Origin: Martelella lutilitoris
GTDB taxonomy: Bacteria; Pseudomonadota; Alphaproteobacteria; Rhizobiales; Rhizobiaceae
Assembly (NCBI RefSeq): GCF_005924265.1
Contig: NZ_VCLB01000002.1
Span: forward strand, 62,001-126,000
Direction: 5' to 3'
DNA length: 64,000 bases
The translations under genes and the position numbers were made by a program. This document shows, in pieces, positions 1 to 64,000 of the stretch. A model generated the notes under the pieces. The model was not told where the DNA came from. It did not search any database and worked only from the letters and a program-made list of their open reading frames with translations. The first letter of the stretch is position 1. Every line of letters begins with the position of its first letter.

Positions 1-384
1 TCCAACGCTCGCCTGCTCGGCACATTCCTGCTCTTGATGTTCGGCCTGGTGATCGCGCACCTCTTTCTGGCGGCCGGCAGAAGGCGGCTTGTCGATGTGC
101 TGCCCGGCGTCATCCTGACGCTGGTCGTCTGGTCGGTCTTCGCGTCCGGCTTCGCCTACTATCTCGGCACCTTCGCCCAGTACAGCGCCACCTATGCCGG
201 TCTCGCGACGCCGATGATCCTGCTGGTCTTCCTCTATTCGATCGGCGTGATCCTGCTCTTGGGCGCGGAGGTGAATGCGGCGCTCTTGAAATACAAGGTC
301 ATCAAGCACGCGCCATGGAGTCGCCATCACGCCCGCAAGGCAAGGCATTCAGAAACCGCACATGACCCTAATGGCAGCGGGTGA
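1..384 (+). CDS. YihY/virulence factor BrkB family membrane protein (C-terminal part)
   Basis: The reading frame is open from the first base, so the gene starts outside the window and only the last 127 residues are present. They hold two or three strongly hydrophobic segments, the last ending in LLLGAEVNAAL, the typical end of YihY/BrkB inner-membrane proteins, followed by a short basic hydrophilic tail. The biochemical role of this family is not settled; the old link to ribonuclease BN is not supported. The last 36 bases overlap the convergent gluQ gene. Family assignment rests on the C-terminal pattern only. Confidence 0.8.
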   Translation, partial: SNARLLGTFLLLMFGLVIAHLFLAAGRRRLVDVLPGVILTLVVWSVFASGFAYYLGTFAQYSATYAGLATPMILLVFLYSIGVILLLGAEVNAALLKYKVIKHAPWSRHHARKARHSETAHDPNGSG

Positions 385-1239
385 GGCGCCGTTTGCGCGC
401 AGTTCGGAAAGCGCGGTGTCGCCGTTCGATTTCGAAAGCTTGCGGCCGTCCTCATCCAGCATCAGCCGGTGATGGTGGTAGATCGGGGCAGGCAGGCCGA
501 GAAGCGCCTGCAGCAACCGGTGGACGGCGGTGGCGTGATAAAGGTCCATGCCGCGCACCACATGGGTTATGCCCTGTGCGGCGTCATCGGTGACGACGGA
601 AAGGTGATAGCTCGAAGGCGCATCAGAGCGCGACAGCACGATATCGCCCCAGGCCGAAGGGTTTGCCGGTACTTCGACAATGCCGTCCGCCGTCTCCTCC
701 ATCCAGAAAAGCGGCGCTTCCAGCGTGTTGAGGGCCTCTTCCATATCGAGCCGGAACGCATGGCGCATGCCCGTGGCCAGAAGATCCTGTCGCTCTTGCC
801 GGGAACGTCGGCGATCGCGGTCCGGATAAAGCGGCGCGCCATCGGGATCACGCGGCCAGGTTTTTCCGGAAGCCTCGCTCTCGCCGACCAGCCGTTTCAC
901 CTCGCCGCGCGTCATGAAGGCCGGATAGGCGAGCTTGCGGTCGATCAGCATTTGCAGCATGTTCTGGTAATCGGCGAAATGTTCGGACTGGCGGAAGACC
1001 GGCCCGTCAAAGCCGATCCCAAGCCAGCGCAGGTCTTCGATGACGCCCTTCTCCAGAGCCGGCGTGCAGCGGGCGCGGTCGATATCCTCGATCCTCAGCA
1101 GCAGCCTGCCGCCTGCCGCTTTCGCGCGCCGCTCGTTCTCGAGGGCGGAAAGCGCGTGGCCCAGGTGCAAGCGGCCGTTCGGGCTCGGCGCAAAGCGGAA
1201 AACGGGTCGATCGTGGTTCTGGTTCATGCGATGAGGCAT
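349..1239 (-). CDS. gluQ: Glutamyl-Q tRNA(Asp) synthetase
   Basis: A shortened GluRS paralogue that attaches glutamate to queuosine at position 34 of tRNA(Asp) in the cytoplasm. The 296 residues contain the class I signature near the N terminus (RFAPSPNGRLHLGHALSA, HLGH as the HIGH motif) and a KLSKS motif near residue 268. The anticodon-binding domain of true GluRS is absent, as expected for GluQ-RS. The zinc-site cysteines of the E. coli enzyme appear to be missing: the segment that usually reads YPCFC reads YPAFM. An ATG four codons downstream is an alternative start. It diverges from the DNA glycosylase gene with 34 bases between starts. Confidence 0.93.
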   Translation of the reverse strand: MPHRMNQNHDRPVFRFAPSPNGRLHLGHALSALENERRAKAAGGRLLLRIEDIDRARCTPALEKGVIEDLRWLGIGFDGPVFRQSEHFADYQNMLQMLIDRKLAYPAFMTRGEVKRLVGESEASGKTWPRDPDGAPLYPDRDRRRSRQERQDLLATGMRHAFRLDMEEALNTLEAPLFWMEETADGIVEVPANPSAWGDIVLSRSDAPSSYHLSVVTDDAAQGITHVVRGMDLYHATAVHRLLQALLGLPAPIYHHHRLMLDEDGRKLSKSNGDTALSELRANGASPAAIRVMCGF

Positions 1240-1273
1240 TCGCTTTCACTGTTCGCCGGGAGGGACAAGACCG

Positions 1274-1918
1274 ATGCAGCGCATCAGCAACAGAGCCGAT
1301 CTTGATCGCGCCGTGGTCCGGTTATGCGAAAGCGCGCCGGCAATGGCAAGCATCGCGGCACAAAGCGGCGAAATCCCGCTCAGGCTGCGGCCCGGCGGTT
1401 TCGAGGGGCTTGCGGAGGTGGTCACCGGTCAGCTGATTTCCAAACAGGCGGCAGCTTCCATTTTTGCCCGTATCAAGGCGGCCTGTCATCCGCTGACGCC
1501 GGAGACCTTTCTTACGCTCTTACCCGAAACGCGCGCGGGCCTCGGCCTCACCCGCGCCAAGCAGGCAAGCCTTGAGGCGATTGCTCTGGCCATCCTTGAC
1601 GGCCGTCTCGACCTTGCGCGCGTTGCCGACATGCCGAGCGAGGAGGCCATTGCCGCGCTCACGGTCCATCGCGGCATCGGGCCGTGGACGGCGGAGGTCT
1701 ATCTGATGTTCTCCGCCGGACATATCGACATCTTTCCGGCCGGCGATCTGGCGTTGCGCGCCGCTGCCGCGCAGGCCTTCTCGCTTGGTCGCAGGCCCGA
1801 CATCGACGCGCTGAGGACGCTTGCCGAGGACTGGCGTCCCTGCCGCGCCGTGGCGGCCCGAATCCTCTGGGCCTATTACGCCCGCGTCATGAAAAAAGAC
1901 GTTCTTCCGGTGGGATAA
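1274..1918 (+). CDS. DNA-3-methyladenine glycosylase II (AlkA-like, HhH-GPD)
   Basis: Base-excision repair glycosylase that should remove alkylated bases such as 3-methyladenine. The 214-residue protein is a compact HhH-GPD domain without the AlkA N-terminal TBP-like domain. The helix-hairpin-helix reads HRGIGPWTAEVYLM (about residues 132-145), and the expected catalytic aspartate lies in FPAGDLALR about 15 residues later. GGGAGG-like purines about nine bases upstream support the ATG. It diverges from gluQ. Substrate range within the superfamily cannot be read from the sequence. Confidence 0.88.
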   Translation: MQRISNRADLDRAVVRLCESAPAMASIAAQSGEIPLRLRPGGFEGLAEVVTGQLISKQAAASIFARIKAACHPLTPETFLTLLPETRAGLGLTRAKQASLEAIALAILDGRLDLARVADMPSEEAIAALTVHRGIGPWTAEVYLMFSAGHIDIFPAGDLALRAAAAQAFSLGRRPDIDALRTLAEDWRPCRAVAARILWAYYARVMKKDVLPVG

Positions 1919-2034
1919 AGAATTACCTGTCATTTACCCACTGCATTCGACGCCTCGATTTATCAGGCTTCACAATGCTGTAACAACAAGCCTAATATAC
2001 AGGAGAAAGATGCCGAATCGATCAGGAGAGCAAC

Positions 2035-2592
2035 TTGACGATTGCAGTCTCGCCTCAGGCCTTGCCGGCGCTTGTTCTGAACGCCGACTACAGGCCCCTG
2101 AGCTATTACCCCTTGTCGCTGTGGTCCTGGCAGGACGCGATCAAGGCTGTCTTTCTTGACCGCGTGAACATCATTGCCGAATATGATCAGGCCGTTTCGT
2201 CACCCAGCTTTTCCATGCGCCTGCCGAGCGTGGTCTGCCTGAAAACCTACATAAAACCTTCGCGCAATCCGGCCTTTACCCGCTTCAACGTGTTCCTGCG
2301 CGACCGGTTTCAGTGTCAGTATTGCGGAACCCGCGACGAACTGACCTTTGACCATGTTATCCCGCGCTGTCGCGGCGGACAGACCACCTGGGAAAACGTG
2401 GTCGCCGCCTGTTCGCCCTGCAATCTGAAGAAGGGTTCGCGCCTGCCCAAACAGGCCGGCATGATCCCCCACCAGAAGCCGTTCCAGCCAACGGTGCAGG
2501 ACCTGCACAACAACGGCCGCCTGTTCCCGCCGAACTATCTGCACGAAAGCTGGCTCGACTATCTCTACTGGGACAGCGAACTGGAACCGTAA
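2035..2592 (+). CDS. HNH endonuclease
   Basis: A 185-residue protein with a compact HNH nuclease core: a zinc-type pair CQYC (about residues 98-101), then FDHVIPRCRGG with the catalytic DH, and ENVVAACSPCN with a second CxxC pair. Such stand-alone HNH proteins are widespread in Rhizobiales chromosomes and their role is not defined. I chose the TTG start because GGAG lies seven bases upstream and the conserved N terminus follows directly; an ATG at 2010 is in another frame. It sits alone and converges on the HAD phosphatase gene with a terminator hairpin between them. Confidence 0.88.
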   Translation: MTIAVSPQALPALVLNADYRPLSYYPLSLWSWQDAIKAVFLDRVNIIAEYDQAVSSPSFSMRLPSVVCLKTYIKPSRNPAFTRFNVFLRDRFQCQYCGTRDELTFDHVIPRCRGGQTTWENVVAACSPCNLKKGSRLPKQAGMIPHQKPFQPTVQDLHNNGRLFPPNYLHESWLDYLYWDSELEP

Positions 2593-2635
2593 GCAGGGTT
2601 TCGGGTGGGATTGTAAATGCACCCATAAAAGTCAC

Positions 2636-2666
2636 AAAAAAAGGTCGCGGCATTCGCGCCGCGACC
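2636..2666 (-). terminator. Rho-independent terminator for the HAD/sulfatase genes
   Basis: A perfect 9-bp stem (2643-2651 with 2658-2666, GGTCGCGGC) with a six-base loop is followed, reading the minus strand, by seven T residues (2642-2636). It lies just downstream of the HAD phosphatase stop and ends leftward transcription before the HNH gene. Confidence 0.88.
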
Positions 2667-2674
2667 AAGGTGGG

Positions 2675-3700
2675 TTACTTCGCCGCGGACGGGAAGATCG
2701 TTGACCAGTCATTCTTCATGCTGATCACGGTCCAGTCGCTGGCATCCGCCTCGTCGAGGGTCGACTGCGACATGTGACCAAAGGGAGAATCGGGTAGGCC
2801 GCCTGCGGGCCCATAGGCATATTCGCGGGTCCCGTCATCGTGATGGACCAGCATCATCAATGTGGCGGCAGGGCCAGCGGCGGTCCATTCCAGCATCTGG
2901 CGGTCGCCATCCGAATTGCCGAAGGCCGCGACGGGGCGCTTGCCGATGAAGGCGTTGATGCCGACGGGTTTGCCGTCCTTGTCATCGTCGAAGGCAAGTT
3001 CGGCAAGCCTGGTGAGTTGCGGTTCGCCGTCGATGATCTCGAACTTGGTCTTGACCGAAGAACCGACCACCTGCTCGGGCGGAATGCCGTAGACATCCTC
3101 GGTGATGACGCGCATGAACTCGATGCCGCCGCCGGAGACGATATAGGTCTTGAAGTCGTTGTCGCGCAAATAGTCCAGCACTTCCAGCATCGGCTGGTAG
3201 GCGAGCTCGGTATAGGGCCGGTCGAAACGCGGATGCTTTGCCGTCTTGAACCAATCGGCGACGATTTGCTCGAAGTCTGCCGTGCTCATACCGGTATGGG
3301 TCGCGGCAATCAGTTCGACCACGCCCTTCTTGCCGCTTTTTTCGAGCCCCTTCATGTCGCCGGCAAGCACGGATTTGAACGGCTCGGTCGTCTTCCATTC
3401 CGGATGCTGCGGCGCAAGCGCCTTGACGCGGTCGAGCGCGAAGGCAAGCTGGGTATACATGGGATGCTCGGTCCACAGCGTGCCGTCATTGTCGAAAACG
3501 GCGATCCGGTCCGCGGGCGCGACATAGTTGGGGCCGGTCTCGTCCGTCGCGCTTGCGACGAAATCGAGAATGGCCTGCTTGGTGTCTCCTGCGTTCCATG
3601 AGGGCAGCGGTTCGGTGTCCTGCGCCATCGCAGGAACCAGCAGACCGGCCATGAAGACCGGCGCAATCAGAGCCGCGCGTATCGGGCCAACAATGCTCAT
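2675..3700 (-). CDS. Exported HAD-superfamily phosphatase
   Basis: A 341-residue haloacid dehalogenase-type hydrolase. It opens with a signal peptide ending near AMA at residues 24-26, then the nucleophile motif VFDNDGTLW (Asp70 and Asp72) and, near the C terminus, AFGNSDGDRQML as the metal-binding motif IV. A periplasmic phosphatase of the SerB-like HAD group is the best reading; the substrate is unknown. I start it at 3700 because GGAGG stands eight bases upstream; 18 more codons are open upstream. It follows the sulfatase on the same strand, suggesting joint release of sulfate and phosphate from organic esters. Confidence 0.85.
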   Translation of the reverse strand: MSIVGPIRAALIAPVFMAGLLVPAMAQDTEPLPSWNAGDTKQAILDFVASATDETGPNYVAPADRIAVFDNDGTLWTEHPMYTQLAFALDRVKALAPQHPEWKTTEPFKSVLAGDMKGLEKSGKKGVVELIAATHTGMSTADFEQIVADWFKTAKHPRFDRPYTELAYQPMLEVLDYLRDNDFKTYIVSGGGIEFMRVITEDVYGIPPEQVVGSSVKTKFEIIDGEPQLTRLAELAFDDDKDGKPVGINAFIGKRPVAAFGNSDGDRQMLEWTAAGPAATLMMLVHHDDGTREYAYGPAGGLPDSPFGHMSQSTLDEADASDWTVISMKNDWSTIFPSAAK

Positions 3701-3797
3701 CTCATTCCTCCAGTTATGGTATGCGGGTGCAGATTTGCATAATGCAGGCAGCATAAGGCCCGGCAGACCCCCAGGCGCCAGGTCGCTTATGTGCCAA

Positions 3798-3826
3798 CCG
3801 GGCCGGCCCCGAAAGGACCGGCCCGG
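3798..3826 (-). other. Intergenic stem-loop between sulfatase and HAD genes
   Basis: A perfect 9-bp inverted repeat (CCGGGCCGG at 3798-3806 and CCGGCCCGG at 3818-3826) lies 16 bases after the sulfatase stop. There is no T-run on the minus strand, so it may attenuate or protect the sulfatase transcript rather than fully terminate it. Confidence 0.55.
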
Positions 3827-3841
3827 CTCACTCAGTCTGGC

Positions 3842-5581
3842 TTAGTCATGCGCCGGATTGGCGGATTTGACCTGCTGCATGACCTGGTCGAGGTTGTAGC
3901 TGGCGGGGTTTTGAAGCGGCGGGAATTCCTTGTAGGTTTCCAGTTCCTGCAGCCACAGAGCCTGTCCGATCGGCAGCATGTTCCAATCGTAGATATAGGC
4001 TGTCAGCGGGCCGCCGAGTGCGCCACCGACACCGGTAAGCGTCTTGGTGAACGAGCCGATCGACTGCTCGAAGGGATCGCGCTTGATGTTGACCACCTGG
4101 GTCCAGCTGTACTGCTCGACGCCATTGAAGGTCTTGGTCGGATCCTGATCGACCATGGCGAAATACATCTTCCAGTTCTTGTAGCGCACCGCCGAAGGCG
4201 TCTGGCCGGAATAGTAGAAGAAGGTATCGCGCACCGGCGGGTTCTTGCCGGTCATGGCCCCGAACTGGTTCACGCCGTCGAGCCGGGTCTTGACGATGCC
4301 GGGATATTCGCCGGCCTGGATCTGCTTGTTCAGATCGTCGCCCTTCGGACCGCCGGCGATTTCGACCAGGGTCGGCAACCAGTCAAGCGCTGCGAAGATG
4401 TCGTTGTTGACGGTGCCAGGTTCGATGTGGCCGGGCCAGCGGACCACGAGCGGCACGCGCATGCCACCTTCCCAGGTGGACAGCTTGCCCGCGGCAAACG
4501 GTGTGACACCGCCATCGGGGAAGGTGATCGTTTCCGCGCCGTTATCGGTGGTGAAAACCAGGATTGTGTTGTCGAGCTCGCCCATGTCTTCGAGCTTCTG
4601 CATCACGAGACCGATATTGTCATCGAGCTGCTTCATCGCGGCTTCGTTGACGCCCCAGTCCTTGCCGCCCCTGGTGCCCAGCATGTTCTTGTACTTGTCC
4701 GACAGAACCGTCGTGACATGCATGCGGGCGGGGTTGTACCAGACGAAGAAGGGCTTGCCGGTCTTGTCCGGGTCCTTGCGGTCGAGGAAGTCGACAACCT
4801 TCGCCGAAATTTCCTCATCGACCGATGCCGAACGCTCCAGTGTCATCGGACCTTCATCCGTGCAGCTCTGGTTCGCCTCGGTACCGTCGGAGGATTTGCA
4901 GGAAATGATCGGACGCGGCGGCGTCATGCACAGACCGTCGGACGGATCAATGGCGCCGGGCGGATCGGACAGACCCGGAACCGGGGTGTTGGTGCACGGT
5001 GCAACGAGCGCCTGTTCGGTCGGGCTCGAGTTGATATCGGGGAAGCTGGCGGCCTGCATGGCGTCCAGATGGTAGAGATAGCCCCAATATTCTTCGAAAC
5101 CGTGCGCGGTCGGCAGGGATTCGGCCGTGTCGCCGAGATGGTTCTTGCCGAACTCGCCGGTGGAATAGCCGAGATCCATCAGGAAGCGGGCCAGAGACGG
5201 AGTCCCCTTGCGCAGATAGGATTCAGAGCCCGGGATTTCCGGCAGCAGCATGCCTGCGCGCACCGGGTTCATGCCGGTGAAGAAGGCGGTGCGGCCAGCC
5301 GTGCAGCTCTGCTCGGCGTAATAATCGGTGAACATCGCGCCTTCATGGCCAATGCGGTCGATATTCGGCGTTTCGCCGACCATCAGTCCGCGGTGGTAGA
5401 TGCCCGGCTGCATGTAGCCGACATCGTCTGCCATGATGAACATGATGTTGGGTTGGGACGGCTTGGTGCTAGCGCTGTCCTGCGCCAGGGCGCTAACCCC
5501 GGTCAGCGCCGATGCGCAAAGGGCAGCAGCCATCACGGCCCCCGTCCTTGCCAGGCGTCCAGGCTTGAAACTCAGTGTCAT
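3842..5581 (-). CDS. Exported sulfatase (arylsulfatase family)
   Basis: Hydrolyses sulfate esters in the periplasm. The 579-residue protein has a signal peptide ending at about residue 34 (ALAQD), the metal-binding pair ADD at 51-53, and the sulfatase signature with Cys93 in SCTAGR. That cysteine must be converted to formylglycine by a maturase not seen in the window. Residues 196-240 form an unusual insertion with four cysteines (196, 218, 228, 240). The start at 5581 is set by GGAGGGA about six bases upstream. A HAD phosphatase follows and an AraC-type regulator diverges. The natural substrate cannot be told from the sequence. Confidence 0.92.
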   Translation of the reverse strand: MTLSFKPGRLARTGAVMAAALCASALTGVSALAQDSASTKPSQPNIMFIMADDVGYMQPGIYHRGLMVGETPNIDRIGHEGAMFTDYYAEQSCTAGRTAFFTGMNPVRAGMLLPEIPGSESYLRKGTPSLARFLMDLGYSTGEFGKNHLGDTAESLPTAHGFEEYWGYLYHLDAMQAASFPDINSSPTEQALVAPCTNTPVPGLSDPPGAIDPSDGLCMTPPRPIISCKSSDGTEANQSCTDEGPMTLERSASVDEEISAKVVDFLDRKDPDKTGKPFFVWYNPARMHVTTVLSDKYKNMLGTRGGKDWGVNEAAMKQLDDNIGLVMQKLEDMGELDNTILVFTTDNGAETITFPDGGVTPFAAGKLSTWEGGMRVPLVVRWPGHIEPGTVNNDIFAALDWLPTLVEIAGGPKGDDLNKQIQAGEYPGIVKTRLDGVNQFGAMTGKNPPVRDTFFYYSGQTPSAVRYKNWKMYFAMVDQDPTKTFNGVEQYSWTQVVNIKRDPFEQSIGSFTKTLTGVGGALGGPLTAYIYDWNMLPIGQALWLQELETYKEFPPLQNPASYNLDQVMQQVKSANPAHD

Positions 5582-5943
5582 GGATAGTCCCTCCATCTTG
5601 CTCCGGCTTTGGTCCGGGCGTCGCTAGAATGATTGTGAATTCATTGACTGACGTGTCGGACAGTGCGCTTGCGCGCGGCCGAATTCGGTGTGATCCCTGA
5701 AGCGGATACTGATCCGCCCCCACCTGCCTGAACTTGTTTTTCCGTCATATGCGCGTTGAGGTTGACGCCGGGAATTGCTATGTCTTGCGAAAGCCCCAAC
5801 AAATGCATCCCTTCTGCCGGAATGGTCATCGGCATCTGGACTTGTTCAGTTTAGATCGGTTCGCACCCGTCCCTTGGTGCTTGTTGAAACTATCGCCAAT
5901 TGACAAAGGTCGCTTTTCATTTGACGTCACTTTGGAGTAGCCG
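5582..5943. promoter_or_regulatory. Divergent control region between sulfatase and AraC regulator
   Basis: This 362-base gap contains no convincing gene. It must hold the promoters of the leftward sulfatase and the rightward AraC-type gene. A small hairpin, GCGGAT/ATCCGC, lies at 5702-5717. I could not pick out a repeated AraC half-site with confidence. Confidence 0.5.
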
Positions 5944-6990
5944 ATGCCGAAAAGTGGAAACCCGGTCGCGCTGGCGCGCTTGAGAGGGATCGGCCCGTTG
6001 CCGGCCATGATCGAGGATGCCGCTGGCGACCGCGGTCTGATCAGGACGTTTCGGGACGCCGGCCTTCCGCTTGAAGTGCTCGACCACAAGGATATGCCGA
6101 TCCCGCTCAGTCTGATGAGCGCGCTTTTCGAGAACGGTGCCAGAACGCTTGGCGACCGGACCTTCGGATTGTCGGTCGGCAGGCGCATGTCCTACAGGGT
6201 CTACGGGCATTGGTCCGACTACAGCGGTCAGGCGGGCGACCTGGCGGGCGCCTTGCAACGCGCATGTGCAACCGTCGGCTCTCAGTTGCTCGGTTCAAAG
6301 ATGGAATTCGGCCGGGAACACGATCGTTGGTTCTGGAGGGTCACGCCGCGGCTTGGCCGCGAAAACAGTGTTCAATATTCAGACCATATCATCTTTCCCA
6401 TGCTGGCCTTTGCCCGGATTTATCTTGGCGCGGACTGGAGGCCGGATTATATCGAGGTCGGCTATCCGCGGGACAAGGCCGCCTTGAGCATCGAGACCGC
6501 GCTTCAGACCGGACTGCGGTGCGGCCGGCGCGGCGTTGCCATTCCCTTTTCCGAAGAAGAACTCGCGCGACCGCATCCTGCCATGGCTGCGATCTCGTTG
6601 CGGCCTTTGACGCTGAAGGCGGTGACGGATGACGTGTTGCTCAAGGACGCGCCGGAGCCGGCGCGTTCATTCTCAGCCATCGTGACCTTGCGTTTGCTGG
6701 CGGGCGAGAGCGATATAGAGGGCGCCGCCGAAATCGCCGGCTATGGCGTTCAGGGCCTTCAGCGTCGCCTGCGGATCACGGGTTATACCTATCGTGAAGT
6801 TCTTGAGACGGCCCGGTGCAAGCGGGCTCAGACGCTGTTGTCTGAGACTGACCTTTCCGTCTCGCAGATCGCGTTCGCGCTCGGTTACGAGGAGCACGCG
6901 AATTTCAGCCGCGCCTTCCAGCGGTGGATGGGGTGTTCGCCCTCCGCGTTCAGGGCGAGGGTCGCGAATACCAGTCGTCCGCGGGCATAG
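5944..6990 (+). CDS. AraC family transcriptional regulator
   Basis: A 348-residue regulator. Residues about 20-200 match the arabinose-binding-like N-terminal domain found in OruR/ArgR-type AraC proteins. The C-terminal 100 residues form the paired helix-turn-helix, with DLSVSQIAFALGYEEHANFS followed by FQRWMGCSPSAFR. It stands alone, divergent from the sulfatase-HAD pair, so those genes are its most likely target, with a sulfate ester or its product as effector; this is inference from position. Confidence 0.9.
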   Translation: MPKSGNPVALARLRGIGPLPAMIEDAAGDRGLIRTFRDAGLPLEVLDHKDMPIPLSLMSALFENGARTLGDRTFGLSVGRRMSYRVYGHWSDYSGQAGDLAGALQRACATVGSQLLGSKMEFGREHDRWFWRVTPRLGRENSVQYSDHIIFPMLAFARIYLGADWRPDYIEVGYPRDKAALSIETALQTGLRCGRRGVAIPFSEEELARPHPAMAAISLRPLTLKAVTDDVLLKDAPEPARSFSAIVTLRLLAGESDIEGAAEIAGYGVQGLQRRLRITGYTYREVLETARCKRAQTLLSETDLSVSQIAFALGYEEHANFSRAFQRWMGCSPSAFRARVANTSRPRA

Positions 6991-7174
6991 GCCGACATTT
7001 CAGACGGCAGCCATCACGCCGGCGCCCGCGGTCCATCGGGACCTGTGCGGCAACAGGCCTGTCTTTCTTTCGCTGCGTTTCTGCGGACCTGCCCTTTTCG
7101 TATGCCGCAAAAGCGGATAGGGCTCGGGAGATGGCTGAAAGGCCGAGCAATCTGACAGGTCAGGATGACGCGCG

Positions 7175-8470
7175 ATGATGCCGAAGCAATATATCATTCC
7201 CGGGATGATGATCCGGGACATGCTGGTGCCGGTGCCGCTCGACTGGTCGAAACCGGACGGCGCTTTTATCCAGATTTTCGTGCGCGAGATCGTTGATCCG
7301 GTGAAACGGCGCGATGACCTGCCGACGCTCGCCTTCCTGCAGGGCGGGCCAGGCGGCAAGTCGCCACGGCCCATCGGCGGCGGGCCGTCCTGGCTTGCCG
7401 AGGCGCTGAAGACACATCGCGTTATTTTGATTGACCAGCGCGGCACAGGGCGCAGCAGCCGCATCGAGGCCGAAACCATGGCGCGCTTTGAGAGCGGCGA
7501 GGCGGCGGCCGACTATCTGATGCATTTTCGCGCCGACAGCATCGTTGCCGATTGCGAACATGTGCGCAAGAACCTGATGGGCGATCGCAAATGGGAGACG
7601 CTCGGCCAGAGTTTCGGCGGCTTCATCACGCTCACCTATCTGTCCCAGGCGCCGGAGGGGCTTTCCGCCTGCTATGTGACCGGCGGTCTTTCCGGCCTTT
7701 CTGCCTCGGCGGACGAGGTCTATCGCCGCACCTATCCGCGCGTTCTTGCCAAGAACCGGCACTATCACAAGCGCTATCCCCATGATTCAGGCCTGTTCTC
7801 GCGCATCGCCGATCACATCAAAGCCAATGACGTCCGCCTGCCGGACGGCGACCGGCTGACCGTGCGTCGGCTGCAGACGCTGGGGTTCGCCTTTGGCGGG
7901 GCGACCGGTTTCGAAAGCGTTCACTGGCTGATGGATGAAGCCTTTTCCGATCCCGATGAAACGAGGCTCTCCGACAGCTTCCTCTATTCCGTCATGGCGG
8001 CGACGGGTTTCGATGCCAATCCGCTCTACGCCGTTCTGCAGGAAAGCATTTACGGGCAGGGGAGCGCCCCGACGAACTGGGCCGCCGAACGCATCCGGGC
8101 CGAGTTTCCCCGCTTCCATCCCGATCAGCGACCGCTGATGATGACCGGCGAAATGGTCTATCCGTGGATGTTCGAGGAAATCCGGTCGCTGCGTCCGTTT
8201 CGGGATGCGGCGGAAGCGCTTGCCGCGCGGACCGACTATCCGCCGCTTTATGACGCGACCCGGCTCTTTGCCAATGACATTCCGGTTGCCGCTGCCGTCT
8301 ACCACGACGACATGTATGTCGACGCCGGGCTTTCGCTGGAGACGGCCGGCCGTCTCGGCAATTGCCAGGCCTGGGTCACGAACGAATACGAGCATGACGG
8401 GCTGCGCCAGAGTCCGGATGTCTTCCGCCGCCTGCGCAAGCTCGTGCAGGAACGCGGCGGCCCGCTCTGA
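7175..8470 (+). CDS. Alpha/beta hydrolase, proline iminopeptidase-like (peptidase S33 group)
   Basis: A 431-residue cytoplasmic hydrolase. Seen directly: an oxyanion-hole segment FLQGGPGGKS (55-63), DQRGTGRS (87-94), the nucleophile elbow GQSFGGF with Ser146, and a likely catalytic His in YEHDGL near the C terminus. This arrangement, with a large cap domain, matches prolyl aminopeptidases that release N-terminal proline. The usual HGGPG has Gln in place of His. No signal peptide is present. It is monocistronic and converges on the MaoC gene with only nine bases between stops. Confidence 0.88.
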   Translation: MMPKQYIIPGMMIRDMLVPVPLDWSKPDGAFIQIFVREIVDPVKRRDDLPTLAFLQGGPGGKSPRPIGGGPSWLAEALKTHRVILIDQRGTGRSSRIEAETMARFESGEAAADYLMHFRADSIVADCEHVRKNLMGDRKWETLGQSFGGFITLTYLSQAPEGLSACYVTGGLSGLSASADEVYRRTYPRVLAKNRHYHKRYPHDSGLFSRIADHIKANDVRLPDGDRLTVRRLQTLGFAFGGATGFESVHWLMDEAFSDPDETRLSDSFLYSVMAATGFDANPLYAVLQESIYGQGSAPTNWAAERIRAEFPRFHPDQRPLMMTGEMVYPWMFEEIRSLRPFRDAAEALAARTDYPPLYDATRLFANDIPVAAAVYHDDMYVDAGLSLETAGRLGNCQAWVTNEYEHDGLRQSPDVFRRLRKLVQERGGPL

Positions 8471-8479
8471 TCCCTGGTA

Positions 8480-8926
8480 TTACTTGCCGCGCCTTTCCAC
8501 CAGATAGACATGGTCGCAGGCCATCACCACTTCCTGCCGCTGGTTCCAGACCCGGACCTCCTCGATCACCCGGCCATGGCCCGGCCGTTTCGGATCGTCC
8601 TCGCAGCGCGTGATCGTCAGGACTGTGTGGATCGTATCGCCGATGAAGACGGGCTTTGGAAAGCGCAGCCGCTCATAGCCATAGGTGAAGGAGAGGGGGT
8701 TGATCTCGGACGCCGACAGCCCGATGCCAATGGCGAAGGTCATGGTGCCATGGGCGATGCGCTGGCCGAAGGGATGATCCTTCATGAATTCCGCATCCAT
8801 GTGGTGGGGAAAGAAATCGCCCGTATGACCCGCGTGGACGACGAAATCGGTCTCCGTGATCGTCCTTCCACAGGTGCGGCGCTCCTCGCCGACCTTGATA
8901 TCCTCGAAATGGCGTGGCCGCTCCAT
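8480..8926 (-). CDS. MaoC family dehydratase
   Basis: A single hot-dog-fold domain of 148 residues, expected to add water to an enoyl-CoA (R-specific hydratase type) or dehydrate a 3-hydroxyacyl-CoA. The hydratase-2 motif is present as TGDFFPHH, with Asp37 and His42 as catalytic candidates; the usual Asn of the GDxNPxH pattern is Phe here. Its ATG overlaps the stop of the solute-binding-protein gene (TGATG), so it is the last gene of a coupled four-gene operon with a CoA-transferase, which would supply its CoA-ester substrate. Confidence 0.9.
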   Translation of the reverse strand: MERPRHFEDIKVGEERRTCGRTITETDFVVHAGHTGDFFPHHMDAEFMKDHPFGQRIAHGTMTFAIGIGLSASEINPLSFTYGYERLRFPKPVFIGDTIHTVLTITRCEDDPKRPGHGRVIEEVRVWNQRQEVVMACDHVYLVERRGK

Positions 8927-10056
8927 CAGAAACTCTCCTCAAACAGTGTGTTGAACCGCGCGATGGCCGCATGGGCGGCGACCCCGTCTCTGAGCGCCTC
9001 GTTGAGCGCATCGGAGGCTTCTGCCTGAAAGCGCATGTAGCCGTTATGGCGCGGGCGCAGGAACGATGTCTCCAGCGTTTGCCGCGTGTTGCGGTAGAAG
9101 TCGTGGGTCTTCGCGTTGACGGCATCGTCGGTCCAGCCGGCGTCATGGCCGGGCTGGCCGCCGGCCTTGGGATAAAGCCCCGACTGCACCGTGCCGCCTG
9201 CCACCCAATAGGCGTAGTCGATGGCGGCTTGCCTGTTTTCGGAAAACGCCGAGACGGCAATGCCGGTGCCGCCCAGTGCGGAACCGCAGGGGCCGTTATC
9301 GCCAAGCGCCGGAATGTCTGTGAAGGTCAGCCGGTGCGGGCGGAAGCCGTCGATGGCGTAGTTCACATAGCCGTAGATATAGGGCGAAAGAGCGGCCTTC
9401 GGCTCGGGTTCCGCGAGTGCCTCAAGCACGGCGATCGGGTCCATGGCAAAATTTTCCGCAGGGACCATGCTGGCCAGTTCGGCGAGTTTTTCATAGACGG
9501 CGATGCCATCATCGACGCCGATCAGCGGGCCGGGGTGTTCCGTCTGGCAGGGCCTGCCGGTATTGGCGGCGAGCGTGTAAAAGGTCATCAGATTGTGCGG
9601 CGGGCGCAGCGGCAGCACGACGCGGCCCTCGCAGGCAAGCGCGATCAGGCTTTCCCAGTCTTGCGGCAGCGCCGAAATCAGGTCCGCCCGGTAGGCCATC
9701 ACCTGGGCAGCGGCATCCAGAGGGAAGGCCCATTGATGGCCGTGATAGTGATAGCTCGGATAGGACGCGCCGACGGAGCCTCTTGCAATCGCCTCCCGTT
9801 CATCCCCGCGCCCGGGGACATCAAGCGGCGCAAGGCAGTTCTCCGCCGTGATCTGGCCCACATGCGGATGATCGATGACGATCATGTCATATTGCCGCGC
9901 CAGTTCCTCGACCGGAAAGCTCTCGAAATCCTGCAGGTTGCGCTTGTCCCATTCGATTGCAACGCCGGTCTTCCTCCGCCATTCGGCAGCGCTTGCCACC
10001 ATCGGGTCGTAGCCGCGCGGATGGCTCCAGGTCATGCCTTTCAGTCTGATCGTCAC
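8926..10056 (-). CDS. ABC-type extracellular solute-binding protein, apparently without signal peptide
   Basis: A 376-residue protein of the family 1 (sugar-type) binding-protein fold: the N-terminal lobe has WRRKTGVAIEWDKRN and YDMIVIDHPHVG, and later segments such as YWVAGGTVQSGLYPKAGGQP are typical of ABC binding proteins. The GTG start (10056) overlaps the CoA-transferase stop (GTGA), and the mature domain begins at once (VTIRLKGMTWSHPRG). There is no hydrophobic leader, and upstream in this frame is only out-of-frame CoA-transferase sequence. No permease or ATPase is adjacent. It may be a cytoplasmic ligand-binding protein. The fold is well supported; cellular location and role are open. 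Confidence 0.85.
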   Translation of the reverse strand: MTIRLKGMTWSHPRGYDPMVASAAEWRRKTGVAIEWDKRNLQDFESFPVEELARQYDMIVIDHPHVGQITAENCLAPLDVPGRGDEREAIARGSVGASYPSYHYHGHQWAFPLDAAAQVMAYRADLISALPQDWESLIALACEGRVVLPLRPPHNLMTFYTLAANTGRPCQTEHPGPLIGVDDGIAVYEKLAELASMVPAENFAMDPIAVLEALAEPEPKAALSPYIYGYVNYAIDGFRPHRLTFTDIPALGDNGPCGSALGGTGIAVSAFSENRQAAIDYAYWVAGGTVQSGLYPKAGGQPGHDAGWTDDAVNAKTHDFYRNTRQTLETSFLRPRHNGYMRFQAEASDALNEALRDGVAAHAAIARFNTLFEESF

Positions 10057-11216
10057 AGGCCGAACTCCGCCCGAATTGCTGCCGTCTGCTCGCCGATCTT
10101 CGGTGCAGCGCGGTCGGTCTGCATGCGTTTGCCGTCGACCCTCAGCGGCGAGCGCGTGGTGCGGATCGAAACCCCGTCCTCGCGCGTCACCGTCTGCAGC
10201 ATGTCGAGCACCTTGAAGCCGGCATGGTGCATCAACTCCGGCCAATCGAGCACCCTGGCGCACCAGACATCGGCCGGTTCCAGAATGGAGAGCCAGTGAT
10301 CCGTGGTCTCGGTGGCAAGATGCCTGGCGATGATGCGCTTGATGTCGTCGCGCGCGGTAAACCAGAGGTCAGGCTTGCCGCGATAGGGCGCCAGATCTTC
10401 GAGCTTCAGCACATCGGCGAGCTGGTCGATCGGCATCATCGCAAGCGTCAGCCAGCCGTCGGCGGTCTGATAGACGCCGTAGGGGGCGGAGAGATAGGCA
10501 TGGGCGGAGCGGAAGGACGAGCGCTTCGGCGGCCGCTCGCCATCATTCAGATGCGTGGTCAGCACCTCGAACTGGAAGTCGATCATCGCCTCCAGCAGGC
10601 TCGTTTCCACATGCGCGCCCTTTCCGGTGCGGCCCTGCCTCACCAGCGCCGCGAGAACGCCCTGCGCCAGTGCCGCGCCCGCCAGCATATCGGCAATGGC
10701 GAGGCCGAAGGGCACAGGACCCTGGTCGGCGTCGCCGTTCAGCCACATCACGCCGGAGCGCGCCTGCGCGAGAAGGTCCTGGCCCGGTCGGCTGACCCAG
10801 GGGCCTTCATCGCCATAGCCGGTGATCGAACCATAGACGAGGCCGGGAAAGTCCTTCTTCAGCGTCTCGTAATCGAGCCCGATCCGCTTGATCACGCCCG
10901 GACGGAAGTTCTGCAGCACCACATCCGCCTTGCCGATCAGCCTTTTCAGCGCGGCAAGGTCGTTCGGGTCCTTCATGTCCAGCGCCAGGCTTTCCTTGGA
11001 GCGGTTGATCGCGTGGAATATGGTCGAATCGCCGCCGATCTCGGTGTCGGACAGGTAAAGCCGGCGGGAAAGGTCGCCGAGGCCGGGCCGCTCGATCTTG
11101 ATGACCCGCGCGCCGAGATCCTGCAGGCGCAGCGAACAATAGGGGCCGGAGAGAAACTGGCACATGTCGAGAACCAGCACGCCCGAAAGCGGCAGGTCAG
11201 TCTTGTCTGCGGTCAT
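10053..11216 (-). CDS. CaiB/BaiF family CoA-transferase (class III)
   Basis: Moves CoA between acyl groups, giving the MaoC hydratase a CoA-ester to act on. The 387 residues follow the class III pattern from the start (VLVLDMCQFLSGPYCSLRLQ), with IERPGLGD near 41-48, LQNFRPGV at 101-108, and Asp147 in RPGQDLLAQARSG as the expected catalytic aspartate. The start ATG overlaps the stop of the upstream oxidoreductase gene by four bases, and its stop overlaps the next start, so the operon is translationally coupled. The acyl substrate cannot be deduced. Confidence 0.92.
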   Translation of the reverse strand: MTADKTDLPLSGVLVLDMCQFLSGPYCSLRLQDLGARVIKIERPGLGDLSRRLYLSDTEIGGDSTIFHAINRSKESLALDMKDPNDLAALKRLIGKADVVLQNFRPGVIKRIGLDYETLKKDFPGLVYGSITGYGDEGPWVSRPGQDLLAQARSGVMWLNGDADQGPVPFGLAIADMLAGAALAQGVLAALVRQGRTGKGAHVETSLLEAMIDFQFEVLTTHLNDGERPPKRSSFRSAHAYLSAPYGVYQTADGWLTLAMMPIDQLADVLKLEDLAPYRGKPDLWFTARDDIKRIIARHLATETTDHWLSILEPADVWCARVLDWPELMHHAGFKVLDMLQTVTREDGVSIRTTRSPLRVDGKRMQTDRAAPKIGEQTAAIRAEFGL

Positions 11217-12277
11217 GGTTTTTCCTTGATCGGGGTCGCCGGCCGGGCGCTGCTCTCATAAGCGGCCTCGACCAGCGCCATGGTGTTCCAGGCGTCCTCG
11301 ACGCTTGTCAGAAGGGTGTCGTCCTCACCGGCGATAAAACGCTGGAGATTGTTCATCACGCCGATGAAGGCGTGGGGGAACCAGGTGCCGGATAGCGGGA
11401 TCTCTTCCCAGTCGCCGCCCTTTTCGCAGAACCAGAGTTCGTCCGGAACGCCCTTGGGGTAATCGAGATTAACGCCAAGCGTGGTGATGGCGACCCCCTT
11501 GGTGCCCTCGAAACGGAAATAGCAATCCTGGAATTTCGGACCGAAATCATGGTTGTGATTGACCGACATGACCGCGCGCACGGGCTCGGGATAGTCAAGG
11601 ATCGCCGACGTGCGCGACTGCGAAACGGTCGTCTCCGGATGGCCGAGCGTTTTTGCGTGGATGCCGCGCGGATCGCCGAGGAAATGGCGCATCAGGTCCA
11701 GGTAGTGGATCGAGTGCAGCAGGATCTCGACGCGCTCCATGCCCTTCAGGAACGGCCAAAGGTGCCAGGGCGTCATGATGTTGGCGTGGAGCTCGACATC
11801 GACGATTTCGCCCAGCGCGCCGCTTGTGTAGAGGTCATGGATCGCCAGCATCATCGGCGAGAAGCGAAGCTGGAAATTGACGGCGGCCGTCAGCTTCTTC
11901 TCGCGTGCAGCCTTCAGGATCGCGGTCGCCTCGGCAAGGTCGCGGCCCATCGGCTTTTGCAGAAGGGCAGGCGCCCCTTCGGGCAGCTTCTCGATCACGC
12001 CTCGATGAGCGACCGGCGGCAGCGCCAGGTCGAAGACGGCGTTTTCCGTCGCGATCGCCTCGTCAAGGCTGGCGAACGGCGTGATGCCCCATTCGGCGGC
12101 AACCTTGGCGGTGCGTTCGGTATCGAGATCGAACAGGCCGACGACCGGCAGGCCGGCCATGCGATAGGCGGGAAGATGGGCATCGGCGACGATCGAGCCG
12201 CCGCCGATGATGACGATTGGGCGCGGCGACCCTGCCGCTGCCCAGCTTTGCGCCGGGCTGCGAGATATTTCTGACAA
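11213..12277 (-). CDS. Gfo/Idh/MocA family oxidoreductase
   Basis: NAD(P)-dependent sugar or cyclitol dehydrogenase type. The 354-residue protein has an N-terminal Rossmann fold (IVIIGGGSIVADAH), the family's E-K-P active-site segment as LLQKPMGRD near residue 106, and a C-terminal alpha/beta domain. The start is TTG with a strong AAGGAGGAG a few bases upstream. It is the first gene of the operon with the CoA-transferase, binding protein and MaoC gene. Lying next to the 6-deoxy-sugar cluster, it could be a sugar dehydrogenase, but position alone supports that. Confidence 0.88.
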   Translation of the reverse strand: MSEISRSPAQSWAAAGSPRPIVIIGGGSIVADAHLPAYRMAGLPVVGLFDLDTERTAKVAAEWGITPFASLDEAIATENAVFDLALPPVAHRGVIEKLPEGAPALLQKPMGRDLAEATAILKAAREKKLTAAVNFQLRFSPMMLAIHDLYTSGALGEIVDVELHANIMTPWHLWPFLKGMERVEILLHSIHYLDLMRHFLGDPRGIHAKTLGHPETTVSQSRTSAILDYPEPVRAVMSVNHNHDFGPKFQDCYFRFEGTKGVAITTLGVNLDYPKGVPDELWFCEKGGDWEEIPLSGTWFPHAFIGVMNNLQRFIAGEDDTLLTSVEDAWNTMALVEAAYESSARPATPIKEKP

Positions 12278-12544
12278 CCTGCTCCTCCTTCAGGCGAGAG
12301 TGTCATTCTTATGTGAAGAGATTATTTAAATTTGGATGGAATTCAAGGGGGCGCATGTGGCTCCGTGTGTTTTCCTTCCGGTCGCTGTTCCCGATCGTGC
12401 TGCTGCAGAGCCACACGTCTGCACTCGACAGGTGTTCCTTTTCGCACTACGAAGCCTTGTTTTTTCGACCATCGCAATAAGCGCCGTGCAGTCTTCGTGG
12501 CGCCAATCCTGCTCGTCGCAGCGCCAACGATTAAGAGGATGATC

Positions 12545-12877
12545 ATGAGCGAATTGCCACCCTGTCCCAAATGTCAGTCGGTTTACACCTATGAAGACGG
12601 CGCGCTGTTGATGTGCCCTGAATGCGGCAATGAATGGTCGCCTGGGGCGGACATGAGCGGCGAACCGGAATTCAAGGACGCCAATGGCAATCGACTGGCC
12701 GATGGCGATACGGTCACCGTCATCAAGGACCTGAAGCTCAAGGGTTCAAGTCAGGTTCTGAAGGTCGGCACCAAGGTGAAAAACATCCGTCTTGTGGAAG
12801 GTGATCACAATATCGACTGCAAGATAGACGGTTTCGGCGCCATGAAGCTGAAATCGGAGTTCGTGAAGAAGATCTGA
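12545..12877 (+). CDS. yjdM: YjdM/PhnA family zinc-ribbon protein
   Basis: A 110-residue protein with an N-terminal zinc ribbon (CPKCQS and CPECGNEW) followed by the conserved PhnA core ([20 protein letters not shown]) and the usual ending FVKKI. Once linked to alkylphosphonate use, the family has no proven catalytic role. The ATG at 12545 is preceded by AAGAGG at a normal distance; the frame is open further upstream but that part is AT-rich promoter sequence. It is a single-gene unit with its own terminator. Confidence 0.93.
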
Positions 12878-12907
12878 GGTCCGCTCCGGCAAGGGCCTCA
12901 GTTTCTT
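12874..12907 (+). terminator. Terminator of the yjdM gene
   Basis: A 9-bp stem (12874-12882 with 12893-12901, one G-T pair) with a ten-base loop is followed by TTTCTT. It overlaps the yjdM stop codon. Confidence 0.7.
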
Positions 12908-12992
12908 GATGTCTTCGCCTCAGCCGCCACCGCTTCCGATGCGGCGATGCGACGGTTGGCTGCCGCTTGGAACGGACCAGGGCGTTGCCGCC

Positions 12993-13322
12993 TCAGGCGA
13001 GATGGAAAACGTCTTCCATTTCGATCCACCATTCGCCGTCCTTGGCGGTGTCGAGCGGTTTCTGGCAGGGCATGCAGACCGACCACCATTCCTGCGTCTT
13101 CGGATCGGCGGCCATCTTCGCCACGTCCGCCTTATAGTCGTTGCCGGTATATTCATAATAGGAAAACAGCAGGTTTTCCGGCTCGCGCAGAAAGATCGTG
13201 TAGTTCTGGATATTGCACGTCTTGATCATGTCCAGCACGTCCGGCCAGACATTGGCGTGCAGACGCTTGTATTCGTCAATCTTGTCGGCGTTGAGTTTGA
13301 TCACCATTCCGATGCGCTGCAT
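12993..13322 (-). CDS. L-rhamnose/L-fucose-type mutarotase (RhaM family)
   Basis: Interconverts alpha and beta anomers of a 6-deoxyhexose. The 109-residue protein carries the family pattern EYKRLHANVWPDVL with Tyr18 and His22, the residues I recall as catalytic in E. coli RhaM, and a WW pair near residue 70. In this operon (IclR, lactonase, mutarotase) and beside fuconate dehydratase, the likely sugar is L-fucose or a close relative rather than L-rhamnose; the family includes both activities. Confidence 0.88.
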   Translation of the reverse strand: MQRIGMVIKLNADKIDEYKRLHANVWPDVLDMIKTCNIQNYTIFLREPENLLFSYYEYTGNDYKADVAKMAADPKTQEWWSVCMPCQKPLDTAKDGEWWIEMEDVFHLA

Positions 13323-13371
13323 GGGTTCCTCCCTGTTTCAGCAAAATAAGATGAAGTGGCGTCCATGCCCT

Positions 13372-14196
13372 CTAAAGCCGGTAGACCTTTTCCGCATTGA
13401 CGCTGAACAGTTTCTTCTGCTCGTCCGTGCTGGCATCGGCGACCAGTTCCTTCGAGGCCGCCACCCAGTCCTCAAGGCTTGCAAACAGCGTGCAGACCGG
13501 GAAATCCGAGCCCCAGACGACGCGGTCGAAAGTGAAGGTGTCGAGCACATGGCCGACATAGGGGCGCAGGCTTTCGACGCTCCAGTCCGCGCCGCCATAG
13601 GCAATGACGCCGGAGATTTTCGCCGTCACATTGGCAAGTTTCGCGATCTCGCCGATATGATCGCGCCAGGGGTCCAGTCCGTCATTCTCGATGTCCGGCA
13701 CGCCGCAATGGTCGAGCACGAACTGCACTTCCGGACATTTCCGCGCCAGGTCTATGGCGAGCGGAAGCTGGCGGGCCAGCACGCAGAGATCGAATGTCAT
13801 GTCATGGGCGGCAAGCCGACGGATATTCTCGACGAAAATCTCCGACTGCGAGAGTTCGTCGGGCATGATGTGCAGCACGCGACGCAGGCCCTTGACCCCG
13901 TCGATCGCGGCGATGCGCTCCAGATAGGCGGGAAAGTCCGGGCTTTCCGGCCGGCCGGCGGCAATCGCGCCGGCAATTCTCTCATGTGCGCCGACGATGA
14001 AGGCGCTCTCGGCCTCCATGTCGTTCTCCGCGACATCGACCTCCATGTGCAGCGCCTTTTCGATGCCGAGCTTTTCGGCACGGGCGAAGTAGTCTTCCGC
14101 CGTTGCCTGGCGGTCAAGGGCCGGGGCCTCCTTCAGCCAGGGATAGGAAAAGCGGTCCTTGTAGACGAGGTGGAGATGGGTATCGATGATGCGCAT
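13372..14196 (-). CDS. Amidohydrolase, probable L-fucono-1,5-lactonase type
   Basis: A 274-residue amidohydrolase of the COG3618 group, whose members open sugar lactones such as L-fuconolactone. It begins with the metal-binding MRIIDTHLHL and ends with the conserved VWGSDFPVCTLF region. In the pathway it would convert the lactone made from the sugar into fuconate for the dehydratase at 21396-22682. It sits between the IclR regulator and the mutarotase on the same strand with short gaps. Group specificity comes from context as much as sequence. Confidence 0.85.
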   Translation of the reverse strand: MRIIDTHLHLVYKDRFSYPWLKEAPALDRQATAEDYFARAEKLGIEKALHMEVDVAENDMEAESAFIVGAHERIAGAIAAGRPESPDFPAYLERIAAIDGVKGLRRVLHIMPDELSQSEIFVENIRRLAAHDMTFDLCVLARQLPLAIDLARKCPEVQFVLDHCGVPDIENDGLDPWRDHIGEIAKLANVTAKISGVIAYGGADWSVESLRPYVGHVLDTFTFDRVVWGSDFPVCTLFASLEDWVAASKELVADASTDEQKKLFSVNAEKVYRL

Positions 14197-14272
14197 TTGG
14201 TCCTCCCTTGGCCCGCGGGCGGGCGTGTCTGCCTCGGTTCGCCCAACCTTATCGGGGCGGGCGGGCTTGATG

Positions 14273-15028
14273 TCAGTCCTCCGGCCGTCCCTTCGACAGG
14301 CTGGCGGCGGCCGCGCGCACCAGTTCCAGCGTATGGGCGCGGTCCTCGCGGCCTTCGCGGTCGAGCCGCTCGGTATAGGGAGAGGTGACGACCGCCATCA
14401 CCGAGCCGAGCGGGCCGATGACAGGAGCCGACAGGTTGGTGACGCCGGCGATCTGTTCCGACGGCATCATCGTGTAGCCGTCCCTGCGAATGGTTTCGAG
14501 CAATGCCTCGACCTGCGGCGACATCGTCTCGCCCGCGCCCTTCAGCATCAGCGCCCGGTTCTCAGGCGAGGAGAAAGCCAGGAAGACGAGACCGGAACCG
14601 GTCGAGGTCAGCTTGAGCTGGGTGCCGACGCGTACGGCGAGAGACCAGTAGCTCGGCGCATCCACCTGGGCGACGACCACGGCGGCGTTGCGGTCGAAGA
14701 CCACGAGGTGGCACGACTGGCCCGATTCCTGCGCGACCTGCTGAAGCAACGGCATCGCCTGGTTCACGAGCCGCCGCAGCGGCGGGCGGGCATGGACCAG
14801 TTCGAACATTTTCAGCGTGATTTCGTAACGGTCCTCCGGGGTGCGGCGGATATATTCGCGGCGCACCAGCCGGTCGAGCATGCGGTAGATCTCGTTCGGG
14901 GTGCGTTCGAGCGACTTGGCGATCTCCGCCTGGCTGAGCGCACCGTCCGTTTCCGCGAGCAGCTCGAAAATATCGAGTCCCTTGTCGAGCGCCGGAGCGC
15001 GGTAACGGTCGGATTCATCTGTTGCCAT
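14273..15028 (-). CDS. IclR family transcriptional regulator
   Basis: A 251-residue regulator with an N-terminal winged helix-turn-helix (LSQAEIAKSLERTPNEIYRM) and a C-terminal IclR effector domain (about residues 80-245). It is divergent from the sugar importer and heads the lactonase-mutarotase operon, so it probably controls both in response to a pathway sugar or sugar acid. Confidence 0.92.
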   Translation of the reverse strand: MATDESDRYRAPALDKGLDIFELLAETDGALSQAEIAKSLERTPNEIYRMLDRLVRREYIRRTPEDRYEITLKMFELVHARPPLRRLVNQAMPLLQQVAQESGQSCHLVVFDRNAAVVVAQVDAPSYWSLAVRVGTQLKLTSTGSGLVFLAFSSPENRALMLKGAGETMSPQVEALLETIRRDGYTMMPSEQIAGVTNLSAPVIGPLGSVMAVVTSPYTERLDREGREDRAHTLELVRAAAASLSKGRPED

Positions 15029-15114
15029 GGTCGATCCTCAAGCGGCGGGTGATCCTTTTCACCCTGAAATTGCTGCGAAATTGCCGGTGTTCCTGTCCAA
15101 TATCAAGAGCGGCG

Positions 15115-15144
15115 TTGACGGCTTCGCCGAAATGATGCTTATAT
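15115..15144 (+). promoter_or_regulatory. Likely sigma-70 promoter of the sugar importer operon
   Basis: TTGACG (15115-15120) and TTATAT (15139-15144) are spaced by 18 bases, about 65 bases before the binding-protein start. Matched by eye only. Confidence 0.5.
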
Positions 15145-15171
15145 ACAAATAGACTTTTCAAATATGGAGGA

Positions 15172-15192
15172 TCAAGTCTTTTCTGGACTTGA
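15172..15192 (+). promoter_or_regulatory. Inverted repeat in the importer leader, possible IclR operator or hairpin
   Basis: A perfect 7-bp inverted repeat, TCAAGTC and GACTTGA, is separated by seven bases and lies between the promoter and the ribosome-binding site of the binding-protein gene. It could be an IclR site or a leader hairpin. Confidence 0.45.
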
Positions 15193-15209
15193 AATTGAGG
15201 AGGACAAAT

Positions 15210-16538
15210 ATGCGACTGAAGTTATTGAAGGCGTCGCTCATTGCGTGCTGCGCGGCCGGCGGCCTTGCCGCATCGGCCCAGGCCGATGATTTCGACTATG
15301 GCAGCTTTCCGGACTATACGCTGAAGGTGAAGCTGATCGGCGGCACTCAGTATGAGAAGCTCTATACCCGTATCCCTGAATGGGAAGAAATGACGGGCGC
15401 CAAGGTCGAGATCGTTTCGTCCAAGAACCACTTCGATCTTGACCGCGAGATCAAGCAGGACATTGCCGCCGGTGGCATTTCCTGGTGCGTCGGCTCCAAC
15501 CATACGAGCTTCGCCCCGCAATATGGCGATCTCTATATCGACCTTGCCGAACATATCCCCCAGTCCGAGCTCGACAAATATGTCCAGGGCACGCTGAAGG
15601 CTTCCACCGTCGATGGCCGTCTGGTGCAGCTGCCGCGCGTTACCGACGTTTCCAACATCTATTATCGCAAGAGCCTTTATGCCGATCCGGCAAACCAGGC
15701 CGCGTGGAAAGAGAAGTATGGCACCGAACTGGCGCCGCCGAAGACCTTCGACGAGTTCCGCGACCAGGTGATCTTCTTCGCCGATCCGCCGAACCTCTAC
15801 GGCACGGCCTTTGCCGGCAAGGACGAGGGCATGTCGGGCCGCTTCATGGAAATTCTCCGCGCCAATGGCGGCGATATGTTTGATGAGGACATGAAGCCGG
15901 TGTTCAATTCCGAAGCCGGCGTTGAAGCGCTGCAGTGGTTCATCGACATCTACGAGGCCGGCGCGGTTCCTGCCGGTACGGTCAACTACACCTGGGACGA
16001 TATCGGCCAGGCCATGGCCGCCGGTCAGCTTGCCGTCGACCTCGACTGGCCGGGCTGGGCCGCCTTCTTCGCTGATCCGGAAGCCTCCAAGATCGCCGAT
16101 GATCTCGGCTATGCGGTCTCGCCCGTCGGTTCGTCGGGCAAGCGCGGCGGCTGGTCCGGCTCGCATTCCTTCTCGGTCACGCAGGATTGCGACAACAAGG
16201 ACGCCGGCGTTTCCTTCGCCGTGTTCATGACCAATGACGAGAGCGAACTGATGGAAGCCATGGCCGGCAATCTGCCGACTCGCACGGCGACCTATGACGA
16301 AGTCGTCAAGTGGTTCAACGAAAACGGCAAGGAAAACCTCGCCGAGATGTTCACGGTGTGGAAGGGCTCGCTTGACGACGCCCGCACGCCGCCGCTCATT
16401 CCGGAGTGGATCCAGGTCTCCAATGTCCTGTGGCCCGAGCTGCAGGCCGCCATCGTCGGCGAGAAAACGGCGCAGGAAGCCCTCGACGATGCAGCCGAGG
16501 AAGCGACCTACATCATGGAAGACGCGGGCTACTACTGA
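15210..16538 (+). CDS. Sugar ABC transporter substrate-binding protein (family 1)
   Basis: Periplasmic binding protein of 442 residues that should deliver the cluster's sugar to the permease pair. A signal peptide ends at AQA near residue 24 (SAQADDFDYG). The rest follows the family 1 fold, with GTAFAGKDEGMSGRFMEIL and DLDWPGWAAFF segments. The start at 15210 has GAGGAGG upstream. It is the first gene of the importer operon and is followed by a strong hairpin. Confidence 0.93.
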   Translation: MRLKLLKASLIACCAAGGLAASAQADDFDYGSFPDYTLKVKLIGGTQYEKLYTRIPEWEEMTGAKVEIVSSKNHFDLDREIKQDIAAGGISWCVGSNHTSFAPQYGDLYIDLAEHIPQSELDKYVQGTLKASTVDGRLVQLPRVTDVSNIYYRKSLYADPANQAAWKEKYGTELAPPKTFDEFRDQVIFFADPPNLYGTAFAGKDEGMSGRFMEILRANGGDMFDEDMKPVFNSEAGVEALQWFIDIYEAGAVPAGTVNYTWDDIGQAMAAGQLAVDLDWPGWAAFFADPEASKIADDLGYAVSPVGSSGKRGGWSGSHSFSVTQDCDNKDAGVSFAVFMTNDESELMEAMAGNLPTRTATYDEVVKWFNENGKENLAEMFTVWKGSLDDARTPPLIPEWIQVSNVLWPELQAAIVGEKTAQEALDDAAEEATYIMEDAGYY

Positions 16539-16564
16539 TCCCGCTCCCTTCCAAGGCATGACGT

Positions 16565-16584
16565 CGCCGGCCTTCGGGCCGGCG
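16565..16584 (+). other. Stable hairpin between binding-protein and permease genes
   Basis: A perfect 8-bp GC stem closed by a TTCG tetraloop lies 26 bases after the binding-protein stop. No long T-run follows, so partial termination or mRNA 3'-end protection is likely, favouring excess binding protein. Confidence 0.7.
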
Positions 16585-16645
16585 GCATTTGACCGGCCCC
16601 GGTGCCGGCACTCCTCCCATTCTTTTCAATTCTCGAAGGCGCGAC

Positions 16646-17548
16646 ATGAAGTTTTTCAGGTCTCCGCAGGCGACGCCCTATCTTCTGCTGCTGCCAGCCA
16701 TCATCGTCATTCTGGCGGTCGTGCTGGTGCCGCTTCTCGTGTCGTTCTGGACGAGCTTCACCAGCTATAATCTGGTGCGTCCCCAAACGCTTTATAACTT
16801 TGTCGGCCTGCGCAATTACGAGCGGCTGATGGGCAATGACGATTTCTGGTGGGCCTTCGGGCGCACCGTCGTGTTCATCACCATTGCGCTCAATCTCGAA
16901 ATGGTCATGGGGCTGGGGCTCGCGCTCCTGGTCAACCGCATCACTTGGGGCCAGCGGACGCTTAGAACCATCATGATGTTCCCGATGATGTTCTCGCCAA
17001 TCCTTGTCGGCTTCCAGTTCAAATACCTGTTCAACGATTCCGTCGGCCTGGTGAACAATGCGCTGTTCGCGCTGAACCTGATCGAAAAACCGATCCCTTG
17101 GCTGGTCAATGGCTGGCTCGCCAATTTCTCCATCATCGTCGCCGAGATGTGGATGTCGACCTCGATCTTCGCCATCCTGCTGATGGCCGGCCTGCTGGCC
17201 ATGCCGAAGGAGCCGATCGAAGCGGCCAAGGTAGACGGCTGCAACGCCATCCAGGTCTTTCGTCACATCACGCTGCCCTTCCTGATGCCGTTCATCTGGA
17301 TTGCGATGACCATCCGCTCGCTCGACGTCGCGCGCGCCTATGACATGGTGAAGATCATGACCAATGGCGGGCCTGCGGGCCGCACGGAACTGATCTGGAC
17401 GCTGATGACGCGCACCGGCTACCAGAACGCGCAGATGGGCATGGCGAATGCCATGGGCTACGTCTCCATTCTGCTGTCGATCGCCTTCACCATCATCTTC
17501 TACCGCAATCTCTCCAAATCGCGGCTGTTCATGGGAGGCGCACAATGA
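16646..17548 (+). CDS. Sugar ABC transporter permease (first)
   Basis: Inner-membrane subunit of 300 residues with six predicted membrane spans and the cytoplasmic EAA loop (EAAKVDGCN) that contacts the ATPase. It belongs to the MalF/UgpA group of family 1 sugar importers. The ATG at 16646 fits the usual short N terminus before the first span (YLLLLPAIIVILAVVLVP). Its stop overlaps the next start (ATGA). Confidence 0.93.
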   Translation: MKFFRSPQATPYLLLLPAIIVILAVVLVPLLVSFWTSFTSYNLVRPQTLYNFVGLRNYERLMGNDDFWWAFGRTVVFITIALNLEMVMGLGLALLVNRITWGQRTLRTIMMFPMMFSPILVGFQFKYLFNDSVGLVNNALFALNLIEKPIPWLVNGWLANFSIIVAEMWMSTSIFAILLMAGLLAMPKEPIEAAKVDGCNAIQVFRHITLPFLMPFIWIAMTIRSLDVARAYDMVKIMTNGGPAGRTELIWTLMTRTGYQNAQMGMANAMGYVSILLSIAFTIIFYRNLSKSRLFMGGAQ

Positions 17549-18411
17549 ATAGCGCAATGACCATCGAGAGGCCCTGGCAGCGCTGGCTGCTCAGGATCAC
17601 GCTGTTCATCGCCATGATGATCCTCGTCGTGCCCGGCGCATGGGTGGTGCTGACCGCTTTCCGGCCCAATGTCGAGGTCATGGCGCGGCCGCCGGTCTGG
17701 ATCCCACAGCAGTGGACGCTCAACAATTTTCTCGGCATTTTCGGCTTTCTGCCAGATCGCCAGCAGGGGTTGCCGGTTCCAAGCTATTTCATCAACTCGC
17801 TGGTGATCTCGCTCACCTCCACCTTTGTCGCCATCCTGATCGGCATGATGGGCGGCTATGCATTCGCCCGCTATCGGTTCAAGGGCAAGGGCGCGCTGTT
17901 CCTCTCCTTCATGCTGTCGCGCACCGTGCCCGGCGTGGCGCTGTCGCTGCCGCTCTTCATTCTCTGGAGCAAGATCGGGCTGATCGATACCAAGTTCGGC
18001 CTGATCCTGGTCTATATGGCGATCAATATCCCCTTCACGATCTGGCTGACGGACGGCTTCTTCCGGCAGATCCCGGCGGATCTTTCCGAGGCTGCGCAGA
18101 TCGACGGCTGCACGCGCTGGCAGGCCTTCTGGAAGGTCGAGTTTCCGCTTGCCCGTTCGGGGCTGGCGTCTGCCGGCATCTTCGCCTTTCTCACCGCCTG
18201 GAACGAGTTCGCGCTGGCAAGCCAGCTGACGCGCACCACCGCGTCGAAGACCATGCCGGTCGGGCTGATGGATTTCACCGCCCAGTTCACCGTTGACTGG
18301 ACCGGGATGAGCGCCATGGCGGTGCTGATCATCATTCCCGCGCTCGTTCTCACCTTCATCGTACAAAAGCATCTGATTGCCGGACTGACGTTCGGTGGTG
18401 TGAAAGGATAA
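17545..18411 (+). CDS. Sugar ABC transporter permease (second)
   Basis: Second inner-membrane subunit, 288 residues, MalG/UgpE group. It has six predicted spans and the EAA loop EAAQIDGCT. The start overlaps the previous stop by four bases, indicating coupled translation of the permease pair. Confidence 0.93.
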   Translation: MNSAMTIERPWQRWLLRITLFIAMMILVVPGAWVVLTAFRPNVEVMARPPVWIPQQWTLNNFLGIFGFLPDRQQGLPVPSYFINSLVISLTSTFVAILIGMMGGYAFARYRFKGKGALFLSFMLSRTVPGVALSLPLFILWSKIGLIDTKFGLILVYMAINIPFTIWLTDGFFRQIPADLSEAAQIDGCTRWQAFWKVEFPLARSGLASAGIFAFLTAWNEFALASQLTRTTASKTMPVGLMDFTAQFTVDWTGMSAMAVLIIIPALVLTFIVQKHLIAGLTFGGVKG

Positions 18412-18415
18412 TCCC

Positions 18416-19507
18416 GTGGCCGAAGTGCACCTTTCCAAAATCGTCAAGCGTTACGGATCGCTGGAAGTCGTTCACGGCATCGATCTTGAAGTCGCGCACA
18501 ACGAATTCGTCGTTCTCGTCGGTCCGTCCGGCTGCGGCAAGTCGACGACGCTCAGGATGATCGCCGGTCTGGAGGAAATCTCCGGCGGCGAACTGAAGAT
18601 CGGCGACCGCGTCGTCAATTCCCTGCCGCCCAGATCGCGCAACATCTCCATGGTGTTCCAGTCCTATGCGCTTTATCCGCATATGACCGTGCGCGAAAAT
18701 CTCGGCTTCGGGCTGAAGATCGCCGGCATGACGCCGGAGGATATCAAGCCGCGCGTCGATGAGGCCGCCGCGATCCTCGGCCTCGAAAGCTTCATGGACC
18801 GGCTGCCAGCCAATCTCTCCGGCGGTCAGCGCCAGCGCGTGGCCATGGGCCGCGCCATTGTGCGCCATCCGGATGTCTTCCTGTTCGACGAGCCGCTCTC
18901 CAATCTGGATGCCAAGCTCAGAGGCCAGATGCGCGTCGAGATCAAGAAGCTGCATCAGCGGGTCAAGACAACGGTCATCTACGTCACCCACGATCAGGTG
19001 GAGGCGATGACGCTGGCCGACCGGATCGTGATCATGCGCGATGGCTATGTGGAGCAGGTCGGGACCCCGACGGAGGTGTTCGAGAACCCGGCCAACACCT
19101 TCGTTGCCGGCTTCATCGGCTCGCCGCCGATGAACCAGCTTGAGGGCGTGGTGGAAAAAAGTGCCGCGCGGCTTGACGATGGGGCTCTCGTGCCGTTGCC
19201 GGAGGATATTGCCGCGAAGCTTTCCGACGGTCAGAAGGTCGTGGTCGGTTTCCGCCCGGATGCCTTTGCGCCCAAGGGCCATTCACTGCATCCGGAAGAC
19301 CGTTCGATCGCGGTCGAGGCGCCGGTCATCATTTCCGAACCGCTCGGAACCGAAACCATCATCTTCACCGAGTTCGGCGGCAAGGAAGTGCAGGCCAAGA
19401 TGCTCGACCCGCGCCCGCTGAACGATGGCGAAACGTTGACCTTCACGCTCGACCTCGAACGTCTCCACGTCTTCGACGCCGAGAGCGGCAAGAGCCTGAG
19501 GGCCTGA
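18416..19507 (+). CDS. Sugar ABC transporter ATP-binding protein (MalK/UgpC type)
   Basis: Energises the importer. The 363 residues include Walker A GPSGCGKST (36-44), the signature LSGGQ (134-138), Walker B ending in DEP (158-160), and a C-terminal TOBE-like domain of about 120 residues as in MalK and UgpC. The start is GTG, four bases after the permease stop. It is followed after two bases by the dehydratase gene, tying uptake and breakdown into one operon. Confidence 0.93.
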   Translation: MAEVHLSKIVKRYGSLEVVHGIDLEVAHNEFVVLVGPSGCGKSTTLRMIAGLEEISGGELKIGDRVVNSLPPRSRNISMVFQSYALYPHMTVRENLGFGLKIAGMTPEDIKPRVDEAAAILGLESFMDRLPANLSGGQRQRVAMGRAIVRHPDVFLFDEPLSNLDAKLRGQMRVEIKKLHQRVKTTVIYVTHDQVEAMTLADRIVIMRDGYVEQVGTPTEVFENPANTFVAGFIGSPPMNQLEGVVEKSAARLDDGALVPLPEDIAAKLSDGQKVVVGFRPDAFAPKGHSLHPEDRSIAVEAPVIISEPLGTETIIFTEFGGKEVQAKMLDPRPLNDGETLTFTLDLERLHVFDAESGKSLRA

Positions 19508-19509
19508 CA

Positions 19510-20616
19510 ATGGCAAAGATCGTCCGCGCCGAGCTGGTGATGGTTGACCTCAGGCCGAAGGTAACGCGCGTCGACGCGATCCAGTCCTTCGTTTCCCAGG
19601 AAACCCCGATCGTGCGCCTCACCGATGCCGACGGGGTGACCGGCACCGGCTATTCCTACACGATCGGCACGGGCGGGCCCTCGGTGATGGCGCTTCTGGA
19701 GAAGACGCTGCTGCCGGCGATCATCGGTCGCGAGGCGTATGACATCGAGCGCATCTGGCGTGATCTTTCCTTCCTGACCCATGCCACAACGGTCGGCGCG
19801 ATCACCGCGATCGCGCTTGCCGCCATCGACACAGCGCTCTGGGACCTGAAGGCGGTTAAACTTGGCCTGCCGCTCCACAGGTTGGCCGGCGGGGCGAAGG
19901 ACGAAATACCGCTTTACACGACGGAAGGCGGCTGGTTGCATCTGGAAACCGAAGCGCTTGTCGCCGATGCGATTGAGGCCAAGGCCAACGGATTCTCCGG
20001 CTGCAAGCTCAAGGTCGGTCGTCCGCTGTCGGAAGACGTCGCGCGGATCTCTGCGGTGCGCGAGGCTGTCGGCCCGGCCTTCGAGATTTTCACCGATGCC
20101 AATCAGGCCTTTGCCTTGGACGAGGCCGTGCGCCGGGCCGCCGCCTATGAGCGGCTCGATATCGGCTGGCTGGAAGAGCCTTTGCCCGCCGATGATATCG
20201 AGGGGCATTCGGTGCTCTCACGCCACACCAGCGTGCCGGTGGCCGTCGGAGAAAGCCTTTATTCGGCGCTTCATTTCCGCGAATATCTGGAGCGGCGGGC
20301 CTGTTCCGTCATTCAGGTTGATGTCGGGCGCATCGGCGGCATCACGCCCTGGCTCAAGGTTGCGCATATGGCCGAATGCTTCAACGTCGCCGTGGCGCCA
20401 CATTTCCTGATGGAACTGCATGTTTCGCTGTGCGCGGCGGTGCCCAATGCGCGCTGGGTGGAATATATTCCCCAACTCGATGCGATCACGCTTGGGGGCA
20501 TGACCATTCGCGATGGTCGCGCCATTCCCTCTTCCGCGCCGGGCCTCGGCATCGCATGGGATTTCGAAGCCATCGGCCGCATGGCCGTAGAGGGCTCGCA
20601 AAAGACAATCAACTGA
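19510..20616 (+). CDS. Mandelate racemase/muconate lactonizing family dehydratase (enolase superfamily)
   Basis: A 368-residue sugar-acid dehydratase candidate. Catalytic residues of the mandelate racemase subgroup are in place: Lys166 and Lys168 (CKLKVG), metal ligands Asp196, Glu222 and Glu248, and the Asp271/His298 dyad. It should take a proton next to a carboxylate and eliminate water from an aldonate. It is distinct from FucD further downstream, so the operon probably handles a second sugar acid or an epimer. The substrate cannot be read from the sequence. Confidence 0.87.
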   Translation: MAKIVRAELVMVDLRPKVTRVDAIQSFVSQETPIVRLTDADGVTGTGYSYTIGTGGPSVMALLEKTLLPAIIGREAYDIERIWRDLSFLTHATTVGAITAIALAAIDTALWDLKAVKLGLPLHRLAGGAKDEIPLYTTEGGWLHLETEALVADAIEAKANGFSGCKLKVGRPLSEDVARISAVREAVGPAFEIFTDANQAFALDEAVRRAAAYERLDIGWLEEPLPADDIEGHSVLSRHTSVPVAVGESLYSALHFREYLERRACSVIQVDVGRIGGITPWLKVAHMAECFNVAVAPHFLMELHVSLCAAVPNARWVEYIPQLDAITLGGMTIRDGRAIPSSAPGLGIAWDFEAIGRMAVEGSQKTIN

Positions 20617-20633
20617 CGTTCAAGGGAGCGATC

Positions 20634-21365
20634 ATGACCGACCTTTCCGGAAAAACCTGTTTCATCACCGCCGCTGCGCAAGGCATCGGCGCGGCATCGG
20701 CCAAGGCGTTTGCCAGGGCCGGCGCGAAGGTGATCGCTACCGATGTCAACGCCGAGAAGCTGAAGGAGCTTGATGGCATCGAGAACATTTCGACACGGGT
20801 CCTGAACGTGCTGTCGGATGAGGCGGTCACCATCGCCGCGCAGGAAATCGGCGAGATCGATATCCTGTTCAACTGCGCCGGCATCGTCCACAACGGCTCG
20901 ATTCTTGAGAGCAATGAAGGCGATCTCGACCTTGCCTATGACCTGAACGTCAAGGCCATGGTGCGCACCATCCGCGCCTTCCTGCCCGGCATGCTCGAGC
21001 GCGGCGACGGGGCGATCATCAACATGTCCTCTGTCGCCTCCAGCATGAAGGGCGTTCCCAACCGCTTTGCCTACACCACCACCAAGGCCGCCGTTCTCGG
21101 CCTGACCAAGTCGGTCGCCGCCGATTTTGTCTCCAAGGGCATTCGCTGCAACGCCATCTGCCCCGGCACGGTCGACAGCCCCTCGCTGCAGGAACGGCTG
21201 AAGGCGACCGGCGATTATGAAAAGGCGCGCGCCGATTTCATCGCCCGCCAGCCGATCGGCCGCATTGGCGCGCCGGAGGAGATCGCCGATCTCGCCGTCT
21301 ACCTTGCCGGCGCAACCTATACCACCGGCCAGGCCTACGCCATTGACGGCGGCTGGACCTGCTGA
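20634..21365 (+). CDS. SDR family dehydrogenase, probable 2-keto-3-deoxy-L-fuconate dehydrogenase
   Basis: A 243-residue classical short-chain dehydrogenase with cofactor motif TAAAQGIGAASA (about 12-23), NCAG, and the YxxxK pair in YTTTKAA. It ends in the usual TTGQAYAIDGGW. Its place between the two dehydratases and the FAH hydrolase fits oxidation of 2-keto-3-deoxy-L-fuconate at C4 to the diketo acid, as in the Xanthomonas/Burkholderia pathway. The role is inferred from context; the fold is certain. Confidence 0.88.
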   Translation: MTDLSGKTCFITAAAQGIGAASAKAFARAGAKVIATDVNAEKLKELDGIENISTRVLNVLSDEAVTIAAQEIGEIDILFNCAGIVHNGSILESNEGDLDLAYDLNVKAMVRTIRAFLPGMLERGDGAIINMSSVASSMKGVPNRFAYTTTKAAVLGLTKSVAADFVSKGIRCNAICPGTVDSPSLQERLKATGDYEKARADFIARQPIGRIGAPEEIADLAVYLAGATYTTGQAYAIDGGWTC

Positions 21366-21395
21366 TCCGCACCGATAACAACCGAAGTTCAGACC

Positions 21396-22682
21396 ATGAC
21401 CGAAATCACCGGACTGTCCGTCCACGACCTGCGTTTCCCGACCTCCGCCAAGCTTGACGGTTCGGATGCCATGAACCCCGATCCCGATTACTCCGCTGCC
21501 TATGTCGCGCTGAAAACGGATGGCGAATTTGAAGGCCACGGCCTGACCTTCACCATCGGCCGGGGCAATGAAGTGGTCTGTGCCGCGATCGCCGCGCTTG
21601 AAAACCGCGTGAAGGGGCTGAGGCTCGACTGGATCGCCGAAAACCCGGGCCGTTTCTGGCGTCACGTCACCGGCGACAGCCAGTTGCGCTGGATCGGGCC
21701 GGACAAGGGCGCGATGCATCTGGCGACCGGCGCCGTCGTCAACGCCGTCTGGGACCTGATGGCAAAGGCTGAAGGCAAGCCGGTTTGGCAGCTTGTCGCC
21801 GAAATGACACCGGAACAACTCGTTTCTATTATCGATTTCCGCTACCTGACGGACGCGATCACGCCGGACGAGGCGCTTGAGATTTTCCGCAAGGCCGAGG
21901 CCGGCAAGGCGGAACGCATCGCTGAGCTGAAAAAGAACGGCTATCCCTGCTATACGACGTCCGCCGGCTGGCTCGGCTACAGCCACGACAAGCTGCGTCG
22001 TCTGGTGCAGGAGGCCGTCGACAGCGGCTTCACCTTCATCAAGATGAAGGTCGGGCAGGATCGTGACGAGGACATCGCCCGGCTGAAGATCGTGCGCGAG
22101 GTGATCGGCGAGGATCGCACGCTGATGATCGATGCCAATCAGGTCTGGGAGGTCGACCAGGCGATCGACTGGGTGAGGGCGCTTGCGCCGTTCCGGCCCT
22201 ATTTCATCGAGGAGCCGACCAGCCCCGACGACGTCGCCGGCCACAGGAAGATCCGTGAGGCGGTGGTCCCGATCAAGGTCGCGACCGGCGAGATGTGCCA
22301 GAACCGCATCCTGTTCAAGCAGTTCATCGCCGGCGGCGCCATCGATATCGTCCAGATCGATGCCTGCCGCATTGGCGGGCTGAACGAGGTGCTTTCGGTT
22401 CTGGTGATGGCGGCGAAATACGGCCTGCCGGTCTGGCCGCATGCCGGCGGCGTCGGCCTTTGCGAATATGTCCAGCATCTGTCGATGATCGATTATCTGG
22501 TCGTCTCCGGCACAAAGGACGGCCGGGTCATCGAATATGTCGATCATCTGCACGAGCATTTCGTCGATCCCTGCCGGATTGAGGGCGCGGCCTATATGCC
22601 GCCGCAAATGCCGGGCTTTTCCATTGAGATGAAGCCGGAAACGCTTCATAACTACGCACACCCGACGCCCCGGGCGTCGTAA
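21396..22682 (+). CDS. fucD: L-fuconate dehydratase
   Basis: Enolase-superfamily enzyme converting L-fuconate to 2-keto-3-deoxy-L-fuconate. The 428 residues carry Lys216-Met-Lys218, Asp246 and Asn248 (IDANQ), Glu273, Glu299 (ATGEM), Asp322 and His349 in WPHAGG, all displaced by about two from the numbering I recall for X. campestris FucD. The long N-terminal capping domain and the ending CEYVQHLSMIDY are also typical. It lies 30 bases after the SDR and 15 before the FAH hydrolase. Related acids such as L-galactonate or D-arabinonate may also be used. Confidence 0.94.
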   Translation: MTEITGLSVHDLRFPTSAKLDGSDAMNPDPDYSAAYVALKTDGEFEGHGLTFTIGRGNEVVCAAIAALENRVKGLRLDWIAENPGRFWRHVTGDSQLRWIGPDKGAMHLATGAVVNAVWDLMAKAEGKPVWQLVAEMTPEQLVSIIDFRYLTDAITPDEALEIFRKAEAGKAERIAELKKNGYPCYTTSAGWLGYSHDKLRRLVQEAVDSGFTFIKMKVGQDRDEDIARLKIVREVIGEDRTLMIDANQVWEVDQAIDWVRALAPFRPYFIEEPTSPDDVAGHRKIREAVVPIKVATGEMCQNRILFKQFIAGGAIDIVQIDACRIGGLNEVLSVLVMAAKYGLPVWPHAGGVGLCEYVQHLSMIDYLVVSGTKDGRVIEYVDHLHEHFVDPCRIEGAAYMPPQMPGFSIEMKPETLHNYAHPTPRAS

Positions 22683-22697
22683 CACGGGAGAATTGAC

Positions 22698-23549
22698 ATG
22701 AAACTGCTTCGCCTTGGCGCCAGGGGCGCCGAACGGCCCGCCATCCTGCATTCCGATGGCACTTACCGCGACATTTCCTCCGTCGTCGTCGACATTGCCG
22801 GCGACGCGCTGACGGCTGCCGGGCTGGCGCGCATTGCCGCTGCCGATATCTCCAGCCTGCCGGTCCTGCCGCAGTCGAGCCGGATCGGTCCCTGCGTCGG
22901 CAAGGTCGGAAAATTCATCTGCATCGGGCTCAACTATGCCGACCACGCGGCCGAAACCGGCGCCGACATTCCGAAGGAGCCGATCGTGTTCATGAAGGCG
23001 ACCAGCGCCATCATCGGCCCCAATGACGATGTCCGCATTCCGAGGAACTCGAAGAAGACCGACTGGGAAGTCGAGCTCGGCGTCGTTATCGGCAAGGAGG
23101 CATCCTATGTGGATGAAGCCGATGCGATGGACCACGTCGCCGGATACTGCGTCGTCAACGATCTGTCCGAGCGCGAATTCCAGATCGAACGATCCGGCCA
23201 GTGGGTGAAGGGCAAGAGCGCCGACACTTTCGGCCCGATCGGTCCCTGGCTGGTGACGCGTGATGAGGTGGAAGACCCGCAGAGCCTCGCCATGTGGCTC
23301 GAGGTTGACGGACATCGTTATCAGGACGGCTCGACCAAGACGATGATCTTCGGCGTCTCGCACCTCGTCAGCTATCTGTCGCAGTTCATGAGCCTGCAGC
23401 CCGGCGACATCATCACCACCGGCACGCCGCCCGGCGTCGGCATGGGCATCAAGCCGGAACCGGTCTATCTGAAGGAAGGCCAGACGATGACGCTCGGCAT
23501 CGAAGGCCTCGGCGAACAGAGCCAGAAGACCATCGCCTGGAACGCCTGA
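22698..23549 (+). CDS. Fumarylacetoacetate hydrolase family protein, probable 2,4-diketo-3-deoxy-L-fuconate hydrolase
   Basis: Last step of the pathway: cleaves the diketo acid to pyruvate and L-lactate. The 283-residue protein has the FAH core with metal ligands in the E-x-E of DWEVELGVVIG and the Asp of VVNDLSERE, plus KGKSADTFGPIGPW and the TGTPPGVG loop. It ends the operon and is followed by a hairpin terminator. Confidence 0.9.
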   Translation: MKLLRLGARGAERPAILHSDGTYRDISSVVVDIAGDALTAAGLARIAAADISSLPVLPQSSRIGPCVGKVGKFICIGLNYADHAAETGADIPKEPIVFMKATSAIIGPNDDVRIPRNSKKTDWEVELGVVIGKEASYVDEADAMDHVAGYCVVNDLSEREFQIERSGQWVKGKSADTFGPIGPWLVTRDEVEDPQSLAMWLEVDGHRYQDGSTKTMIFGVSHLVSYLSQFMSLQPGDIITTGTPPGVGMGIKPEPVYLKEGQTMTLGIEGLGEQSQKTIAWNA

Positions 23550-23558
23550 CACTTTGCA

Positions 23559-23587
23559 AGGCGGCGCTGAGAGAAACTGCGCCGCCT
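23559..23587. terminator. Hairpin terminator between convergent genes
   Basis: A perfect 9-bp stem (AGGCGGCGC with GCGCCGCCT) and an 11-base loop is followed by GTCTTTC. It lies between the FAH hydrolase and the convergent GntR gene and may serve both. Confidence 0.65.
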
Positions 23588-23605
23588 GTCTTTCGCCGAA
23601 GCAGG

Positions 23606-24301
23606 TCAGGTGATCCTGTCGACGGCGAAGCGGACGAGCGAACGCAGGTGGAGCGCCATGGCCTCCCTGGCGCCGGGCCCGTCGCCCTTCTCGATCCTTC
23701 CCAGGATGTCCTCGTGCTGGCGGATATCGGGCTCCAGCCGTTCAGCGAGCCGGTCGACCTCGAACAGCTTGGTCGTGACCCTCAGCGAACGGATGATCCC
23801 GGCGACAACCTCATTGCCGCAGAAATCCGTGACCAGATCATGCACGACCTTGTCGGCCGCCCAGTGCTGTTCGGGACTATAGGCCTGATCGCCCTTCAGC
23901 GCCGCCGTCATGGCTTGCGCGACCGCTAGCCGCTCCTGCGGCACGCGGCCGGCGCACATGGCGGCAGCTTCGGACTCGATGATCTCGCGCGCTCTCAGGC
24001 TCTGCAGATACTCCTTCAGGTCGACCTTGCGCACCACGAAGGACTTGTTGTTCGCCTTGACCAGCAGGCCCTCGATCTCCAGGCGCTGCAAGGCCTGGCG
24101 CACCGGCGTGCGGGAAATGCCGAGATAGGCGGCGAGCGACTGCTCGACCAGGACCTCGCCGCTTTGAAGCACTTTCTGCTCGATCAGCCGCGCGATTTCC
24201 CCATAGGCGCGTGCTGCCCGGTTTTCTCTGGTCTTTGGCGCAAGCAGGGAGATCCTGTCCCCGTCGGCAGTCTGAAGATCGTTTTCAGGAACAGCGCTCA
24301 T
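23606..24301 (-). CDS. GntR family transcriptional regulator (FadR/FCD subgroup)
   Basis: A 231-residue regulator: N-terminal winged helix (EQSLAAYLGISRTPVRQALQ) and an all-helical FCD effector domain with the usual histidines (HDLVTDF). It follows the M20-like gene by four bases on the same strand, so it is the last gene of the operon it most likely controls. A candidate operator lies at 26493-26514. It resembles the GntR at 35153-35836 closely in the linker (VVRKVDLKEYLQSLR). Confidence 0.9.
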   Translation of the reverse strand: MSAVPENDLQTADGDRISLLAPKTRENRAARAYGEIARLIEQKVLQSGEVLVEQSLAAYLGISRTPVRQALQRLEIEGLLVKANNKSFVVRKVDLKEYLQSLRAREIIESEAAAMCAGRVPQERLAVAQAMTAALKGDQAYSPEQHWAADKVVHDLVTDFCGNEVVAGIIRSLRVTTKLFEVDRLAERLEPDIRQHEDILGRIEKGDGPGAREAMALHLRSLVRFAVDRIT

Positions 24302-24305
24302 TTGC

Positions 24306-25634
24306 TCAGGTCCTCGTTGCGGACGCCCCCGCCCAGGTCGCGATGAACAGTGCCGTTGCGGCGATCATGTCGAGGAATTCGCTGCGGTCGACCCATTCGT
24401 CGGAGAAACCGTTCTGGGTGAGGTTGCCGCAAAGCGCGCCGAAACCGACGGCGGGGATCGCCTTCTGGACAAAGGGGTTGCGGATATCGCTGCCGGTATG
24501 AAGCGCATTGAGCGCGGGGCGCTCACCGGTGACGGAGGCCACGCAATCGGCAAGTCCGGAAAAGAGCGGCGCATCGGGATCGACCTCGCTCGGCGAGACG
24601 CCGGTCAGGAAGGTCAGTTCCGGCGCGTGGACCGCCAGCCACTCATCGCCTTCAGCTGCCGCTTTGATCGTTGTCTCGATCTCGGCGCAGACAGAGGCGA
24701 GCGTTTCGCCCGGCGGAAAGGAAAGCGCGGCTGAAAAGATTGCGCCTTGCGGATAGCGCGCGAGAGCCTTCGGTCTGCCCATCGCCATGTGCGAAATCAT
24801 CAGGTTGGTGGAGCGCTGCACTGCCTGTTCCAGAACCGGGTGGCGGATCCGTTCTGCCCGCTCCCTGTCCATGCGCCTGAGCGCCGCGATCAGAGACTGG
24901 GCCTTCTCCAGCGGATCGATGCCGAGATGGGCAAGTGCGGTCTGCAGCGGCTCGGTGGTCGGCGGCTGGCGGCCGGCAACAGTGACTGAAAATTCGACAT
25001 GGCCGGAAGAGAGCCCCTTGATCTCGCCAAGCCCCGCGCCGGATTCGGCCGGGTGCAGATAGACTGCGACGTCGGCGTCAACGCCGTGATCGCAGAGAAG
25101 CGCCGCCGTGCCGCGCGCGAGCGCCTTGCTGGGCGCCGAGGCGAAGATCACCTCGACATCGGAGGGCAGCGCGATTGCTTCGAGGACGGCCGGAAGGGCC
25201 GCCATGGCGGCTACGCCCGCGAGGTCGTCGGCAATGCCCCAGCCATGCATGCGCCCGTCTCTGATGTCGAGGGTGAAGGGATCGCGCGACCAGCTTTCAG
25301 GGGCATTCACCGTCTCGGCATCGGGATGGGCGAAGACGAGGATCCGGGTTTGGGCGTCTGGATTGCCGAGGCGGGCGACCACCGCCGTCTGCTCGTGGTC
25401 GGGGAGCAGGGAGGGGTGGGCGAATTCATCGACGAGGCTCACGTCTTCGGGGCGGTACCGGATGGTCTCGACCCTGCAGCCGCTTTCGGCGAAACGGCCG
25501 GCAAGACGGCTCTGGACATTGCCGCCGCCGGTCTTCTGGTCCGCAATCAGCGCGCCGAGAAGCGCGAGCGTCTCGTCCTGCCGGTTCTCGACCACATTCT
25601 TTGCCTTTAAAACGAGTTCTGTCGGCACGGGCAT
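24306..25634 (-). CDS. M20-like metallopeptidase family protein with degenerate active site
   Basis: A 442-residue protein with the M20/DapE layout: a VFAHPDAETV segment for the first metal His and Asp, GWGIADD for the bridging Asp, HPAES for a later ligand, and the ending DEWVDRSEFLDM seen in many members. The acidic EE pair that normally follows the third strand (catalytic base and ligand) is replaced by a stretch reading FASAPSKAL, and the C-terminal metal His is not evident (LTQNGFSDEW). Activity as a standard peptidase is doubtful. It lies between the dehydrogenase-like gene (8 bases upstream) and GntR. Confidence 0.75.
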   Translation of the reverse strand: MPVPTELVLKAKNVVENRQDETLALLGALIADQKTGGGNVQSRLAGRFAESGCRVETIRYRPEDVSLVDEFAHPSLLPDHEQTAVVARLGNPDAQTRILVFAHPDAETVNAPESWSRDPFTLDIRDGRMHGWGIADDLAGVAAMAALPAVLEAIALPSDVEVIFASAPSKALARGTAALLCDHGVDADVAVYLHPAESGAGLGEIKGLSSGHVEFSVTVAGRQPPTTEPLQTALAHLGIDPLEKAQSLIAALRRMDRERAERIRHPVLEQAVQRSTNLMISHMAMGRPKALARYPQGAIFSAALSFPPGETLASVCAEIETTIKAAAEGDEWLAVHAPELTFLTGVSPSEVDPDAPLFSGLADCVASVTGERPALNALHTGSDIRNPFVQKAIPAVGFGALCGNLTQNGFSDEWVDRSEFLDMIAATALFIATWAGASATRT

Positions 25635-25642
25635 GGCGGCTC

Positions 25643-26443
25643 CTAAAAGATGATGGCATCGCTGCGGGCGGCAAGCATGGCGAGGATCGAATAGGCCGTG
25701 TGATCCGGACCTTCCGATGGCCTGTCGCGATAGGGGCCGATATCAAGCCGGATCGGCGCGCCGAGGCTTTCGATATCGAGCGCGTAGCGCATATTGCCGA
25801 TGGCGGGATCGCCGACGAGCTCGATAGTCGTGTCATCGAGGCCGAGCCCCGCCAGCGCAACGCCGACGGCGGCGTTGAGATTGAAAGGAAAGCGGGACGC
25901 CGCGGCGCGCACCGAACCTTCGAAGAAGGACCCGGTAAACTGCAACGCATCCGTCTCGCCGGAGATCTTGGCCCAGTGGGAGGGCAGGTAGGTCTGGCGA
26001 AAGCGGACCTTTTCGATCCCGGCCTTGCGTGCGACGCGAAGCAGCGGCAGCGCGGCGGCAGCGCCCGATGGGATGGAAAGTCGGCCCGGCCCCGCGTCAG
26101 CGGCTTCGCGCAACCGTGCCTCGACGGCCGGATCGGCAAAGGCGGTGAGCGAGAGCGCCACGAGATCGACGCCTGCGACCAGGATATCCGAACCGGCGGC
26201 GGCGAGGGTTGCGGGCGAGGCGCATTCGACGATCAGATCCGGTGCGGTCGCGAGCGCTGCGTCAAGGTCGGCGAAGACCCGGACGGCGGGGTCGGCGGCG
26301 ACCGCCTGAGCGTCGCGCGCCACGACGCCGGCGAGGACCGGGCCGTTGTCACCGGCAGCGAGCGCTCGGGCCACGCGGCGGCCGATGCGGCCATAGCCGA
26401 GGACCACGCAGGTCTCGCGGTGTTCGGAAAGGGGATCGGTCAT
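25643..26443 (-). CDS. Aspartate dehydrogenase-like NAD(P)-binding protein
   Basis: A 266-residue protein resembling L-aspartate dehydrogenase (NadX/DUF108 family). A Rossmann motif VLGYGRIGRRVARAL stands near residue 14, and the C-terminal domain has RFPFNLNAAVGVALAGLG followed by a DP-x-x-x-N segment. Where the family has a catalytic His after that Asn (NxH), this protein reads NMR, so it may act on another substrate. I start it at 26443; an upstream ATG at 26494 would overlap the likely operator. It heads the three-gene operon ending in GntR. Confidence 0.78.
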   Translation of the reverse strand: MTDPLSEHRETCVVLGYGRIGRRVARALAAGDNGPVLAGVVARDAQAVAADPAVRVFADLDAALATAPDLIVECASPATLAAAGSDILVAGVDLVALSLTAFADPAVEARLREAADAGPGRLSIPSGAAAALPLLRVARKAGIEKVRFRQTYLPSHWAKISGETDALQFTGSFFEGSVRAAASRFPFNLNAAVGVALAGLGLDDTTIELVGDPAIGNMRYALDIESLGAPIRLDIGPYRDRPSEGPDHTAYSILAMLAARSDAIIF

Positions 26444-26492
26444 GCGGGCGCCCGGGGTCCTTGTGGCGTGCCGGCTTGTCACGGCATCATTC

Positions 26493-26514
26493 AATGTATA
26501 ACAATTGTATACCG
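26493..26514. promoter_or_regulatory. Candidate GntR operator in the divergent promoter
   Basis: The AT-rich stretch contains GTATA and TATAC as inverted arms around ACAATTG, and the half-site ATTGTATAC typical of FadR-group GntR operators. It lies between the dehydrogenase-like gene and the lactonase gene, so one site could control both directions. Confidence 0.5.
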
Positions 26515-26584
26515 TTAGTGTACCTTATGGCAAGCGCGCTCCGCCTTGCCCCTCCGGCCACCCGGAACCGAACAGGAATGACGG

Positions 26585-27613
26585 ATGACGAAAGACAATC
26601 GGCAGAAAGGCTATGTGCAAACTGTAACGGGTCCGATCCGCCCGGATGCGCTCGGGCCCACGCTGATGCACGAGCATGTTCTCTGCGACCTGACTCCGCC
26701 TGCCCGGCGCGGCGGCAGGGAGGTCGAGATCACGTTTCAGAACGTGTTCGACGTGAACTGGCGGCCGAACGACTATCCGGGCAATCATCGCCTGCAGGAT
26801 GAGGACGTAGCCATCCGCGAGGCCCGGTGGTTCGCAGAGGCGGGCGGCGGCACGATCGTCGACGTCACGACGGGCGGGATCGTGCCGGACCCTGCGGGCC
26901 TTGCGCGGGTGGCAAGGGCAAGCGGTGTCAATATCGTCATGGGTGCGGGCTTCTACACCGAACCCTTTCTGGATGCCGACACGCTGTCTTTATCGGAAGA
27001 TGCGCTATTCGACATCATGCTGGCGCAGATGGTGGACGGCGAGACCGGCATCCGCTGCGGCATCATCGGCGAGATCGGCTGTTCATGGCCGCTGACGCCG
27101 TTCGAGGCCAGGAGCCTGGCAGCCGCCGCCCGCACCCAGCGCGAGACCGGAGCGACGATCACGGTCCATCCCGGCAGACACCCAGACGCCCCGCATGAAA
27201 TTCTCGACATTCTGGAGAAAAACGGCGCCGATATCGCCCGGGTGATCATCGACCACATGGAGCGTACGCTGCTGGAACCCGAGGTGCTGGCACTGGCAAG
27301 GCGCGGCTGCGTGGTCGAATATGATTTCTTCGGCATCGAGCAATCGAATTACTGGCTCGGCATTCTCGATCTTCCGACCGACTGGATGCGGATCAGGACG
27401 ATCGCCAAGCTTTTCGACGCCGGTCTCGGCGACAGGGTGACCCTGTCGCACGACATCTGCACGCGCGGCCGCCTGCAATCCCATGGCGGCCACGGCTACA
27501 GCCATCTCCTGCGCAATGTCGTGCCGCTGATGAAGGATCGCGGATTCGGACAGGCGGAAATCGATCAGTTGCTGGTCGAAACGCCCCGCCGCCTTCTGAC
27601 CCTGCCGGGCTGA
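26585..27613 (+). CDS. Phosphotriesterase-like family lactonase/hydrolase
   Basis: A 342-residue amidohydrolase of the phosphotriesterase family, whose natural roles are mostly lactone opening. Metal residues visible: HEH (about 30-32), His in VHPGRH, His in DHME, and Asp in SHDIC. The residue bridging the two metals is Glu (IIGEIG) where phosphotriesterase has a carbamylated Lys, as in E. coli PHP-type proteins. AGGA precedes the ATG by seven bases. It diverges from the dehydrogenase/M20/GntR operon and probably acts in the same pathway. Confidence 0.87.
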   Translation: MTKDNRQKGYVQTVTGPIRPDALGPTLMHEHVLCDLTPPARRGGREVEITFQNVFDVNWRPNDYPGNHRLQDEDVAIREARWFAEAGGGTIVDVTTGGIVPDPAGLARVARASGVNIVMGAGFYTEPFLDADTLSLSEDALFDIMLAQMVDGETGIRCGIIGEIGCSWPLTPFEARSLAAAARTQRETGATITVHPGRHPDAPHEILDILEKNGADIARVIIDHMERTLLEPEVLALARRGCVVEYDFFGIEQSNYWLGILDLPTDWMRIRTIAKLFDAGLGDRVTLSHDICTRGRLQSHGGHGYSHLLRNVVPLMKDRGFGQAEIDQLLVETPRRLLTLPG

Positions 27614-27645
27614 GAGGGCGCGCCGCTGGCGACGCCCGCCTTCTC

Positions 27646-28062
27646 TCAGTCTTCCGCCAGTTCGAAGCGGATGTCCTGCGCGCCTTCCCAGAGCGTCAGC
27701 CGGCCGATCTCGGACAGCTTGTCGAGGTTCGACGTAATCGTGATGAAGTGGTTGCCGGCAAGCTGGCCCATCTTGGACGAGAAATCGACGCCGCCATAGG
27801 CCAGCAGGATTTCCGTCTCGCTGATGCCGCCGGGATAAAGGATGATATGGCCGGGAGCGGGATGGCTGGTATGGTTCTCGTAGGAGACGCCGAAATCCTT
27901 GTCGCCGAGCGGGATCCAGACGCCTTCCCCGGACCAGCGGACATGCACGACCTGCCCTGTGAAGGGCATGTGCTTCAGGAAAGCCTCGACGGTTTTCGGA
28001 GCCTTCTCGGTTTCCAGGACGGCATCGAATGTGTGCGGGCCGGCGGTGATCTTCAGTTTCAT
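27646..28062 (-). CDS. DUF3830 family (cyclophilin-like fold) protein
   Basis: A 138-residue protein beginning MKLKITAGPHTFDAVLE and containing PGHIILYPGGISETEILLAYG, which I recognise as the DUF3830 family, predicted to have a cyclophilin-like fold. Members occur beside amidohydrolases and transporter genes; the function is unknown. It is the last gene of the amino-acid importer and oxidase operon, 41 bases after the ATPase stop. Confidence 0.75.
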   Translation of the reverse strand: MKLKITAGPHTFDAVLETEKAPKTVEAFLKHMPFTGQVVHVRWSGEGVWIPLGDKDFGVSYENHTSHPAPGHIILYPGGISETEILLAYGGVDFSSKMGQLAGNHFITITSNLDKLSEIGRLTLWEGAQDIRFELAED

Positions 28063-28103
28063 GTCTTGCCTTGCTTTTTTTTCGGTTGGATCGGTTTTGC
28101 GCC

Positions 28104-28832
28104 TCAGTGCTGCAGGATCTTGCTCAGGAAAGCGCCGGTGCGCGGATTATGATTGCCGGAGAAGAAGTCTTCGCTCGGCCGGTCCTCGACGATCTCGCCC
28201 TGGTCGATGAACACGACGCGGGTGGAGACGCGGCGGGCGAAGCCCATCTCGTGGGTGACGACGATCATGGTCATGCCGTCCTTGGCCAGATCCGTCATCA
28301 CGTCCAGCACCTCGGAGATCATTTCCGGATCAAGCGCCGAGGTCGGCTCGTCAAACAGCATGGCGATCGGGTCCATGGCAAGCGCACGGGCGATTGCGAC
28401 GCGCTGCTGCTGGCCGCCCGAAAGCTGGCCCGGATATTTCTGCGCATGGTCAACAAGGCCGACGCGATCGAGAAGCTGCATCGCCTTGGTGTTGGCCGCG
28501 CCGTCGGAACGTCCGAGCACGATCTTCTGCGCCAACTTGATGTTCTCGATCACCGTGAGGTGCGGGAAAAGCTCGAAGTTCTGGAACACCATGCCCACCT
28601 GCGCGCGCAGTTCCGTCAGATCCGTCTTCGGATCGCCGACCTCAATGCCGTGGACCCGGATCGAGCCGCTGTCGAAGGGCTCAAGTCCGTTGATGCATTT
28701 GATCAGCGTCGATTTGCCGGACCCGGACGGTCCGCAGACGACGACGATCTCGCCGCGATCGACCTTGGTCGTGCAGCTCTTCAAGACGTCGAAATCGCCA
28801 TAGGATTTGGTGAGGCCGTTGATCTCTATCAT
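28104..28832 (-). CDS. Polar amino acid ABC transporter ATP-binding protein
   Basis: A 242-residue ATPase of the GlnQ/HisP group: Walker [10 protein letters not shown] near residue 33, signature [15 protein letters not shown], and [11 protein letters not shown]. The ATG at 28832 overlaps the stop of the fusion oxidase gene (ATGA), so importer and oxidase are translationally coupled. The cognate permease and binding protein lie upstream at 32675-34279, split from the ATPase by the catabolic genes. Confidence 0.93.
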
Positions 28833-31753
28833 CTGGTGGTTCCCGTAAAGCGTTCGATTGAAAAGGGCGTCAGGTCGAACCCGGCATCCTCGCCGAGAAT
28901 GCTGAGCGCCGTCGTTTTGCCGACCAGCGGGCCAAGCGTGTAGCCGTTCGAGGTGACGGCGTTGAAAAAACCGGGGCAGGCGGGATGTTCGCCCAGGATC
29001 GGCGCGCCGTCTATATTGATGTTCATCGCCGCCCAACTGCGGATCACATGCAGCTTGCGAAGACCCGGCACCACATGCTGGGCGACCCAGAGATTGCCCT
29101 CCAGGCTCTCCGGCAGCGGACGCGGGTGCTGGTGGACGGGATCGAGCCCCGCCGTCCAGCCACCGCCGATGATGAAATTGCCGTTTGCCGCCTGTTTCAG
29201 CGTCAGGTGCCGGTCTGCATGGGCGACAAGAGCGGTAATCGTCGGCTCCGCCGCCTCGGTGACGACCATCTGCAGCGGCGCGCCGAAGACCGGGATATCG
29301 AGCCCGAGCATGGCGCCGACCCTTGAGGCGAAGGCGCCCGCCGCATTGACGACGCGCTCCGCCTTGATGGGACCGCGTGAGGTGGCGAGGGTGAAGCCGT
29401 CATCGTCGCGCTCGATCGACAGAACCGAGCAGCGGTCGAAGAGCTGCGCGCCATGGCGTCTGGCTTCCCGCAGGACGCCGTCGGTCGCCACCAGCGGATT
29501 GATCTTGCCTTCCTGCGGACAGTAGGCCGCGCCGATGAAGCGGTCGGAAAGCGCGGGTTCGAGCCTGCGCAATTCGCCCTGTCCGATCACATGGCAGTCG
29601 ATGCCCGCACGCCTTTCAACCTCGGTCTTTTCCTCGAGGAAACGGAGATGCGCCTCAGTCTCTGCAACCATCAGCCCGCCGGTGATCTTCATTTCGAAAT
29701 CGCCGCCGGTCTCTTTTTGAAGCGCCTGCCACAGCGCAATCGACTCCCTCTGCAGAGGAAGGGTGCGCGCTGCCGGGCCGCCGCCGGCCTCGGCACGCGC
29801 GCCATGATCGAAGGAGAGAAGCTGGGCATGGAGACTGCCGGCATTGCCGCCGGAAGCGACTGCGTTCGGATAGGCATGCTCCAGTACAACGACATCCTCG
29901 CCGGCGCGCGCCAGGTAGAGCGCCGTCGAAATGCCGGCAATGCCGCCGCCAATGATGACGGTCGCGGCTTTTGAACGCGGCAATGGTTGGTCTGCCTGCA
30001 ATGGCGGCCGGTCTGGCAACATCGCATGCTTGTGGCCGCCCCATTCGCCCTTTTCCACGGCGAGGGCCGCAAGGGGTATGGGTCTGAGCGGCATTTGCGG
30101 GGCGAGAAAGCCGTTCGTTTGTGAAGGAAGGGGCTTTCCGGCATTGGCGATTTCTGCGAGCGCTTTGCCGCAATAGCGCGACTGGCAGCGCCCCATGCCG
30201 GCGCGGGTCAGGCGCTTCAGGCTAGCGATATCCGAAACGCCGCGCTCAACGAGGTCGTTGAGCGCTTTGAGGCTGACGCCCTCGCACCGGCAGACGATCA
30301 TGTCCTCATCGGGCGTTGCGTCATCCTCAATCGCAGGGGCGAAGAGCCGCCAGAGCGCCCTCTGGAAGCGGCGATGACGGGCAAGCATTCGGGTTTCCGC
30401 CGCTTGATCGATGACGGTCTTTCCGTTCAATCTTTCGATCAGCGCCGCTGCGGCCAGCCGGCCCTCGCTCATGGCCACGAAAGCGCCGCCGAAACGCGCC
30501 GCCTCGCCGATGACATGAATGTGGGGGAGCGAGGTCCTGCCGGTCGCATCGGTCAGGGTTTCAAGCGCGCCGTCCCGTGGTTCGTGGGCGCAGCCGAGCA
30601 GGCGCGGCAATTCGTTGGAAGCGGTAAAGTGGCCGCCGATCAGCACGGTGTCGGCGGCAATCGTCGTCCTGCCGCGCGCCGTCTCGATCGTGACGGTCTC
30701 CACCGCACCGCCGCCGTCAATACCTGCGAGACGGCTCTTCCAGTGGATCTTCACGCCGGCCGCGCGCAGCCGCGCCAGCTGGGTGGTGCCGGCAATGGCG
30801 AGCGCGCGATCGGATCGCATCAGCTCGAGCCCCGCCATCGGTCTCTTGAAGGGGGAGGCCGCCTCCTCGATGATGGCGGAGACCCTGCCGCCGGCGCGGA
30901 CGATCTCCAGCGCGACCTGAAAATTCAGCGGGCCGTTGCCGGCAATGACGATTGAGCGCCCGGCCAATGTTCCGTAGCTACGCAACAGCGTTTGTGCCGC
31001 GCCGACCGTCATCGCGCCCGGCAGCGTCCAGCCCCTGACGGCGGGTGGGCGTTCATGCGCGCCGGTGGCAATGATGACCGCGCGCGCCCGGCAGTAAAAC
31101 GCGCCGTCGGGCCCAAGACAGGAAAGGACGATGCGCCCGTCTTCCTCGTGAAATCCGCCCCAGACCAGCGTTTCATGGCGGATCATCACGCCTTTGGCTC
31201 GGACCCGGGCGATCAGATCGGCCCCGTCTGCGGCCTGGCGATCGGAGGAAAGCGCTGTCTTCGCGGCATCCGTGGCGGGTTGCTTGTAGAACTGGCCGCC
31301 GGCATCGTGGCGTTCGTCGATCATGACGACAGAAAGCCCGCTTGTCGCTGCCGTTTCCGCAGCCGCCAGCCCTCCGGGGCCCGCGCCAACGATCACCAGG
31401 TCCGTCTCGGTGGTCTCGATTGCCTCGGGCAGACGTGCGAGATCGGCGATCGCTGGGTTAGCGACCTGCGGTCGGGGCGCCTGCCGTCTCACGTCCATGC
31501 CGTCTTCGACGCGGCGCATGCAAGCGCGCTGGCTGACCTTGCCGTTGATGGTCACAAGACAATCATGGCAGGCGCCCATGCCGCAGAAGAGCCCTCGCTC
31601 TTCTCCCTTGACGTCGCGGGAAAAGCCATGGCAGCCCCAGGCCTCAAGCGCCGACGCCACCGAGCTTCCGGGTTCGACGGAAAGCGGTGTGCCTTCGAAG
31701 GTCATTCGGACCTTCGATTGGGCTCCTGTTTCGGCGTTCGCGTGCGGGGCCAT
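28829..31753 (-). CDS. Three-domain fusion flavoprotein dehydrogenase (HcnA-HcnB-HcnC / opine or hydroxyproline oxidase type)
   Basis: A 974-residue single chain joining what are normally three subunits. Residues 1-90: a [2Fe-2S] ferredoxin-like domain with Cys57, 62, 65 and 78, like HcnA. Residues about 118-550: a pyridine-nucleotide-disulfide-type FAD domain ([12 protein letters not shown] at 122-133) ending in a BFD-like cysteine cluster (Cys488, 490, 523, 528), like HcnB/OoxA. Residues about 598-974: a DAO domain ([12 protein letters not shown]), like HcnC/OoxB. Relatives oxidise D-amino acids, cis-4-hydroxy-D-proline, glycine or opines. I start at ATG 31753; a TTG at 31801 inside the lyase gene is less likely. 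Confidence 0.88.
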
Positions 31754-31766
31754 GACATTACGGCTT

Positions 31767-32657
31767 TCAGTTCGTGAAGCTGAGGCCGAAGGCCTCGACA
31801 AGCGCCTTCATCTCGGCGTCGCGGTCGTCGGGCAGCGGCAGGCGCGGCGGACGGGGCGGGCCGGCCTGAAAGCCCATATGGTTGAGCAGGGATTTGGAGC
31901 CGGCGACATAAGCCTGGCCGCCCACGGCGTTGATGACCGGCAGCCATTTGAGATAAAGCGCGCGCGCCTCTTCATATTTCTTCTCGTCCGCCACCAGCTC
32001 GAAGATCCGCGCCATCGGGCCGGGCGCGACATTGGAGGCGACCGCGACCCAGCCTTTGGCACCCATGACGAAGGATTCATACCCCATGATGCCGCCGAAA
32101 ACGGTCATGTTGTCTCCAACGCCGAGAATGATATCGCGAACGCGGAAGATTTCGAGCGTTGATTCCTTGATATAGTCGCAGCCGTCGATCTCGGCGATCC
32201 GGGCAACCAGATCGGGCTTCAGGTCGACATTGGCCGTTGCCGGGTTGTTGTAGACCATCACCGGGATATCGATCGCGCCTGCGATCCGGCGGTAGTGCTC
32301 GACCAGCTCGTCGTCGGTGGGCGTCGAATAGAAGGGCGGGATCACCATCACCCCGTCCGCGCCCATGGCTTCGGCCTCGCGGCTGAGGCGCACGGCCTCC
32401 CTTGTATCTTCCGCGCCCGTGCCGATGAGAACGGGGACGCGGCCGGCCGCCGTCTCGATCACGGTGCGGGCAACGCCGTCGCGCTCTTCCTGGCTCAGCG
32501 ACAGGAATTCGCCGGTAGAGCCGAGCGGGATGAGCCCGTGTATGCCCTGATTGATCTGCCAGTCTGTAAATTCTGCAAGTGCTTCCAGATCGACGCTGCC
32601 GTCATCGGCGAGCGGCGTGATCATCACGGTGAAGACGCCGCGAAAAGTCTTGGTCAT
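31767..32657 (-). CDS. Dihydrodipicolinate synthase family lyase/deaminase
   Basis: A 296-residue class I aldolase-type protein. It has the GSTGE loop (46-50), Tyr136 in VYNNP and the Schiff-base Lys164 in YIKES. True DapA has a biosynthetic role, but in an operon with an amino-acid importer and an amino-acid dehydrogenase this is more likely catabolic, for instance like the delta1-pyrroline-4-hydroxy-2-carboxylate deaminase of hydroxyproline breakdown or a keto-acid lyase. It lies 17 bases after the permease and 13 before the fusion oxidase. Confidence 0.87.
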   Translation of the reverse strand: MTKTFRGVFTVMITPLADDGSVDLEALAEFTDWQINQGIHGLIPLGSTGEFLSLSQEERDGVARTVIETAAGRVPVLIGTGAEDTREAVRLSREAEAMGADGVMVIPPFYSTPTDDELVEHYRRIAGAIDIPVMVYNNPATANVDLKPDLVARIAEIDGCDYIKESTLEIFRVRDIILGVGDNMTVFGGIMGYESFVMGAKGWVAVASNVAPGPMARIFELVADEKKYEEARALYLKWLPVINAVGGQAYVAGSKSLLNHMGFQAGPPRPPRLPLPDDRDAEMKALVEAFGLSFTN

Positions 32658-32674
32658 GTCAATAGTCCTGTCAT

Positions 32675-33367
32675 TCAGCGCTTCTCAGAGAGCGTCAACC
32701 GCGAGTCCGACTGGCCGAAATGCCGTTCGATGCGAACCTGGATCAGATCCCATAGCGTTGTCAGTAAGAGGTAGTAGATTGCCGCAACGGCGAAGAGTTC
32801 GAGCACCATGAAGCGTTCCTGGATCAGGATTTGCGTGCGGCGCAGAAGCTCCTCCATCGAGATGACGGAGGTGACGGAAGTGGTTTTCAACAGCCCGTTC
32901 ACGGAATTGCCGAGCGGCGGGATGATGATGCGGAAGGCCTGCGGCATGATGATCTTGCGCATGATCTGCCGTTCCGTCATGCCGAGCGCGCGGCCGGCGC
33001 GCGACTGACCCTCGGAAACCGCCTCGATGCCGGAGCGGATGATCTCGGCGAGATAGGCCGCCTCGTTCAGCGAAAGGCCGAGAAGGGCGGCTTCCGTCAC
33101 CGAAAAACGGATGCCGATCACCGGCAGCGCCGTATAGATGACGATCAGCTGCACCAGCAGCGGTGTGCCGCGGAAAAGCCAGATATAGGCTTTCGCGATC
33201 ATCTTGACGATGCGGATGTTCGACCGGCGCATCATGGCGATGCCAAAGCCGAGAACCAGGCCCGCGACCAGCGAAACCGCCGTCAGCCAGATCGTGGTGA
33301 CCACGCCGCCAAGGAGAAACGGATTGAAGAGATAGCTGAAAAAACCGGACCAGTTCCAAAGCGACAT
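32675..33367 (-). CDS. Polar amino acid ABC transporter permease
   Basis: A 230-residue HisM/GlnP-type inner-membrane protein with four to five predicted spans and the loop RAGRALGMTERQIMRKI that contacts the ATPase. Only one permease gene is present, so it probably works as a homodimer with the ATPase at 28104-28832. Confidence 0.92.
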   Translation of the reverse strand: MSLWNWSGFFSYLFNPFLLGGVVTTIWLTAVSLVAGLVLGFGIAMMRRSNIRIVKMIAKAYIWLFRGTPLLVQLIVIYTALPVIGIRFSVTEAALLGLSLNEAAYLAEIIRSGIEAVSEGQSRAGRALGMTERQIMRKIIMPQAFRIIIPPLGNSVNGLLKTTSVTSVISMEELLRRTQILIQERFMVLELFAVAAIYYLLLTTLWDLIQVRIERHFGQSDSRLTLSEKR

Positions 33368-33388
33368 TGGGGGAAACTCCGTTGGAAA

Positions 33389-33417
33389 CGGACGCAGCCC
33401 GGGGAGGGCCGCGTCCG
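33389..33417 (-). other. Hairpin between amino-acid binding-protein and permease genes
   Basis: Two 12-base arms pair fully in minus-strand RNA (one G-U pair) around a five-base loop, followed by TTTCC. It sits directly after the binding-protein gene and probably limits read-through into the permease. Confidence 0.65.
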
Positions 33418-33445
33418 CGTTTTCATGCGTGCGAACCGGAAGCGA

Positions 33446-34279
33446 TCAGCGGCCGGGGCCCTTGACGGAATAGTCGCCATCGACCATCGGCAGGCCGTAT
33501 TCCTCAAACAGCGCGCCGAGCGTGCCGTCGGCCTTCATCTCGACCAGCGTTTCGGATACGGCATCGGCAAGCGCGGGGCTCTTCATCGCGACGGCGACCG
33601 GGGCAGGGTAGAGGCCGGAGAGCGCAGTCTTGAAGTCGCCGCGCGTGTCATATTCCTTGGCAACGGCGTCGATCGAAACCACGCCGTCGACCTGGCCGGC
33701 GCGCAACGCCTGGAAGGCCATGGCGAAATTGTCGAAGGTGCGGATGTCGATGCCCTTCATGTTTTCGCCCTTCAGCTCCTCGTCCATCAGGCGCAGCTTG
33801 CTTTCCTCGAAGCCGCCAATCTCGACGCCGATGGTCATGCCGTCGAGGTCTTCCTTGGTGGCATATTCGGCATCGCTGTCAGGGGCGACGGAGATGCTGA
33901 TCGCCTGGTTTTCGTAAGGGATCATCTGCATCAGCCCGGCTCGCTCCTCGGTGTAGAAGATGCCGGTGTTGATAAGGTCCCAGCGACCGGACTGAAGGCC
34001 GGGAATCATCGCGGAAAACTCGATGCGGACATATTCCGGTTCCAGGCAGAGACGCTTGGCGATTTCCTTGCCGAGCTCGATACGCATGCCCTGAAGGTCG
34101 CCCTTGGAATCAACGAACTGCAGCGGCGGCAGCGTCGGGTTGGTCGACATGATGAGCGTGCCGGGCGTGATCAGTTCGCTGTCGGCGACCTCGGGCGTGC
34201 AGTCCTGTGCATTCGCGACGGAGGCAGCGCCGAGAAGAAGGGTTGCGGAAAGCAATTTCATCGAAAGTGTTCTGGACAT
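33446..34279 (-). CDS. Amino acid ABC transporter substrate-binding protein (family 3)
   Basis: A 277-residue periplasmic protein of the polar-amino-acid (SBP family 3) fold. A signal peptide ends at NAQ near residue 25, two cysteine-containing segments follow (DCTPEV and RLCLEPEY), and the ligand lobe has LPPLQFVDSKGDLQGM. AGGAAGA about six bases before the ATG at 34279 supports the start. It is the first transporter gene of the operon. Confidence 0.93.
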   Translation of the reverse strand: MSRTLSMKLLSATLLLGAASVANAQDCTPEVADSELITPGTLIMSTNPTLPPLQFVDSKGDLQGMRIELGKEIAKRLCLEPEYVRIEFSAMIPGLQSGRWDLINTGIFYTEERAGLMQMIPYENQAISISVAPDSDAEYATKEDLDGMTIGVEIGGFEESKLRLMDEELKGENMKGIDIRTFDNFAMAFQALRAGQVDGVVSIDAVAKEYDTRGDFKTALSGLYPAPVAVAMKSPALADAVSETLVEMKADGTLGALFEEYGLPMVDGDYSVKGPGR

Positions 34280-34329
34280 CTGTGTTCTTCCTCTGGGGTT
34301 ATGGTTCTCGTCACTCGATTATGTGCTCA

Positions 34330-34343
34330 AGTGGGATCCCACT
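34330..34343. promoter_or_regulatory. Perfect 14-bp palindrome, probable GntR operator
   Basis: AGTGGGATCCCACT lies 50 bases before the binding-protein start, just downstream of a possible minus-strand -10 element (TATAGT). The centre and size suit a FadR-type GntR dimer. The adjacent GntR gene at 34393-35040 is the natural candidate to bind it. Confidence 0.65.
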
Positions 34344-34392
34344 ATAGTGCATAAATCGCCGTCCGATGCAAGCGCCTTTGACGCCGTCCCGG

Positions 34393-35040
34393 TCAGTAGT
34401 TCCTGAGGACACCCTCCCGCACCATGTCCAGATGCCGGATCATGGCCTGGCGGGCGCGGTCTGCGTCTTCATCAGCCAGCGCCTCGATGATGGCGCGGTG
34501 TTCAGCCACGCCCGGCTTGGACCTGCCGGTCCTTGCCTGCCGCTCGAAGATCGTGGTGTAGCGACGCATGTCGGCGATGGTCGTTTCCATGAAGCCGTTG
34601 CCGCATTGTCGGGCGATGGTCAGATGCAGGTTGTCATCGAAGCGCCAGACATCCTCCGGGTCGGGGTCCGGCGAGCGGTCGATCGCATCGAGTTCCTCGG
34701 TGAGCGCGGCAAGCCTTTCGGCTTCGATATTGCCGCAGGCCTGGGAGGCCGCCGTCGGCTCAAGCAGCATGCGCATGGCGAGGCTGTCGAGATATTCCTT
34801 CAGCGTGACGACCCTGACGGCCAAGAGCCCCTTGCCGGTGCGCACCAGAAGCCCTTCGCCCTCCAGCCGGCTGATGGCGTGGCGCATGGGGGAGCGCGAC
34901 ACGGAATGCTCGGCCGCCAGCCGGCGCTGCTGGATGACCGTGCCGCCCGCAAGCCGCGCCGACAGGATCTCCGCCAGGAGCGCGCGATAGGCTTCCTCGG
35001 CGAGGCTGGTTTCGGGTGGGCTTTCGGGGTCCTGAAGCAT
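34393..35040 (-). CDS. GntR family transcriptional regulator (FadR/FCD subgroup)
   Basis: A 215-residue regulator with winged helix (RRLAAEHSVSRSPMRHAISR) and an FCD domain with metal-type histidines (NLHLTIARQC and EHRAIIEAL). It is immediately upstream of the amino-acid importer/fusion-oxidase operon on the same strand, with the 14-bp palindrome between them, so it is the likely repressor of that operon. It diverges from a second GntR gene. Confidence 0.9.
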   Translation of the reverse strand: MLQDPESPPETSLAEEAYRALLAEILSARLAGGTVIQQRRLAAEHSVSRSPMRHAISRLEGEGLLVRTGKGLLAVRVVTLKEYLDSLAMRMLLEPTAASQACGNIEAERLAALTEELDAIDRSPDPDPEDVWRFDDNLHLTIARQCGNGFMETTIADMRRYTTIFERQARTGRSKPGVAEHRAIIEALADEDADRARQAMIRHLDMVREGVLRNY

Positions 35041-35152
35041 CGGCGGCAGATGTCCTTTGGTAAATGACGAAGATTATGCAAGATATGTGATTCTTGAAAG
35101 GCGTCGGGCGTCCTGTCGGCGTCCGCACCGCGACAATTCCGGGAAGTGAACT

Positions 35153-35836
35153 GTGACTGGCTCCGTAGCGCAACATAAACCGAAGTTTGAGGGGAAAGGC
35201 CAGCACAACCTCGCCTCTCTGACCTACCGGGCCGTCTCCGACATGATCCGCCACCGGCGCCTGCGCGGCGGCTCCGTCATCGTCGAGGCAAAGCTTGCCG
35301 AAGCGCTCGGTATCTCGCGAACACCGCTTCGCGAGGCGCTGCAGCGGCTTGAGGGCGAGGGGCTGGTGCTGAAGGGCAACGGCCGCAACTACGTGGTGCG
35401 CCGGGTCGATATCGGCGAATATCTGCAAAGCCTGAAACTGCGCCTTCTGATCGAGCCGGAAGCCGCCGTGCTTGCCGTGCCGTCGATCCCCAAGACGAAG
35501 CTGATCGCGGTGCGCCGCGAGGTTCAGGAACTTTTTGAGGCCAGCAGCTACCACACCGACGAGCACTGGTTCTCCGACGATAATCTGCACAACATGATCA
35601 TCGATTATTGCGGCAATCAGGTCATGGCCAAGGTTCTGCGCGAGCTGAGGGCGACCACGCGGCTGTTCGAGATCGACCAGCTGAAAGACCGGTTGACGCC
35701 GGATTCCGCCGAGCATCTGGAGATCATCGAGGCGATCGAGAAAAAGGACCTCGAGGCGACCCGCATTTCGGTTGCCAACCATGTGCAAAGCCTGATCGAT
35801 TTTGCCCGCCGGAACCTTGTTCTGGGGACGGGCTGA
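35153..35836 (+). CDS. GntR family transcriptional regulator (FadR/FCD subgroup)
   Basis: A 227-residue regulator with a GTG start: winged helix (AEALGISRTPLREALQRLEG) and FCD domain (NLHNMIIDYCGN). It stands alone between the divergent GntR and the convergent FGGY kinase. Its linker and FCD domain are strikingly like those of the GntR at 23606-24301 (for example VVRRVDIGEYLQSLK), which suggests that the two are paralogues and bind similar operators or related acids. Confidence 0.9.
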   Translation: MTGSVAQHKPKFEGKGQHNLASLTYRAVSDMIRHRRLRGGSVIVEAKLAEALGISRTPLREALQRLEGEGLVLKGNGRNYVVRRVDIGEYLQSLKLRLLIEPEAAVLAVPSIPKTKLIAVRREVQELFEASSYHTDEHWFSDDNLHNMIIDYCGNQVMAKVLRELRATTRLFEIDQLKDRLTPDSAEHLEIIEAIEKKDLEATRISVANHVQSLIDFARRNLVLGTG

Positions 35837-35853
35837 GTGCTTTCAGCCTGCCG

Positions 35854-37341
35854 TCACGCGTGCGGCTGGTAGAGCGAGCGGAAGCGGGCATAGGCCTCGT
35901 CATAGACCGTCTTGTTCGCGGCATCCGGCGTAATCGTTGGCCCCTGGCCGACGAAGGCGGAAACGCCCGCCCAGTCATCGACAAGACCCGCCCCCATCGC
36001 CGCCGTCCAGGCAACGCCGAGGCAGGAGCCCGGATGACCGGTGAGGCAATGCACAGGCTGCTGCAGCACATCGGCCACGATCTGCATCCAGATGGCGCTT
36101 TGCGCACCGCCATCGGAAACCAGGAAACGCGTGGTCTCAAGACCCATGTCGTTGAGCACATCGATATGGTGCCTGAGCGCATAGGCATAGGATTCCAGCA
36201 GCGCCCGCCAGAGATGGCCGATATCGTGCGAGAGCGTCAGGCCGGAGATCAGCCCGCGGGCATCGGGATCGTGGATCGGCGTCTTCTCGCCCAGAAGATA
36301 AGGCAGGATGACCACGCCCTCCGCGCCTGCGGGGCGGTTTTCGGCCAGCCGGTCGAGATAGCGGTAGACGGAAATGTCCTCGGCTTCGGCGGCAAGCTGT
36401 TCCCTGCCGGCAAAACTGGCGATGAACCAGTTGAGCGCCGAGCCGCCGGTCGACATGCAGCCATTCGGCATGAAAAGGCCGGGGATCAGATGATAGTCGA
36501 GGAACAGGCGCGGGTCGGGGCGCACCTTGTCGGTCGCCGTCAGGATATCGACCGCGCCGCCGAATTTCAGCAGAACGTCGCCGGCCTCCTGCACGCCCGC
36601 GCCGAAGGCGGAAGCCACCATGTCGGCCGCGCCGCCGACAACCGGCGTGCCGGCCTGTAGCCCGGTGAGCGCTGCGGCCTCTTCGGTCAATCCGCCCAGC
36701 ACCTCGTGGGAGGCGATCTTCGGCGGAATGGCGCCTGCCGGAAGATGTGCCCAACCGATCAGGTCGTCATCGAGCTCGCCGCGCGAAACATCGACGAAGC
36801 CTGCTTCCAGCGCCCAGTTCTGCTCCACCGCGCGCTTGCCGGTGAGCTTGAAATTGATAAAGTCGTAGGAGCCTAAAACCGTGGCAATGCGGGAGAAAAC
36901 CTCCTGTTCGTGCTTTTCGATCCAGCGCAATTTGGCGGTGACAAGCTGCTGGTTGATTCCGTTTCCGGCCTTGGCGATGAATTCGGCTTCGTCACGCTCG
37001 CGGCGCATGGCCTCCACCTCGCGCCCCGAACGCCCGTCGCTCTGCTGGATGGAGGGGCGGAGTACATTGCCTTCCTCGTCGAGAAGCACGACCGCCGGCA
37101 GCATGCCGGTGACGCCGACAGCGCCGACATCGGCGGGGTCCGTTCCCTCGATCGCCAGAAGCTCCTGCGTGATCGCCTGCACATTTTCCCACCACTCGGC
37201 GGGGTCTTCCTCGGCCCAGCCGTGATGCGGCGAGGAAAGCGTGACCGGGCGGCTCGCAAGACCCACGACCCGCTCCGGCAGTTCGATGAGAATGCCGATC
37301 GTGGATGTCGTCCCGATATCGAGACCGATCACATAAGCCAT
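35854..37341 (-). CDS. FGGY family carbohydrate kinase
   Basis: A 495-residue sugar or polyol kinase (xylulokinase/erythritol-kinase type). It opens with the phosphate-binding motif GLDIGTTST, has the substrate region WAEEDPAEWW, FKLTGK, and the C-terminal FLVSDGGAQSAIWMQIVADV block. GGAGG six bases upstream fixes the ATG at 37341; the frame is open upstream into the BtpA gene but that is out of frame with it. It is the last gene of a DeoR-BtpA-kinase operon. The sugar is unknown. Confidence 0.92.
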   Translation of the reverse strand: MAYVIGLDIGTTSTIGILIELPERVVGLASRPVTLSSPHHGWAEEDPAEWWENVQAITQELLAIEGTDPADVGAVGVTGMLPAVVLLDEEGNVLRPSIQQSDGRSGREVEAMRRERDEAEFIAKAGNGINQQLVTAKLRWIEKHEQEVFSRIATVLGSYDFINFKLTGKRAVEQNWALEAGFVDVSRGELDDDLIGWAHLPAGAIPPKIASHEVLGGLTEEAAALTGLQAGTPVVGGAADMVASAFGAGVQEAGDVLLKFGGAVDILTATDKVRPDPRLFLDYHLIPGLFMPNGCMSTGGSALNWFIASFAGREQLAAEAEDISVYRYLDRLAENRPAGAEGVVILPYLLGEKTPIHDPDARGLISGLTLSHDIGHLWRALLESYAYALRHHIDVLNDMGLETTRFLVSDGGAQSAIWMQIVADVLQQPVHCLTGHPGSCLGVAWTAAMGAGLVDDWAGVSAFVGQGPTITPDAANKTVYDEAYARFRSLYQPHA

Positions 37342-37360
37342 GCGGAGCCTCCGGGCGCGG

Positions 37361-38161
37361 TCAGCGCAGCGTTGCGACCTTGTCCATGAAGCGGCTGACG
37401 CGGTCCTGATCGACCGGGTTCCAGGTGTCGCCGTCCACCTTGAAATGCGTGCCGATGATGCAGCCGTCGGCAACCGACATGACATCGGTGACGTTGTCGA
37501 TATTGACGCCGGTATTGGCAAAGACCGGCACCTCCTCGATCGCCTCGCACACCGTCTTCAGGTCCGACTGGTCGGCGGGCTGGCCGGTGATCGGGCCGGA
37601 GACCAGAATGGCATCGGCCATGGAGGAGAAGACGGCGCTCTTGGCTCTGAGGGCAATCGGGCGCTGGTCCAGCGGATGGGCGAATTCGGCATTGATGTTG
37701 AACAGAAGCTTCATGTCCTTTGCGCCGAGATTGGCGCGAAGCCTTGCGGGCGTGGCGCAATCGGGTGCCCACACGCCCATGTCGGAGGCAAAAACGCCGG
37801 TGAAGATCTCGCGCACGAAGCTTGCGCCCGTCACAGAGCCGATCGCAACACTGGCTTCCGGGTCCCAGAGATAATTGACGCCGAAGGGCACCTTGATCTC
37901 GGGCTTCAGCGCCTGCACCACGGCGGTCATCGCGGCAATGCCCTCGACGGGGGCCTTCTTCACATAGGGACGGTCATTCTCGTTGCCGAACATGATGGCG
38001 TCGACGCCGCCGGCCTGCAGCTTCTCGATATCGGCGAGAACATCGGCGATCAGCTTGTCGAGCCCGCCATCCTTGTCATATTGCGGCGAGCCGGGCAGGG
38101 CGCCGATATGGGCCATGGCGATGACGGCCTTCTTCTTGGCGCCGAAGAACTCGAAAATCAT
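37361..38161 (-). CDS. BtpA/SgcQ family protein
   Basis: A 266-residue TIM-barrel-type protein. Recognisable family segments are AMAHIGALPGSP, GVDAIMFGNENDRPY and the C-terminal VFANTGVNIDNV with GCIIGTHFKVDG. BtpA was linked to photosystem I in cyanobacteria, but bacterial relatives such as SgcQ lie in sugar operons, as here between a DeoR regulator and an FGGY kinase, so a sugar-phosphate role is likely. GGAG seven bases before ATG 38161 supports that start over the ATG four codons upstream. Confidence 0.88.
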   Translation of the reverse strand: MIFEFFGAKKKAVIAMAHIGALPGSPQYDKDGGLDKLIADVLADIEKLQAGGVDAIMFGNENDRPYVKKAPVEGIAAMTAVVQALKPEIKVPFGVNYLWDPEASVAIGSVTGASFVREIFTGVFASDMGVWAPDCATPARLRANLGAKDMKLLFNINAEFAHPLDQRPIALRAKSAVFSSMADAILVSGPITGQPADQSDLKTVCEAIEEVPVFANTGVNIDNVTDVMSVADGCIIGTHFKVDGDTWNPVDQDRVSRFMDKVATLR

Positions 38162-38208
38162 TGAAAACTCCATTCAATAAAAAGTCCGGCATGACCCGGA
38201 AATTGCGG

Positions 38209-39054
38209 TCAGGAGGCCATCTTGCGGGCGGGACTGGCGATACGGACTTCGACCTCGGCCTTTGAGAGCGCCTTGGCGATATCCGCCGGCGGCTCGGCGT
38301 CGGTGATCAGCACATCGAACTGCTCGAGATCGGCGACATGCACGAGCGACATGCAGGAAAATTTCGAGGCATCGCAGAGAACCACCTTGCGGGTCGAGCG
38401 GGCGAGGAACACGCGCTTCATCTCCGCATCGTCGAAGGAATAATCATAGATGCCCTGTTCGGTCAGGCCGGAAATGCCGATGAAGGCGATGTCGAACCAG
38501 AGGGCCTCGAACTCGGCAATGGCCGATGGGCCGGAAATCGACATCTCGTCGCCGCGCATGCGCCCGCCGGGCAGGTAGACTTCCGCCAGCCCTTCGCCGA
38601 GGAAGAAGGCATTGCGCACCGAACTGGTGAAGATCTTGGTATGCTGGCGGTCCTGAAGCCTTCGGGCAAGCAGCAGCGTCGTCGTGCCGACATCAAGCGC
38701 GATCGTGCGGGCGCCGGCGGAAAGCGCTTCGGCTTCCGCCGCGATTGCCTGCTTGGCAAGGCCGTTCTTTACCGCTCTGAGCTGGAAGGAGGGTTCGCCG
38801 GGAAGAGCCGTGGCCGGCGGCACGGAGGCGGGTTCTGCCGCCTGTTCGGAGCGCACGGCGCCGCCATGGGTGCGGGCAAGCTTGCCTTCCTTTTCTAGTT
38901 CGGCGAGGTCGCGGCGAATGGTCATCTCGGAAACGTTGAGCTGCCCGGCAACATCGGAGACCGAAAGGGCGCCGAATTCGGCAAGAACATCAAGGATGCG
39001 CGCATGGCGCACCTGCGCGAGAACCTTGGTTTTTTCTCCCTGCCCACCCTGCAA
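38209..39054 (-). CDS. DeoR family transcriptional regulator
   Basis: A 281-residue regulator of the GlpR group: N-terminal helix-turn-helix (LSVSDVAGQLNVSEMTIRRD) and a sugar-phosphate-binding domain (TIALDVGTTTLLLA, FLARSTRKVVLCDASKF). It heads the operon with the BtpA-family protein and kinase, and diverges from the SDR and ATPase genes. The kinase product is the likely effector. The repeats at 39111-39211 are its probable targets. Confidence 0.92.
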   Translation of the reverse strand: MQGGQGEKTKVLAQVRHARILDVLAEFGALSVSDVAGQLNVSEMTIRRDLAELEKEGKLARTHGGAVRSEQAAEPASVPPATALPGEPSFQLRAVKNGLAKQAIAAEAEALSAGARTIALDVGTTTLLLARRLQDRQHTKIFTSSVRNAFFLGEGLAEVYLPGGRMRGDEMSISGPSAIAEFEALWFDIAFIGISGLTEQGIYDYSFDDAEMKRVFLARSTRKVVLCDASKFSCMSLVHVADLEQFDVLITDAEPPADIAKALSKAEVEVRIASPARKMAS

Positions 39055-39110
39055 GACGGATCCTTTCGGTACGCTAAAGGTTTCGGTCGAGCGTTTTCAG
39101 GACGCCACGA

Positions 39111-39211
39111 CTTGAACAATTCTGATCTTCATGACTAGCAGCAGGTTCGAACAAATTCAAACATTATTTTCTCTTGTTGTGTATGTTTTTGTTGATATAT
39201 GATCGAACAAA
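39111..39211. promoter_or_regulatory. Divergent control region with repeated TCGAACAAA boxes
   Basis: TCGAACAAA occurs at 39147-39155 and again at 39203-39211, 56 bases apart, with a related TTGAACAA at 39112-39119. DeoR/GlpR proteins bind short direct repeats of this type in pairs, so these are likely operators for the adjacent regulator, covering both divergent promoters. Confidence 0.55.
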
Positions 39212-39230
39212 ACAATAAGGGGAACGAAAA

Positions 39231-40010
39231 ATGACTCACCCGATCTTTCCGGAGCTTGAGGGCCGCAAGGCGGTCGTCACCGGCGGCGCCGGCGGCATCG
39301 GCCGCGCCATTGTCGAGGCGTTGAGACGCCAGAAGGTCAGTGTCGCGCTGTGCGATATCAATCCTGACGCTGCCGGAAAGACGGCTGCCGAGACCGGCTC
39401 CGTCGCCCTCTCCATTGATGTGCGCAAGCGCGAGTCAGTCGAGCAAGCTTTCGCGGAGGCGGAAGATAAGCTTGGCGGCTTCGACATGCTGTTTGCCAAT
39501 GCCGGCGTCTCGACCATGCGGGCCGCCCTGGAACTCACCGACGAGGAGTGGGACTTCAACTTCGACGTCAACACGCGGGGCATCTTCCTGACCAACCAGA
39601 TCGCCGGACGACGGTTCAAGGCGAATGGCAAGGGCGTGATCGTCAACACCGCCTCGCTTGCCGCCAAGGTCGGCGCGCCGTTTCTTGCGCATTACTCGGC
39701 GAGCAAGTTCGCCGTTCTCGGCTGGACCCAGGCGCTGGCGAAGGAGCTTGCCGGCGACGGCATCCGCGTCAACGCCATCTGCCCGGGCCTCGTCAAGACC
39801 GCGATGCAGGATCGCGAGGTTACCTGGGAGGCGGAGCTGCGCGGCATGACGCCGGACGCGGTGATCGCCGACTATATTGCCCAGACGCCGCTTGGCCGGC
39901 TGGAAACGGCGGAAGACGTCGCCGACGTGGCCGTCTTCCTCGCAAGCAATTCCGCCCGCTTCATGACCGGACAGGGCGTGAACGTCACCGGCGGCATCTA
40001 CATGACGTAA
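39231..40010 (+). CDS. SDR family oxidoreductase
   Basis: A 259-residue classical short-chain dehydrogenase: TGGAGGIGRA cofactor motif, NAG, catalytic YSASK, and the usual ending MTGQGVNVTGGIYMT. An acidic residue after the second strand (CDIN) suggests NAD use. It starts a rightward unit with a MalK-type ATPase and faces the DeoR-BtpA-kinase operon across shared operators, so a sugar or polyol dehydrogenase is likely. Confidence 0.9.
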   Translation: MTHPIFPELEGRKAVVTGGAGGIGRAIVEALRRQKVSVALCDINPDAAGKTAAETGSVALSIDVRKRESVEQAFAEAEDKLGGFDMLFANAGVSTMRAALELTDEEWDFNFDVNTRGIFLTNQIAGRRFKANGKGVIVNTASLAAKVGAPFLAHYSASKFAVLGWTQALAKELAGDGIRVNAICPGLVKTAMQDREVTWEAELRGMTPDAVIADYIAQTPLGRLETAEDVADVAVFLASNSARFMTGQGVNVTGGIYMT

Positions 40011-40060
40011 TCCCGCTTTGCGGACAGGCCTGAACTGACGACGAAAGAGCGGAAAAGCGC

Positions 40061-41230
40061 ATGGCAGACATCATTTTCGACGGCATCGGCAAGCGTTATC
40101 CGGACGGTTTCGCCGCAATTGCCAATCTCGACCTTCACATCAGGGACGGCGAGTTCCTGGTGCTTGTCGGCCCGTCCGGCTGCGGCAAGTCGACCGCGCT
40201 CCGGATGATCGCGGGCCTTGAGGAGATCACCGACGGGCGGCTGATCATAGACGGCGTGATCGCCAACAACCTCGCTCCGCGCGACCGCGACATCGCCATG
40301 GTGTTCCAGTCCTATGCGCTTTATCCGCATCTGAACGTCGAGGAGAATATCGGCTTTGGCCTCAGGGTGCGCGGCGCGGAAAAGAAGGCGCTGGCCGAGA
40401 AAGTGCGCCAGACGGCCGAACTGCTGGAGCTTTCCGAACATCTGAAGCGCAAGCCCGGCCAGCTCTCCGGCGGCCAGCGGCAACGCGTCGCCATGGGCCG
40501 GGCGCTGGTGCGCGACCCGAAGGCCTTCCTCATGGACGAGCCGCTCTCCAATCTCGATGCACGGCTGCGCGGGCAGATGCGCACCGAAATCGCCCGCCTG
40601 CAGAAGTTGACCGGCGTCACCACAGTCTATGTGACCCATGACCAGGTGGAGGCGATGACCATGGGCGACCGCGTCGCAGTCATGCGTCACGGCGTGCTGC
40701 AGCAGCTTGACACGCCGCGCGCGCTCTACGATACGCCTGCCAATCTCTTCGTTGCCGGGTTCATCGGCGCACCGTCGATGAATTTCATGGCCGCCGATCT
40801 GGTAAAGACGGAAGGCGGCATCGATGCGCGGGTCGGCCCGTTCGAGTTCCTGTTCGAGGCCGATGATCTTGCCGCAAGGCCGGGCCTCAACCGATCGGCC
40901 GGCGACCGGGTGATCCTCGGCATCCGCCCGGAAATGTTCACGCCCGTCGATAACCCGGACAGTGCGGTCAATACCGTGACCGGCGAGGTCATTTTCGTCG
41001 AGGATCTGGGCTCCACCCTGCTCGCCCATGTCGATATCGGCTCCGCCGACGGCAGCCTGCGCGAGATCGGCGATGACGGCGAGGATGACGGCGCGCTCTC
41101 CGCTCCGAGGCTGCGCGTTGTTCTTGACGGCCAGACGCGGGTCAAGGCCGGCGAGACGATCACACTCGCCGTCGATGCCGGCCACATCCATGTCTTCAAT
41201 GCCCAGACGGAAGGCGCGATCCGGGACTGA
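40061..41230 (+). CDS. Sugar ABC transporter ATP-binding protein (MalK/UgpC type)
   Basis: A 389-residue ATPase: Walker A GPSGCGKST, LSGGQRQRVAMGRAL, Walker B ending MDEP, then a long C-terminal regulatory domain. No permease or binding protein of the sugar type lies next to it; the following gene is a convergent Fe3+-type permease. It may serve a sugar importer encoded elsewhere, or this copy was separated from its partners. Confidence 0.92.
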   Translation: MADIIFDGIGKRYPDGFAAIANLDLHIRDGEFLVLVGPSGCGKSTALRMIAGLEEITDGRLIIDGVIANNLAPRDRDIAMVFQSYALYPHLNVEENIGFGLRVRGAEKKALAEKVRQTAELLELSEHLKRKPGQLSGGQRQRVAMGRALVRDPKAFLMDEPLSNLDARLRGQMRTEIARLQKLTGVTTVYVTHDQVEAMTMGDRVAVMRHGVLQQLDTPRALYDTPANLFVAGFIGAPSMNFMAADLVKTEGGIDARVGPFEFLFEADDLAARPGLNRSAGDRVILGIRPEMFTPVDNPDSAVNTVTGEVIFVEDLGSTLLAHVDIGSADGSLREIGDDGEDDGALSAPRLRVVLDGQTRVKAGETITLAVDAGHIHVFNAQTEGAIRD

Positions 41231-41262
41231 GCGCGGTTTCGCGTCCCGCTGCAGTGGAATTG

Positions 41263-42936
41263 TCAGGCGCGCCGATCCATGGCGCGCGAGACCAGCAGGA
41301 CGGGCACCAGACCGGCGAGGATGATGATCATCGCCGGCACGGAGGCGCTTTCGACCTGGGCGCGCGAGGCGTCCTCATAGACGAGGGTCGCCAGCGTGTT
41401 GAAGTTGAACGGGCGCAGCAGAATGGTCGCCGAAAGTTCCTTCAGCGTTTCGATGAACACCAGGAGCGCCGCCGTCCACAGCGCTGGCCGCATGTTCGGC
41501 AACAGCACGGAAAAGAGCGCCTTTGCCGGTGAGCGGCCGAGCGTGCGGGCTGCCATGTCGAGGCTCGGCGACAGTTTGTGGAAGCCGGCATCGACACTGC
41601 CTTCCGCCATGGCGAGAAAGCGGACGGTGCAGGCATAGACGATGGCAAAGCCGCTGCCGGAGAGAATGAGCCCGCTGGAAATGCCGAAATTGGCGCGCAA
41701 GGCTCCGTCCACGGCGTTGTCGAGCCCGGCAAGCGGGATCAGTACGCCGATGGCGAGCACCGTGCCGGGAATGCCGTAGCCGAGGGAGGCGATCCGCGTG
41801 ACGGAGCGGATCCTCGCGCCGGGATGGGTCCTGACCGCATAGGAAAGCGTCAGGCCGAACAGGACGGCGATGGCGGCGGCAAGTCCGGCGACGGCAAGCG
41901 AGGTGAAGAGCGCCTGAAGCAGACGCTCGGAGAGGAAATCTCCCAGCCGTTTGAGGGCGAAATCGGCAAGCACCAACGCCGGAATGGCGAAGCCGACGAT
42001 GACCGGCAGCAGGCAGGCGAGACTTGCCATGAAAGCGGGAAATCCCGACAGCCGCTGGCGTTCGCTCTGGCCGGTTACCGAGCGGGCGGCGCTGTAGCGC
42101 TGGTTGCGCCGGGCGATCCGTTCCAGAAGGATGAGCGCCAGCACGAAAACCAGCATGATCGCCGAAAGCTGCGCCGCGCCTGCAAGATTGCCGCGATTGA
42201 GCCATGTCTCGTATATCGAGAAGGTCAGGGTGTTGACGCCGAGATATTGCACCGCGCCGATATCGTTGAGGCTTTCCATCATCACCAGGGTGAGGCCGAC
42301 GACGATCGCCGGCCGGGCCATCGGAAGTTGCACGGTGCGGAACACGCGAAACCGCCCGGCGCCGAGCGTGCGCGCCACCTCGGCTGCGTTGCGGCCCTGC
42401 ATGGAAAACACCGAGCGCGCCGTCAGGTAGACATAAGGATAAAGCACGCTCGACATCACCAGCACCGCGCCGCCGAGCGACCTGATATCCGGAAAATAAT
42501 AGTCCCGCGCCGACCGAAAGCCGAAGAGGGCGCGGTAGAGCGTCTGCACGGGGCCGGTGAAATCGAAGAATTCGCCGAAGGCATAGGCCGAAAGGTAGAT
42601 CGGCATGGCAAGCGGCAGCACCAGCGCGACCGAGAGGAACCGCCTGAACGGAAAGTCGAAGGAGACGACCAGCCAGGCGGCGACGACGCCGATCGTCCCC
42701 GTGGCAAGCCCGTTGAGGACGAGAAGCCAGAATGTGCGGCCCGCAACCCGCGGCAGAACCGTTTCGGCAAGATGGGCGATGGCGGAAAAATCCGAGGACA
42801 AGGCCAGCCAGCCGATCGCCGCCAGCGGCAGCAGCATCAGCGCGCAGATGAGGCCGGCCGCCAGCGGCAAAGGGCGGAGCGCGCGTCGCCGTAAAGGGCG
42901 GGCTGGGGTCGCGCTTTCGGCGAGATCGAGGGCCAT
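41263..42936 (-). CDS. Fe3+-type ABC transporter permease (fused two-domain, FbpB/ThiP group)
   Basis: A 557-residue inner-membrane protein made of two consecutive permease domains, each with about six spans and an EAA-like loop (RNAAEVARTLGAGRF and SLDMAARTLGRSPAK). This double architecture is typical of ferric iron and thiamine/putrescine importers. No binding protein or matching ATPase is adjacent, so the rest of the system must lie elsewhere. I see no clear ribosome-binding site at the ATG. Confidence 0.88.
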   Translation of the reverse strand: MALDLAESATPARPLRRRALRPLPLAAGLICALMLLPLAAIGWLALSSDFSAIAHLAETVLPRVAGRTFWLLVLNGLATGTIGVVAAWLVVSFDFPFRRFLSVALVLPLAMPIYLSAYAFGEFFDFTGPVQTLYRALFGFRSARDYYFPDIRSLGGAVLVMSSVLYPYVYLTARSVFSMQGRNAAEVARTLGAGRFRVFRTVQLPMARPAIVVGLTLVMMESLNDIGAVQYLGVNTLTFSIYETWLNRGNLAGAAQLSAIMLVFVLALILLERIARRNQRYSAARSVTGQSERQRLSGFPAFMASLACLLPVIVGFAIPALVLADFALKRLGDFLSERLLQALFTSLAVAGLAAAIAVLFGLTLSYAVRTHPGARIRSVTRIASLGYGIPGTVLAIGVLIPLAGLDNAVDGALRANFGISSGLILSGSGFAIVYACTVRFLAMAEGSVDAGFHKLSPSLDMAARTLGRSPAKALFSVLLPNMRPALWTAALLVFIETLKELSATILLRPFNFNTLATLVYEDASRAQVESASVPAMIIILAGLVPVLLVSRAMDRRA

Positions 42937-43090
42937 TCTATCCGGTCATCGCTGATTGACGCTCTCTCAAGCGCCAAAGTTGACAAGTTTCGGCCGGTTT
43001 TATTGCCTCTCGTCAAATTGCGCAATATGTCCGCTTGCCGCAGCTGGAACCTGAGAAGGCTCGCTTGCTAGATTTGCGCTTACAGGAGGT

Positions 43091-43275
43091 TGTCCATTCG
43101 GAGCGGATCTGGGAGACCGGAGTTACCGCGCCTCAGTTTTCCGGGAGCGCTCCGAATGCACGTTCAAAAGAACGCCCCACTGATGCCTTTTCATCGAGAG
43201 GAGATGTCCGTTGCCGTTCTCTCCGGCGTGCTCACGAAGGCGCAGGCTGCCCTGGTCGGGATGCGCGGGACCTAG
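43091..43275 (+). mobile_element. Remnant of an IS481-type insertion sequence (left end and transposase N terminus)
   Basis: An ATG at 43156 opens a frame of 39 codons reading MHVQKNAPLMPFHREEMSV then LTKAQAAL, the characteristic beginning of IS481-family transposases, whose full length is over 300 residues. The match breaks off and the frame stops at 43275. TGT at 43091, typical of IS481 ends, is followed by CATTCGGAGCG (43095-43105), repeated inverted at 43148-43158. The rest of the element is gone; what follows is the leader of the aldehyde dehydrogenase gene. The remaining gap (42937-43090 and 43276-43343) shows no gene. Confidence 0.6.
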
Positions 43276-43343
43276 TATTGAACGAAATCGTGGAGCAGAA
43301 TAAACGCGCCCGGACAGCCAGGCCAATCAAGGAGGAGACCAAG

Positions 43344-44789
43344 ATGACAGTTGCATTCGTTGTGAACAACTCAGACGCAGAAGCCTCGGACAAGGGCACT
43401 TTTGACCGTATAGACCCGGTAACCGGTGCGGTCGCGACCACTGCGGCGGCAGCCAAGGCGGCTGATGCCGCGATCGTGGCAAAGGCGGCAGGCGCGGCCT
43501 TTCCCGCATGGGCCGCCACCGGCCCGGGCGAGCGTCGCGCTCTGCTCAACAAGGCGGCGGACATCATGGAGGCGAAGTCCGACGCGTTCATCGCCGCCAT
43601 GATCGCGGAGACCGGCGCGACCGGCCCTTGGGCGGGCTTCAATGTCATGCTCGCGGCGGGCGGGATTCGCGAGGCGGCCGCCATGACCACCCAGATCGGC
43701 GGCGAGGTCATCCCCTCGAACAAGCCCGGCACGCTGGCCATGGGCGTGGCCACGCCAAAGGGCGTCTGCCTTGGCATCGCGCCGTGGAACGCTCCGGTGA
43801 TCCTTGGCGCCCGCGCGCTGGCCATGCCGCTTGCGTGCGGCAACACGGTGATCCTGAAAGGTTCTGAAGCCTGCCCCAGGACGCACCGCATGATCGTCGA
43901 CTGCTTTGTCGAGGCGGGTTTTCCCGAGGGCGTCGTCAACTACATCTCGAATGCGCCTGCCGATGCCGCCGAAGTGGTCAAGGCGCTGATCGAGGCGCCC
44001 GAGGTCAAGCACGTGAACTTCACCGGCTCCTCTGCCGTGGGGCGCATCATCGGGCGGCTTGCCGGCGAGAACCTGAAGCCGTCGCTGCTGGAACTGGGGG
44101 GCAAGGCCCCGTTGGTGGTTCTGTCCGACGCCGACATCGACGGCGCGGTGAATGCCGCGATCTTTGGCGCCTTCATGAACCAGGGCCAGATCTGCATGTC
44201 GACCGAACGGATCATCGTCGATGAAGAGATCGCCGATATTTTCGCGCAGAAGCTGGCAGACCGGGCGTCGAAACTGCCCTATGGCGATCCGCGCGGGCAG
44301 GTCGTGCTGGGTTCGCTTGTGAACCCCGAGGCTGGCGAAAAGATGGATGCCCTGATCGCGGATGCAACGTCGAAAGGCGCGACTGTCATCGCTGGCGGCC
44401 AGCGCGATGGCGCGATCCATTCCGCAACCCTGCTGGATGGCGTGACCGCCGGCATGCGCATCTATAGTGAGGAGAGCTTTGGCCCGGTCAAGTCGATCAT
44501 CCGCGTCAAGGGTGATGCCGAGGCGATCCGTGTGGCCAATGACAGCGAATACGGCCTGTCCGCCGCTGTCTTCAGCCAGAACATCCAGCGTGCGCTGTCG
44601 GCGGCGAAAGAGATCAAGAGCGGTATCTGCCACATCAATGGCCCGACCCTGTCCGACGAGCCGCAGATGCCCTTCGGCGGCGTGAACGATTCCGGATACG
44701 GCAGGTTCGGCGGCAAGGCGGCGATCGCCGAATTCACCGACCTGCGCTGGATCACGATCGAGGACCCGAACCAGCACTACCCGTTCTGA
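43344..44789 (+). CDS. Aldehyde dehydrogenase (aromatic/vanillin dehydrogenase-like)
   Basis: A 481-residue NAD(P)-dependent aldehyde dehydrogenase. Catalytic residues visible: Asn149 (PWNA), Lys172, Glu250 (ELGGKAP) and the nucleophile Cys284 (GQICMSTER). Overall it resembles vanillin and salicylaldehyde dehydrogenases more than betaine or succinate-semialdehyde types; the substrate is inferred. AAGGAGGAG upstream fixes the ATG at 43344. It stands alone between an IS481 remnant and a strong terminator. By eye its codon choice seems shifted compared with its neighbours, consistent with acquisition. Confidence 0.9.
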   Translation: MTVAFVVNNSDAEASDKGTFDRIDPVTGAVATTAAAAKAADAAIVAKAAGAAFPAWAATGPGERRALLNKAADIMEAKSDAFIAAMIAETGATGPWAGFNVMLAAGGIREAAAMTTQIGGEVIPSNKPGTLAMGVATPKGVCLGIAPWNAPVILGARALAMPLACGNTVILKGSEACPRTHRMIVDCFVEAGFPEGVVNYISNAPADAAEVVKALIEAPEVKHVNFTGSSAVGRIIGRLAGENLKPSLLELGGKAPLVVLSDADIDGAVNAAIFGAFMNQGQICMSTERIIVDEEIADIFAQKLADRASKLPYGDPRGQVVLGSLVNPEAGEKMDALIADATSKGATVIAGGQRDGAIHSATLLDGVTAGMRIYSEESFGPVKSIIRVKGDAEAIRVANDSEYGLSAAVFSQNIQRALSAAKEIKSGICHINGPTLSDEPQMPFGGVNDSGYGRFGGKAAIAEFTDLRWITIEDPNQHYPF

Positions 44790-44804
44790 TACGGCGCGAG
44801 ACCA

Positions 44805-44840
44805 GCCCCAGCGCGTTCGCCCGGTGCGCTGGGGCTTTTC
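44805..44840 (+). terminator. Strong terminator of the aldehyde dehydrogenase gene
   Basis: A perfect 10-bp stem, GCCCCAGCGC with GCGCTGGGGC, an 11-base loop and four T residues follow the stop codon by 15 bases. Confidence 0.9.
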
Positions 44841-44956
44841 CGTTCGGCGGCGCGGCCGCCAACGGGGTATCGCGAGCCGGTTCTGTCGACTCGCCCTTTC
44901 GCCAGTCACTGCGCCCAACGAGGGGCTTCCTCGCTCCGGAGCAGGCCGAAGGGAGG

Positions 44957-45553
44957 TCAGCCACGGGCAACGATGTGGGCGGCCTCCGCATCGCCCAGCG
45001 CCTGTAAAAGCGCACTCGTGTTGGAGACGCCGAACTTCTTCAGCATCCGGGCGCGATAGACCTCCACCGTGCGGTGGGAAAGCTCGATCCGCTGGGCGAT
45101 TTCCTTGCTGGTCAGCCCTTCCGAGAGAAGCGAGACGATCTCGCGCTCGCGCCGCGTCAGCGCAAGATAGGGGCGGGAGGCGGAAAGATCGGCAAAGCTC
45201 CACACCGCGCGCTGCAGAGGCTCGTCGGGGGTGAAGGAATGGCCCCGCACGCGGCACCAGAACAGCGTGCCGTCTTTTCGCGCCATGATCCGTTCATCCC
45301 AGTAGCCACCGCCCTGCTTGAGCTGTTCAACGCCGCGATCACGGATATTCTCGAATTCGGCCTCCGAGGGGTACAGCAGTGAAAACGTCTGCTCCTTCAG
45401 CGCCGCCCGCTCATAGCCGAACATGCGGGCAAAGGCGAGGTTGCAGTCGCGGATGACGCGGTTCTCGGTGACCACAAGCCCGACCGGGGCAAAGGTGAAG
45501 GCAAGCTCCGCGAAATCGCCCTCTGCAAAAGCATCCTCGATACGTATTCTCAC
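44957..45553 (-). CDS. PAS domain LuxR-type transcriptional regulator
   Basis: A one-component regulator of about 198 residues. The N-terminal half is a PAS domain (FAPVGLVVTENRVIRDCN, FARMFGY, and GTLFWCRVRGHSF); the C-terminal 65 residues are a LuxR/FixJ helix-turn-helix (LTRREREIVSLLSEGLTSKE and SHRTVEVYRARML). There is no receiver domain. I take GTG at 45553, preceded by GGGGAA; an ATG at 45580 has no ribosome-binding site. It lies divergent from the branched-chain-type importer and convergent with the aldehyde dehydrogenase, so it may sense their substrate. Confidence 0.87.
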   Translation of the reverse strand: MRIRIEDAFAEGDFAELAFTFAPVGLVVTENRVIRDCNLAFARMFGYERAALKEQTFSLLYPSEAEFENIRDRGVEQLKQGGGYWDERIMARKDGTLFWCRVRGHSFTPDEPLQRAVWSFADLSASRPYLALTRREREIVSLLSEGLTSKEIAQRIELSHRTVEVYRARMLKKFGVSNTSALLQALGDAEAAHIVARG

Positions 45554-45654
45554 GATATTCCCCAAACAGGCTGGTCTCATATAGGCTGTTCGCCAGAGGA
45601 TATGTCAGGGGAAACCTGCCTACAACTGGCGGCGGCCCCTTCATGGAGGAGACA

Positions 45655-46860
45655 ATGATGACCATTTTGTCGCGGTTCTTCGGACCGCTTGTTCTCGGTG
45701 TGGCGGTCGCGACTGGCGCCCATGCTGCGGATCCGATCAAGATCGCCCTTGTTCACGGGCTTTCCGGCAGCACCTTCGAGGCCTTTTCCAAGCAAAGCGA
45801 GACCGGGTTCGAGCTCGGGCTGGAATATGCGACCAACGGCACCAACGCGATCAACGGCCATCCGATCGAGATCATTCACAAGGATACGCAGTTCAAGCCG
45901 GATGTCGGTCGCGCCGTGCTGGCCGAGGCCTATGGCGATGACGATGTGCTTCTGGCCGTCGGGGCGACGTCGTCCGGCGTGACCGCGGCCATGCTGCCGG
46001 TGGCGGAGGAATACGAAAAACTGCTGATCGTCGAGCCGGCGGTCGCCGACAGCCTGACCGGACCCGACAGCAATCGCTATATCTTCAAGACCTCGCGCAA
46101 TTCATCGATGGACATGCAGGCCCAGGCGCTGGCGCTGCAACCGGATGAGAACCTCTATGTAGCAACGCTCGCCGAGGATTATGCCTTCGGCCGCGACGGC
46201 ATCATTGCCTTCAAGACCGCGCTGGAAGGATCAGGCGCCACCGTGGTGGGCGAGGAATATGTGCCGCAGGGGACCACCGACTTCACGGCCGCGACCGAGC
46301 GCATGTTCAACGCGCTGAAGGACCAGCCGGGTCGCAAGGTCATTCTCGTCTATGTCGCCGGCGGCGGCGATCCGATGGGCAAGATCCAGGCCATGGAGCC
46401 GGAGCGCTATGGCATCGAACTGTCGACCACCGGCAACATCCTGTCGGTGCTGCCGACCTACAAGCGCGTTCCCGGCATGGAAGGCGCCGTCTATTACTAT
46501 TACGAAAGCTACGACAACCCGATCAATGACTGGTTGGTGAAGACCCACGAGGAACGTTTCGGCACGCCGCCCGACTTCTTCACCGCAGGCGGAATGTCGG
46601 CGGCGCTGGCCGTGGTCAAGGCGATCGAAACCGCCGAGACGCTTGATACGGACGGGCTGATCGAAGCGATGGAAGGCATGAGCTGGGATACGCCCAAGGG
46701 CGAGATGAAGTTCCGGCCGGAAGACCATCAGGCCATGCAGTCGATGGTTCATTTCAAGATCAGGGTCGATCCCGATGTCGACTGGGCGATCCCGGAACTC
46801 GTGCGCATCATCGAACCCGGCGAAATGACGATTCCCGTCGGCCGCAACAATCAGGAATAA
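45655..46860 (+). CDS. Branched-chain amino acid-type ABC transporter substrate-binding protein
   Basis: A 401-residue periplasmic protein of the LivJ/HAAT fold (Peripla_BP_6). A signal peptide ends at AHA before ADPIKIALVHGLSG; later segments such as KDTQFKPDVGRAVLAEAY and EDYAFGRDGIIAFK are typical. GGAGG upstream favours ATG 45655. Family members bind amino acids but also amides and aromatic acids. It starts the five-gene importer plus hydrolase operon. Confidence 0.92.
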   Translation: MMTILSRFFGPLVLGVAVATGAHAADPIKIALVHGLSGSTFEAFSKQSETGFELGLEYATNGTNAINGHPIEIIHKDTQFKPDVGRAVLAEAYGDDDVLLAVGATSSGVTAAMLPVAEEYEKLLIVEPAVADSLTGPDSNRYIFKTSRNSSMDMQAQALALQPDENLYVATLAEDYAFGRDGIIAFKTALEGSGATVVGEEYVPQGTTDFTAATERMFNALKDQPGRKVILVYVAGGGDPMGKIQAMEPERYGIELSTTGNILSVLPTYKRVPGMEGAVYYYYESYDNPINDWLVKTHEERFGTPPDFFTAGGMSAALAVVKAIETAETLDTDGLIEAMEGMSWDTPKGEMKFRPEDHQAMQSMVHFKIRVDPDVDWAIPELVRIIEPGEMTIPVGRNNQE

Positions 46861-46870
46861 CGGTATCCTC

Positions 46871-47638
46871 GTGACAAACCCGACTCTCGTGACTGAGGGA
46901 CTGACCATTCGGTTCGGCGGCCATGTGGCCGTCGACCGGGTGAACTGCGCCTTCAGGCCCGGCGAGCTGACCGTGATCGTCGGTCCCAATGGCGCCGGAA
47001 AGACCACCTACTTCAACCTGATCTCCGGCCAGCTGGCGGCGACCTCGGGCCGGGTGATGAAAGACGGCGTCGATATCACGCGTCTTTCCCCGTCCGCCCG
47101 CGCCCGCCATGGCGTCGGCCGCGCCTTTCAGTTGACCAATCTGTTTCCGGCGCTCTCCGTTCTGGAAAATATCCGCCTCGCGGTTCAGGCGCGCGCCGGG
47201 GCCGGCTGGCACATGTTCAGGGGCGTTGCCGCCTTTCATGAGATCAACGCGCGTGCGGAACGCTATCTCGAGGCCGTCAGGCTCTCAAACGTGGCCTACA
47301 AACCCGCCGCCTCGCTGCCCCATGGCGACCAGCGAAAGCTGGAGGTGGCGCTTTTGATGGCCATGGAACCGGATATCTACATGTTTGATGAACCGACGGC
47401 CGGCATGTCGCTCGACCATGCGCCGGATGTGCTCGATCTGATTGCTGAGATCAAGCATGACCATTCCAAGACCGTGCTTCTGGTGGAGCACAAGATGGAG
47501 GTGGTGCGTGCGCTCGCCGACCGTATCATCGTTCTGCACAATGGCGCGCTTCTGGCCGATGGGCCGCCGGCGGCAATCATGGCGAGCGACATCGTCCGCG
47601 ACGTCTATCTCGGGAAATCCGGGGAGCATGCGGCATGA
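46871..47638 (+). CDS. Branched-chain amino acid-type ABC transporter ATP-binding protein (LivG-like)
   Basis: A 255-residue ATPase with a GTG start ten bases after the binding-protein gene. Walker A is GPNGAGKTT and the Walker B region reads MFDEPTAGMS. The signature loop is unusual, reading LPHGDQRKLEVALLM rather than LSGGQ, as is common in LivG proteins. Its stop overlaps the next start (ATGA). Confidence 0.92.
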   Translation: MTNPTLVTEGLTIRFGGHVAVDRVNCAFRPGELTVIVGPNGAGKTTYFNLISGQLAATSGRVMKDGVDITRLSPSARARHGVGRAFQLTNLFPALSVLENIRLAVQARAGAGWHMFRGVAAFHEINARAERYLEAVRLSNVAYKPAASLPHGDQRKLEVALLMAMEPDIYMFDEPTAGMSLDHAPDVLDLIAEIKHDHSKTVLLVEHKMEVVRALADRIIVLHNGALLADGPPAAIMASDIVRDVYLGKSGEHAA

Positions 47639-48342
47639 GCGCGCTTTTGACCATCGAGCACATGAAAACCGATATCGGCCAGTACAAGGTGTTGCACGAT
47701 GTCTCCTTTTCCGTGCCGCAAGAGGGCGTCTTCGTGCTGCTCGGTCGTAATGGCGCCGGCAAGACCACGACCCTGCGTTCGATCATGGGGCTCTGGCGGC
47801 CCTCGCCGGGCTCGGTCCGTTTTCGCGAAGAGGATATCACCGGCCTGCACACCGCCGATATCGCCAGGCGCGGCATCGCCTATGTGCCGGAAGATATGGG
47901 CATCTTCGGCGGATTGACGGTGGCGGAAAACCTGGTGCTGGCAACGGCCGGCGGCACGCCCGAAGAGGGACGTCTTGCCCGCATTTTCGAACTTTTTCCA
48001 GCGATCGAGAAATTCTGGACCAAGCCGGCGCGCGCGCTTTCCGGCGGCCAGAAGCAGATGCTGGCCGTCGCCCGCGCGATAATCGAGCCGCGGGCGCTGA
48101 TCCTGATCGACGAGCCGACCAAGGGACTGGCGCCCGCCATTATCGACGCGATGGCCGACGCCTTTGCGGAAGTGGCGAAAGCAACGCCGATCCTGCTGGT
48201 CGAACAGAATTTTCACTTCGCCAGTCGGCTCGGAACAAATGTGGCGGTGATCGAGGACGGCCATGTCGTCCATCAGGGCGCCATGGCGGATTTCGTTGCC
48301 GACCGCGCTCTGCAGGAACGGCTTTTGAGCCTGTCGGCCTGA
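47635..48342 (+). CDS. Branched-chain amino acid-type ABC transporter ATP-binding protein (LivF-like)
   Basis: A 235-residue second ATPase: Walker A GRNGAGKTT, LSGGQKQMLAVARAI, and LIDEPTKGLAP, the LivF pattern. It forms a heterodimer with the LivG-like subunit and overlaps it by four bases. Confidence 0.93.
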   Translation: MSALLTIEHMKTDIGQYKVLHDVSFSVPQEGVFVLLGRNGAGKTTTLRSIMGLWRPSPGSVRFREEDITGLHTADIARRGIAYVPEDMGIFGGLTVAENLVLATAGGTPEEGRLARIFELFPAIEKFWTKPARALSGGQKQMLAVARAIIEPRALILIDEPTKGLAPAIIDAMADAFAEVAKATPILLVEQNFHFASRLGTNVAVIEDGHVVHQGAMADFVADRALQERLLSLSA

Positions 48343-48351
48343 GGAAGAAGA

Positions 48352-49344
48352 ATGTCTGAACTCAATAAACTTCTCGATCGGGCTGGCGGGGTCAACCTGC
48401 TGCCGGTTCTGCTGGCGGTGATCGCCTTCGTGCTGATCGGCCAGCCATCCTCGTGGGCGACGCTCACGGTGGCAGGCCTTGCCATGGGCATGATGGTGTT
48501 TCTGATGGCCTCCGGCCTATCGCTGGTGTTCGGCATGATGGATGTGCTGAATTTCGGTCACGCCGCCTTCATCTCTTTCGGCGCCTTTGTCGCCGCAAGC
48601 GTTCTGGCGGCACTGAACGGCTGGCTCGGTTCCGACAGCGTCGTCCTGTCCGGCCTCGCTTTCGCGCTCGCCTTCATCGCGGCCATCACGTTCGGGCTGG
48701 CGGCGGGCTGGTTCTTCGAGACCGTCGTGATCAAGCCGGTCTATCGCGATCATCTGCGCCAGATCCTGATTACAATGGGAGCGATGATCGTCTCCGAGCA
48801 GATCATCCTGGCAATCTGGGGCGGCACGCCGATCGCCGTGCCGCGCCCGCATTTTCTTGAAGGCGCCTGGATCATCGGCGACGTGTCGATCGAGGTCTAT
48901 CGCGTCTTTGCCTTCCTCCTCGGACTTGTCGCCTTTGTCGGGCTCCACATGGCGCTGAATCACACAAGGATCGGACTTCTGATCCGCGCCGGCGTGGAAA
49001 ACCGCGAGATGGTCGAAACGCTCGGCTTCCGCGTCGACCGGCTGTTCATCGCCGTCTTCATGGTCGGCTCGGCGCTCGCCGCCCTCGGCGGCGCCATGTG
49101 GGGCGGCTACCAGACGCTGATCACGCCGGCGCTCGGCAACCAGATGATGATCATCGTATTCATCGTCGTTATCATCGGCGGGCTCGGCTCCATCGGCGGC
49201 ACGCTGCTCGGCGCCATCACGGTCGGTCTCGTCACCAATTATGTCGGCTTCCTGGCGCCGAAGATGGCGCTCGCATCCAACATGATCCTGATGACCGCGA
49301 TCCTTCTGTGGCGTCCCAACGGATTGAGGCCCGCCGTCAAATGA
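48352..49344 (+). CDS. Branched-chain amino acid-type ABC transporter permease (LivH-like)
   Basis: A 330-residue inner-membrane protein with about eight spans. The LivH hallmark GLSLVFGMMDVLNFGHAAF appears near residue 57, and the C-terminal GGLGSIGGTLLGAI segment is conserved. It overlaps the next permease gene by four bases. Confidence 0.93.
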   Translation: MSELNKLLDRAGGVNLLPVLLAVIAFVLIGQPSSWATLTVAGLAMGMMVFLMASGLSLVFGMMDVLNFGHAAFISFGAFVAASVLAALNGWLGSDSVVLSGLAFALAFIAAITFGLAAGWFFETVVIKPVYRDHLRQILITMGAMIVSEQIILAIWGGTPIAVPRPHFLEGAWIIGDVSIEVYRVFAFLLGLVAFVGLHMALNHTRIGLLIRAGVENREMVETLGFRVDRLFIAVFMVGSALAALGGAMWGGYQTLITPALGNQMMIIVFIVVIIGGLGSIGGTLLGAITVGLVTNYVGFLAPKMALASNMILMTAILLWRPNGLRPAVK

Positions 49345-50411
49345 TCAACCGGACCACTTACGGCGCCATCGGCGTCAAGACGGCAGCGCTCCTCATCTGG
49401 GCCGTCCTGCTTTTCGCGCCCTTCCTGTTTCAGGATGTGCGCTCGATCGAGGTCGCCGCCCGCGTGCTGATCTTCATTGCCCTGGTGGCAAGCTACGACC
49501 TCCTGATCGGCTACACCGGCATCGTGTCCTTCGCTCACACCATGTTTTTCGGCTTCGGGGCCTATGGCGTGGCGATCGCGCTCAAGCATTCCGGTCCCGG
49601 ATGGGGCCAGATCGCGCTCGGCGCCTTTGCAGGTCTTGTTGTGTCGGTGATTGTCGCGGCCGCCATCGGCCTTCTCAGCCTGCGCGTCAAGGCCATCTTC
49701 TTCGCCATGATCACCCTTGCGGCCGGCTCGGTCGTGCTGGTGCTCGCCTCGCAGATGTCGCAGTTCACCGGCGGCGAGGATGGAATCACCTACAGCGTCC
49801 CCGCATTGTTCAAGCCGGCAACCAAGCTTCTGGTCGATGCCGACGGCAAGGTCGCAACCCTGTTCGGGGTCAGGCTCAACGGCAAGATCGCCGCCTATTA
49901 TTTCGTCTTCCTGTTTTCCGGTCTGATCTTTGCCGCCATGTTGCGCCTTGTGGTGTCTCCGCTCGGCACGGTCTTGAAGGCGATCCGCGAAAACGAGGGG
50001 CGCGCGGAGGCGATCGGCTACCGGGTTGTGGCCTACCGGACCTTCGTCTTCTGCATATCCGCCGTCGCCGCCTCGCTCATCGGTTCGGTCTATGCCGTCT
50101 GGCTGAAATATACCGGGCCGGATACATCGCTCTCGTTTGCCATCATGATCGATATCCTGCTGATGGTCGTCATCGGCGGCATGGGCACGATGTGGGGCGC
50201 GGTGATCGGCGCTTCCCTGCTGGTCGTGGCGCAGTTCTATCTCCGCGATCTCATGGAGATGGCGGCGTCGGCGCTCTCCGCAATCCCGCCGGCGGCGGTG
50301 CTGATGGACCCGGATCGCTGGCTGCTCTGGCTCGGTCTGATCTTTATCCTGCTGGTCTATTTCTTCCCCAAAGGGATTGCCGGAACGGCGATGGAAAAGG
50401 GAAAACGATAA
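49341..50411 (+). CDS. Branched-chain amino acid-type ABC transporter permease (LivM-like)
   Basis: A 356-residue permease with about nine spans, YDLLIGYTGIVSFAHTMFFG early and GGMGTMWGAVIGA late, the LivM pattern. The ATG at 49341 overlaps the LivH-like stop. Its own stop overlaps the hydrolase start (TAATG), so uptake and hydrolysis are coupled. Confidence 0.93.
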   Translation: MINRTTYGAIGVKTAALLIWAVLLFAPFLFQDVRSIEVAARVLIFIALVASYDLLIGYTGIVSFAHTMFFGFGAYGVAIALKHSGPGWGQIALGAFAGLVVSVIVAAAIGLLSLRVKAIFFAMITLAAGSVVLVLASQMSQFTGGEDGITYSVPALFKPATKLLVDADGKVATLFGVRLNGKIAAYYFVFLFSGLIFAAMLRLVVSPLGTVLKAIRENEGRAEAIGYRVVAYRTFVFCISAVAASLIGSVYAVWLKYTGPDTSLSFAIMIDILLMVVIGGMGTMWGAVIGASLLVVAQFYLRDLMEMAASALSAIPPAAVLMDPDRWLLWLGLIFILLVYFFPKGIAGTAMEKGKR

Positions 50412-51286
50412 TGCAACAGCCGCGCTTTGCCTTTGTGCCGGTCGGCCGCCATGAGCTCCACGTGACCGAGTGGGGCGATCCCGCCGCGCCGCCGATCGTC
50501 CTGTGGCACGGTCTGGCCCGCACGGGCCGCGATTTCGACGAGCTCGCCGAAGCGCTTTCCGCCGATCATTTCGTTCTCTGCCCGGATACGATCGGACGCG
50601 GCCTTTCGAGCTGGGCGCATGATCCCGCAACGGATTATTCGCTGGAATCCTATGCCGATCTCGCCATCGGCCTGCTCGACCATTACGGGATCGATCGGGC
50701 CGGCTGGCTCGGCACGTCCATGGGCGGACTGATCGGCATGCGGATCGCCTCGGGGGCCTGCGCAGACAGGCTTTCCTTCCTTGTGATCAACGATATCGGT
50801 CCGGAACTGCCGAAGCCGGCGGTCGAGCGGATCATCGCATATTCCGACAGCATGCCGCAATTCGACGGCCTCGCGAGGGCCGACAACTGGTTCCGCAGCA
50901 CCTATCTCCCCTTTGGCCCCGCCCCGGAGGCCTTCTGGATCCGCATGACACGAAATTCCGTCCGAAGGCTCGCGGATGGCGGATTCACCGTCCATTACGA
51001 TCCGAGGATCACCGTTCAGTTCACGGCCTCGTCCGACGAGCTTTTAAGCTGGGAACGCTACTCCCGCATCACGCTCCCGACCCATCTGGTCTGGGGCACG
51101 CAGTCCGACCTGCTGACAGAGCAGATCGTGGCGCGGATGAAGGCCGAGGGCCCGAAGCCGTTCGTCACCGCCTTCACCGATTGCGGTCACGCGCCGTCTC
51201 TGTCGTCGTCCGAGGCGATCACGGAGATGAAGGCACAGATCGTCCGTCTTGAGGCGGCAGCCGGAAGGGGGGCGACCGGTGCGTGA
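50411..51286 (+). CDS. Alpha/beta hydrolase
   Basis: A 291-residue cytoplasmic hydrolase with oxyanion segment LWHGLARTGRDF, nucleophile Ser in GTSMGGL (near residue 103), and a C-terminal His in DCGHAPSLS. The layout resembles enol-lactone hydrolases and ester hydrolases of aromatic breakdown. It is the last gene of the importer operon, translationally coupled to the LivM-like gene, so its substrate is probably what the importer brings in: an ester, lactone or amide. Confidence 0.87.
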   Translation: MQQPRFAFVPVGRHELHVTEWGDPAAPPIVLWHGLARTGRDFDELAEALSADHFVLCPDTIGRGLSSWAHDPATDYSLESYADLAIGLLDHYGIDRAGWLGTSMGGLIGMRIASGACADRLSFLVINDIGPELPKPAVERIIAYSDSMPQFDGLARADNWFRSTYLPFGPAPEAFWIRMTRNSVRRLADGGFTVHYDPRITVQFTASSDELLSWERYSRITLPTHLVWGTQSDLLTEQIVARMKAEGPKPFVTAFTDCGHAPSLSSSEAITEMKAQIVRLEAAAGRGATGA

Positions 51287-51577
51287 GGCGAAGCAGGTCT
51301 GATCCGGACGCTGTACCCCGTGATATCCGCAATGCTTTGCGCGTTCGTAGCCCGCCATCGGCATTGACGCTTGTTTCTCAAACCGGGACACGGACGGTTC
51401 TTGGTCAACGACAAGCTGCCACTCCGGCACAACGGAGCAGCGGTCGCATCCGGCAATGCCGCTCCTGCCCCGCTGCAATTTGCGGAAATGGGACCGAAGG
51501 AGGTCATGAAGGCTGTTCGCTGCGCCCTCGAAACCGCTTCGGCGCGGTTCCGCGATTCGGAGAAAGGCGGAAACGAT
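51287..51577. other. Non-coding gap between convergent hydrolase and DeoR genes
   Basis: This 291-base stretch contains only short frames without recognisable similarity or ribosome-binding sites. I see no RNA gene or mobile-element end in it. Confidence 0.5.
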
Positions 51578-52381
51578 CTAGGACATCAGCGCCGTGATGA
51601 ATTGAGGACCTGGGGACGGGAATTTGTCGATCTGTTCGCGCGCGAGGCCTTCATCGGTGATGATAGTGTCAATCGCTTCAATCGAGGCGGTCTTGTGCAG
51701 GGCGCGTTCCATGAAGCGGCTGGAATCGGCCATCAGGATGACCTTGTTGGCGGCGGCGATCATGGCGCGCTTCAACTGGACCAGTTCCAGGAGGGTTTCC
51801 GATACGCATTGCTCGTCGATCGCGGCTGCGGACATGAAGAACAAGTCGCAGCGAATGTCGGCGAGGAAACTCAAGCCCGGTTCGCCGAGCAGGCTGAACG
51901 AGCCGAAGCGGCACGCCCCGCCGGGCACGATCAGCTTGATGTTTGGCTTGTAGGTCAGCACCTTGGCGACATGGAGATCGTTGGTGATGATGGTCAGGGG
52001 AATGTCGAGGCCGGCGATCTCTTCCGCCAGCAGGTGACAGATGACGGCGCCGGTGTCGATCAGCAGGGCCTGATCGGGCTCGATGAAGCGCATCGCCTCG
52101 CGCACGATCCCCTGCTTCTCCTCCAGCGCCGTGCGGCGCGCAAGGTCCGTGGAGGGCTCGTAGGTCGCGCGCGAACGGATGCTGACGGCGCCGCCATGGG
52201 TGCGTTTGACGAGCCCTTCGGAGGCCAGCAGGTCAAGGTCGCGACGGATTGTCGATACGGAGATGCCGAACATGCGGGCCAGGTCCTGGCTGGTGCCGGC
52301 CTGGTTGTTCTTGAACCAGTCCACCAGTTGCTGGCGGCGCTCGGCGGGCAGGAGTTCTTCGCTGTTGGTCTCTTCGTTCAA
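51578..52381 (-). CDS. DeoR family transcriptional regulator
   Basis: A 267-residue GlpR-type regulator: helix-turn-helix (QDLARMFGISVSTIRRDLD) and effector domain with LLIDTGAVICHLLA. It is the last gene of the TRAP transporter operon, 48 bases after the large permease, and probably controls the divergent region at 55446-55747. The effector is unknown, but DeoR proteins usually sense phosphorylated sugars, which sits oddly with the amino-compound genes across the promoter. Confidence 0.91.
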   Translation of the reverse strand: MNEETNSEELLPAERRQQLVDWFKNNQAGTSQDLARMFGISVSTIRRDLDLLASEGLVKRTHGGAVSIRSRATYEPSTDLARRTALEEKQGIVREAMRFIEPDQALLIDTGAVICHLLAEEIAGLDIPLTIITNDLHVAKVLTYKPNIKLIVPGGACRFGSFSLLGEPGLSFLADIRCDLFFMSAAAIDEQCVSETLLELVQLKRAMIAAANKVILMADSSRFMERALHKTASIEAIDTIITDEGLAREQIDKFPSPGPQFITALMS

Positions 52382-52429
52382 TGTCCGGCCTTCGGGTCGT
52401 CGATAGTGGAGATGCGTGCAACGCCGCCA

Positions 52430-53734
52430 TCAAAGGGCGTTGGGCAACCAAAGCACAATCTGCGGGAATATCGCAAGCAGGGCGGTACCGATACACAACA
52501 GCAGAAAGAACGGCAAGGCGGCGCGCACGGTCTTGCCGATGGTTTCGCCTGTCAGCGCCTGCAGGATGAACAGGTTGAGGCCGACCGGCGGCGTAAGCGC
52601 GCTCATCTCGATCATGATGACGAGGTAGACGCCGAACCAGAGCGGATCGAAGCCGGCATGCACGATCAGCGGAACCGCGATCGGCACGGTCATGACAGTC
52701 ATCGAGGTGCCGTCGAGGAACATGCCGAGGACGATATAGAGAACCGCGAGGATCAGCAGAACGCCATAGGGCGAGAGGTTCATCGCGGCGATGCTTTCGG
52801 TGATCAACGACGGCAGATGCATATAGGCGATCGCCGAGGACAGGAAGGCCGAGGCCGCGATCAGCATCAAGATCATCGAGGAGACCCGGATCGTGCTCTT
52901 CAGGCTGTCAATCATCAGTTGCCACGCGAACTGTCGGGTGACGAGCGTGATCACGATTGCGCCGAAAACGCCGACCGCGGCCGCCTCGGAGGGCGTTGCA
53001 ATGCCGGTATAGATCGCGCCCAGCACAATCGTCATCAGAACCAGGATGGGCACGAGATCGAGAAGCCCCCTCCAGATCACGCTCCACGATACCGGCTCTC
53101 CGTGAGGCGGCGCTACGGAAGGACGGATGAGCGAGACAATTCCGATATAGCCGGAATAGAGCGCTGCCATCATCAGGCCCGGCAGAAGTCCTGCGGCGAA
53201 AAGTTTTGCGATCGAGACCTGCGCCAGGACGCCATAGACGATCATGGCGATGGAGGGCGGAATGAGCAGGCCGAAACTGCCGGCGCCGGCAAGTGAGCCC
53301 GAGGCAAGCGAGAGGTCATAGCCGCGCGCCTTCAGTTCCGGAATGGTGATCTTGCCGACCGTGGCGGTTGTTGCCGTGGAGGAGCCTGAGATTGCGGCGA
53401 AGATGGTGCAGCCGATGACATTGGTGTGGAGCAGGCCGCCTGGAACGCGGGATACGAGCGGCGAAAGGCCACGGAACAGGCGATTGGAAATATCCGTGCG
53501 GAAAATGATGTCGCCCATCCAGATGAAGATCGGGATCGCGGCGAGTTCCCACGAGACGGCGGAAGACGAGATGACCTTGGTGGCGATCGAGCCGATCCGG
53601 ACCCAGTTGAAATCGAGCGCGAAATACATCGCGCCGGCGCCGACCAGCATCAGGCCGGCAAAAATCCACGTGCCGGCGCCGAGGAAGAGCACGAGCAGCA
53701 GCAGCAGCGTCAGCACGGACATTGAAACGGACAT
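52430..53734 (-). CDS. TRAP transporter large permease subunit (DctM-like)
   Basis: A 434-residue inner-membrane protein with about twelve spans, the ion-coupled channel part of a TRAP importer. DctM hallmarks include IFAAISGSSTATTATVGKI and GSFGLLIPPSIAMIVYG, and APLGEPV-like loops between halves. It is separated from the small subunit by 16 bases. Confidence 0.93.
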   Translation of the reverse strand: MSVSMSVLTLLLLLVLFLGAGTWIFAGLMLVGAGAMYFALDFNWVRIGSIATKVISSSAVSWELAAIPIFIWMGDIIFRTDISNRLFRGLSPLVSRVPGGLLHTNVIGCTIFAAISGSSTATTATVGKITIPELKARGYDLSLASGSLAGAGSFGLLIPPSIAMIVYGVLAQVSIAKLFAAGLLPGLMMAALYSGYIGIVSLIRPSVAPPHGEPVSWSVIWRGLLDLVPILVLMTIVLGAIYTGIATPSEAAAVGVFGAIVITLVTRQFAWQLMIDSLKSTIRVSSMILMLIAASAFLSSAIAYMHLPSLITESIAAMNLSPYGVLLILAVLYIVLGMFLDGTSMTVMTVPIAVPLIVHAGFDPLWFGVYLVIMIEMSALTPPVGLNLFILQALTGETIGKTVRAALPFFLLLCIGTALLAIFPQIVLWLPNAL

Positions 53735-53750
53735 GGCTTGCGTTCCTCAG

Positions 53751-54317
53751 CTAGAGCGTCAGCGCGCGTTCGTCGGCATGGCCGACGGCGAGAAGCCTGA
53801 GGATCCGCACGATTACCTGAAACGCCATCAGAGACAGGCCGATCAGGAAAAAGCTCTCGGGGATCCACATCGGGATGGGGAGGTAGGTTTCGGAGACGGT
53901 GCCCCGGCTCCAGTTCTTGAAAACGGACTTCCACTGGTACCAGGCCAGGAAAACCATCAGCGCCTCGACGGCGACGAGCGTGAAGAACTCGCACATCCAG
54001 GACAGTTTCGGCCCGGCTCGATCGGTCAGGACCTTGACGCGGATCATGAAGCCTTCTTCCAGAGCCCAGGCCGCCGACAGGAAACCCACGGCGGCAACGC
54101 CGTTGCCGACCAGCGAGTCGGCCATGAAGGTCGACTTGGAAAAAACGCGCAGGCAGATTTCCAGAAGCGTGAAGGCTGTCATCAGGACCAGGATGCAGGC
54201 GGCAATGAAGGCCGCAGTGCGATTGAGGATGGTCGAGGCATGGGCGATCAGCCGCAGCCATTGTGGGTCGTCCGTCGCCTCGGAGCGGTGATGTGAATGC
54301 GGTTCTTCAAGCGCCAT
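53751..54317 (-). CDS. TRAP transporter small permease subunit (DctQ-like)
   Basis: A 188-residue four-span membrane protein that partners the large subunit. The spans are visible as FIAACILVLMTAFTLLEI, VAAVGFLSAAWALEE, LVAVEALMVFLAWY and FFLIGLSLMAFQVIV. Low sequence conservation is normal; position between DctP- and DctM-like genes confirms it. Confidence 0.9.
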   Translation of the reverse strand: MALEEPHSHHRSEATDDPQWLRLIAHASTILNRTAAFIAACILVLMTAFTLLEICLRVFSKSTFMADSLVGNGVAAVGFLSAAWALEEGFMIRVKVLTDRAGPKLSWMCEFFTLVAVEALMVFLAWYQWKSVFKNWSRGTVSETYLPIPMWIPESFFLIGLSLMAFQVIVRILRLLAVGHADERALTL

Positions 54318-54383
54318 GATCGTCTCCGCTACAGCGGGCGATCACGGCCTTCGTGCCACAGGCCCGCTGAATGAAATGATTCA

Positions 54384-54416
54384 CGCGGCCCGCCATCTTT
54401 GAAAGGGCGAGCCGCG
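54384..54416 (-). other. Hairpin between TRAP binding-protein and permease genes
   Basis: Two 11-base arms (54384-54394 and 54406-54416) with one mismatch and an 11-base loop lie 12 bases after the binding-protein stop. It probably favours higher expression of the binding protein. Confidence 0.6.
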
Positions 54417-54428
54417 GGAGGAGAGATA

Positions 54429-55445
54429 TCAGCCTGCCTTCAGCGCATCAAACTGCGCCAGCACGTCGCTGCCGCGCGAACCGGTCTTGGTCGCCCATTC
54501 CTCGCGCACGGCCGTGCCGGCGGCGTTCAGCGTTGCGAAGACGTCATCCGGCACATCGGCGGCGGTGGTTACGGTCATGCCGTGGTCGCGCAGGATCTTG
54601 TAGGACGCCTCGATGCTGTCGGTCATGATCTGCCAGTTATAGGCGTCGCAGGCATCCGTCAGGCCGAGCATGGCGTCCTGAACGTCCTTCGGCAGGGCGT
54701 CGAAGGCATCCCTGTTCACGTGGCACATGAACAGGCCCATGGCGTAGTTCAGTTCGGTGAAATCACTGAGATAGTCCCAGAGCGAAAGCTGCACGCCGCC
54801 ATCGGCGGAGGTGAGCACCGCGTCGATTGCGCCGGTCGAAAGCTGGGGGATCAGGTCGGACCAGGCAATCTGCAGCGGCGCGGCGCCGGCTTTCATCAAC
54901 GTCTGCGTGCCGTTGACGTCATAGGTGCGGATGCGCAGGCCGTTGAGCGCATCCATCGACGTGATCGCCCGGTCGGCGAAGATGCCGGAGGGCGGGTTCG
55001 GCATGGCCCAAAGCAGCACCATGTTGTTGTCCGCGAAGATCTTTTCATATTCCGGCCGGGCCGCCTGCCAGAGGAGATAGGCCTCTTTCGGCGTCTTCGC
55101 GATGAAGGGCAGGGAGGACAGGTTGAACAGCGGATCGATGCCGCCGAGCTGGGTCATCAGCGTCACGGCGGTCTGGACGGCGCCATCCTGTACGGCGTCG
55201 AACTGGTCCGCAGACTTGTAGCCGAGCGCGCCGCCGCCCTGATAAGTGATGGCGATCTGGTCGCCGACCTTCTTCTGCAGCTCGGTCAGGAAGTATTTCG
55301 ACGCCTTGCCGGAGAGCGCGTCGGCATTGTACTCGTCCGCCATGTCCCAGCGAACTGCGGAGGCGGCAAAGGCACGATTGCCAAGGGCGCCGATCGCGCC
55401 GGCAAGGGCAGCATTGCGCATCAGCGCACGTCTTGTGATGGTCAT
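54429..55445 (-). CDS. TRAP transporter substrate-binding protein (DctP-like)
   Basis: A 338-residue periplasmic protein. The N terminus (TRRALMRNAALAGAIGALG) looks like a twin-arginine signal, suggesting export in folded form. The fold is DctP: LNGLRIRTYD carries the conserved Arg that usually binds a ligand carboxylate. AGGGGAA before ATG 55445 supports the start. It opens the leftward TRAP-DeoR operon. Confidence 0.92.
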   Translation of the reverse strand: MTITRRALMRNAALAGAIGALGNRAFAASAVRWDMADEYNADALSGKASKYFLTELQKKVGDQIAITYQGGGALGYKSADQFDAVQDGAVQTAVTLMTQLGGIDPLFNLSSLPFIAKTPKEAYLLWQAARPEYEKIFADNNMVLLWAMPNPPSGIFADRAITSMDALNGLRIRTYDVNGTQTLMKAGAAPLQIAWSDLIPQLSTGAIDAVLTSADGGVQLSLWDYLSDFTELNYAMGLFMCHVNRDAFDALPKDVQDAMLGLTDACDAYNWQIMTDSIEASYKILRDHGMTVTTAADVPDDVFATLNAAGTAVREEWATKTGSRGSDVLAQFDALKAG

Positions 55446-55747
55446 TCTGTTCCCCTTTCGTAAGGCTTCGCGCCCGCCCGCTTTGGTCGGGCACCGAGAC
55501 GTTTTCGTTTCTTCGGATTTGTCAAAGTAAGCAGCCTCATCCAAAGCTGTCAATTAAAAATGCATAAAAGATCACGCTTTTTGCTCAATATCATGGATTG
55601 CAACGCCAATTACTGCATTTTTTGATCAATTTTTTGGTTTCATGCCGATTGTCAACCGTCATTTTATGGCATATCAATCATAAAACATCATATAGACGCA
55701 TAAAGCGGCGGTCGATTTCCGCATAACGTTGCAAGAGAATTTGATAA
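55446..55747. promoter_or_regulatory. AT-rich divergent control region of the TRAP and SDR/HyuAB operons
   Basis: This 302-base gap is clearly more AT-rich than its surroundings and holds no gene. CATAAA occurs at 55563-55568, 55679-55684 and 55699-55704, and inverted at 55663-55668, a repeat set that could be DeoR operators. A palindrome TTGATCAA lies at 55622-55629 inside T-runs. Confidence 0.55.
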
Positions 55748-56464
55748 ATGTACACTTCATCACAGAGCGCACCGGTCATCATGGTATCCGGCGCCAATCG
55801 CGGCATCGGCGCGGCGATCGTCCGGGACCTTCTTCAGCACGGCTACCGGCTTTCGCTCGGCGCGCGCGATGTTGCCAAGCTCGAGGCCGCGTTCGGCGCA
55901 CCCGGAGAGATGCTGCGCTATCACCGCTTCGATGCCTTTGAGCCTGAGACGGCGAAAGCGTGGGTCGATGCCACGGCTGCGGATTTCGGCCGCATCGACG
56001 GCCTCGTCAACAATGCCGGAAGCGGCGAGCAGGTGCTGCTTACCGACGACAATGAAGAGGCGCTGGACCGGCTCTGGGCCGTCAACGTCAAGGCGCCGCT
56101 GCGGCTGACGCGCCTCTGCCTGCCGCATCTGGAAGAAACGGGTCGCGGGCGGATCGTCAACATCGTCTCGATGTCGGGAAAACGCGTGCGCAACGGCTTC
56201 GTCGGTTACAACATGACCAAGTTCGCGGTGATGGGCCTCACACACACGACCCGTCACGTCGCCTGGGAAAAGGGTGTGCGCGCCACTGCGATCTGCCCGA
56301 GCTTCGTGCGCACCGAGATGAGTTCCTACACCAGCAAGGTCAAGCCTGAGGACATGATCCAGCCGGAAACCATGGCCGAACTGGTGCGCACCGCAATCGA
56401 GCTTCCCAACAATGCGGCGATGGCGGAAATGCTGGTCAATTGTCGCCTTGAAGACATGCTCTGA
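55748..56464 (+). CDS. SDR family oxidoreductase
   Basis: A 238-residue short-chain dehydrogenase with VSGANRGIGAAI, NNAGS and the catalytic pair in YNMTK. It is the first gene of the rightward operon, ten bases before the FAD oxidoreductase. The C terminus lacks the usual GG-x-DGG ending, so it belongs to a less typical SDR branch. Substrate unknown. Confidence 0.9.
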   Translation: MYTSSQSAPVIMVSGANRGIGAAIVRDLLQHGYRLSLGARDVAKLEAAFGAPGEMLRYHRFDAFEPETAKAWVDATAADFGRIDGLVNNAGSGEQVLLTDDNEEALDRLWAVNVKAPLRLTRLCLPHLEETGRGRIVNIVSMSGKRVRNGFVGYNMTKFAVMGLTHTTRHVAWEKGVRATAICPSFVRTEMSSYTSKVKPEDMIQPETMAELVRTAIELPNNAAMAEMLVNCRLEDML

Positions 56465-56474
56465 GGATTGCGCC

Positions 56475-57791
56475 ATGCCGGTTCCGAATTTGCAACGTCC
56501 GGGCTTTTCGTCTCCCCTGCCTGCAAGCGCCGATGTCGTCGTCATCGGCGGCGGCATTGCCGGGGTCACGACCGCCCTGTTCCTGGCCGAGGCCGGGGTC
56601 AATGTCGTTCTCTGCGAGAAGGGCACGGTTGCCGCCGAGCAGAGCTCGCGCAACTGGGGCTGGGTGCGGCAGATGGGACGCGACCCCGCCGAATTGCCGC
56701 TGACGATCGAGAGCCTCAATCTCTGGCGCGATATCGACCGTCGCTTCGGCATTAAGACCGGCTTCCGCGAAACCGGCATCACCTATGTCTGCCGCACCAA
56801 GGCGGAAATCGCCGAATTCACCGCCTGGGAGAAATATGGCCGCGAGGCCGGTATGCCCTCGACGCTTCTCGATTCCGCCGGCCTGCAGAAACTGCTGCCG
56901 GGCATTGCCGCGCAATACACGCTGGGGCTTCATACCGCCAATGACGGGCGCGCCGAGCCGGAACAGGCCGTACCGCAAATGGTATTCGCCGCCGTGCGCC
57001 TCGGCGCAACGATCATCGAAAGCTGTGCGGTGCGCGGGATCGAGACGGCCGGCGGGCGCACCAGCGGCGTTGTCACCGAAAAGGGCACGATCGCGACATC
57101 GAGCGTCGTCGTCGCGGCGGGCGCCTGGTCGCGTCTCTTCCTCGGCAATCTCGGGCTCGATTTCCCGCAGTTGAAGCTTCTCGGAACGGCCGCGCGGATC
57201 GAAAGCGAGGGCGCAGTGCCTGAGATGCCGGTCGGCGGCGGAAACTTCTCATTCCGCAGGCGTCTCGACGGCGGCTACACCATCGCCCAGCGCAATGCCA
57301 ATGTCGCGCCGATCACGCCCGACAGTTTTCGCTTGTTTTTCGATTTCCTGCCGACGCTTCTGACGAGCTGGCGGGAGCTGAAGCTGCGCGTCAACGGCCA
57401 GACGATGAGCGAACTGAAGATGGCGCGCCGCTGGTCGCTCGATCAGGTCACACCGTTCGAAACGATCAGGACGCTTGATCCGCTTCCGCATGCGCCCTTC
57501 AACAACAATGCGGTCCGCAACCTGACACGCGCCTTTCCGGCCTTCGCCGATGCCCGCCTGACCCATAGCTGGGCCGGCATGATCGATGCGACGCCGGACG
57601 CGATCCCGGTGATCGGCCCGATTGCGGCCGTCCCTGGGCTCTATTTGTCATCGGGCTTTTCCGGCCATGGCTTCGGCAGCGGACCGGGCGCCGGCCGGCT
57701 GATGGCCGAGATCGTCCGCAATGAAAAAACCTGCGTTGATCCGGCGCCTTTCCGGTATGAACGCTTTTCGAAGACTGCCAAGGCCGCCTGA
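56475..57791 (+). CDS. FAD-dependent oxidoreductase (DadA/glycine oxidase-like)
   Basis: A 438-residue DAO-family flavoprotein: dinucleotide motif VVVIGGGIAGVTTALFLAE (about 21-39), then SSRNWGWVRQMGRD, an active-site region shared with D-amino acid dehydrogenases, and the C-terminal SSGFSGHGFGSGPGAG that closes on FAD. It should oxidise a secondary or primary amine to an imine. In this operon the imine could be hydrolysed by the RidA-family protein. Confidence 0.9.
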   Translation: MPVPNLQRPGFSSPLPASADVVVIGGGIAGVTTALFLAEAGVNVVLCEKGTVAAEQSSRNWGWVRQMGRDPAELPLTIESLNLWRDIDRRFGIKTGFRETGITYVCRTKAEIAEFTAWEKYGREAGMPSTLLDSAGLQKLLPGIAAQYTLGLHTANDGRAEPEQAVPQMVFAAVRLGATIIESCAVRGIETAGGRTSGVVTEKGTIATSSVVVAAGAWSRLFLGNLGLDFPQLKLLGTAARIESEGAVPEMPVGGGNFSFRRRLDGGYTIAQRNANVAPITPDSFRLFFDFLPTLLTSWRELKLRVNGQTMSELKMARRWSLDQVTPFETIRTLDPLPHAPFNNNAVRNLTRAFPAFADARLTHSWAGMIDATPDAIPVIGPIAAVPGLYLSSGFSGHGFGSGPGAGRLMAEIVRNEKTCVDPAPFRYERFSKTAKAA

Positions 57792-57828
57792 AGAGCGGCG
57801 CGACGGCAATAACCAAAGGGAACATGAC

Positions 57829-59877
57829 ATGGCCTGGAGAATCGGCGTCGATTCCGGCGGAACATTCACCGACGTCTGCCTCTTCAATGATGAGACCGGA
57901 GCAATCGAGATCTGGAAGGTTTCCTCCACCCCGGACGATCCGTCGCGGGCCATCGCCCAAGGTGTGGTGGAAGGACTGGAAAAGGTCGGCGCGAAAGCCG
58001 CCGATCTCGCCTTTCTCGGCCACGGCACGACCGTGGCGACCAACGCGCTGATCGAGCTGCGCGGCGTCAAGACCGGCCTCGTCGTCTCGGACGGGTTCCG
58101 TGACCTGCTTGAGATCGGCCGCCAGAAGCGTCCGAACCTCTACGACATGTTCGCCGAAAAGCCGGAACAGCTCGTCACCCGCGACCTGCGCCGGGAAGTG
58201 CCCGAACGGCTGAAGGCGGACGGCAGCGCTGCCCTGCCGCTGGATGAAGACGCGCTGCGCGAAGCCTTCCGCGCGCTTGCCGCCGAGGATATCAAGGCGC
58301 TGGCGATCTGCTTCCTCTATGGCTTCCTCAACACCGCGCATGAGGAGCGCGCGCTTGAGATCGCAGCGGAAGAACTGCCGGATGTCTTCGTCTCCGCCTC
58401 CCACGCCGTCGCGCCCGAATTCCGCGAATATGAGCGGCTCTCGACCACCGTGGTCAACGCCTATCTCGGCCCTGTGATGCAGCGCTATATCCGAAGGCTG
58501 AAGGATCGCCTCTCTGACATCGGCCTGAAGGTCGCGCCGCAACTGACCCAGTCGAATGGCGGCGTCATCGGTTTCGATCAGGCAAGCAACCTGCCGGTGC
58601 GCACCGTGCTCTCCGGTCCCTCGACCGGCGTCGTCGGCGCCCAGGCGATCGGCCGGATGGCCGGCTTTGCCAACATCATCACCTTCGATGTCGGCGGCAC
58701 CTCGTCCGATGTGGCGCTGCTGCAGAACGGCGTCTGCCAGCTCACCGGCGAGGCCGATGTCCATGGCTATCCGATCAAGGCGCCGATGCTCGATATCCAC
58801 ACGGTCGGCGCAGGCGGCGGCTCGATCGCCCATGTGGATACCGGCGGCCTCCTGAAGGTCGGCCCGCGTTCGGCCGGCGCCCATCCGGGGCCGGTCTGCT
58901 ACGGGCTCGGCAATGAGGAGCCGACGGTGACCGATGCCAATATCGTGCTGCAGACCCTGAACCCGGTCGAAATTCTCGGCGGCCGCATGAAGGTGCGGCA
59001 CGATCTGGCGCTCGCTTCGATCCAGCGGCTCGCCGACCGGCTCGGCGTCGGCGTGATGGAAACCGCGCAGGGCATCATCTCGGTCGTCACCGCCAATATG
59101 GCGAAGGCGATCCGGGTGATCTCGGTCCAGCGCGGCCATGACCCGCGCGATTATGCGCTGATGGCCTTCGGCGGCGCGGGTCCGCTGCATGCCGCCCGTC
59201 TTGCGCGTGAACTGGACATGGCGAGAGTGATCGTGCCGCTGACGCCCGGAACGCTCTGCGCGCTTGGCCTTCTCCTTACCGACCTGCGCTCCGATTTCGC
59301 CCTGTCGCGGCTGATGGAGCTTTCCGACGCCGCCCGCCCCGCGCTGGAAGACGGTTTTGCCGCGCTTGCCGAACAGGCCGATGTCTGGTTCGCGGCGGAA
59401 AACATTGCCGCCGATCGCCGCGTGATCACCCGTACGGTGGACATGCGCTATGCCGGGCAGAATTACGAGCTTTCGGTCACGGTTCCGGCCGGACCAATCA
59501 CGGCGGAGACCTTTGCGGCGCTTGAAAAGGGCTTCGAGGCGGCGCATCGCCAGCGCTTCGGCTTCATCGCCGAGGGCGAGCCGATCCAGCTCGTCACCCT
59601 GCGCGTCGAAGCCGCCGGCATCGTCGACAAGGCCGAGTTCCAGAAACAGGACGATCACGGCCCTGATGCCGCGGGCGCGAAGATCGGCGAGCGTGATGTA
59701 TGGATGTCGGAAGCCGGCGGTTTCGTCACCTGCCCGGTCTATGAGCGCAGCCTGCTGAAGGCCGGCAATGTCATTGCCGGCCCGGCCATTGTCGAACAGA
59801 TGGACACAACCACGGTGCTGCTGCCGGAGATGACCGGCACGGTTGACCCTTACCTCAATCTCATCCTGGAGGTTTGA
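57829..59877 (+). CDS. Hydantoinase/oxoprolinase family protein, subunit A (HyuA)
   Basis: A 682-residue ATP-using subunit. It starts GVDSGGTFTDVCLFN (actin-like ATPase fold), followed by FLGHGTTVATNALIE and VGGTSSDVALL, the full HyuA pattern. With subunit B it would open a cyclic amide such as a hydantoin or 5-oxoproline. The ATG at 57829 precedes the conserved N terminus directly. It lies three bases before subunit B. Confidence 0.93.
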   Translation: MAWRIGVDSGGTFTDVCLFNDETGAIEIWKVSSTPDDPSRAIAQGVVEGLEKVGAKAADLAFLGHGTTVATNALIELRGVKTGLVVSDGFRDLLEIGRQKRPNLYDMFAEKPEQLVTRDLRREVPERLKADGSAALPLDEDALREAFRALAAEDIKALAICFLYGFLNTAHEERALEIAAEELPDVFVSASHAVAPEFREYERLSTTVVNAYLGPVMQRYIRRLKDRLSDIGLKVAPQLTQSNGGVIGFDQASNLPVRTVLSGPSTGVVGAQAIGRMAGFANIITFDVGGTSSDVALLQNGVCQLTGEADVHGYPIKAPMLDIHTVGAGGGSIAHVDTGGLLKVGPRSAGAHPGPVCYGLGNEEPTVTDANIVLQTLNPVEILGGRMKVRHDLALASIQRLADRLGVGVMETAQGIISVVTANMAKAIRVISVQRGHDPRDYALMAFGGAGPLHAARLARELDMARVIVPLTPGTLCALGLLLTDLRSDFALSRLMELSDAARPALEDGFAALAEQADVWFAAENIAADRRVITRTVDMRYAGQNYELSVTVPAGPITAETFAALEKGFEAAHRQRFGFIAEGEPIQLVTLRVEAAGIVDKAEFQKQDDHGPDAAGAKIGERDVWMSEAGGFVTCPVYERSLLKAGNVIAGPAIVEQMDTTTVLLPEMTGTVDPYLNLILEV

Positions 59878-59880
59878 ACG

Positions 59881-61497
59881 ATGACCACGATTGATCCCAT
59901 CACGGTAGAAGTCATCGGCTCGGCGTTGCAGTCCATCGTCGAGGAGATGGGCGAGGCGCTGGTGCGCGCCTCCTATTCCACCAACATCAAGGAGCGCCGC
60001 GACTGCTCGACCGCCCTCTTCGACCGCCACGGCAACACGCTTTGCCAGGCCGAGCATATCCCGATGCATCTCGGCTCCTTCCTCGGCGTTATCGGCGCGA
60101 TCTATGGCCGGTTCAAGCTGGACGACATCAAGCCGGGCGATGTGTTCATGGCCAACGACGCCTATGCCGGCGGCGCGACCCATCTGCCCGACATCGTGCT
60201 CGCCGAACCGATCTTCGTCGATGGCACGCTGGTGGCCTGGGCGGTCAACACCGCCCACCACTCGGATTTTGCCGATCGCGGCCACGAGCATATCTACCAG
60301 GAGGGGCTTCGCATCCCGCCGGTCCGGCTTTATCGCGAAGGCGTGCTGAACCAGGACCTGCAGGAAATGTTCCTGCTCAACTGCCAGGTCCCGCGCGAGC
60401 GGCTCTCCGACCTCAGGGCCCAGATGTCGGCCAACCGGCTCGCCGTTCAGCGGATGCAGGACCTCTGCGTCAAATACACGACCGAGAAGGTTCTGGCCGC
60501 CGGCGAGGCGCTTCAGGATTATGCCGAGCGCAAGATGCGCGCCGGCATTGCCGAAATTCCCGACGGCACCTACAGCTTCTCCGACCAGTTCGATTCGAAC
60601 CAGCGCGCCGATCGGATCGAACTTTCGGTCGAGATCACCATTGCCGGCGAGGAGATGACGCTCGCCTTCGACGGTCCGCCGCAGCTTCGCGCCGGGCTGA
60701 ACCTGATCTACACCTCGCTGCTGGCGGCGAGCTATTTCGCGGTGAAATCGGTGGTCGATCCGACGATCCTGCCCAATGCCGGCCTTGCCCGTCCGCTGAC
60801 GGTGACCGCGCCGAAGGGCTCGATCCTCAACTGCGAACATCCGGCGGCCGTCGATGGCCGTATCGCCGCTGCGCAGCGGGTCTGCGACCTCGTCTATGGC
60901 GCGCTCGCCAAGGCGCTTCCGGGCAAGGTCATGGCGGCCGGAAACGGCTGCTGCACCGGCGCGATCTTCAACGGCACCCATGAGGACGGCTCGATCTGGG
61001 TCTATCTCGAAACCATCGGCGGCGGCGGCGGCGCGCGGCCGTCTTCCGACGGGCTTTCGGGCATCCATGTCAGCCTCACCAACACCTCCAACCTGCCGGT
61101 GGAATCGCTGGAGCTCGAATATCCTTTGACGCTGCTGCGCTACGAACTCGTGGATGATTCCGCCGGCGCCGGCACCTATCGCGGCGGCATGGGCGTGCGC
61201 CGGGTCTACCGGGCGGAAAAGGCCTGCCGTTTCACCGTCGAGGGCTCGCGCGTGGCCTCCGAGCCCTGGGGCCTTGATGGCGGCACCTCGGCGCGGGGCA
61301 CCGTGCTCGACTTCGGCGACGGCCGCAGTGATTTCTCGGGCATGGTCGACCTGAAACCCGGCCAGATCGTCTCGATCACCACCCCCGGCGGCGGCGGCTA
61401 CGGCGATCCGGCGGCGCGCGACCCGGCGGCCGTCCGGCGCGACCTCGCCGAAGGGCGCATCAGCGCAGAAGCGGCGGAGCGCTTCTACAAGCAGTAG
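59881..61497 (+). CDS. Hydantoinase/oxoprolinase family protein, subunit B (HyuB)
   Basis: A 538-residue partner of HyuA, with DPITVEVIGSALQSIVEEMG at the start, SYSTNIKERRDCSTALFD, AEHIPMHLGSF, and HHSDFADRG containing metal-type histidines. It ends in the GGGGYGDPAARDP signature. Together the two subunits equal the yeast/rat single-chain 5-oxoprolinase in content. Hydantoin, N-methylhydantoin or oxoproline are the usual choices; none can be excluded. Confidence 0.93.
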   Translation: MTTIDPITVEVIGSALQSIVEEMGEALVRASYSTNIKERRDCSTALFDRHGNTLCQAEHIPMHLGSFLGVIGAIYGRFKLDDIKPGDVFMANDAYAGGATHLPDIVLAEPIFVDGTLVAWAVNTAHHSDFADRGHEHIYQEGLRIPPVRLYREGVLNQDLQEMFLLNCQVPRERLSDLRAQMSANRLAVQRMQDLCVKYTTEKVLAAGEALQDYAERKMRAGIAEIPDGTYSFSDQFDSNQRADRIELSVEITIAGEEMTLAFDGPPQLRAGLNLIYTSLLAASYFAVKSVVDPTILPNAGLARPLTVTAPKGSILNCEHPAAVDGRIAAAQRVCDLVYGALAKALPGKVMAAGNGCCTGAIFNGTHEDGSIWVYLETIGGGGGARPSSDGLSGIHVSLTNTSNLPVESLELEYPLTLLRYELVDDSAGAGTYRGGMGVRRVYRAEKACRFTVEGSRVASEPWGLDGGTSARGTVLDFGDGRSDFSGMVDLKPGQIVSITTPGGGGYGDPAARDPAAVRRDLAEGRISAEAAERFYKQ

Positions 61498-61533
61498 CCG
61501 CCCCGCCGGCCTCTCATCCGATTTCTATCCTTA

Positions 61534-61555
61534 CCGCAGGCAGCCTCGCCTGCGG
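61534..61555 (+). other. Hairpin between HyuB and RidA-family genes
   Basis: A perfect 8-bp stem, CCGCAGGC with GCCTGCGG, and a six-base loop. Without a T-run it is more likely an RNA-processing or attenuation element than a full stop. Confidence 0.55.
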
Positions 61556-61602
61556 ACACTCTTCCTTTGTCCCTCTCAAACCGCAACAGAACAGGAAAAA
61601 CC

Positions 61603-62028
61603 ATGGTCAAGATCACCAAAGTCAAATCCGGCTCCATCTTCGAAACCAAGGAAAGCTATTCGCGCATCGTCTGCGTGGACGACTGGATCTTCGTGTCCAA
61701 CACCGCCGGCCGCAACTACAAGACCCGCGAAATGTCGACCGATCCGGTGGAACAAGCCCGCCAGTGCTTCGACAATATCGAAGGCGCGCTGAAGTCGGTC
61801 GATTCCTGCCTCGCCGACGTCGTCCAGTCGAAGATCTTCATCCCTTACGTCGACGATGCCAAGGCGGTGATGGAATATGTCGGAGAGCGCTTCCGCGGCA
61901 TCGACCCGCAGCGCACCGTCACCTGCTCGCCGCTCGGCGCGCCGGATTTCAAGGTCGAGATCGAAGTCACCGCCTATCGCGGCGCCTCGAAAGCCGAGGT
62001 TGAGGAAATCACTATCTCGCTCGGCTGA
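61603..62028 (+). CDS. RidA family protein
   Basis: A 141-residue member of the YjgF/RidA family, which hydrolyses reactive enamines and imines. The Arg that binds the substrate carboxylate in RidA seems kept (DPQRTVTCSPL) together with KVEIEVTAY. It is longer than E. coli RidA and probably from another subfamily. As the last gene after a FAD amine oxidoreductase and HyuAB, it probably clears an imine intermediate. Confidence 0.88.
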   Translation: MVKITKVKSGSIFETKESYSRIVCVDDWIFVSNTAGRNYKTREMSTDPVEQARQCFDNIEGALKSVDSCLADVVQSKIFIPYVDDAKAVMEYVGERFRGIDPQRTVTCSPLGAPDFKVEIEVTAYRGASKAEVEEITISLG

Positions 62029-62343
62029 GCTGCCGCATATGTCTGGCCGGGCTGGCCTGGTCGACGCCAGGCCAGACGCTCCATCAACCTTTGCGCCATG
62101 AGCGTGAAGGTTGACAGGGTATAAGTCGCAGATAAGACCGCTCGGCGAAATCAGGCGGCGCGCCACTGCGGCGTACGCTTCCTTGACCAGAACGGCGAAT
62201 GGCCGTCCGTTGTTTCGGCTGCATGATCCTTTGGCCAGGTCGCGGCCGGGCGGTCACGGGCCCCGATGGTCGGCTTTCTTTCCGTTCCGCCCCGGGCTAT
62301 CGAAAAAAAACGGATTCCACTTCTCGTCCGCCGCGCGAGGATG
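62029..62343. other. Convergent intergenic region with two hairpins
   Basis: No gene is visible in these 315 bases. A 9-bp perfect stem (62052-62060 with 62067-62075) is followed by an 8-bp stem TCAACCTT/AAGGTTGA (62084-62091 with 62107-62114). They may end transcription from either side, though T-runs are weak. Confidence 0.55.
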
Positions 62344-63066
62344 TCACAGCACAAGCGGCGATTCATCGTCGGCGATCAGGGCGCGAAGCAGACCCCTTCG
62401 GGTGTTGTCCGTGTGCTGGATGATCGCCTCGCGGGTCGCATCGCCGTCGCGGGCGCGAAGGCCGGCGACGATGCGGGCGTGGTCGGCGGAGGTTTCCGGG
62501 TTTACGTCGCGGATGGTTGCACCCATGTGGAAGAGCCGGGTGGATTCCTCGAGATAGGAATCGATCAGCGTCGCAAGACGCGGCACGCGCGCGCCGGCGG
62601 CAATCGCGGCATGAAAATCATTGTTGGCCTTGATGAAGGCCGCGATGGTCGGTTCTTCGTCCGGCACGTATTGTGCGACCGATAGCGCCTCGATCCTGTC
62701 GAGTTCCTCGTCGGTCAGGCGGGCGGCCGCCAACTCTCCGGCCACGCCTTCAAGCGCCTTGCGCACCGTGAATACGTCGTTGACGCTCTTCACCGTGACG
62801 GCGGTCACTCGATAGCCGCGCCGGGGAAAGGCTTCCACCAGCCCTTCGAGCGTTAGGCGCGCCAACGCCTCGCGCACCGGCGTCTTGCTCATCGCGAGCC
62901 TTTCGGCCAGTTCCTGTTCACCGATTTCCGCTCCCGGTTGCAACCGGCAGGTAATGATCTCGGCGCGCAGCAGGTCATAGGCCTGCGCCGTCAGCGATTT
63001 CGACTTATCCTGCTGTGTGCCGTTCTTGCGAACGCCCGCCTTCGTTTCGCTCTTGCCGCGCGCCAT
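62344..63066 (-). CDS. GntR family transcriptional regulator (FadR/FCD subgroup)
   Basis: A 240-residue regulator: an Arg/Lys-rich N-terminal tail, winged helix (ELAERLAMSKTPVREALARL) and FCD domain (NDFHAAIAAGA and DHARIVAGL). It lies 12 bases after the aminotransferase gene on the same strand and probably controls it. ATG 63066 is taken as start; a GTG two codons upstream is equally possible. Confidence 0.9.
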   Translation of the reverse strand: MARGKSETKAGVRKNGTQQDKSKSLTAQAYDLLRAEIITCRLQPGAEIGEQELAERLAMSKTPVREALARLTLEGLVEAFPRRGYRVTAVTVKSVNDVFTVRKALEGVAGELAAARLTDEELDRIEALSVAQYVPDEEPTIAAFIKANNDFHAAIAAGARVPRLATLIDSYLEESTRLFHMGATIRDVNPETSADHARIVAGLRARDGDATREAIIQHTDNTRRGLLRALIADDESPLVL

Positions 63067-63078
63067 TGCCACCCCCGG

Positions 63079-64000
63079 TTACCTCTGTTCCAGCGCCTTT
63101 GCCATACGCGCGAGCGCTTCGGCAAGGGTCTCTTTTGCACATGCGAAATTCAGGCGGACCCAGTTTTCAAGCCCCGGGCCGAAATCCGACCCGCCGCTGA
63201 GACCGACGCGGGCATGCGTGAGTAGCCAGTCCGCCGCCGGCGCATCAAGTGCATAAGCGGAAAGATCGACCCATGCGAGAAAGCTCGCTTCGGCCGGCAG
63301 AACCTTGGCCTTTGGCAGGGTGGCGGCAACAAAGGATTGCAGCATATCGCGATTTTCCGCAATCGTCGCCCGAACCCCATCGCGCCATTCGGCGCCATCG
63401 CGATAGGCCGCCTCCATGGCGGCAAGCCCGAGGATGTTGACGCTGTCGACCAGCCCCTTCTTCGCGCCCATGAAAGCGGCCCGAAGCTTTTCATCGGCGA
63501 TCACGGCAAAGGCCGCCTTAAGCCCGGCGATGTTCCAGGTCTTGCTCGCAGCCATCAGGGTGATCGTGCGTGCCTCGATCGCCTTCGACAGCGATGCGAC
63601 CGGAACATGCGCGCGGCCATCGAGCGTCAGGCCGCAATGGATCTCGTCCGACACCAGCACCATGTCGTGGCGGATGCAGAGTTCGGCCCTGAGCGCCAGT
63701 TCGTCGCGCGTATAAACGCGCCCGGTCGGGTTCTGCGGATTGCAGAGCAGCATCAGTCTCGAGCGCGCGGCGGCCTCTTCGAGGGCTTTCTCATTCGAGA
63801 CCCACCGGCCATCGCCGGACGGGCTTTGCCAGACGGCGGCGGTCGTCAATCCCCAGGTGTCCGGTGCGGTCCTGAGCGGCTTGTAGACAGGATATTCCTG
63901 CATCACCGTGTCGCCGGGCGCGGTGAAGGCGTTGAGCGCCATGTTGAAGCCCGGCTCCACGCCCGGCAGGAACACCAGCCATTCGGGCGCGACATGCCAG
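63079..64000 (-). CDS. PLP-dependent aminotransferase, MalY/PatB-like (partial, N terminus outside window)
   Basis: The frame runs off the right end, so the first part of the protein, roughly 80 residues, is missing. The visible 306 residues show class I/II aminotransferase features: CNPQNPTGRVYT, DEIHCGL with the PLP-binding Asp, and the Schiff-base Lys in AASKTWNIAG. The SDEIHCGLTLDG and ASKTWNIAGLK pattern is that of MalY/PatB proteins, which cleave cystathionine or related C-S bonds rather than transaminate. A GntR gene follows in the same operon. Confidence 0.88.
   Translation of the reverse strand, partial: WHVAPEWLVFLPGVEPGFNMALNAFTAPGDTVMQEYPVYKPLRTAPDTWGLTTAAVWQSPSGDGRWVSNEKALEEAAARSRLMLLCNPQNPTGRVYTRDELALRAELCIRHDMVLVSDEIHCGLTLDGRAHVPVASLSKAIEARTITLMAASKTWNIAGLKAAFAVIADEKLRAAFMGAKKGLVDSVNILGLAAMEAAYRDGAEWRDGVRATIAENRDMLQSFVAATLPKAKVLPAEASFLAWVDLSAYALDAPAADWLLTHARVGLSGGSDFGPGLENWVRLNFACAKETLAEALARMAKALEQR

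Follow-up and report, generated by a model that had tools for sequence, protein, structure and literature searches.

A conserved single-chain fusion of gamma, alpha and beta dehydrogenase subunits, probably of dye-linked type, in an operon of Martelella lutilitoris

The window analysed here is a stretch of 64,000 nucleotides from Martelella lutilitoris. A minus-strand open reading frame with its ATG at 31753 and a stop codon ending at 28829 encodes 974 aa, and the plus-strand reading of the same interval is interrupted by stops. Pfam identified Fer2_4, Pyr_redox_2, BFD [2Fe-2S] and DAO domains in this order along the chain, all above the cut-offs, which bears out the original prediction that one chain contains homologues of all three subunits in that order. 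The gene and its parts are as follows.

28829..31753, minus strand: fused gamma-alpha-beta dehydrogenase, 974 aa (ORF, Pfam; 77 of 80 fetched relatives fused)
31478..31717, minus strand: gamma part, Fer2_4 [2Fe-2S], residues 13-92 (Pfam E 6.6e-22)
30461..31402, minus strand: alpha part, Pyr_redox_2 FAD domain, residues 118-431 (Pfam E 1.7e-31; structural match to 1y56_A)
30149..30298, minus strand: alpha part, Fer2_BFD [2Fe-2S] site, residues 486-535 (Pfam E 6.2e-9)
30059..30136, minus strand: alpha C-terminal tail, residues 540-565 (compared with the tails of 17 split or two-gene alphas)
29972..30058, minus strand: fusion-only linker, residues about 566-594 (EKxEWxGH motif at 567-574)
28907..29959, minus strand: beta part, DAO domain, residues 599-949 (Pfam E 1.1e-68; 1y56_B, 4ysh_B)
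29801..29848, minus strand: beta loop NAGSLHxQLLSxDxG, residues 636-651 (invariant positions; compared with 17 non-fused betas)
29000..29041, minus strand: fused-clade beta motif, 14 residues, 905-918, including R-x-W (putative FMN) (invariant positions; motif comparison)

The neighbouring genes are given below with the number of the 80 fetched loci that have a homologue.

35153..35836, plus strand: second GntR/FCD regulator, divergent (71/80)
34393..35040, minus strand: GntR/FCD regulator (71/80)
33446..34279, minus strand: ABC substrate-binding protein, family 3 (72/80)
32675..33367, minus strand: amino-acid ABC permease (71/80)
31767..32657, minus strand: DHDPS-family lyase/deaminase, PF00701, 13 nt upstream of the fusion (77/80)
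28104..28832, minus strand: amino-acid ABC ATPase (70/80 at ≥40% identity)
27646..28062, minus strand: DUF3830 protein (60/80)
26585..27613, plus strand: phosphotriesterase-family hydrolase, accessory (14/80)
25643..26494, minus strand: aspartate-dehydrogenase-like protein, accessory, start codon uncertain (9/80)
24306..25634, minus strand: M20-family amidohydrolase/peptidase, accessory (19/80)

The cut-offs behind these counts (e.g. 40% for the ATPase) can admit unrelated genes, and the two GntR queries may match one and the same gene in a locus. The ATG of the ATPase gene overlaps the stop codon of the fusion (ATGA). A dihydropyrimidinase (hydA) passed the cut in 43 loci; none is adjacent to the fusion in the window, where a 55% paralogue is found about 66 kb away, so the pathway either varies by lineage or needs no dihydropyrimidinase. 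The DHDPS partner matched at least 60 solved chains, and those listed are all dihydrodipicolinate synthase/synthetase or 4-hydroxy-tetrahydrodipicolinate synthase by name. Most of the relatives listed for the substrate-binding protein are amino-acid-binding proteins of various kinds, and the best solved-structure match of the DUF3830 protein had an E value of 0.023.

The loci used for comparison (80 of the 83 confirmed) were found by short patterns drawn from the window protein and are therefore biased to close relatives; 11 of them are shorter than 15.9 kb. In 77 of the 80, all from titled genome records, the three parts lie in a single frame, including one (L036) that stops early in the beta part; L095 is cut at a contig end. 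The frame is also open across both junctions of the window gene, which rules out a sequencing error at either, and the frameshift check proposed with the original prediction came out in its favour. That an assembly error joined two or three genes is practically excluded by the 77 one-frame loci and the conserved linker. Two long matches with inner stops (L019 and L020) were rejected as adjoining separate genes. The same three-domain order thus recurs in database relatives and the fusion is not an isolated case. The spread is patchy, with the fusion in 11 of 201 relatives (the window's own included), and the fused gene is present in rhizobia (including R. johnstonii 3841), agrobacteria and azospirilla. 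The fused form is a conserved but patchy variant of a known complex and no new enzyme class. The original prediction had named many characterised fused homologues as a possible refutation: close fused homologues are indeed many, and no characterised one was found. The complete fusion was not described in the titles and abstract openings listed by searches of mostly open literature, nor in excerpts of PMC4575208, PMC4113996, PMC6608401, PMC9045290, PMC8581550 and PMC8491902.

The cofactor motifs were profiled in an alignment of 49 full-length chains, namely the window protein and 48 of the 75 length-filtered loci (from the 80). The gamma cysteines (C57, x4, C62, x2, C65, x12, C78) are invariant, match the C-x4-C-x2-C-x11-12-C pattern of gamma subunits in the alpha-beta-gamma dehydrogenase superfamily, and recur in 92 of 92 fused ORFs, a set that contains duplicates since L002-L005 repeat L031, L048, L051 and L061 and both L001 and L128 are the window gene. 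The BFD cysteines C488, C490, C523 and C528 are likewise invariant. In the two GxGxxG motifs, G123/G125 and G602/G604/G607 never vary and G128 is nearly invariant. The cofactor motifs are therefore intact, as predicted. The chain also has the alpha GxGxxG and CxC...Cx4C and the beta DAO GxGxxG and R-x-W that mark the superfamily. The alpha spacing is CxC-x32-C here, against X15-20 in a legend of PMC4575208; spacings of 32-34 also occur in the 12 listed rows labelled as non-fused, one of which (L071) is a broken fusion. R905-x-W907 is invariant, and R-x-W has been linked to FMN (PMC4575208, in excerpt), so the two flavins of the original prediction may be one short. In the beta loop, NAGSLHxQ was found in several of the 17 non-fused betas and the LLSxDxG end is confined to fused rows.

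In the characterised relatives, as had been predicted, alpha, beta and gamma are separate subunits (excerpts of PMC4575208). Three separate subunits are usual in the superfamily and a single 974-aa chain was found here, which makes the fusion a variant rather than a plain superfamily member. The predicted 1:1:1 ratio holds, since the three parts share one chain. The proline-rich linker that had been placed at residues 540-595 is in part an ordinary feature: residues 540-565 correspond to the usual C-terminal tail also present in split alpha subunits (17 split or two-gene alphas), and residues about 566-594 are extra and present in fusions alone. EKxEWxGH occurs in 90 of 92 fused ORFs, its core xEWxGH in all 92, and elsewhere the motif was seen just in L071 and L101, which are broken or cut fusion copies. 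Rather than a loose tether, the fusion-only segment probably forms a structured clasp pinning beta on alpha.

The AlphaFold2 model has a mean pLDDT of 89.3 and a pTM of 0.90, so confidence in the predicted placement of the domains along the chain is high. The alpha part was matched by 1y56_A (TM 0.84, normalised to target) and the beta part by 1y56_B and 4ysh_B (Z 42.6 each), and no PDB chain among the matches listed spans the whole protein. Chains A and B of 1y56, the L-proline dehydrogenase of Pyrococcus horikoshii, together match positions 2-263, 316-553 and 582-957 of the 958 in the profile of the fused family. Its beta subunit has the same GKxxP stretch as the fusion and, like it, lacks the covalent-FMN histidine; unlike the fusion, 1y56 consists of two separate chains (20-26% identity), and its gamma-like N-terminus is without the [2Fe-2S] cysteines.

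For the phylogenies, rows were selected (66 alpha, 43 of them fused; 72/73 beta, with one short row dropped). The beta tree placed the 43 fused rows on one side of a branch (100/99) adjoining a two-gene form (98/91); on these sequences, the fused beta domains are one clade, sister to the two-gene form. The alpha tree alone does not show a single origin of the fusions. Its starred branches force two changes with 66 rows, one change being found in 0% of 200 bootstrap trees; with 51 rows (after removal of 17 fused near-duplicates and inclusion of L125 and L126), one change was found in 6% of bootstrap trees and a single clade was not rejected (p-AU 0.135). The fused beta clade stands apart from Odh-like and D-hydroxyproline-dehydrogenase-like sets and from the three-gene set of pTiC58, which we take to be nox because arginase and noc genes lie on either side of it. 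The pTiC58 nox set is flanked by arginase and ocd.

The two-gene form, in which gamma and alpha are fused and beta is separate (L012-L014, L017, L018 and the second beta of L115), comprises the nearest relatives, its alphas sharing one 100/100 branch with the fusions. It lacks EKxEWxGH and has WAGxN where the fusions have a 10-residue signature. No gene of the window-type operon was matched in L012, L013 and L017, which have short flanks. The betas of L122 and the other beta of L115 lie further out than the two-gene form. Pantoea sp. At-9b has split gamma, alpha and beta genes ordered like the domains of the fusion, in a locus with DHDPS, dihydropyrimidinase (hydA), GntR and an amino-acid ABC system. 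In contrast to the fusion, these are three separate genes of distant relationship (alpha branch 1.4-1.5, beta branch 3.0), the gene listing has no DUF3830, the DHDPS falls below the homologue cut and the beta is without the 10-residue fused-clade signature. The Pantoea set may act on another compound, given the long beta branch, the DHDPS below the cut and the missing signature.

We consider it probable that the fusion is a single-chain dye-linked (respiratory, not NAD-dependent) amino/imino-acid dehydrogenase in a catabolic operon. Opine oxidase and cis-4-hydroxy-D-proline dehydrogenase, both raised in the original prediction, are spoken against by the trees and the neighbourhood. An opine (nopaline- or octopine-like) dehydrogenase for plant or microbial opines is unlikely: the fusion occurs in Agrobacterium and Rhizobium, its family-3 binding protein is weakly similar to the nopaline-binding protein (E about 1e-8), the Ti plasmid pTiCFBP4996 bears a related two-gene form, and OdhABC and Nox share the three subunit kinds, the cofactor motifs and R-x-W (PMC4575208, in part), but the pTiC58 Nox and Odh-like sets lie outside the fused and two-gene group in both trees, a position that in the beta tree comes with long branches. 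Nox of pTiC58 also differs in its separate genes, its neighbours and its beta motifs, and the fusion is accompanied by a conserved DHDPS lyase and in many loci by a dihydropyrimidinase.

A cis-4-hydroxy-D-proline dehydrogenase of the 4-Hyp pathway is quite unlikely. The alpha4beta4gamma4 D-hydroxyproline dehydrogenase has the same subunit kinds and, like the fusion, a DHDPS-family partner, from separate genes and, in S. coelicolor, in an operon that includes an epimerase (excerpts of PMC6608401). A DHDPS-family neighbour accompanies the 4-Hyp pathway (PMC4113996, in part), and the DHDPS of the window shares 34.8% identity with that of an epimerase cluster (L125). Against this, homologues of proline racemase/epimerase (30% identity) or HypD (35%) were found in none of the 80 fused loci, at cuts over 60% of the query and with one L118 protein each as query, by which weaker homologues can be missed. 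On another contig, the genome of the window carries an epimerase and HypD-type pair of its own (L118). On both grounds hydroxyproline was rejected as the leading reading. The alpha of the beta-gamma-alpha set near the L125 epimerase, a set assigned as epimerase-linked by context only, groups with Odh/Nox-like alphas (100/99) and not with the fusions, and its beta is without the fused-clade motif.

An oxidase that uses oxygen, as heterotetrameric sarcosine oxidase (TSOX) does, is very unlikely, although the alpha and beta chains of TSOX (2gag, 1vrq) are among the best structural matches and have Fer2_4, FAD and BFD/SO_alpha_A3-like domains in alpha and DAO in beta, as in the fusion. At the position of the covalent-FMN histidine the fusion resembles the beta of L-proline dehydrogenase, a dye-linked enzyme. 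In sarcosine oxidase alpha and beta are separate chains, the FMN is covalent and the alpha, in a Brucella homologue, has a GCV_T folate domain; Pfam found no GCV_T in the fusion, and P753, invariant in the 49 chains, takes the place of the TSOX covalent-FMN histidine, with P753/V755 at both 2gag_B histidine positions (H173 and H175 by chain count). That histidine is H173 in 2GAG (PMC9045290, excerpt). A one-chain HCN synthase, making HCN and CO2 from glycine, is highly improbable. HcnABC has the same three domain kinds. HCN synthase is listed as a relative (PMC4575208, in part), but the transporter, lyase and hydrolases conserved around the fusion indicate catabolism of an imported compound; neither tree includes an HcnABC sequence.

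For the preferred dye-linked dehydrogenase, an architecture of gamma ([2Fe-2S]), alpha (FAD and BFD-type [2Fe-2S]) and beta (catalytic DAO/FAD) would act as follows. The ABC transporter would import an amino- or imino-acid-like compound, which would probably be opened or trimmed by amidohydrolases, of M20/PTE type in the window and a dihydropyrimidinase in about half of the loci. The DAO domain would oxidise its substrate at the N-C-alpha bond; most likely this substrate is an amino acid that is D-configured or cyclic, and the enzyme as a whole a D-amino/imino-acid dehydrogenase. Electrons would pass from the beta FAD to a probable non-covalent FMN at the alpha/beta interface, then to FAD and the iron-sulfur centres of alpha and on to the respiratory chain; this FMN and the order of transfer are taken over from relatives as distant as the 1y56 chains. 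The imine or oxo-acid product would go to the DHDPS-family lyase/deaminase. We know of no relative in the fused clade with a known substrate, so the predicted reaction rests on superfamily membership. The beta subunit of D-hydroxyproline dehydrogenase is fully catalytic by itself (PMC4575208, in part), and the gamma and alpha parts therefore need not be required for turnover. More tentatively, the fused clade may be a distinct respiratory dehydrogenase with one conserved, undescribed substrate, either a D-amino acid or a cyclic imino acid set free from a compound of hydantoin or cyclic-amide type, with the DHDPS-family lyase cleaving the product and the near-invariant EKxEWxGH linker lying in the alpha/beta (FMN) interface.

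Heteromeric relatives are hard to purify, and OdhABC reached full activity only when none of its three subunits was missing (excerpts of PMC4575208). For structural and electron-transfer work, a naturally fused chain that has every cofactor motif offers a simpler subject, and the conserved operon marks a catabolic pathway that is assignable by ordinary genetics.

All three parts of the dehydrogenase, gamma ([2Fe-2S]), alpha (FAD and a BFD-type [2Fe-2S] site) and beta (DAO), are encoded by one gene.

The fused dehydrogenase gene and its Pfam domains (all over the cut-off)
31753 (ATG) to 28829 (end of stop), minus strand: fused dehydrogenase ORF, 974 aa
residues 13-92: Fer2_4
residues 118-431: Pyr_redox_2
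residues 486-535: Fer2_BFD
residues 599-949: DAO

SO_alpha_A3 gave a weak Pfam match at residues 490-565, and no NCBIfam model was over the cut-off among the matches listed (25 of 122; soxB, ThiO, soxA and others). A 13-nt gap separates the stop of a DHDPS-family gene from the start of the fused gene, whose own stop is overlapped by the ATG of an ABC ATPase gene (ATGA). Plasmid records annotating a full-length homologue name the product 'FAD-dependent oxidoreductase'.

The best 80 of 83 confirmed loci from a genome-record scan (best-segment identities of 42-82%) were examined. The three parts shared a single open frame in 77 of the 80, so the fusion proposed in the original prediction is real, its domain order recurs in many relatives, and the junctions do not reflect a frameshift or sequencing error. 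Within the 77, the beta part of L036 stops early and a contig end truncates L095; the exceptions were a MAG copy with its first part in another frame (L071) and two loci cut by contig ends (L101 and L110). Hosts include Rhizobium, Agrobacterium, Martelella, Aureimonas, Methylobacterium, Devosia, Azospirillum, Burkholderiales MAGs and one Desulfovibrio, and 14 annotated plasmid records (H1-H14), Variovorax included, match 98-99% of the chain in one piece. The distribution is patchy, since near-full-length matches were found in 11 of 201 close relatives and, at E 1e-120, in 4/398 genomes of the phylum sample and 3/385 of the class sample (own genome counted each time).

The cofactor motifs are intact, as had been predicted: C57, C62, C65 and C78 of the gamma-type site, C488, C490, C523 and C528 of the alpha BFD-type site, and G123/G125 and G602/G604/G607 were invariant in 49 of 49 aligned full-length chains. 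The spacing C57-x4-C62-x2-C65-x12-C78 matches the gamma motif in section 22 of PMC4575208. The Fig 6 legend of that paper gives X15-20 between the alpha cysteine pairs, whereas the gap is 32 in the window (30149-30298) and 32-34 in 12 compared rows.

Split and two-gene alpha proteins (the latter gamma-alpha fused, with beta a separate gene) carry a 'FAPR-P-KP...' or similar tail near the C-terminus, and in the fusions this tail or its like is followed by an extra segment of ~29 residues. E567, K568, E570, W571, G573 and H574 in this segment were invariant in 49/49 aligned chains. Of the 92 fused ORFs (duplicates counted), all have the xEWxGH core and 90 the complete EKxEWxGH; the remaining two read QKPEWGGH (L008) and EQPEWGGH (L011). 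Among all other ORFs of the loci compared, EKxEWxGH was detected only in L071 and L101, presumably the same two that carry EW[GA]GH among 88 other ORFs with a domain match. This near-invariance marks the alpha/beta joint as a conserved element at the sequence level, any role of which would be putative.

The AlphaFold2 model (input, the 49-row alignment) had a mean pLDDT of 89.3 and a pTM of 0.90. The joint scored 89 (561-570), 70 (571-580) and 80 (581-590), block 541-550 scored 60, and across 631-660 the block values were 67, 66 and 54. No PDB chain among the matches listed spans the whole protein. In L-proline dehydrogenase 1y56, chain A aligns with profile positions 2-263 and 316-553 of the fused family and chain B with 582-957, at target-normalised TM scores of 0.84 and 0.86 (Z 42.6 for B). 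At the position of the covalent-FMN histidine of heterotetrameric sarcosine oxidase (H173 in 2GAG; PMC9045290) the fused family has an invariant P753, and its invariant R905-x-W907 corresponds to the R-x-W motif described as putatively FMN-binding in PMC4575208; a non-covalent FMN is thus plausible.

The beta tree, of 72 rows, put all 43 fused rows on one side of a branch (support 100/99; recovered in 100% of 200 bootstrap trees), with the two-gene form as the next group (98/91). Its deeper joins are uncertain owing to several long branches. The alpha tree placed fused and two-gene forms on a common 100/100 branch, with the two-gene form nested among fused rows. With 66 rows, the starred branches force two changes, and one change sufficed in 0% of 200 bootstrap trees; with 51 rows, it sufficed in 6%. 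A single origin of the fusions is not rejected by the alpha sequences, because keeping them as one group (51 rows) costs 2.84 log units (p-AU 0.135). The simplest story is that gamma and alpha joined first and beta later, with re-splitting or exchange of alpha parts possible. Nopaline dehydrogenase (Nox) of pTiC58 and Odh-like sets fell outside the fused plus two-gene group in both the alpha (51 rows) and beta trees, as did the epimerase-linked set L125 in the alpha tree (the beta rows do not include it). WAAMNINID and a NAG...QLLSxDxG loop were present in 8/8 fused beta rows compared; each of WAAMNINID and LLSxDxG was found in 0/17 non-fused rows, several of which have NAGSLHxQ. This confinement suggests that the fused clade may share one substrate, unlike those of the known enzymes.

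Pantoea sp. At-9b encodes gamma, alpha and beta separately, in the domain order of the fused chain, accompanied by DHDPS, hydA (dihydropyrimidinase), GntR, an amino-acid ABC system and an alanine-glyoxylate aminotransferase-family gene. A two-gene relative on Ti plasmid pTiCFBP4996 (L122 6944-9864; beta, then fused gamma-alpha) has saccharopine-dehydrogenase-like, RidA and amino-acid ABC transporter genes nearby and may belong to a set for opine catabolism. An Antarctobacter plasmid (L115 7090-10785) has a 3-hydroxyacyl-CoA-dehydrogenase-like gene followed in turn by a fused gamma-alpha gene and a separate beta gene; another related beta gene lies at 1-1119. The beta1-gamma-alpha-beta2 order on an Azospirillum plasmid (L114 5854-9824) matches the Bradyrhizobium octopine dehydrogenase set OdhB1-C-A-B2, as given in PMC4575208.

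With flanks of at most 7 kb (less at some of the 80 loci), we detected the window-type DHDPS gene in 77, the transporter binding protein and permease in 72 and 71, an ATPase in 70, a GntR in 71, DUF3830 in 60, dihydropyrimidinase in 43, M20 in 19, PTE in 14 and AspDH-like in 9. Neither a proline racemase/epimerase (30% identity, 60% of query) nor a HypD homologue (35% identity, 60% of query) was found at any of the 80. The window and Martelella radicis loci have M20, AspDH-like and PTE genes and no dihydropyrimidinase over the cut beside the fused gene; the genome of the window carries a 55% paralogue at a distance of ~66 kb. The M20 peptidase, AspDH-like and PTE-family genes (24306-27613) occupy the cluster place that dihydropyrimidinase has in many Rhizobiaceae loci, and Agrobacterium albertimagni has hydA, AspDH-like and PTE genes in one locus. 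On contig C3 of the window's own genome, a proline racemase/epimerase adjoins a HypD-type DHDPS gene (L118 12070-13997), and inspection by eye points to a GntR-like gene there; C3 has no relative of the fused chain at E 1e-10. The window also holds a separate DAO-family gene (56412-57791, 459 aa, Pfam E 1.1e-69) and, next to the cluster (19510-23549, plus strand), two enolase-superfamily genes together with short-chain dehydrogenase and FAA-hydrolase genes, perhaps a sugar-acid pathway.

Operon logic supports a catabolic role, and likeness to OdhABC and D-hydroxyproline dehydrogenase (D-HypDH; PMC4575208) and to 1y56 points to a dehydrogenase. Most likely, an amino/imino-acid-like compound would be imported, trimmed by hydrolysis and oxidised at N-C-alpha by the beta FAD; electrons would pass via FMN (if present) and the alpha FAD/Fe-S to the respiratory chain, and the DHDPS-family lyase would cleave the product. 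Our leading guess for the substrate, a D-amino acid or cyclic imino acid linked to a cyclic amide/hydantoin, comes from the nearby hydA, M20 and DHDPS genes and nothing else. According to PMC4575208, the beta subunit of D-HypDH has full catalytic activity by itself; turnover alone therefore does not reveal what fusion gains.

A title/abstract search and parts of papers, with subscription journals mostly outside coverage, yielded no description of the complete fusion. The separate-subunit family is already well known and the single-chain form is the new part; the fused chain is therefore a variant rather than a new enzyme class. It offers a tractable single-chain model of the complex and marks a pathway still to be assigned.
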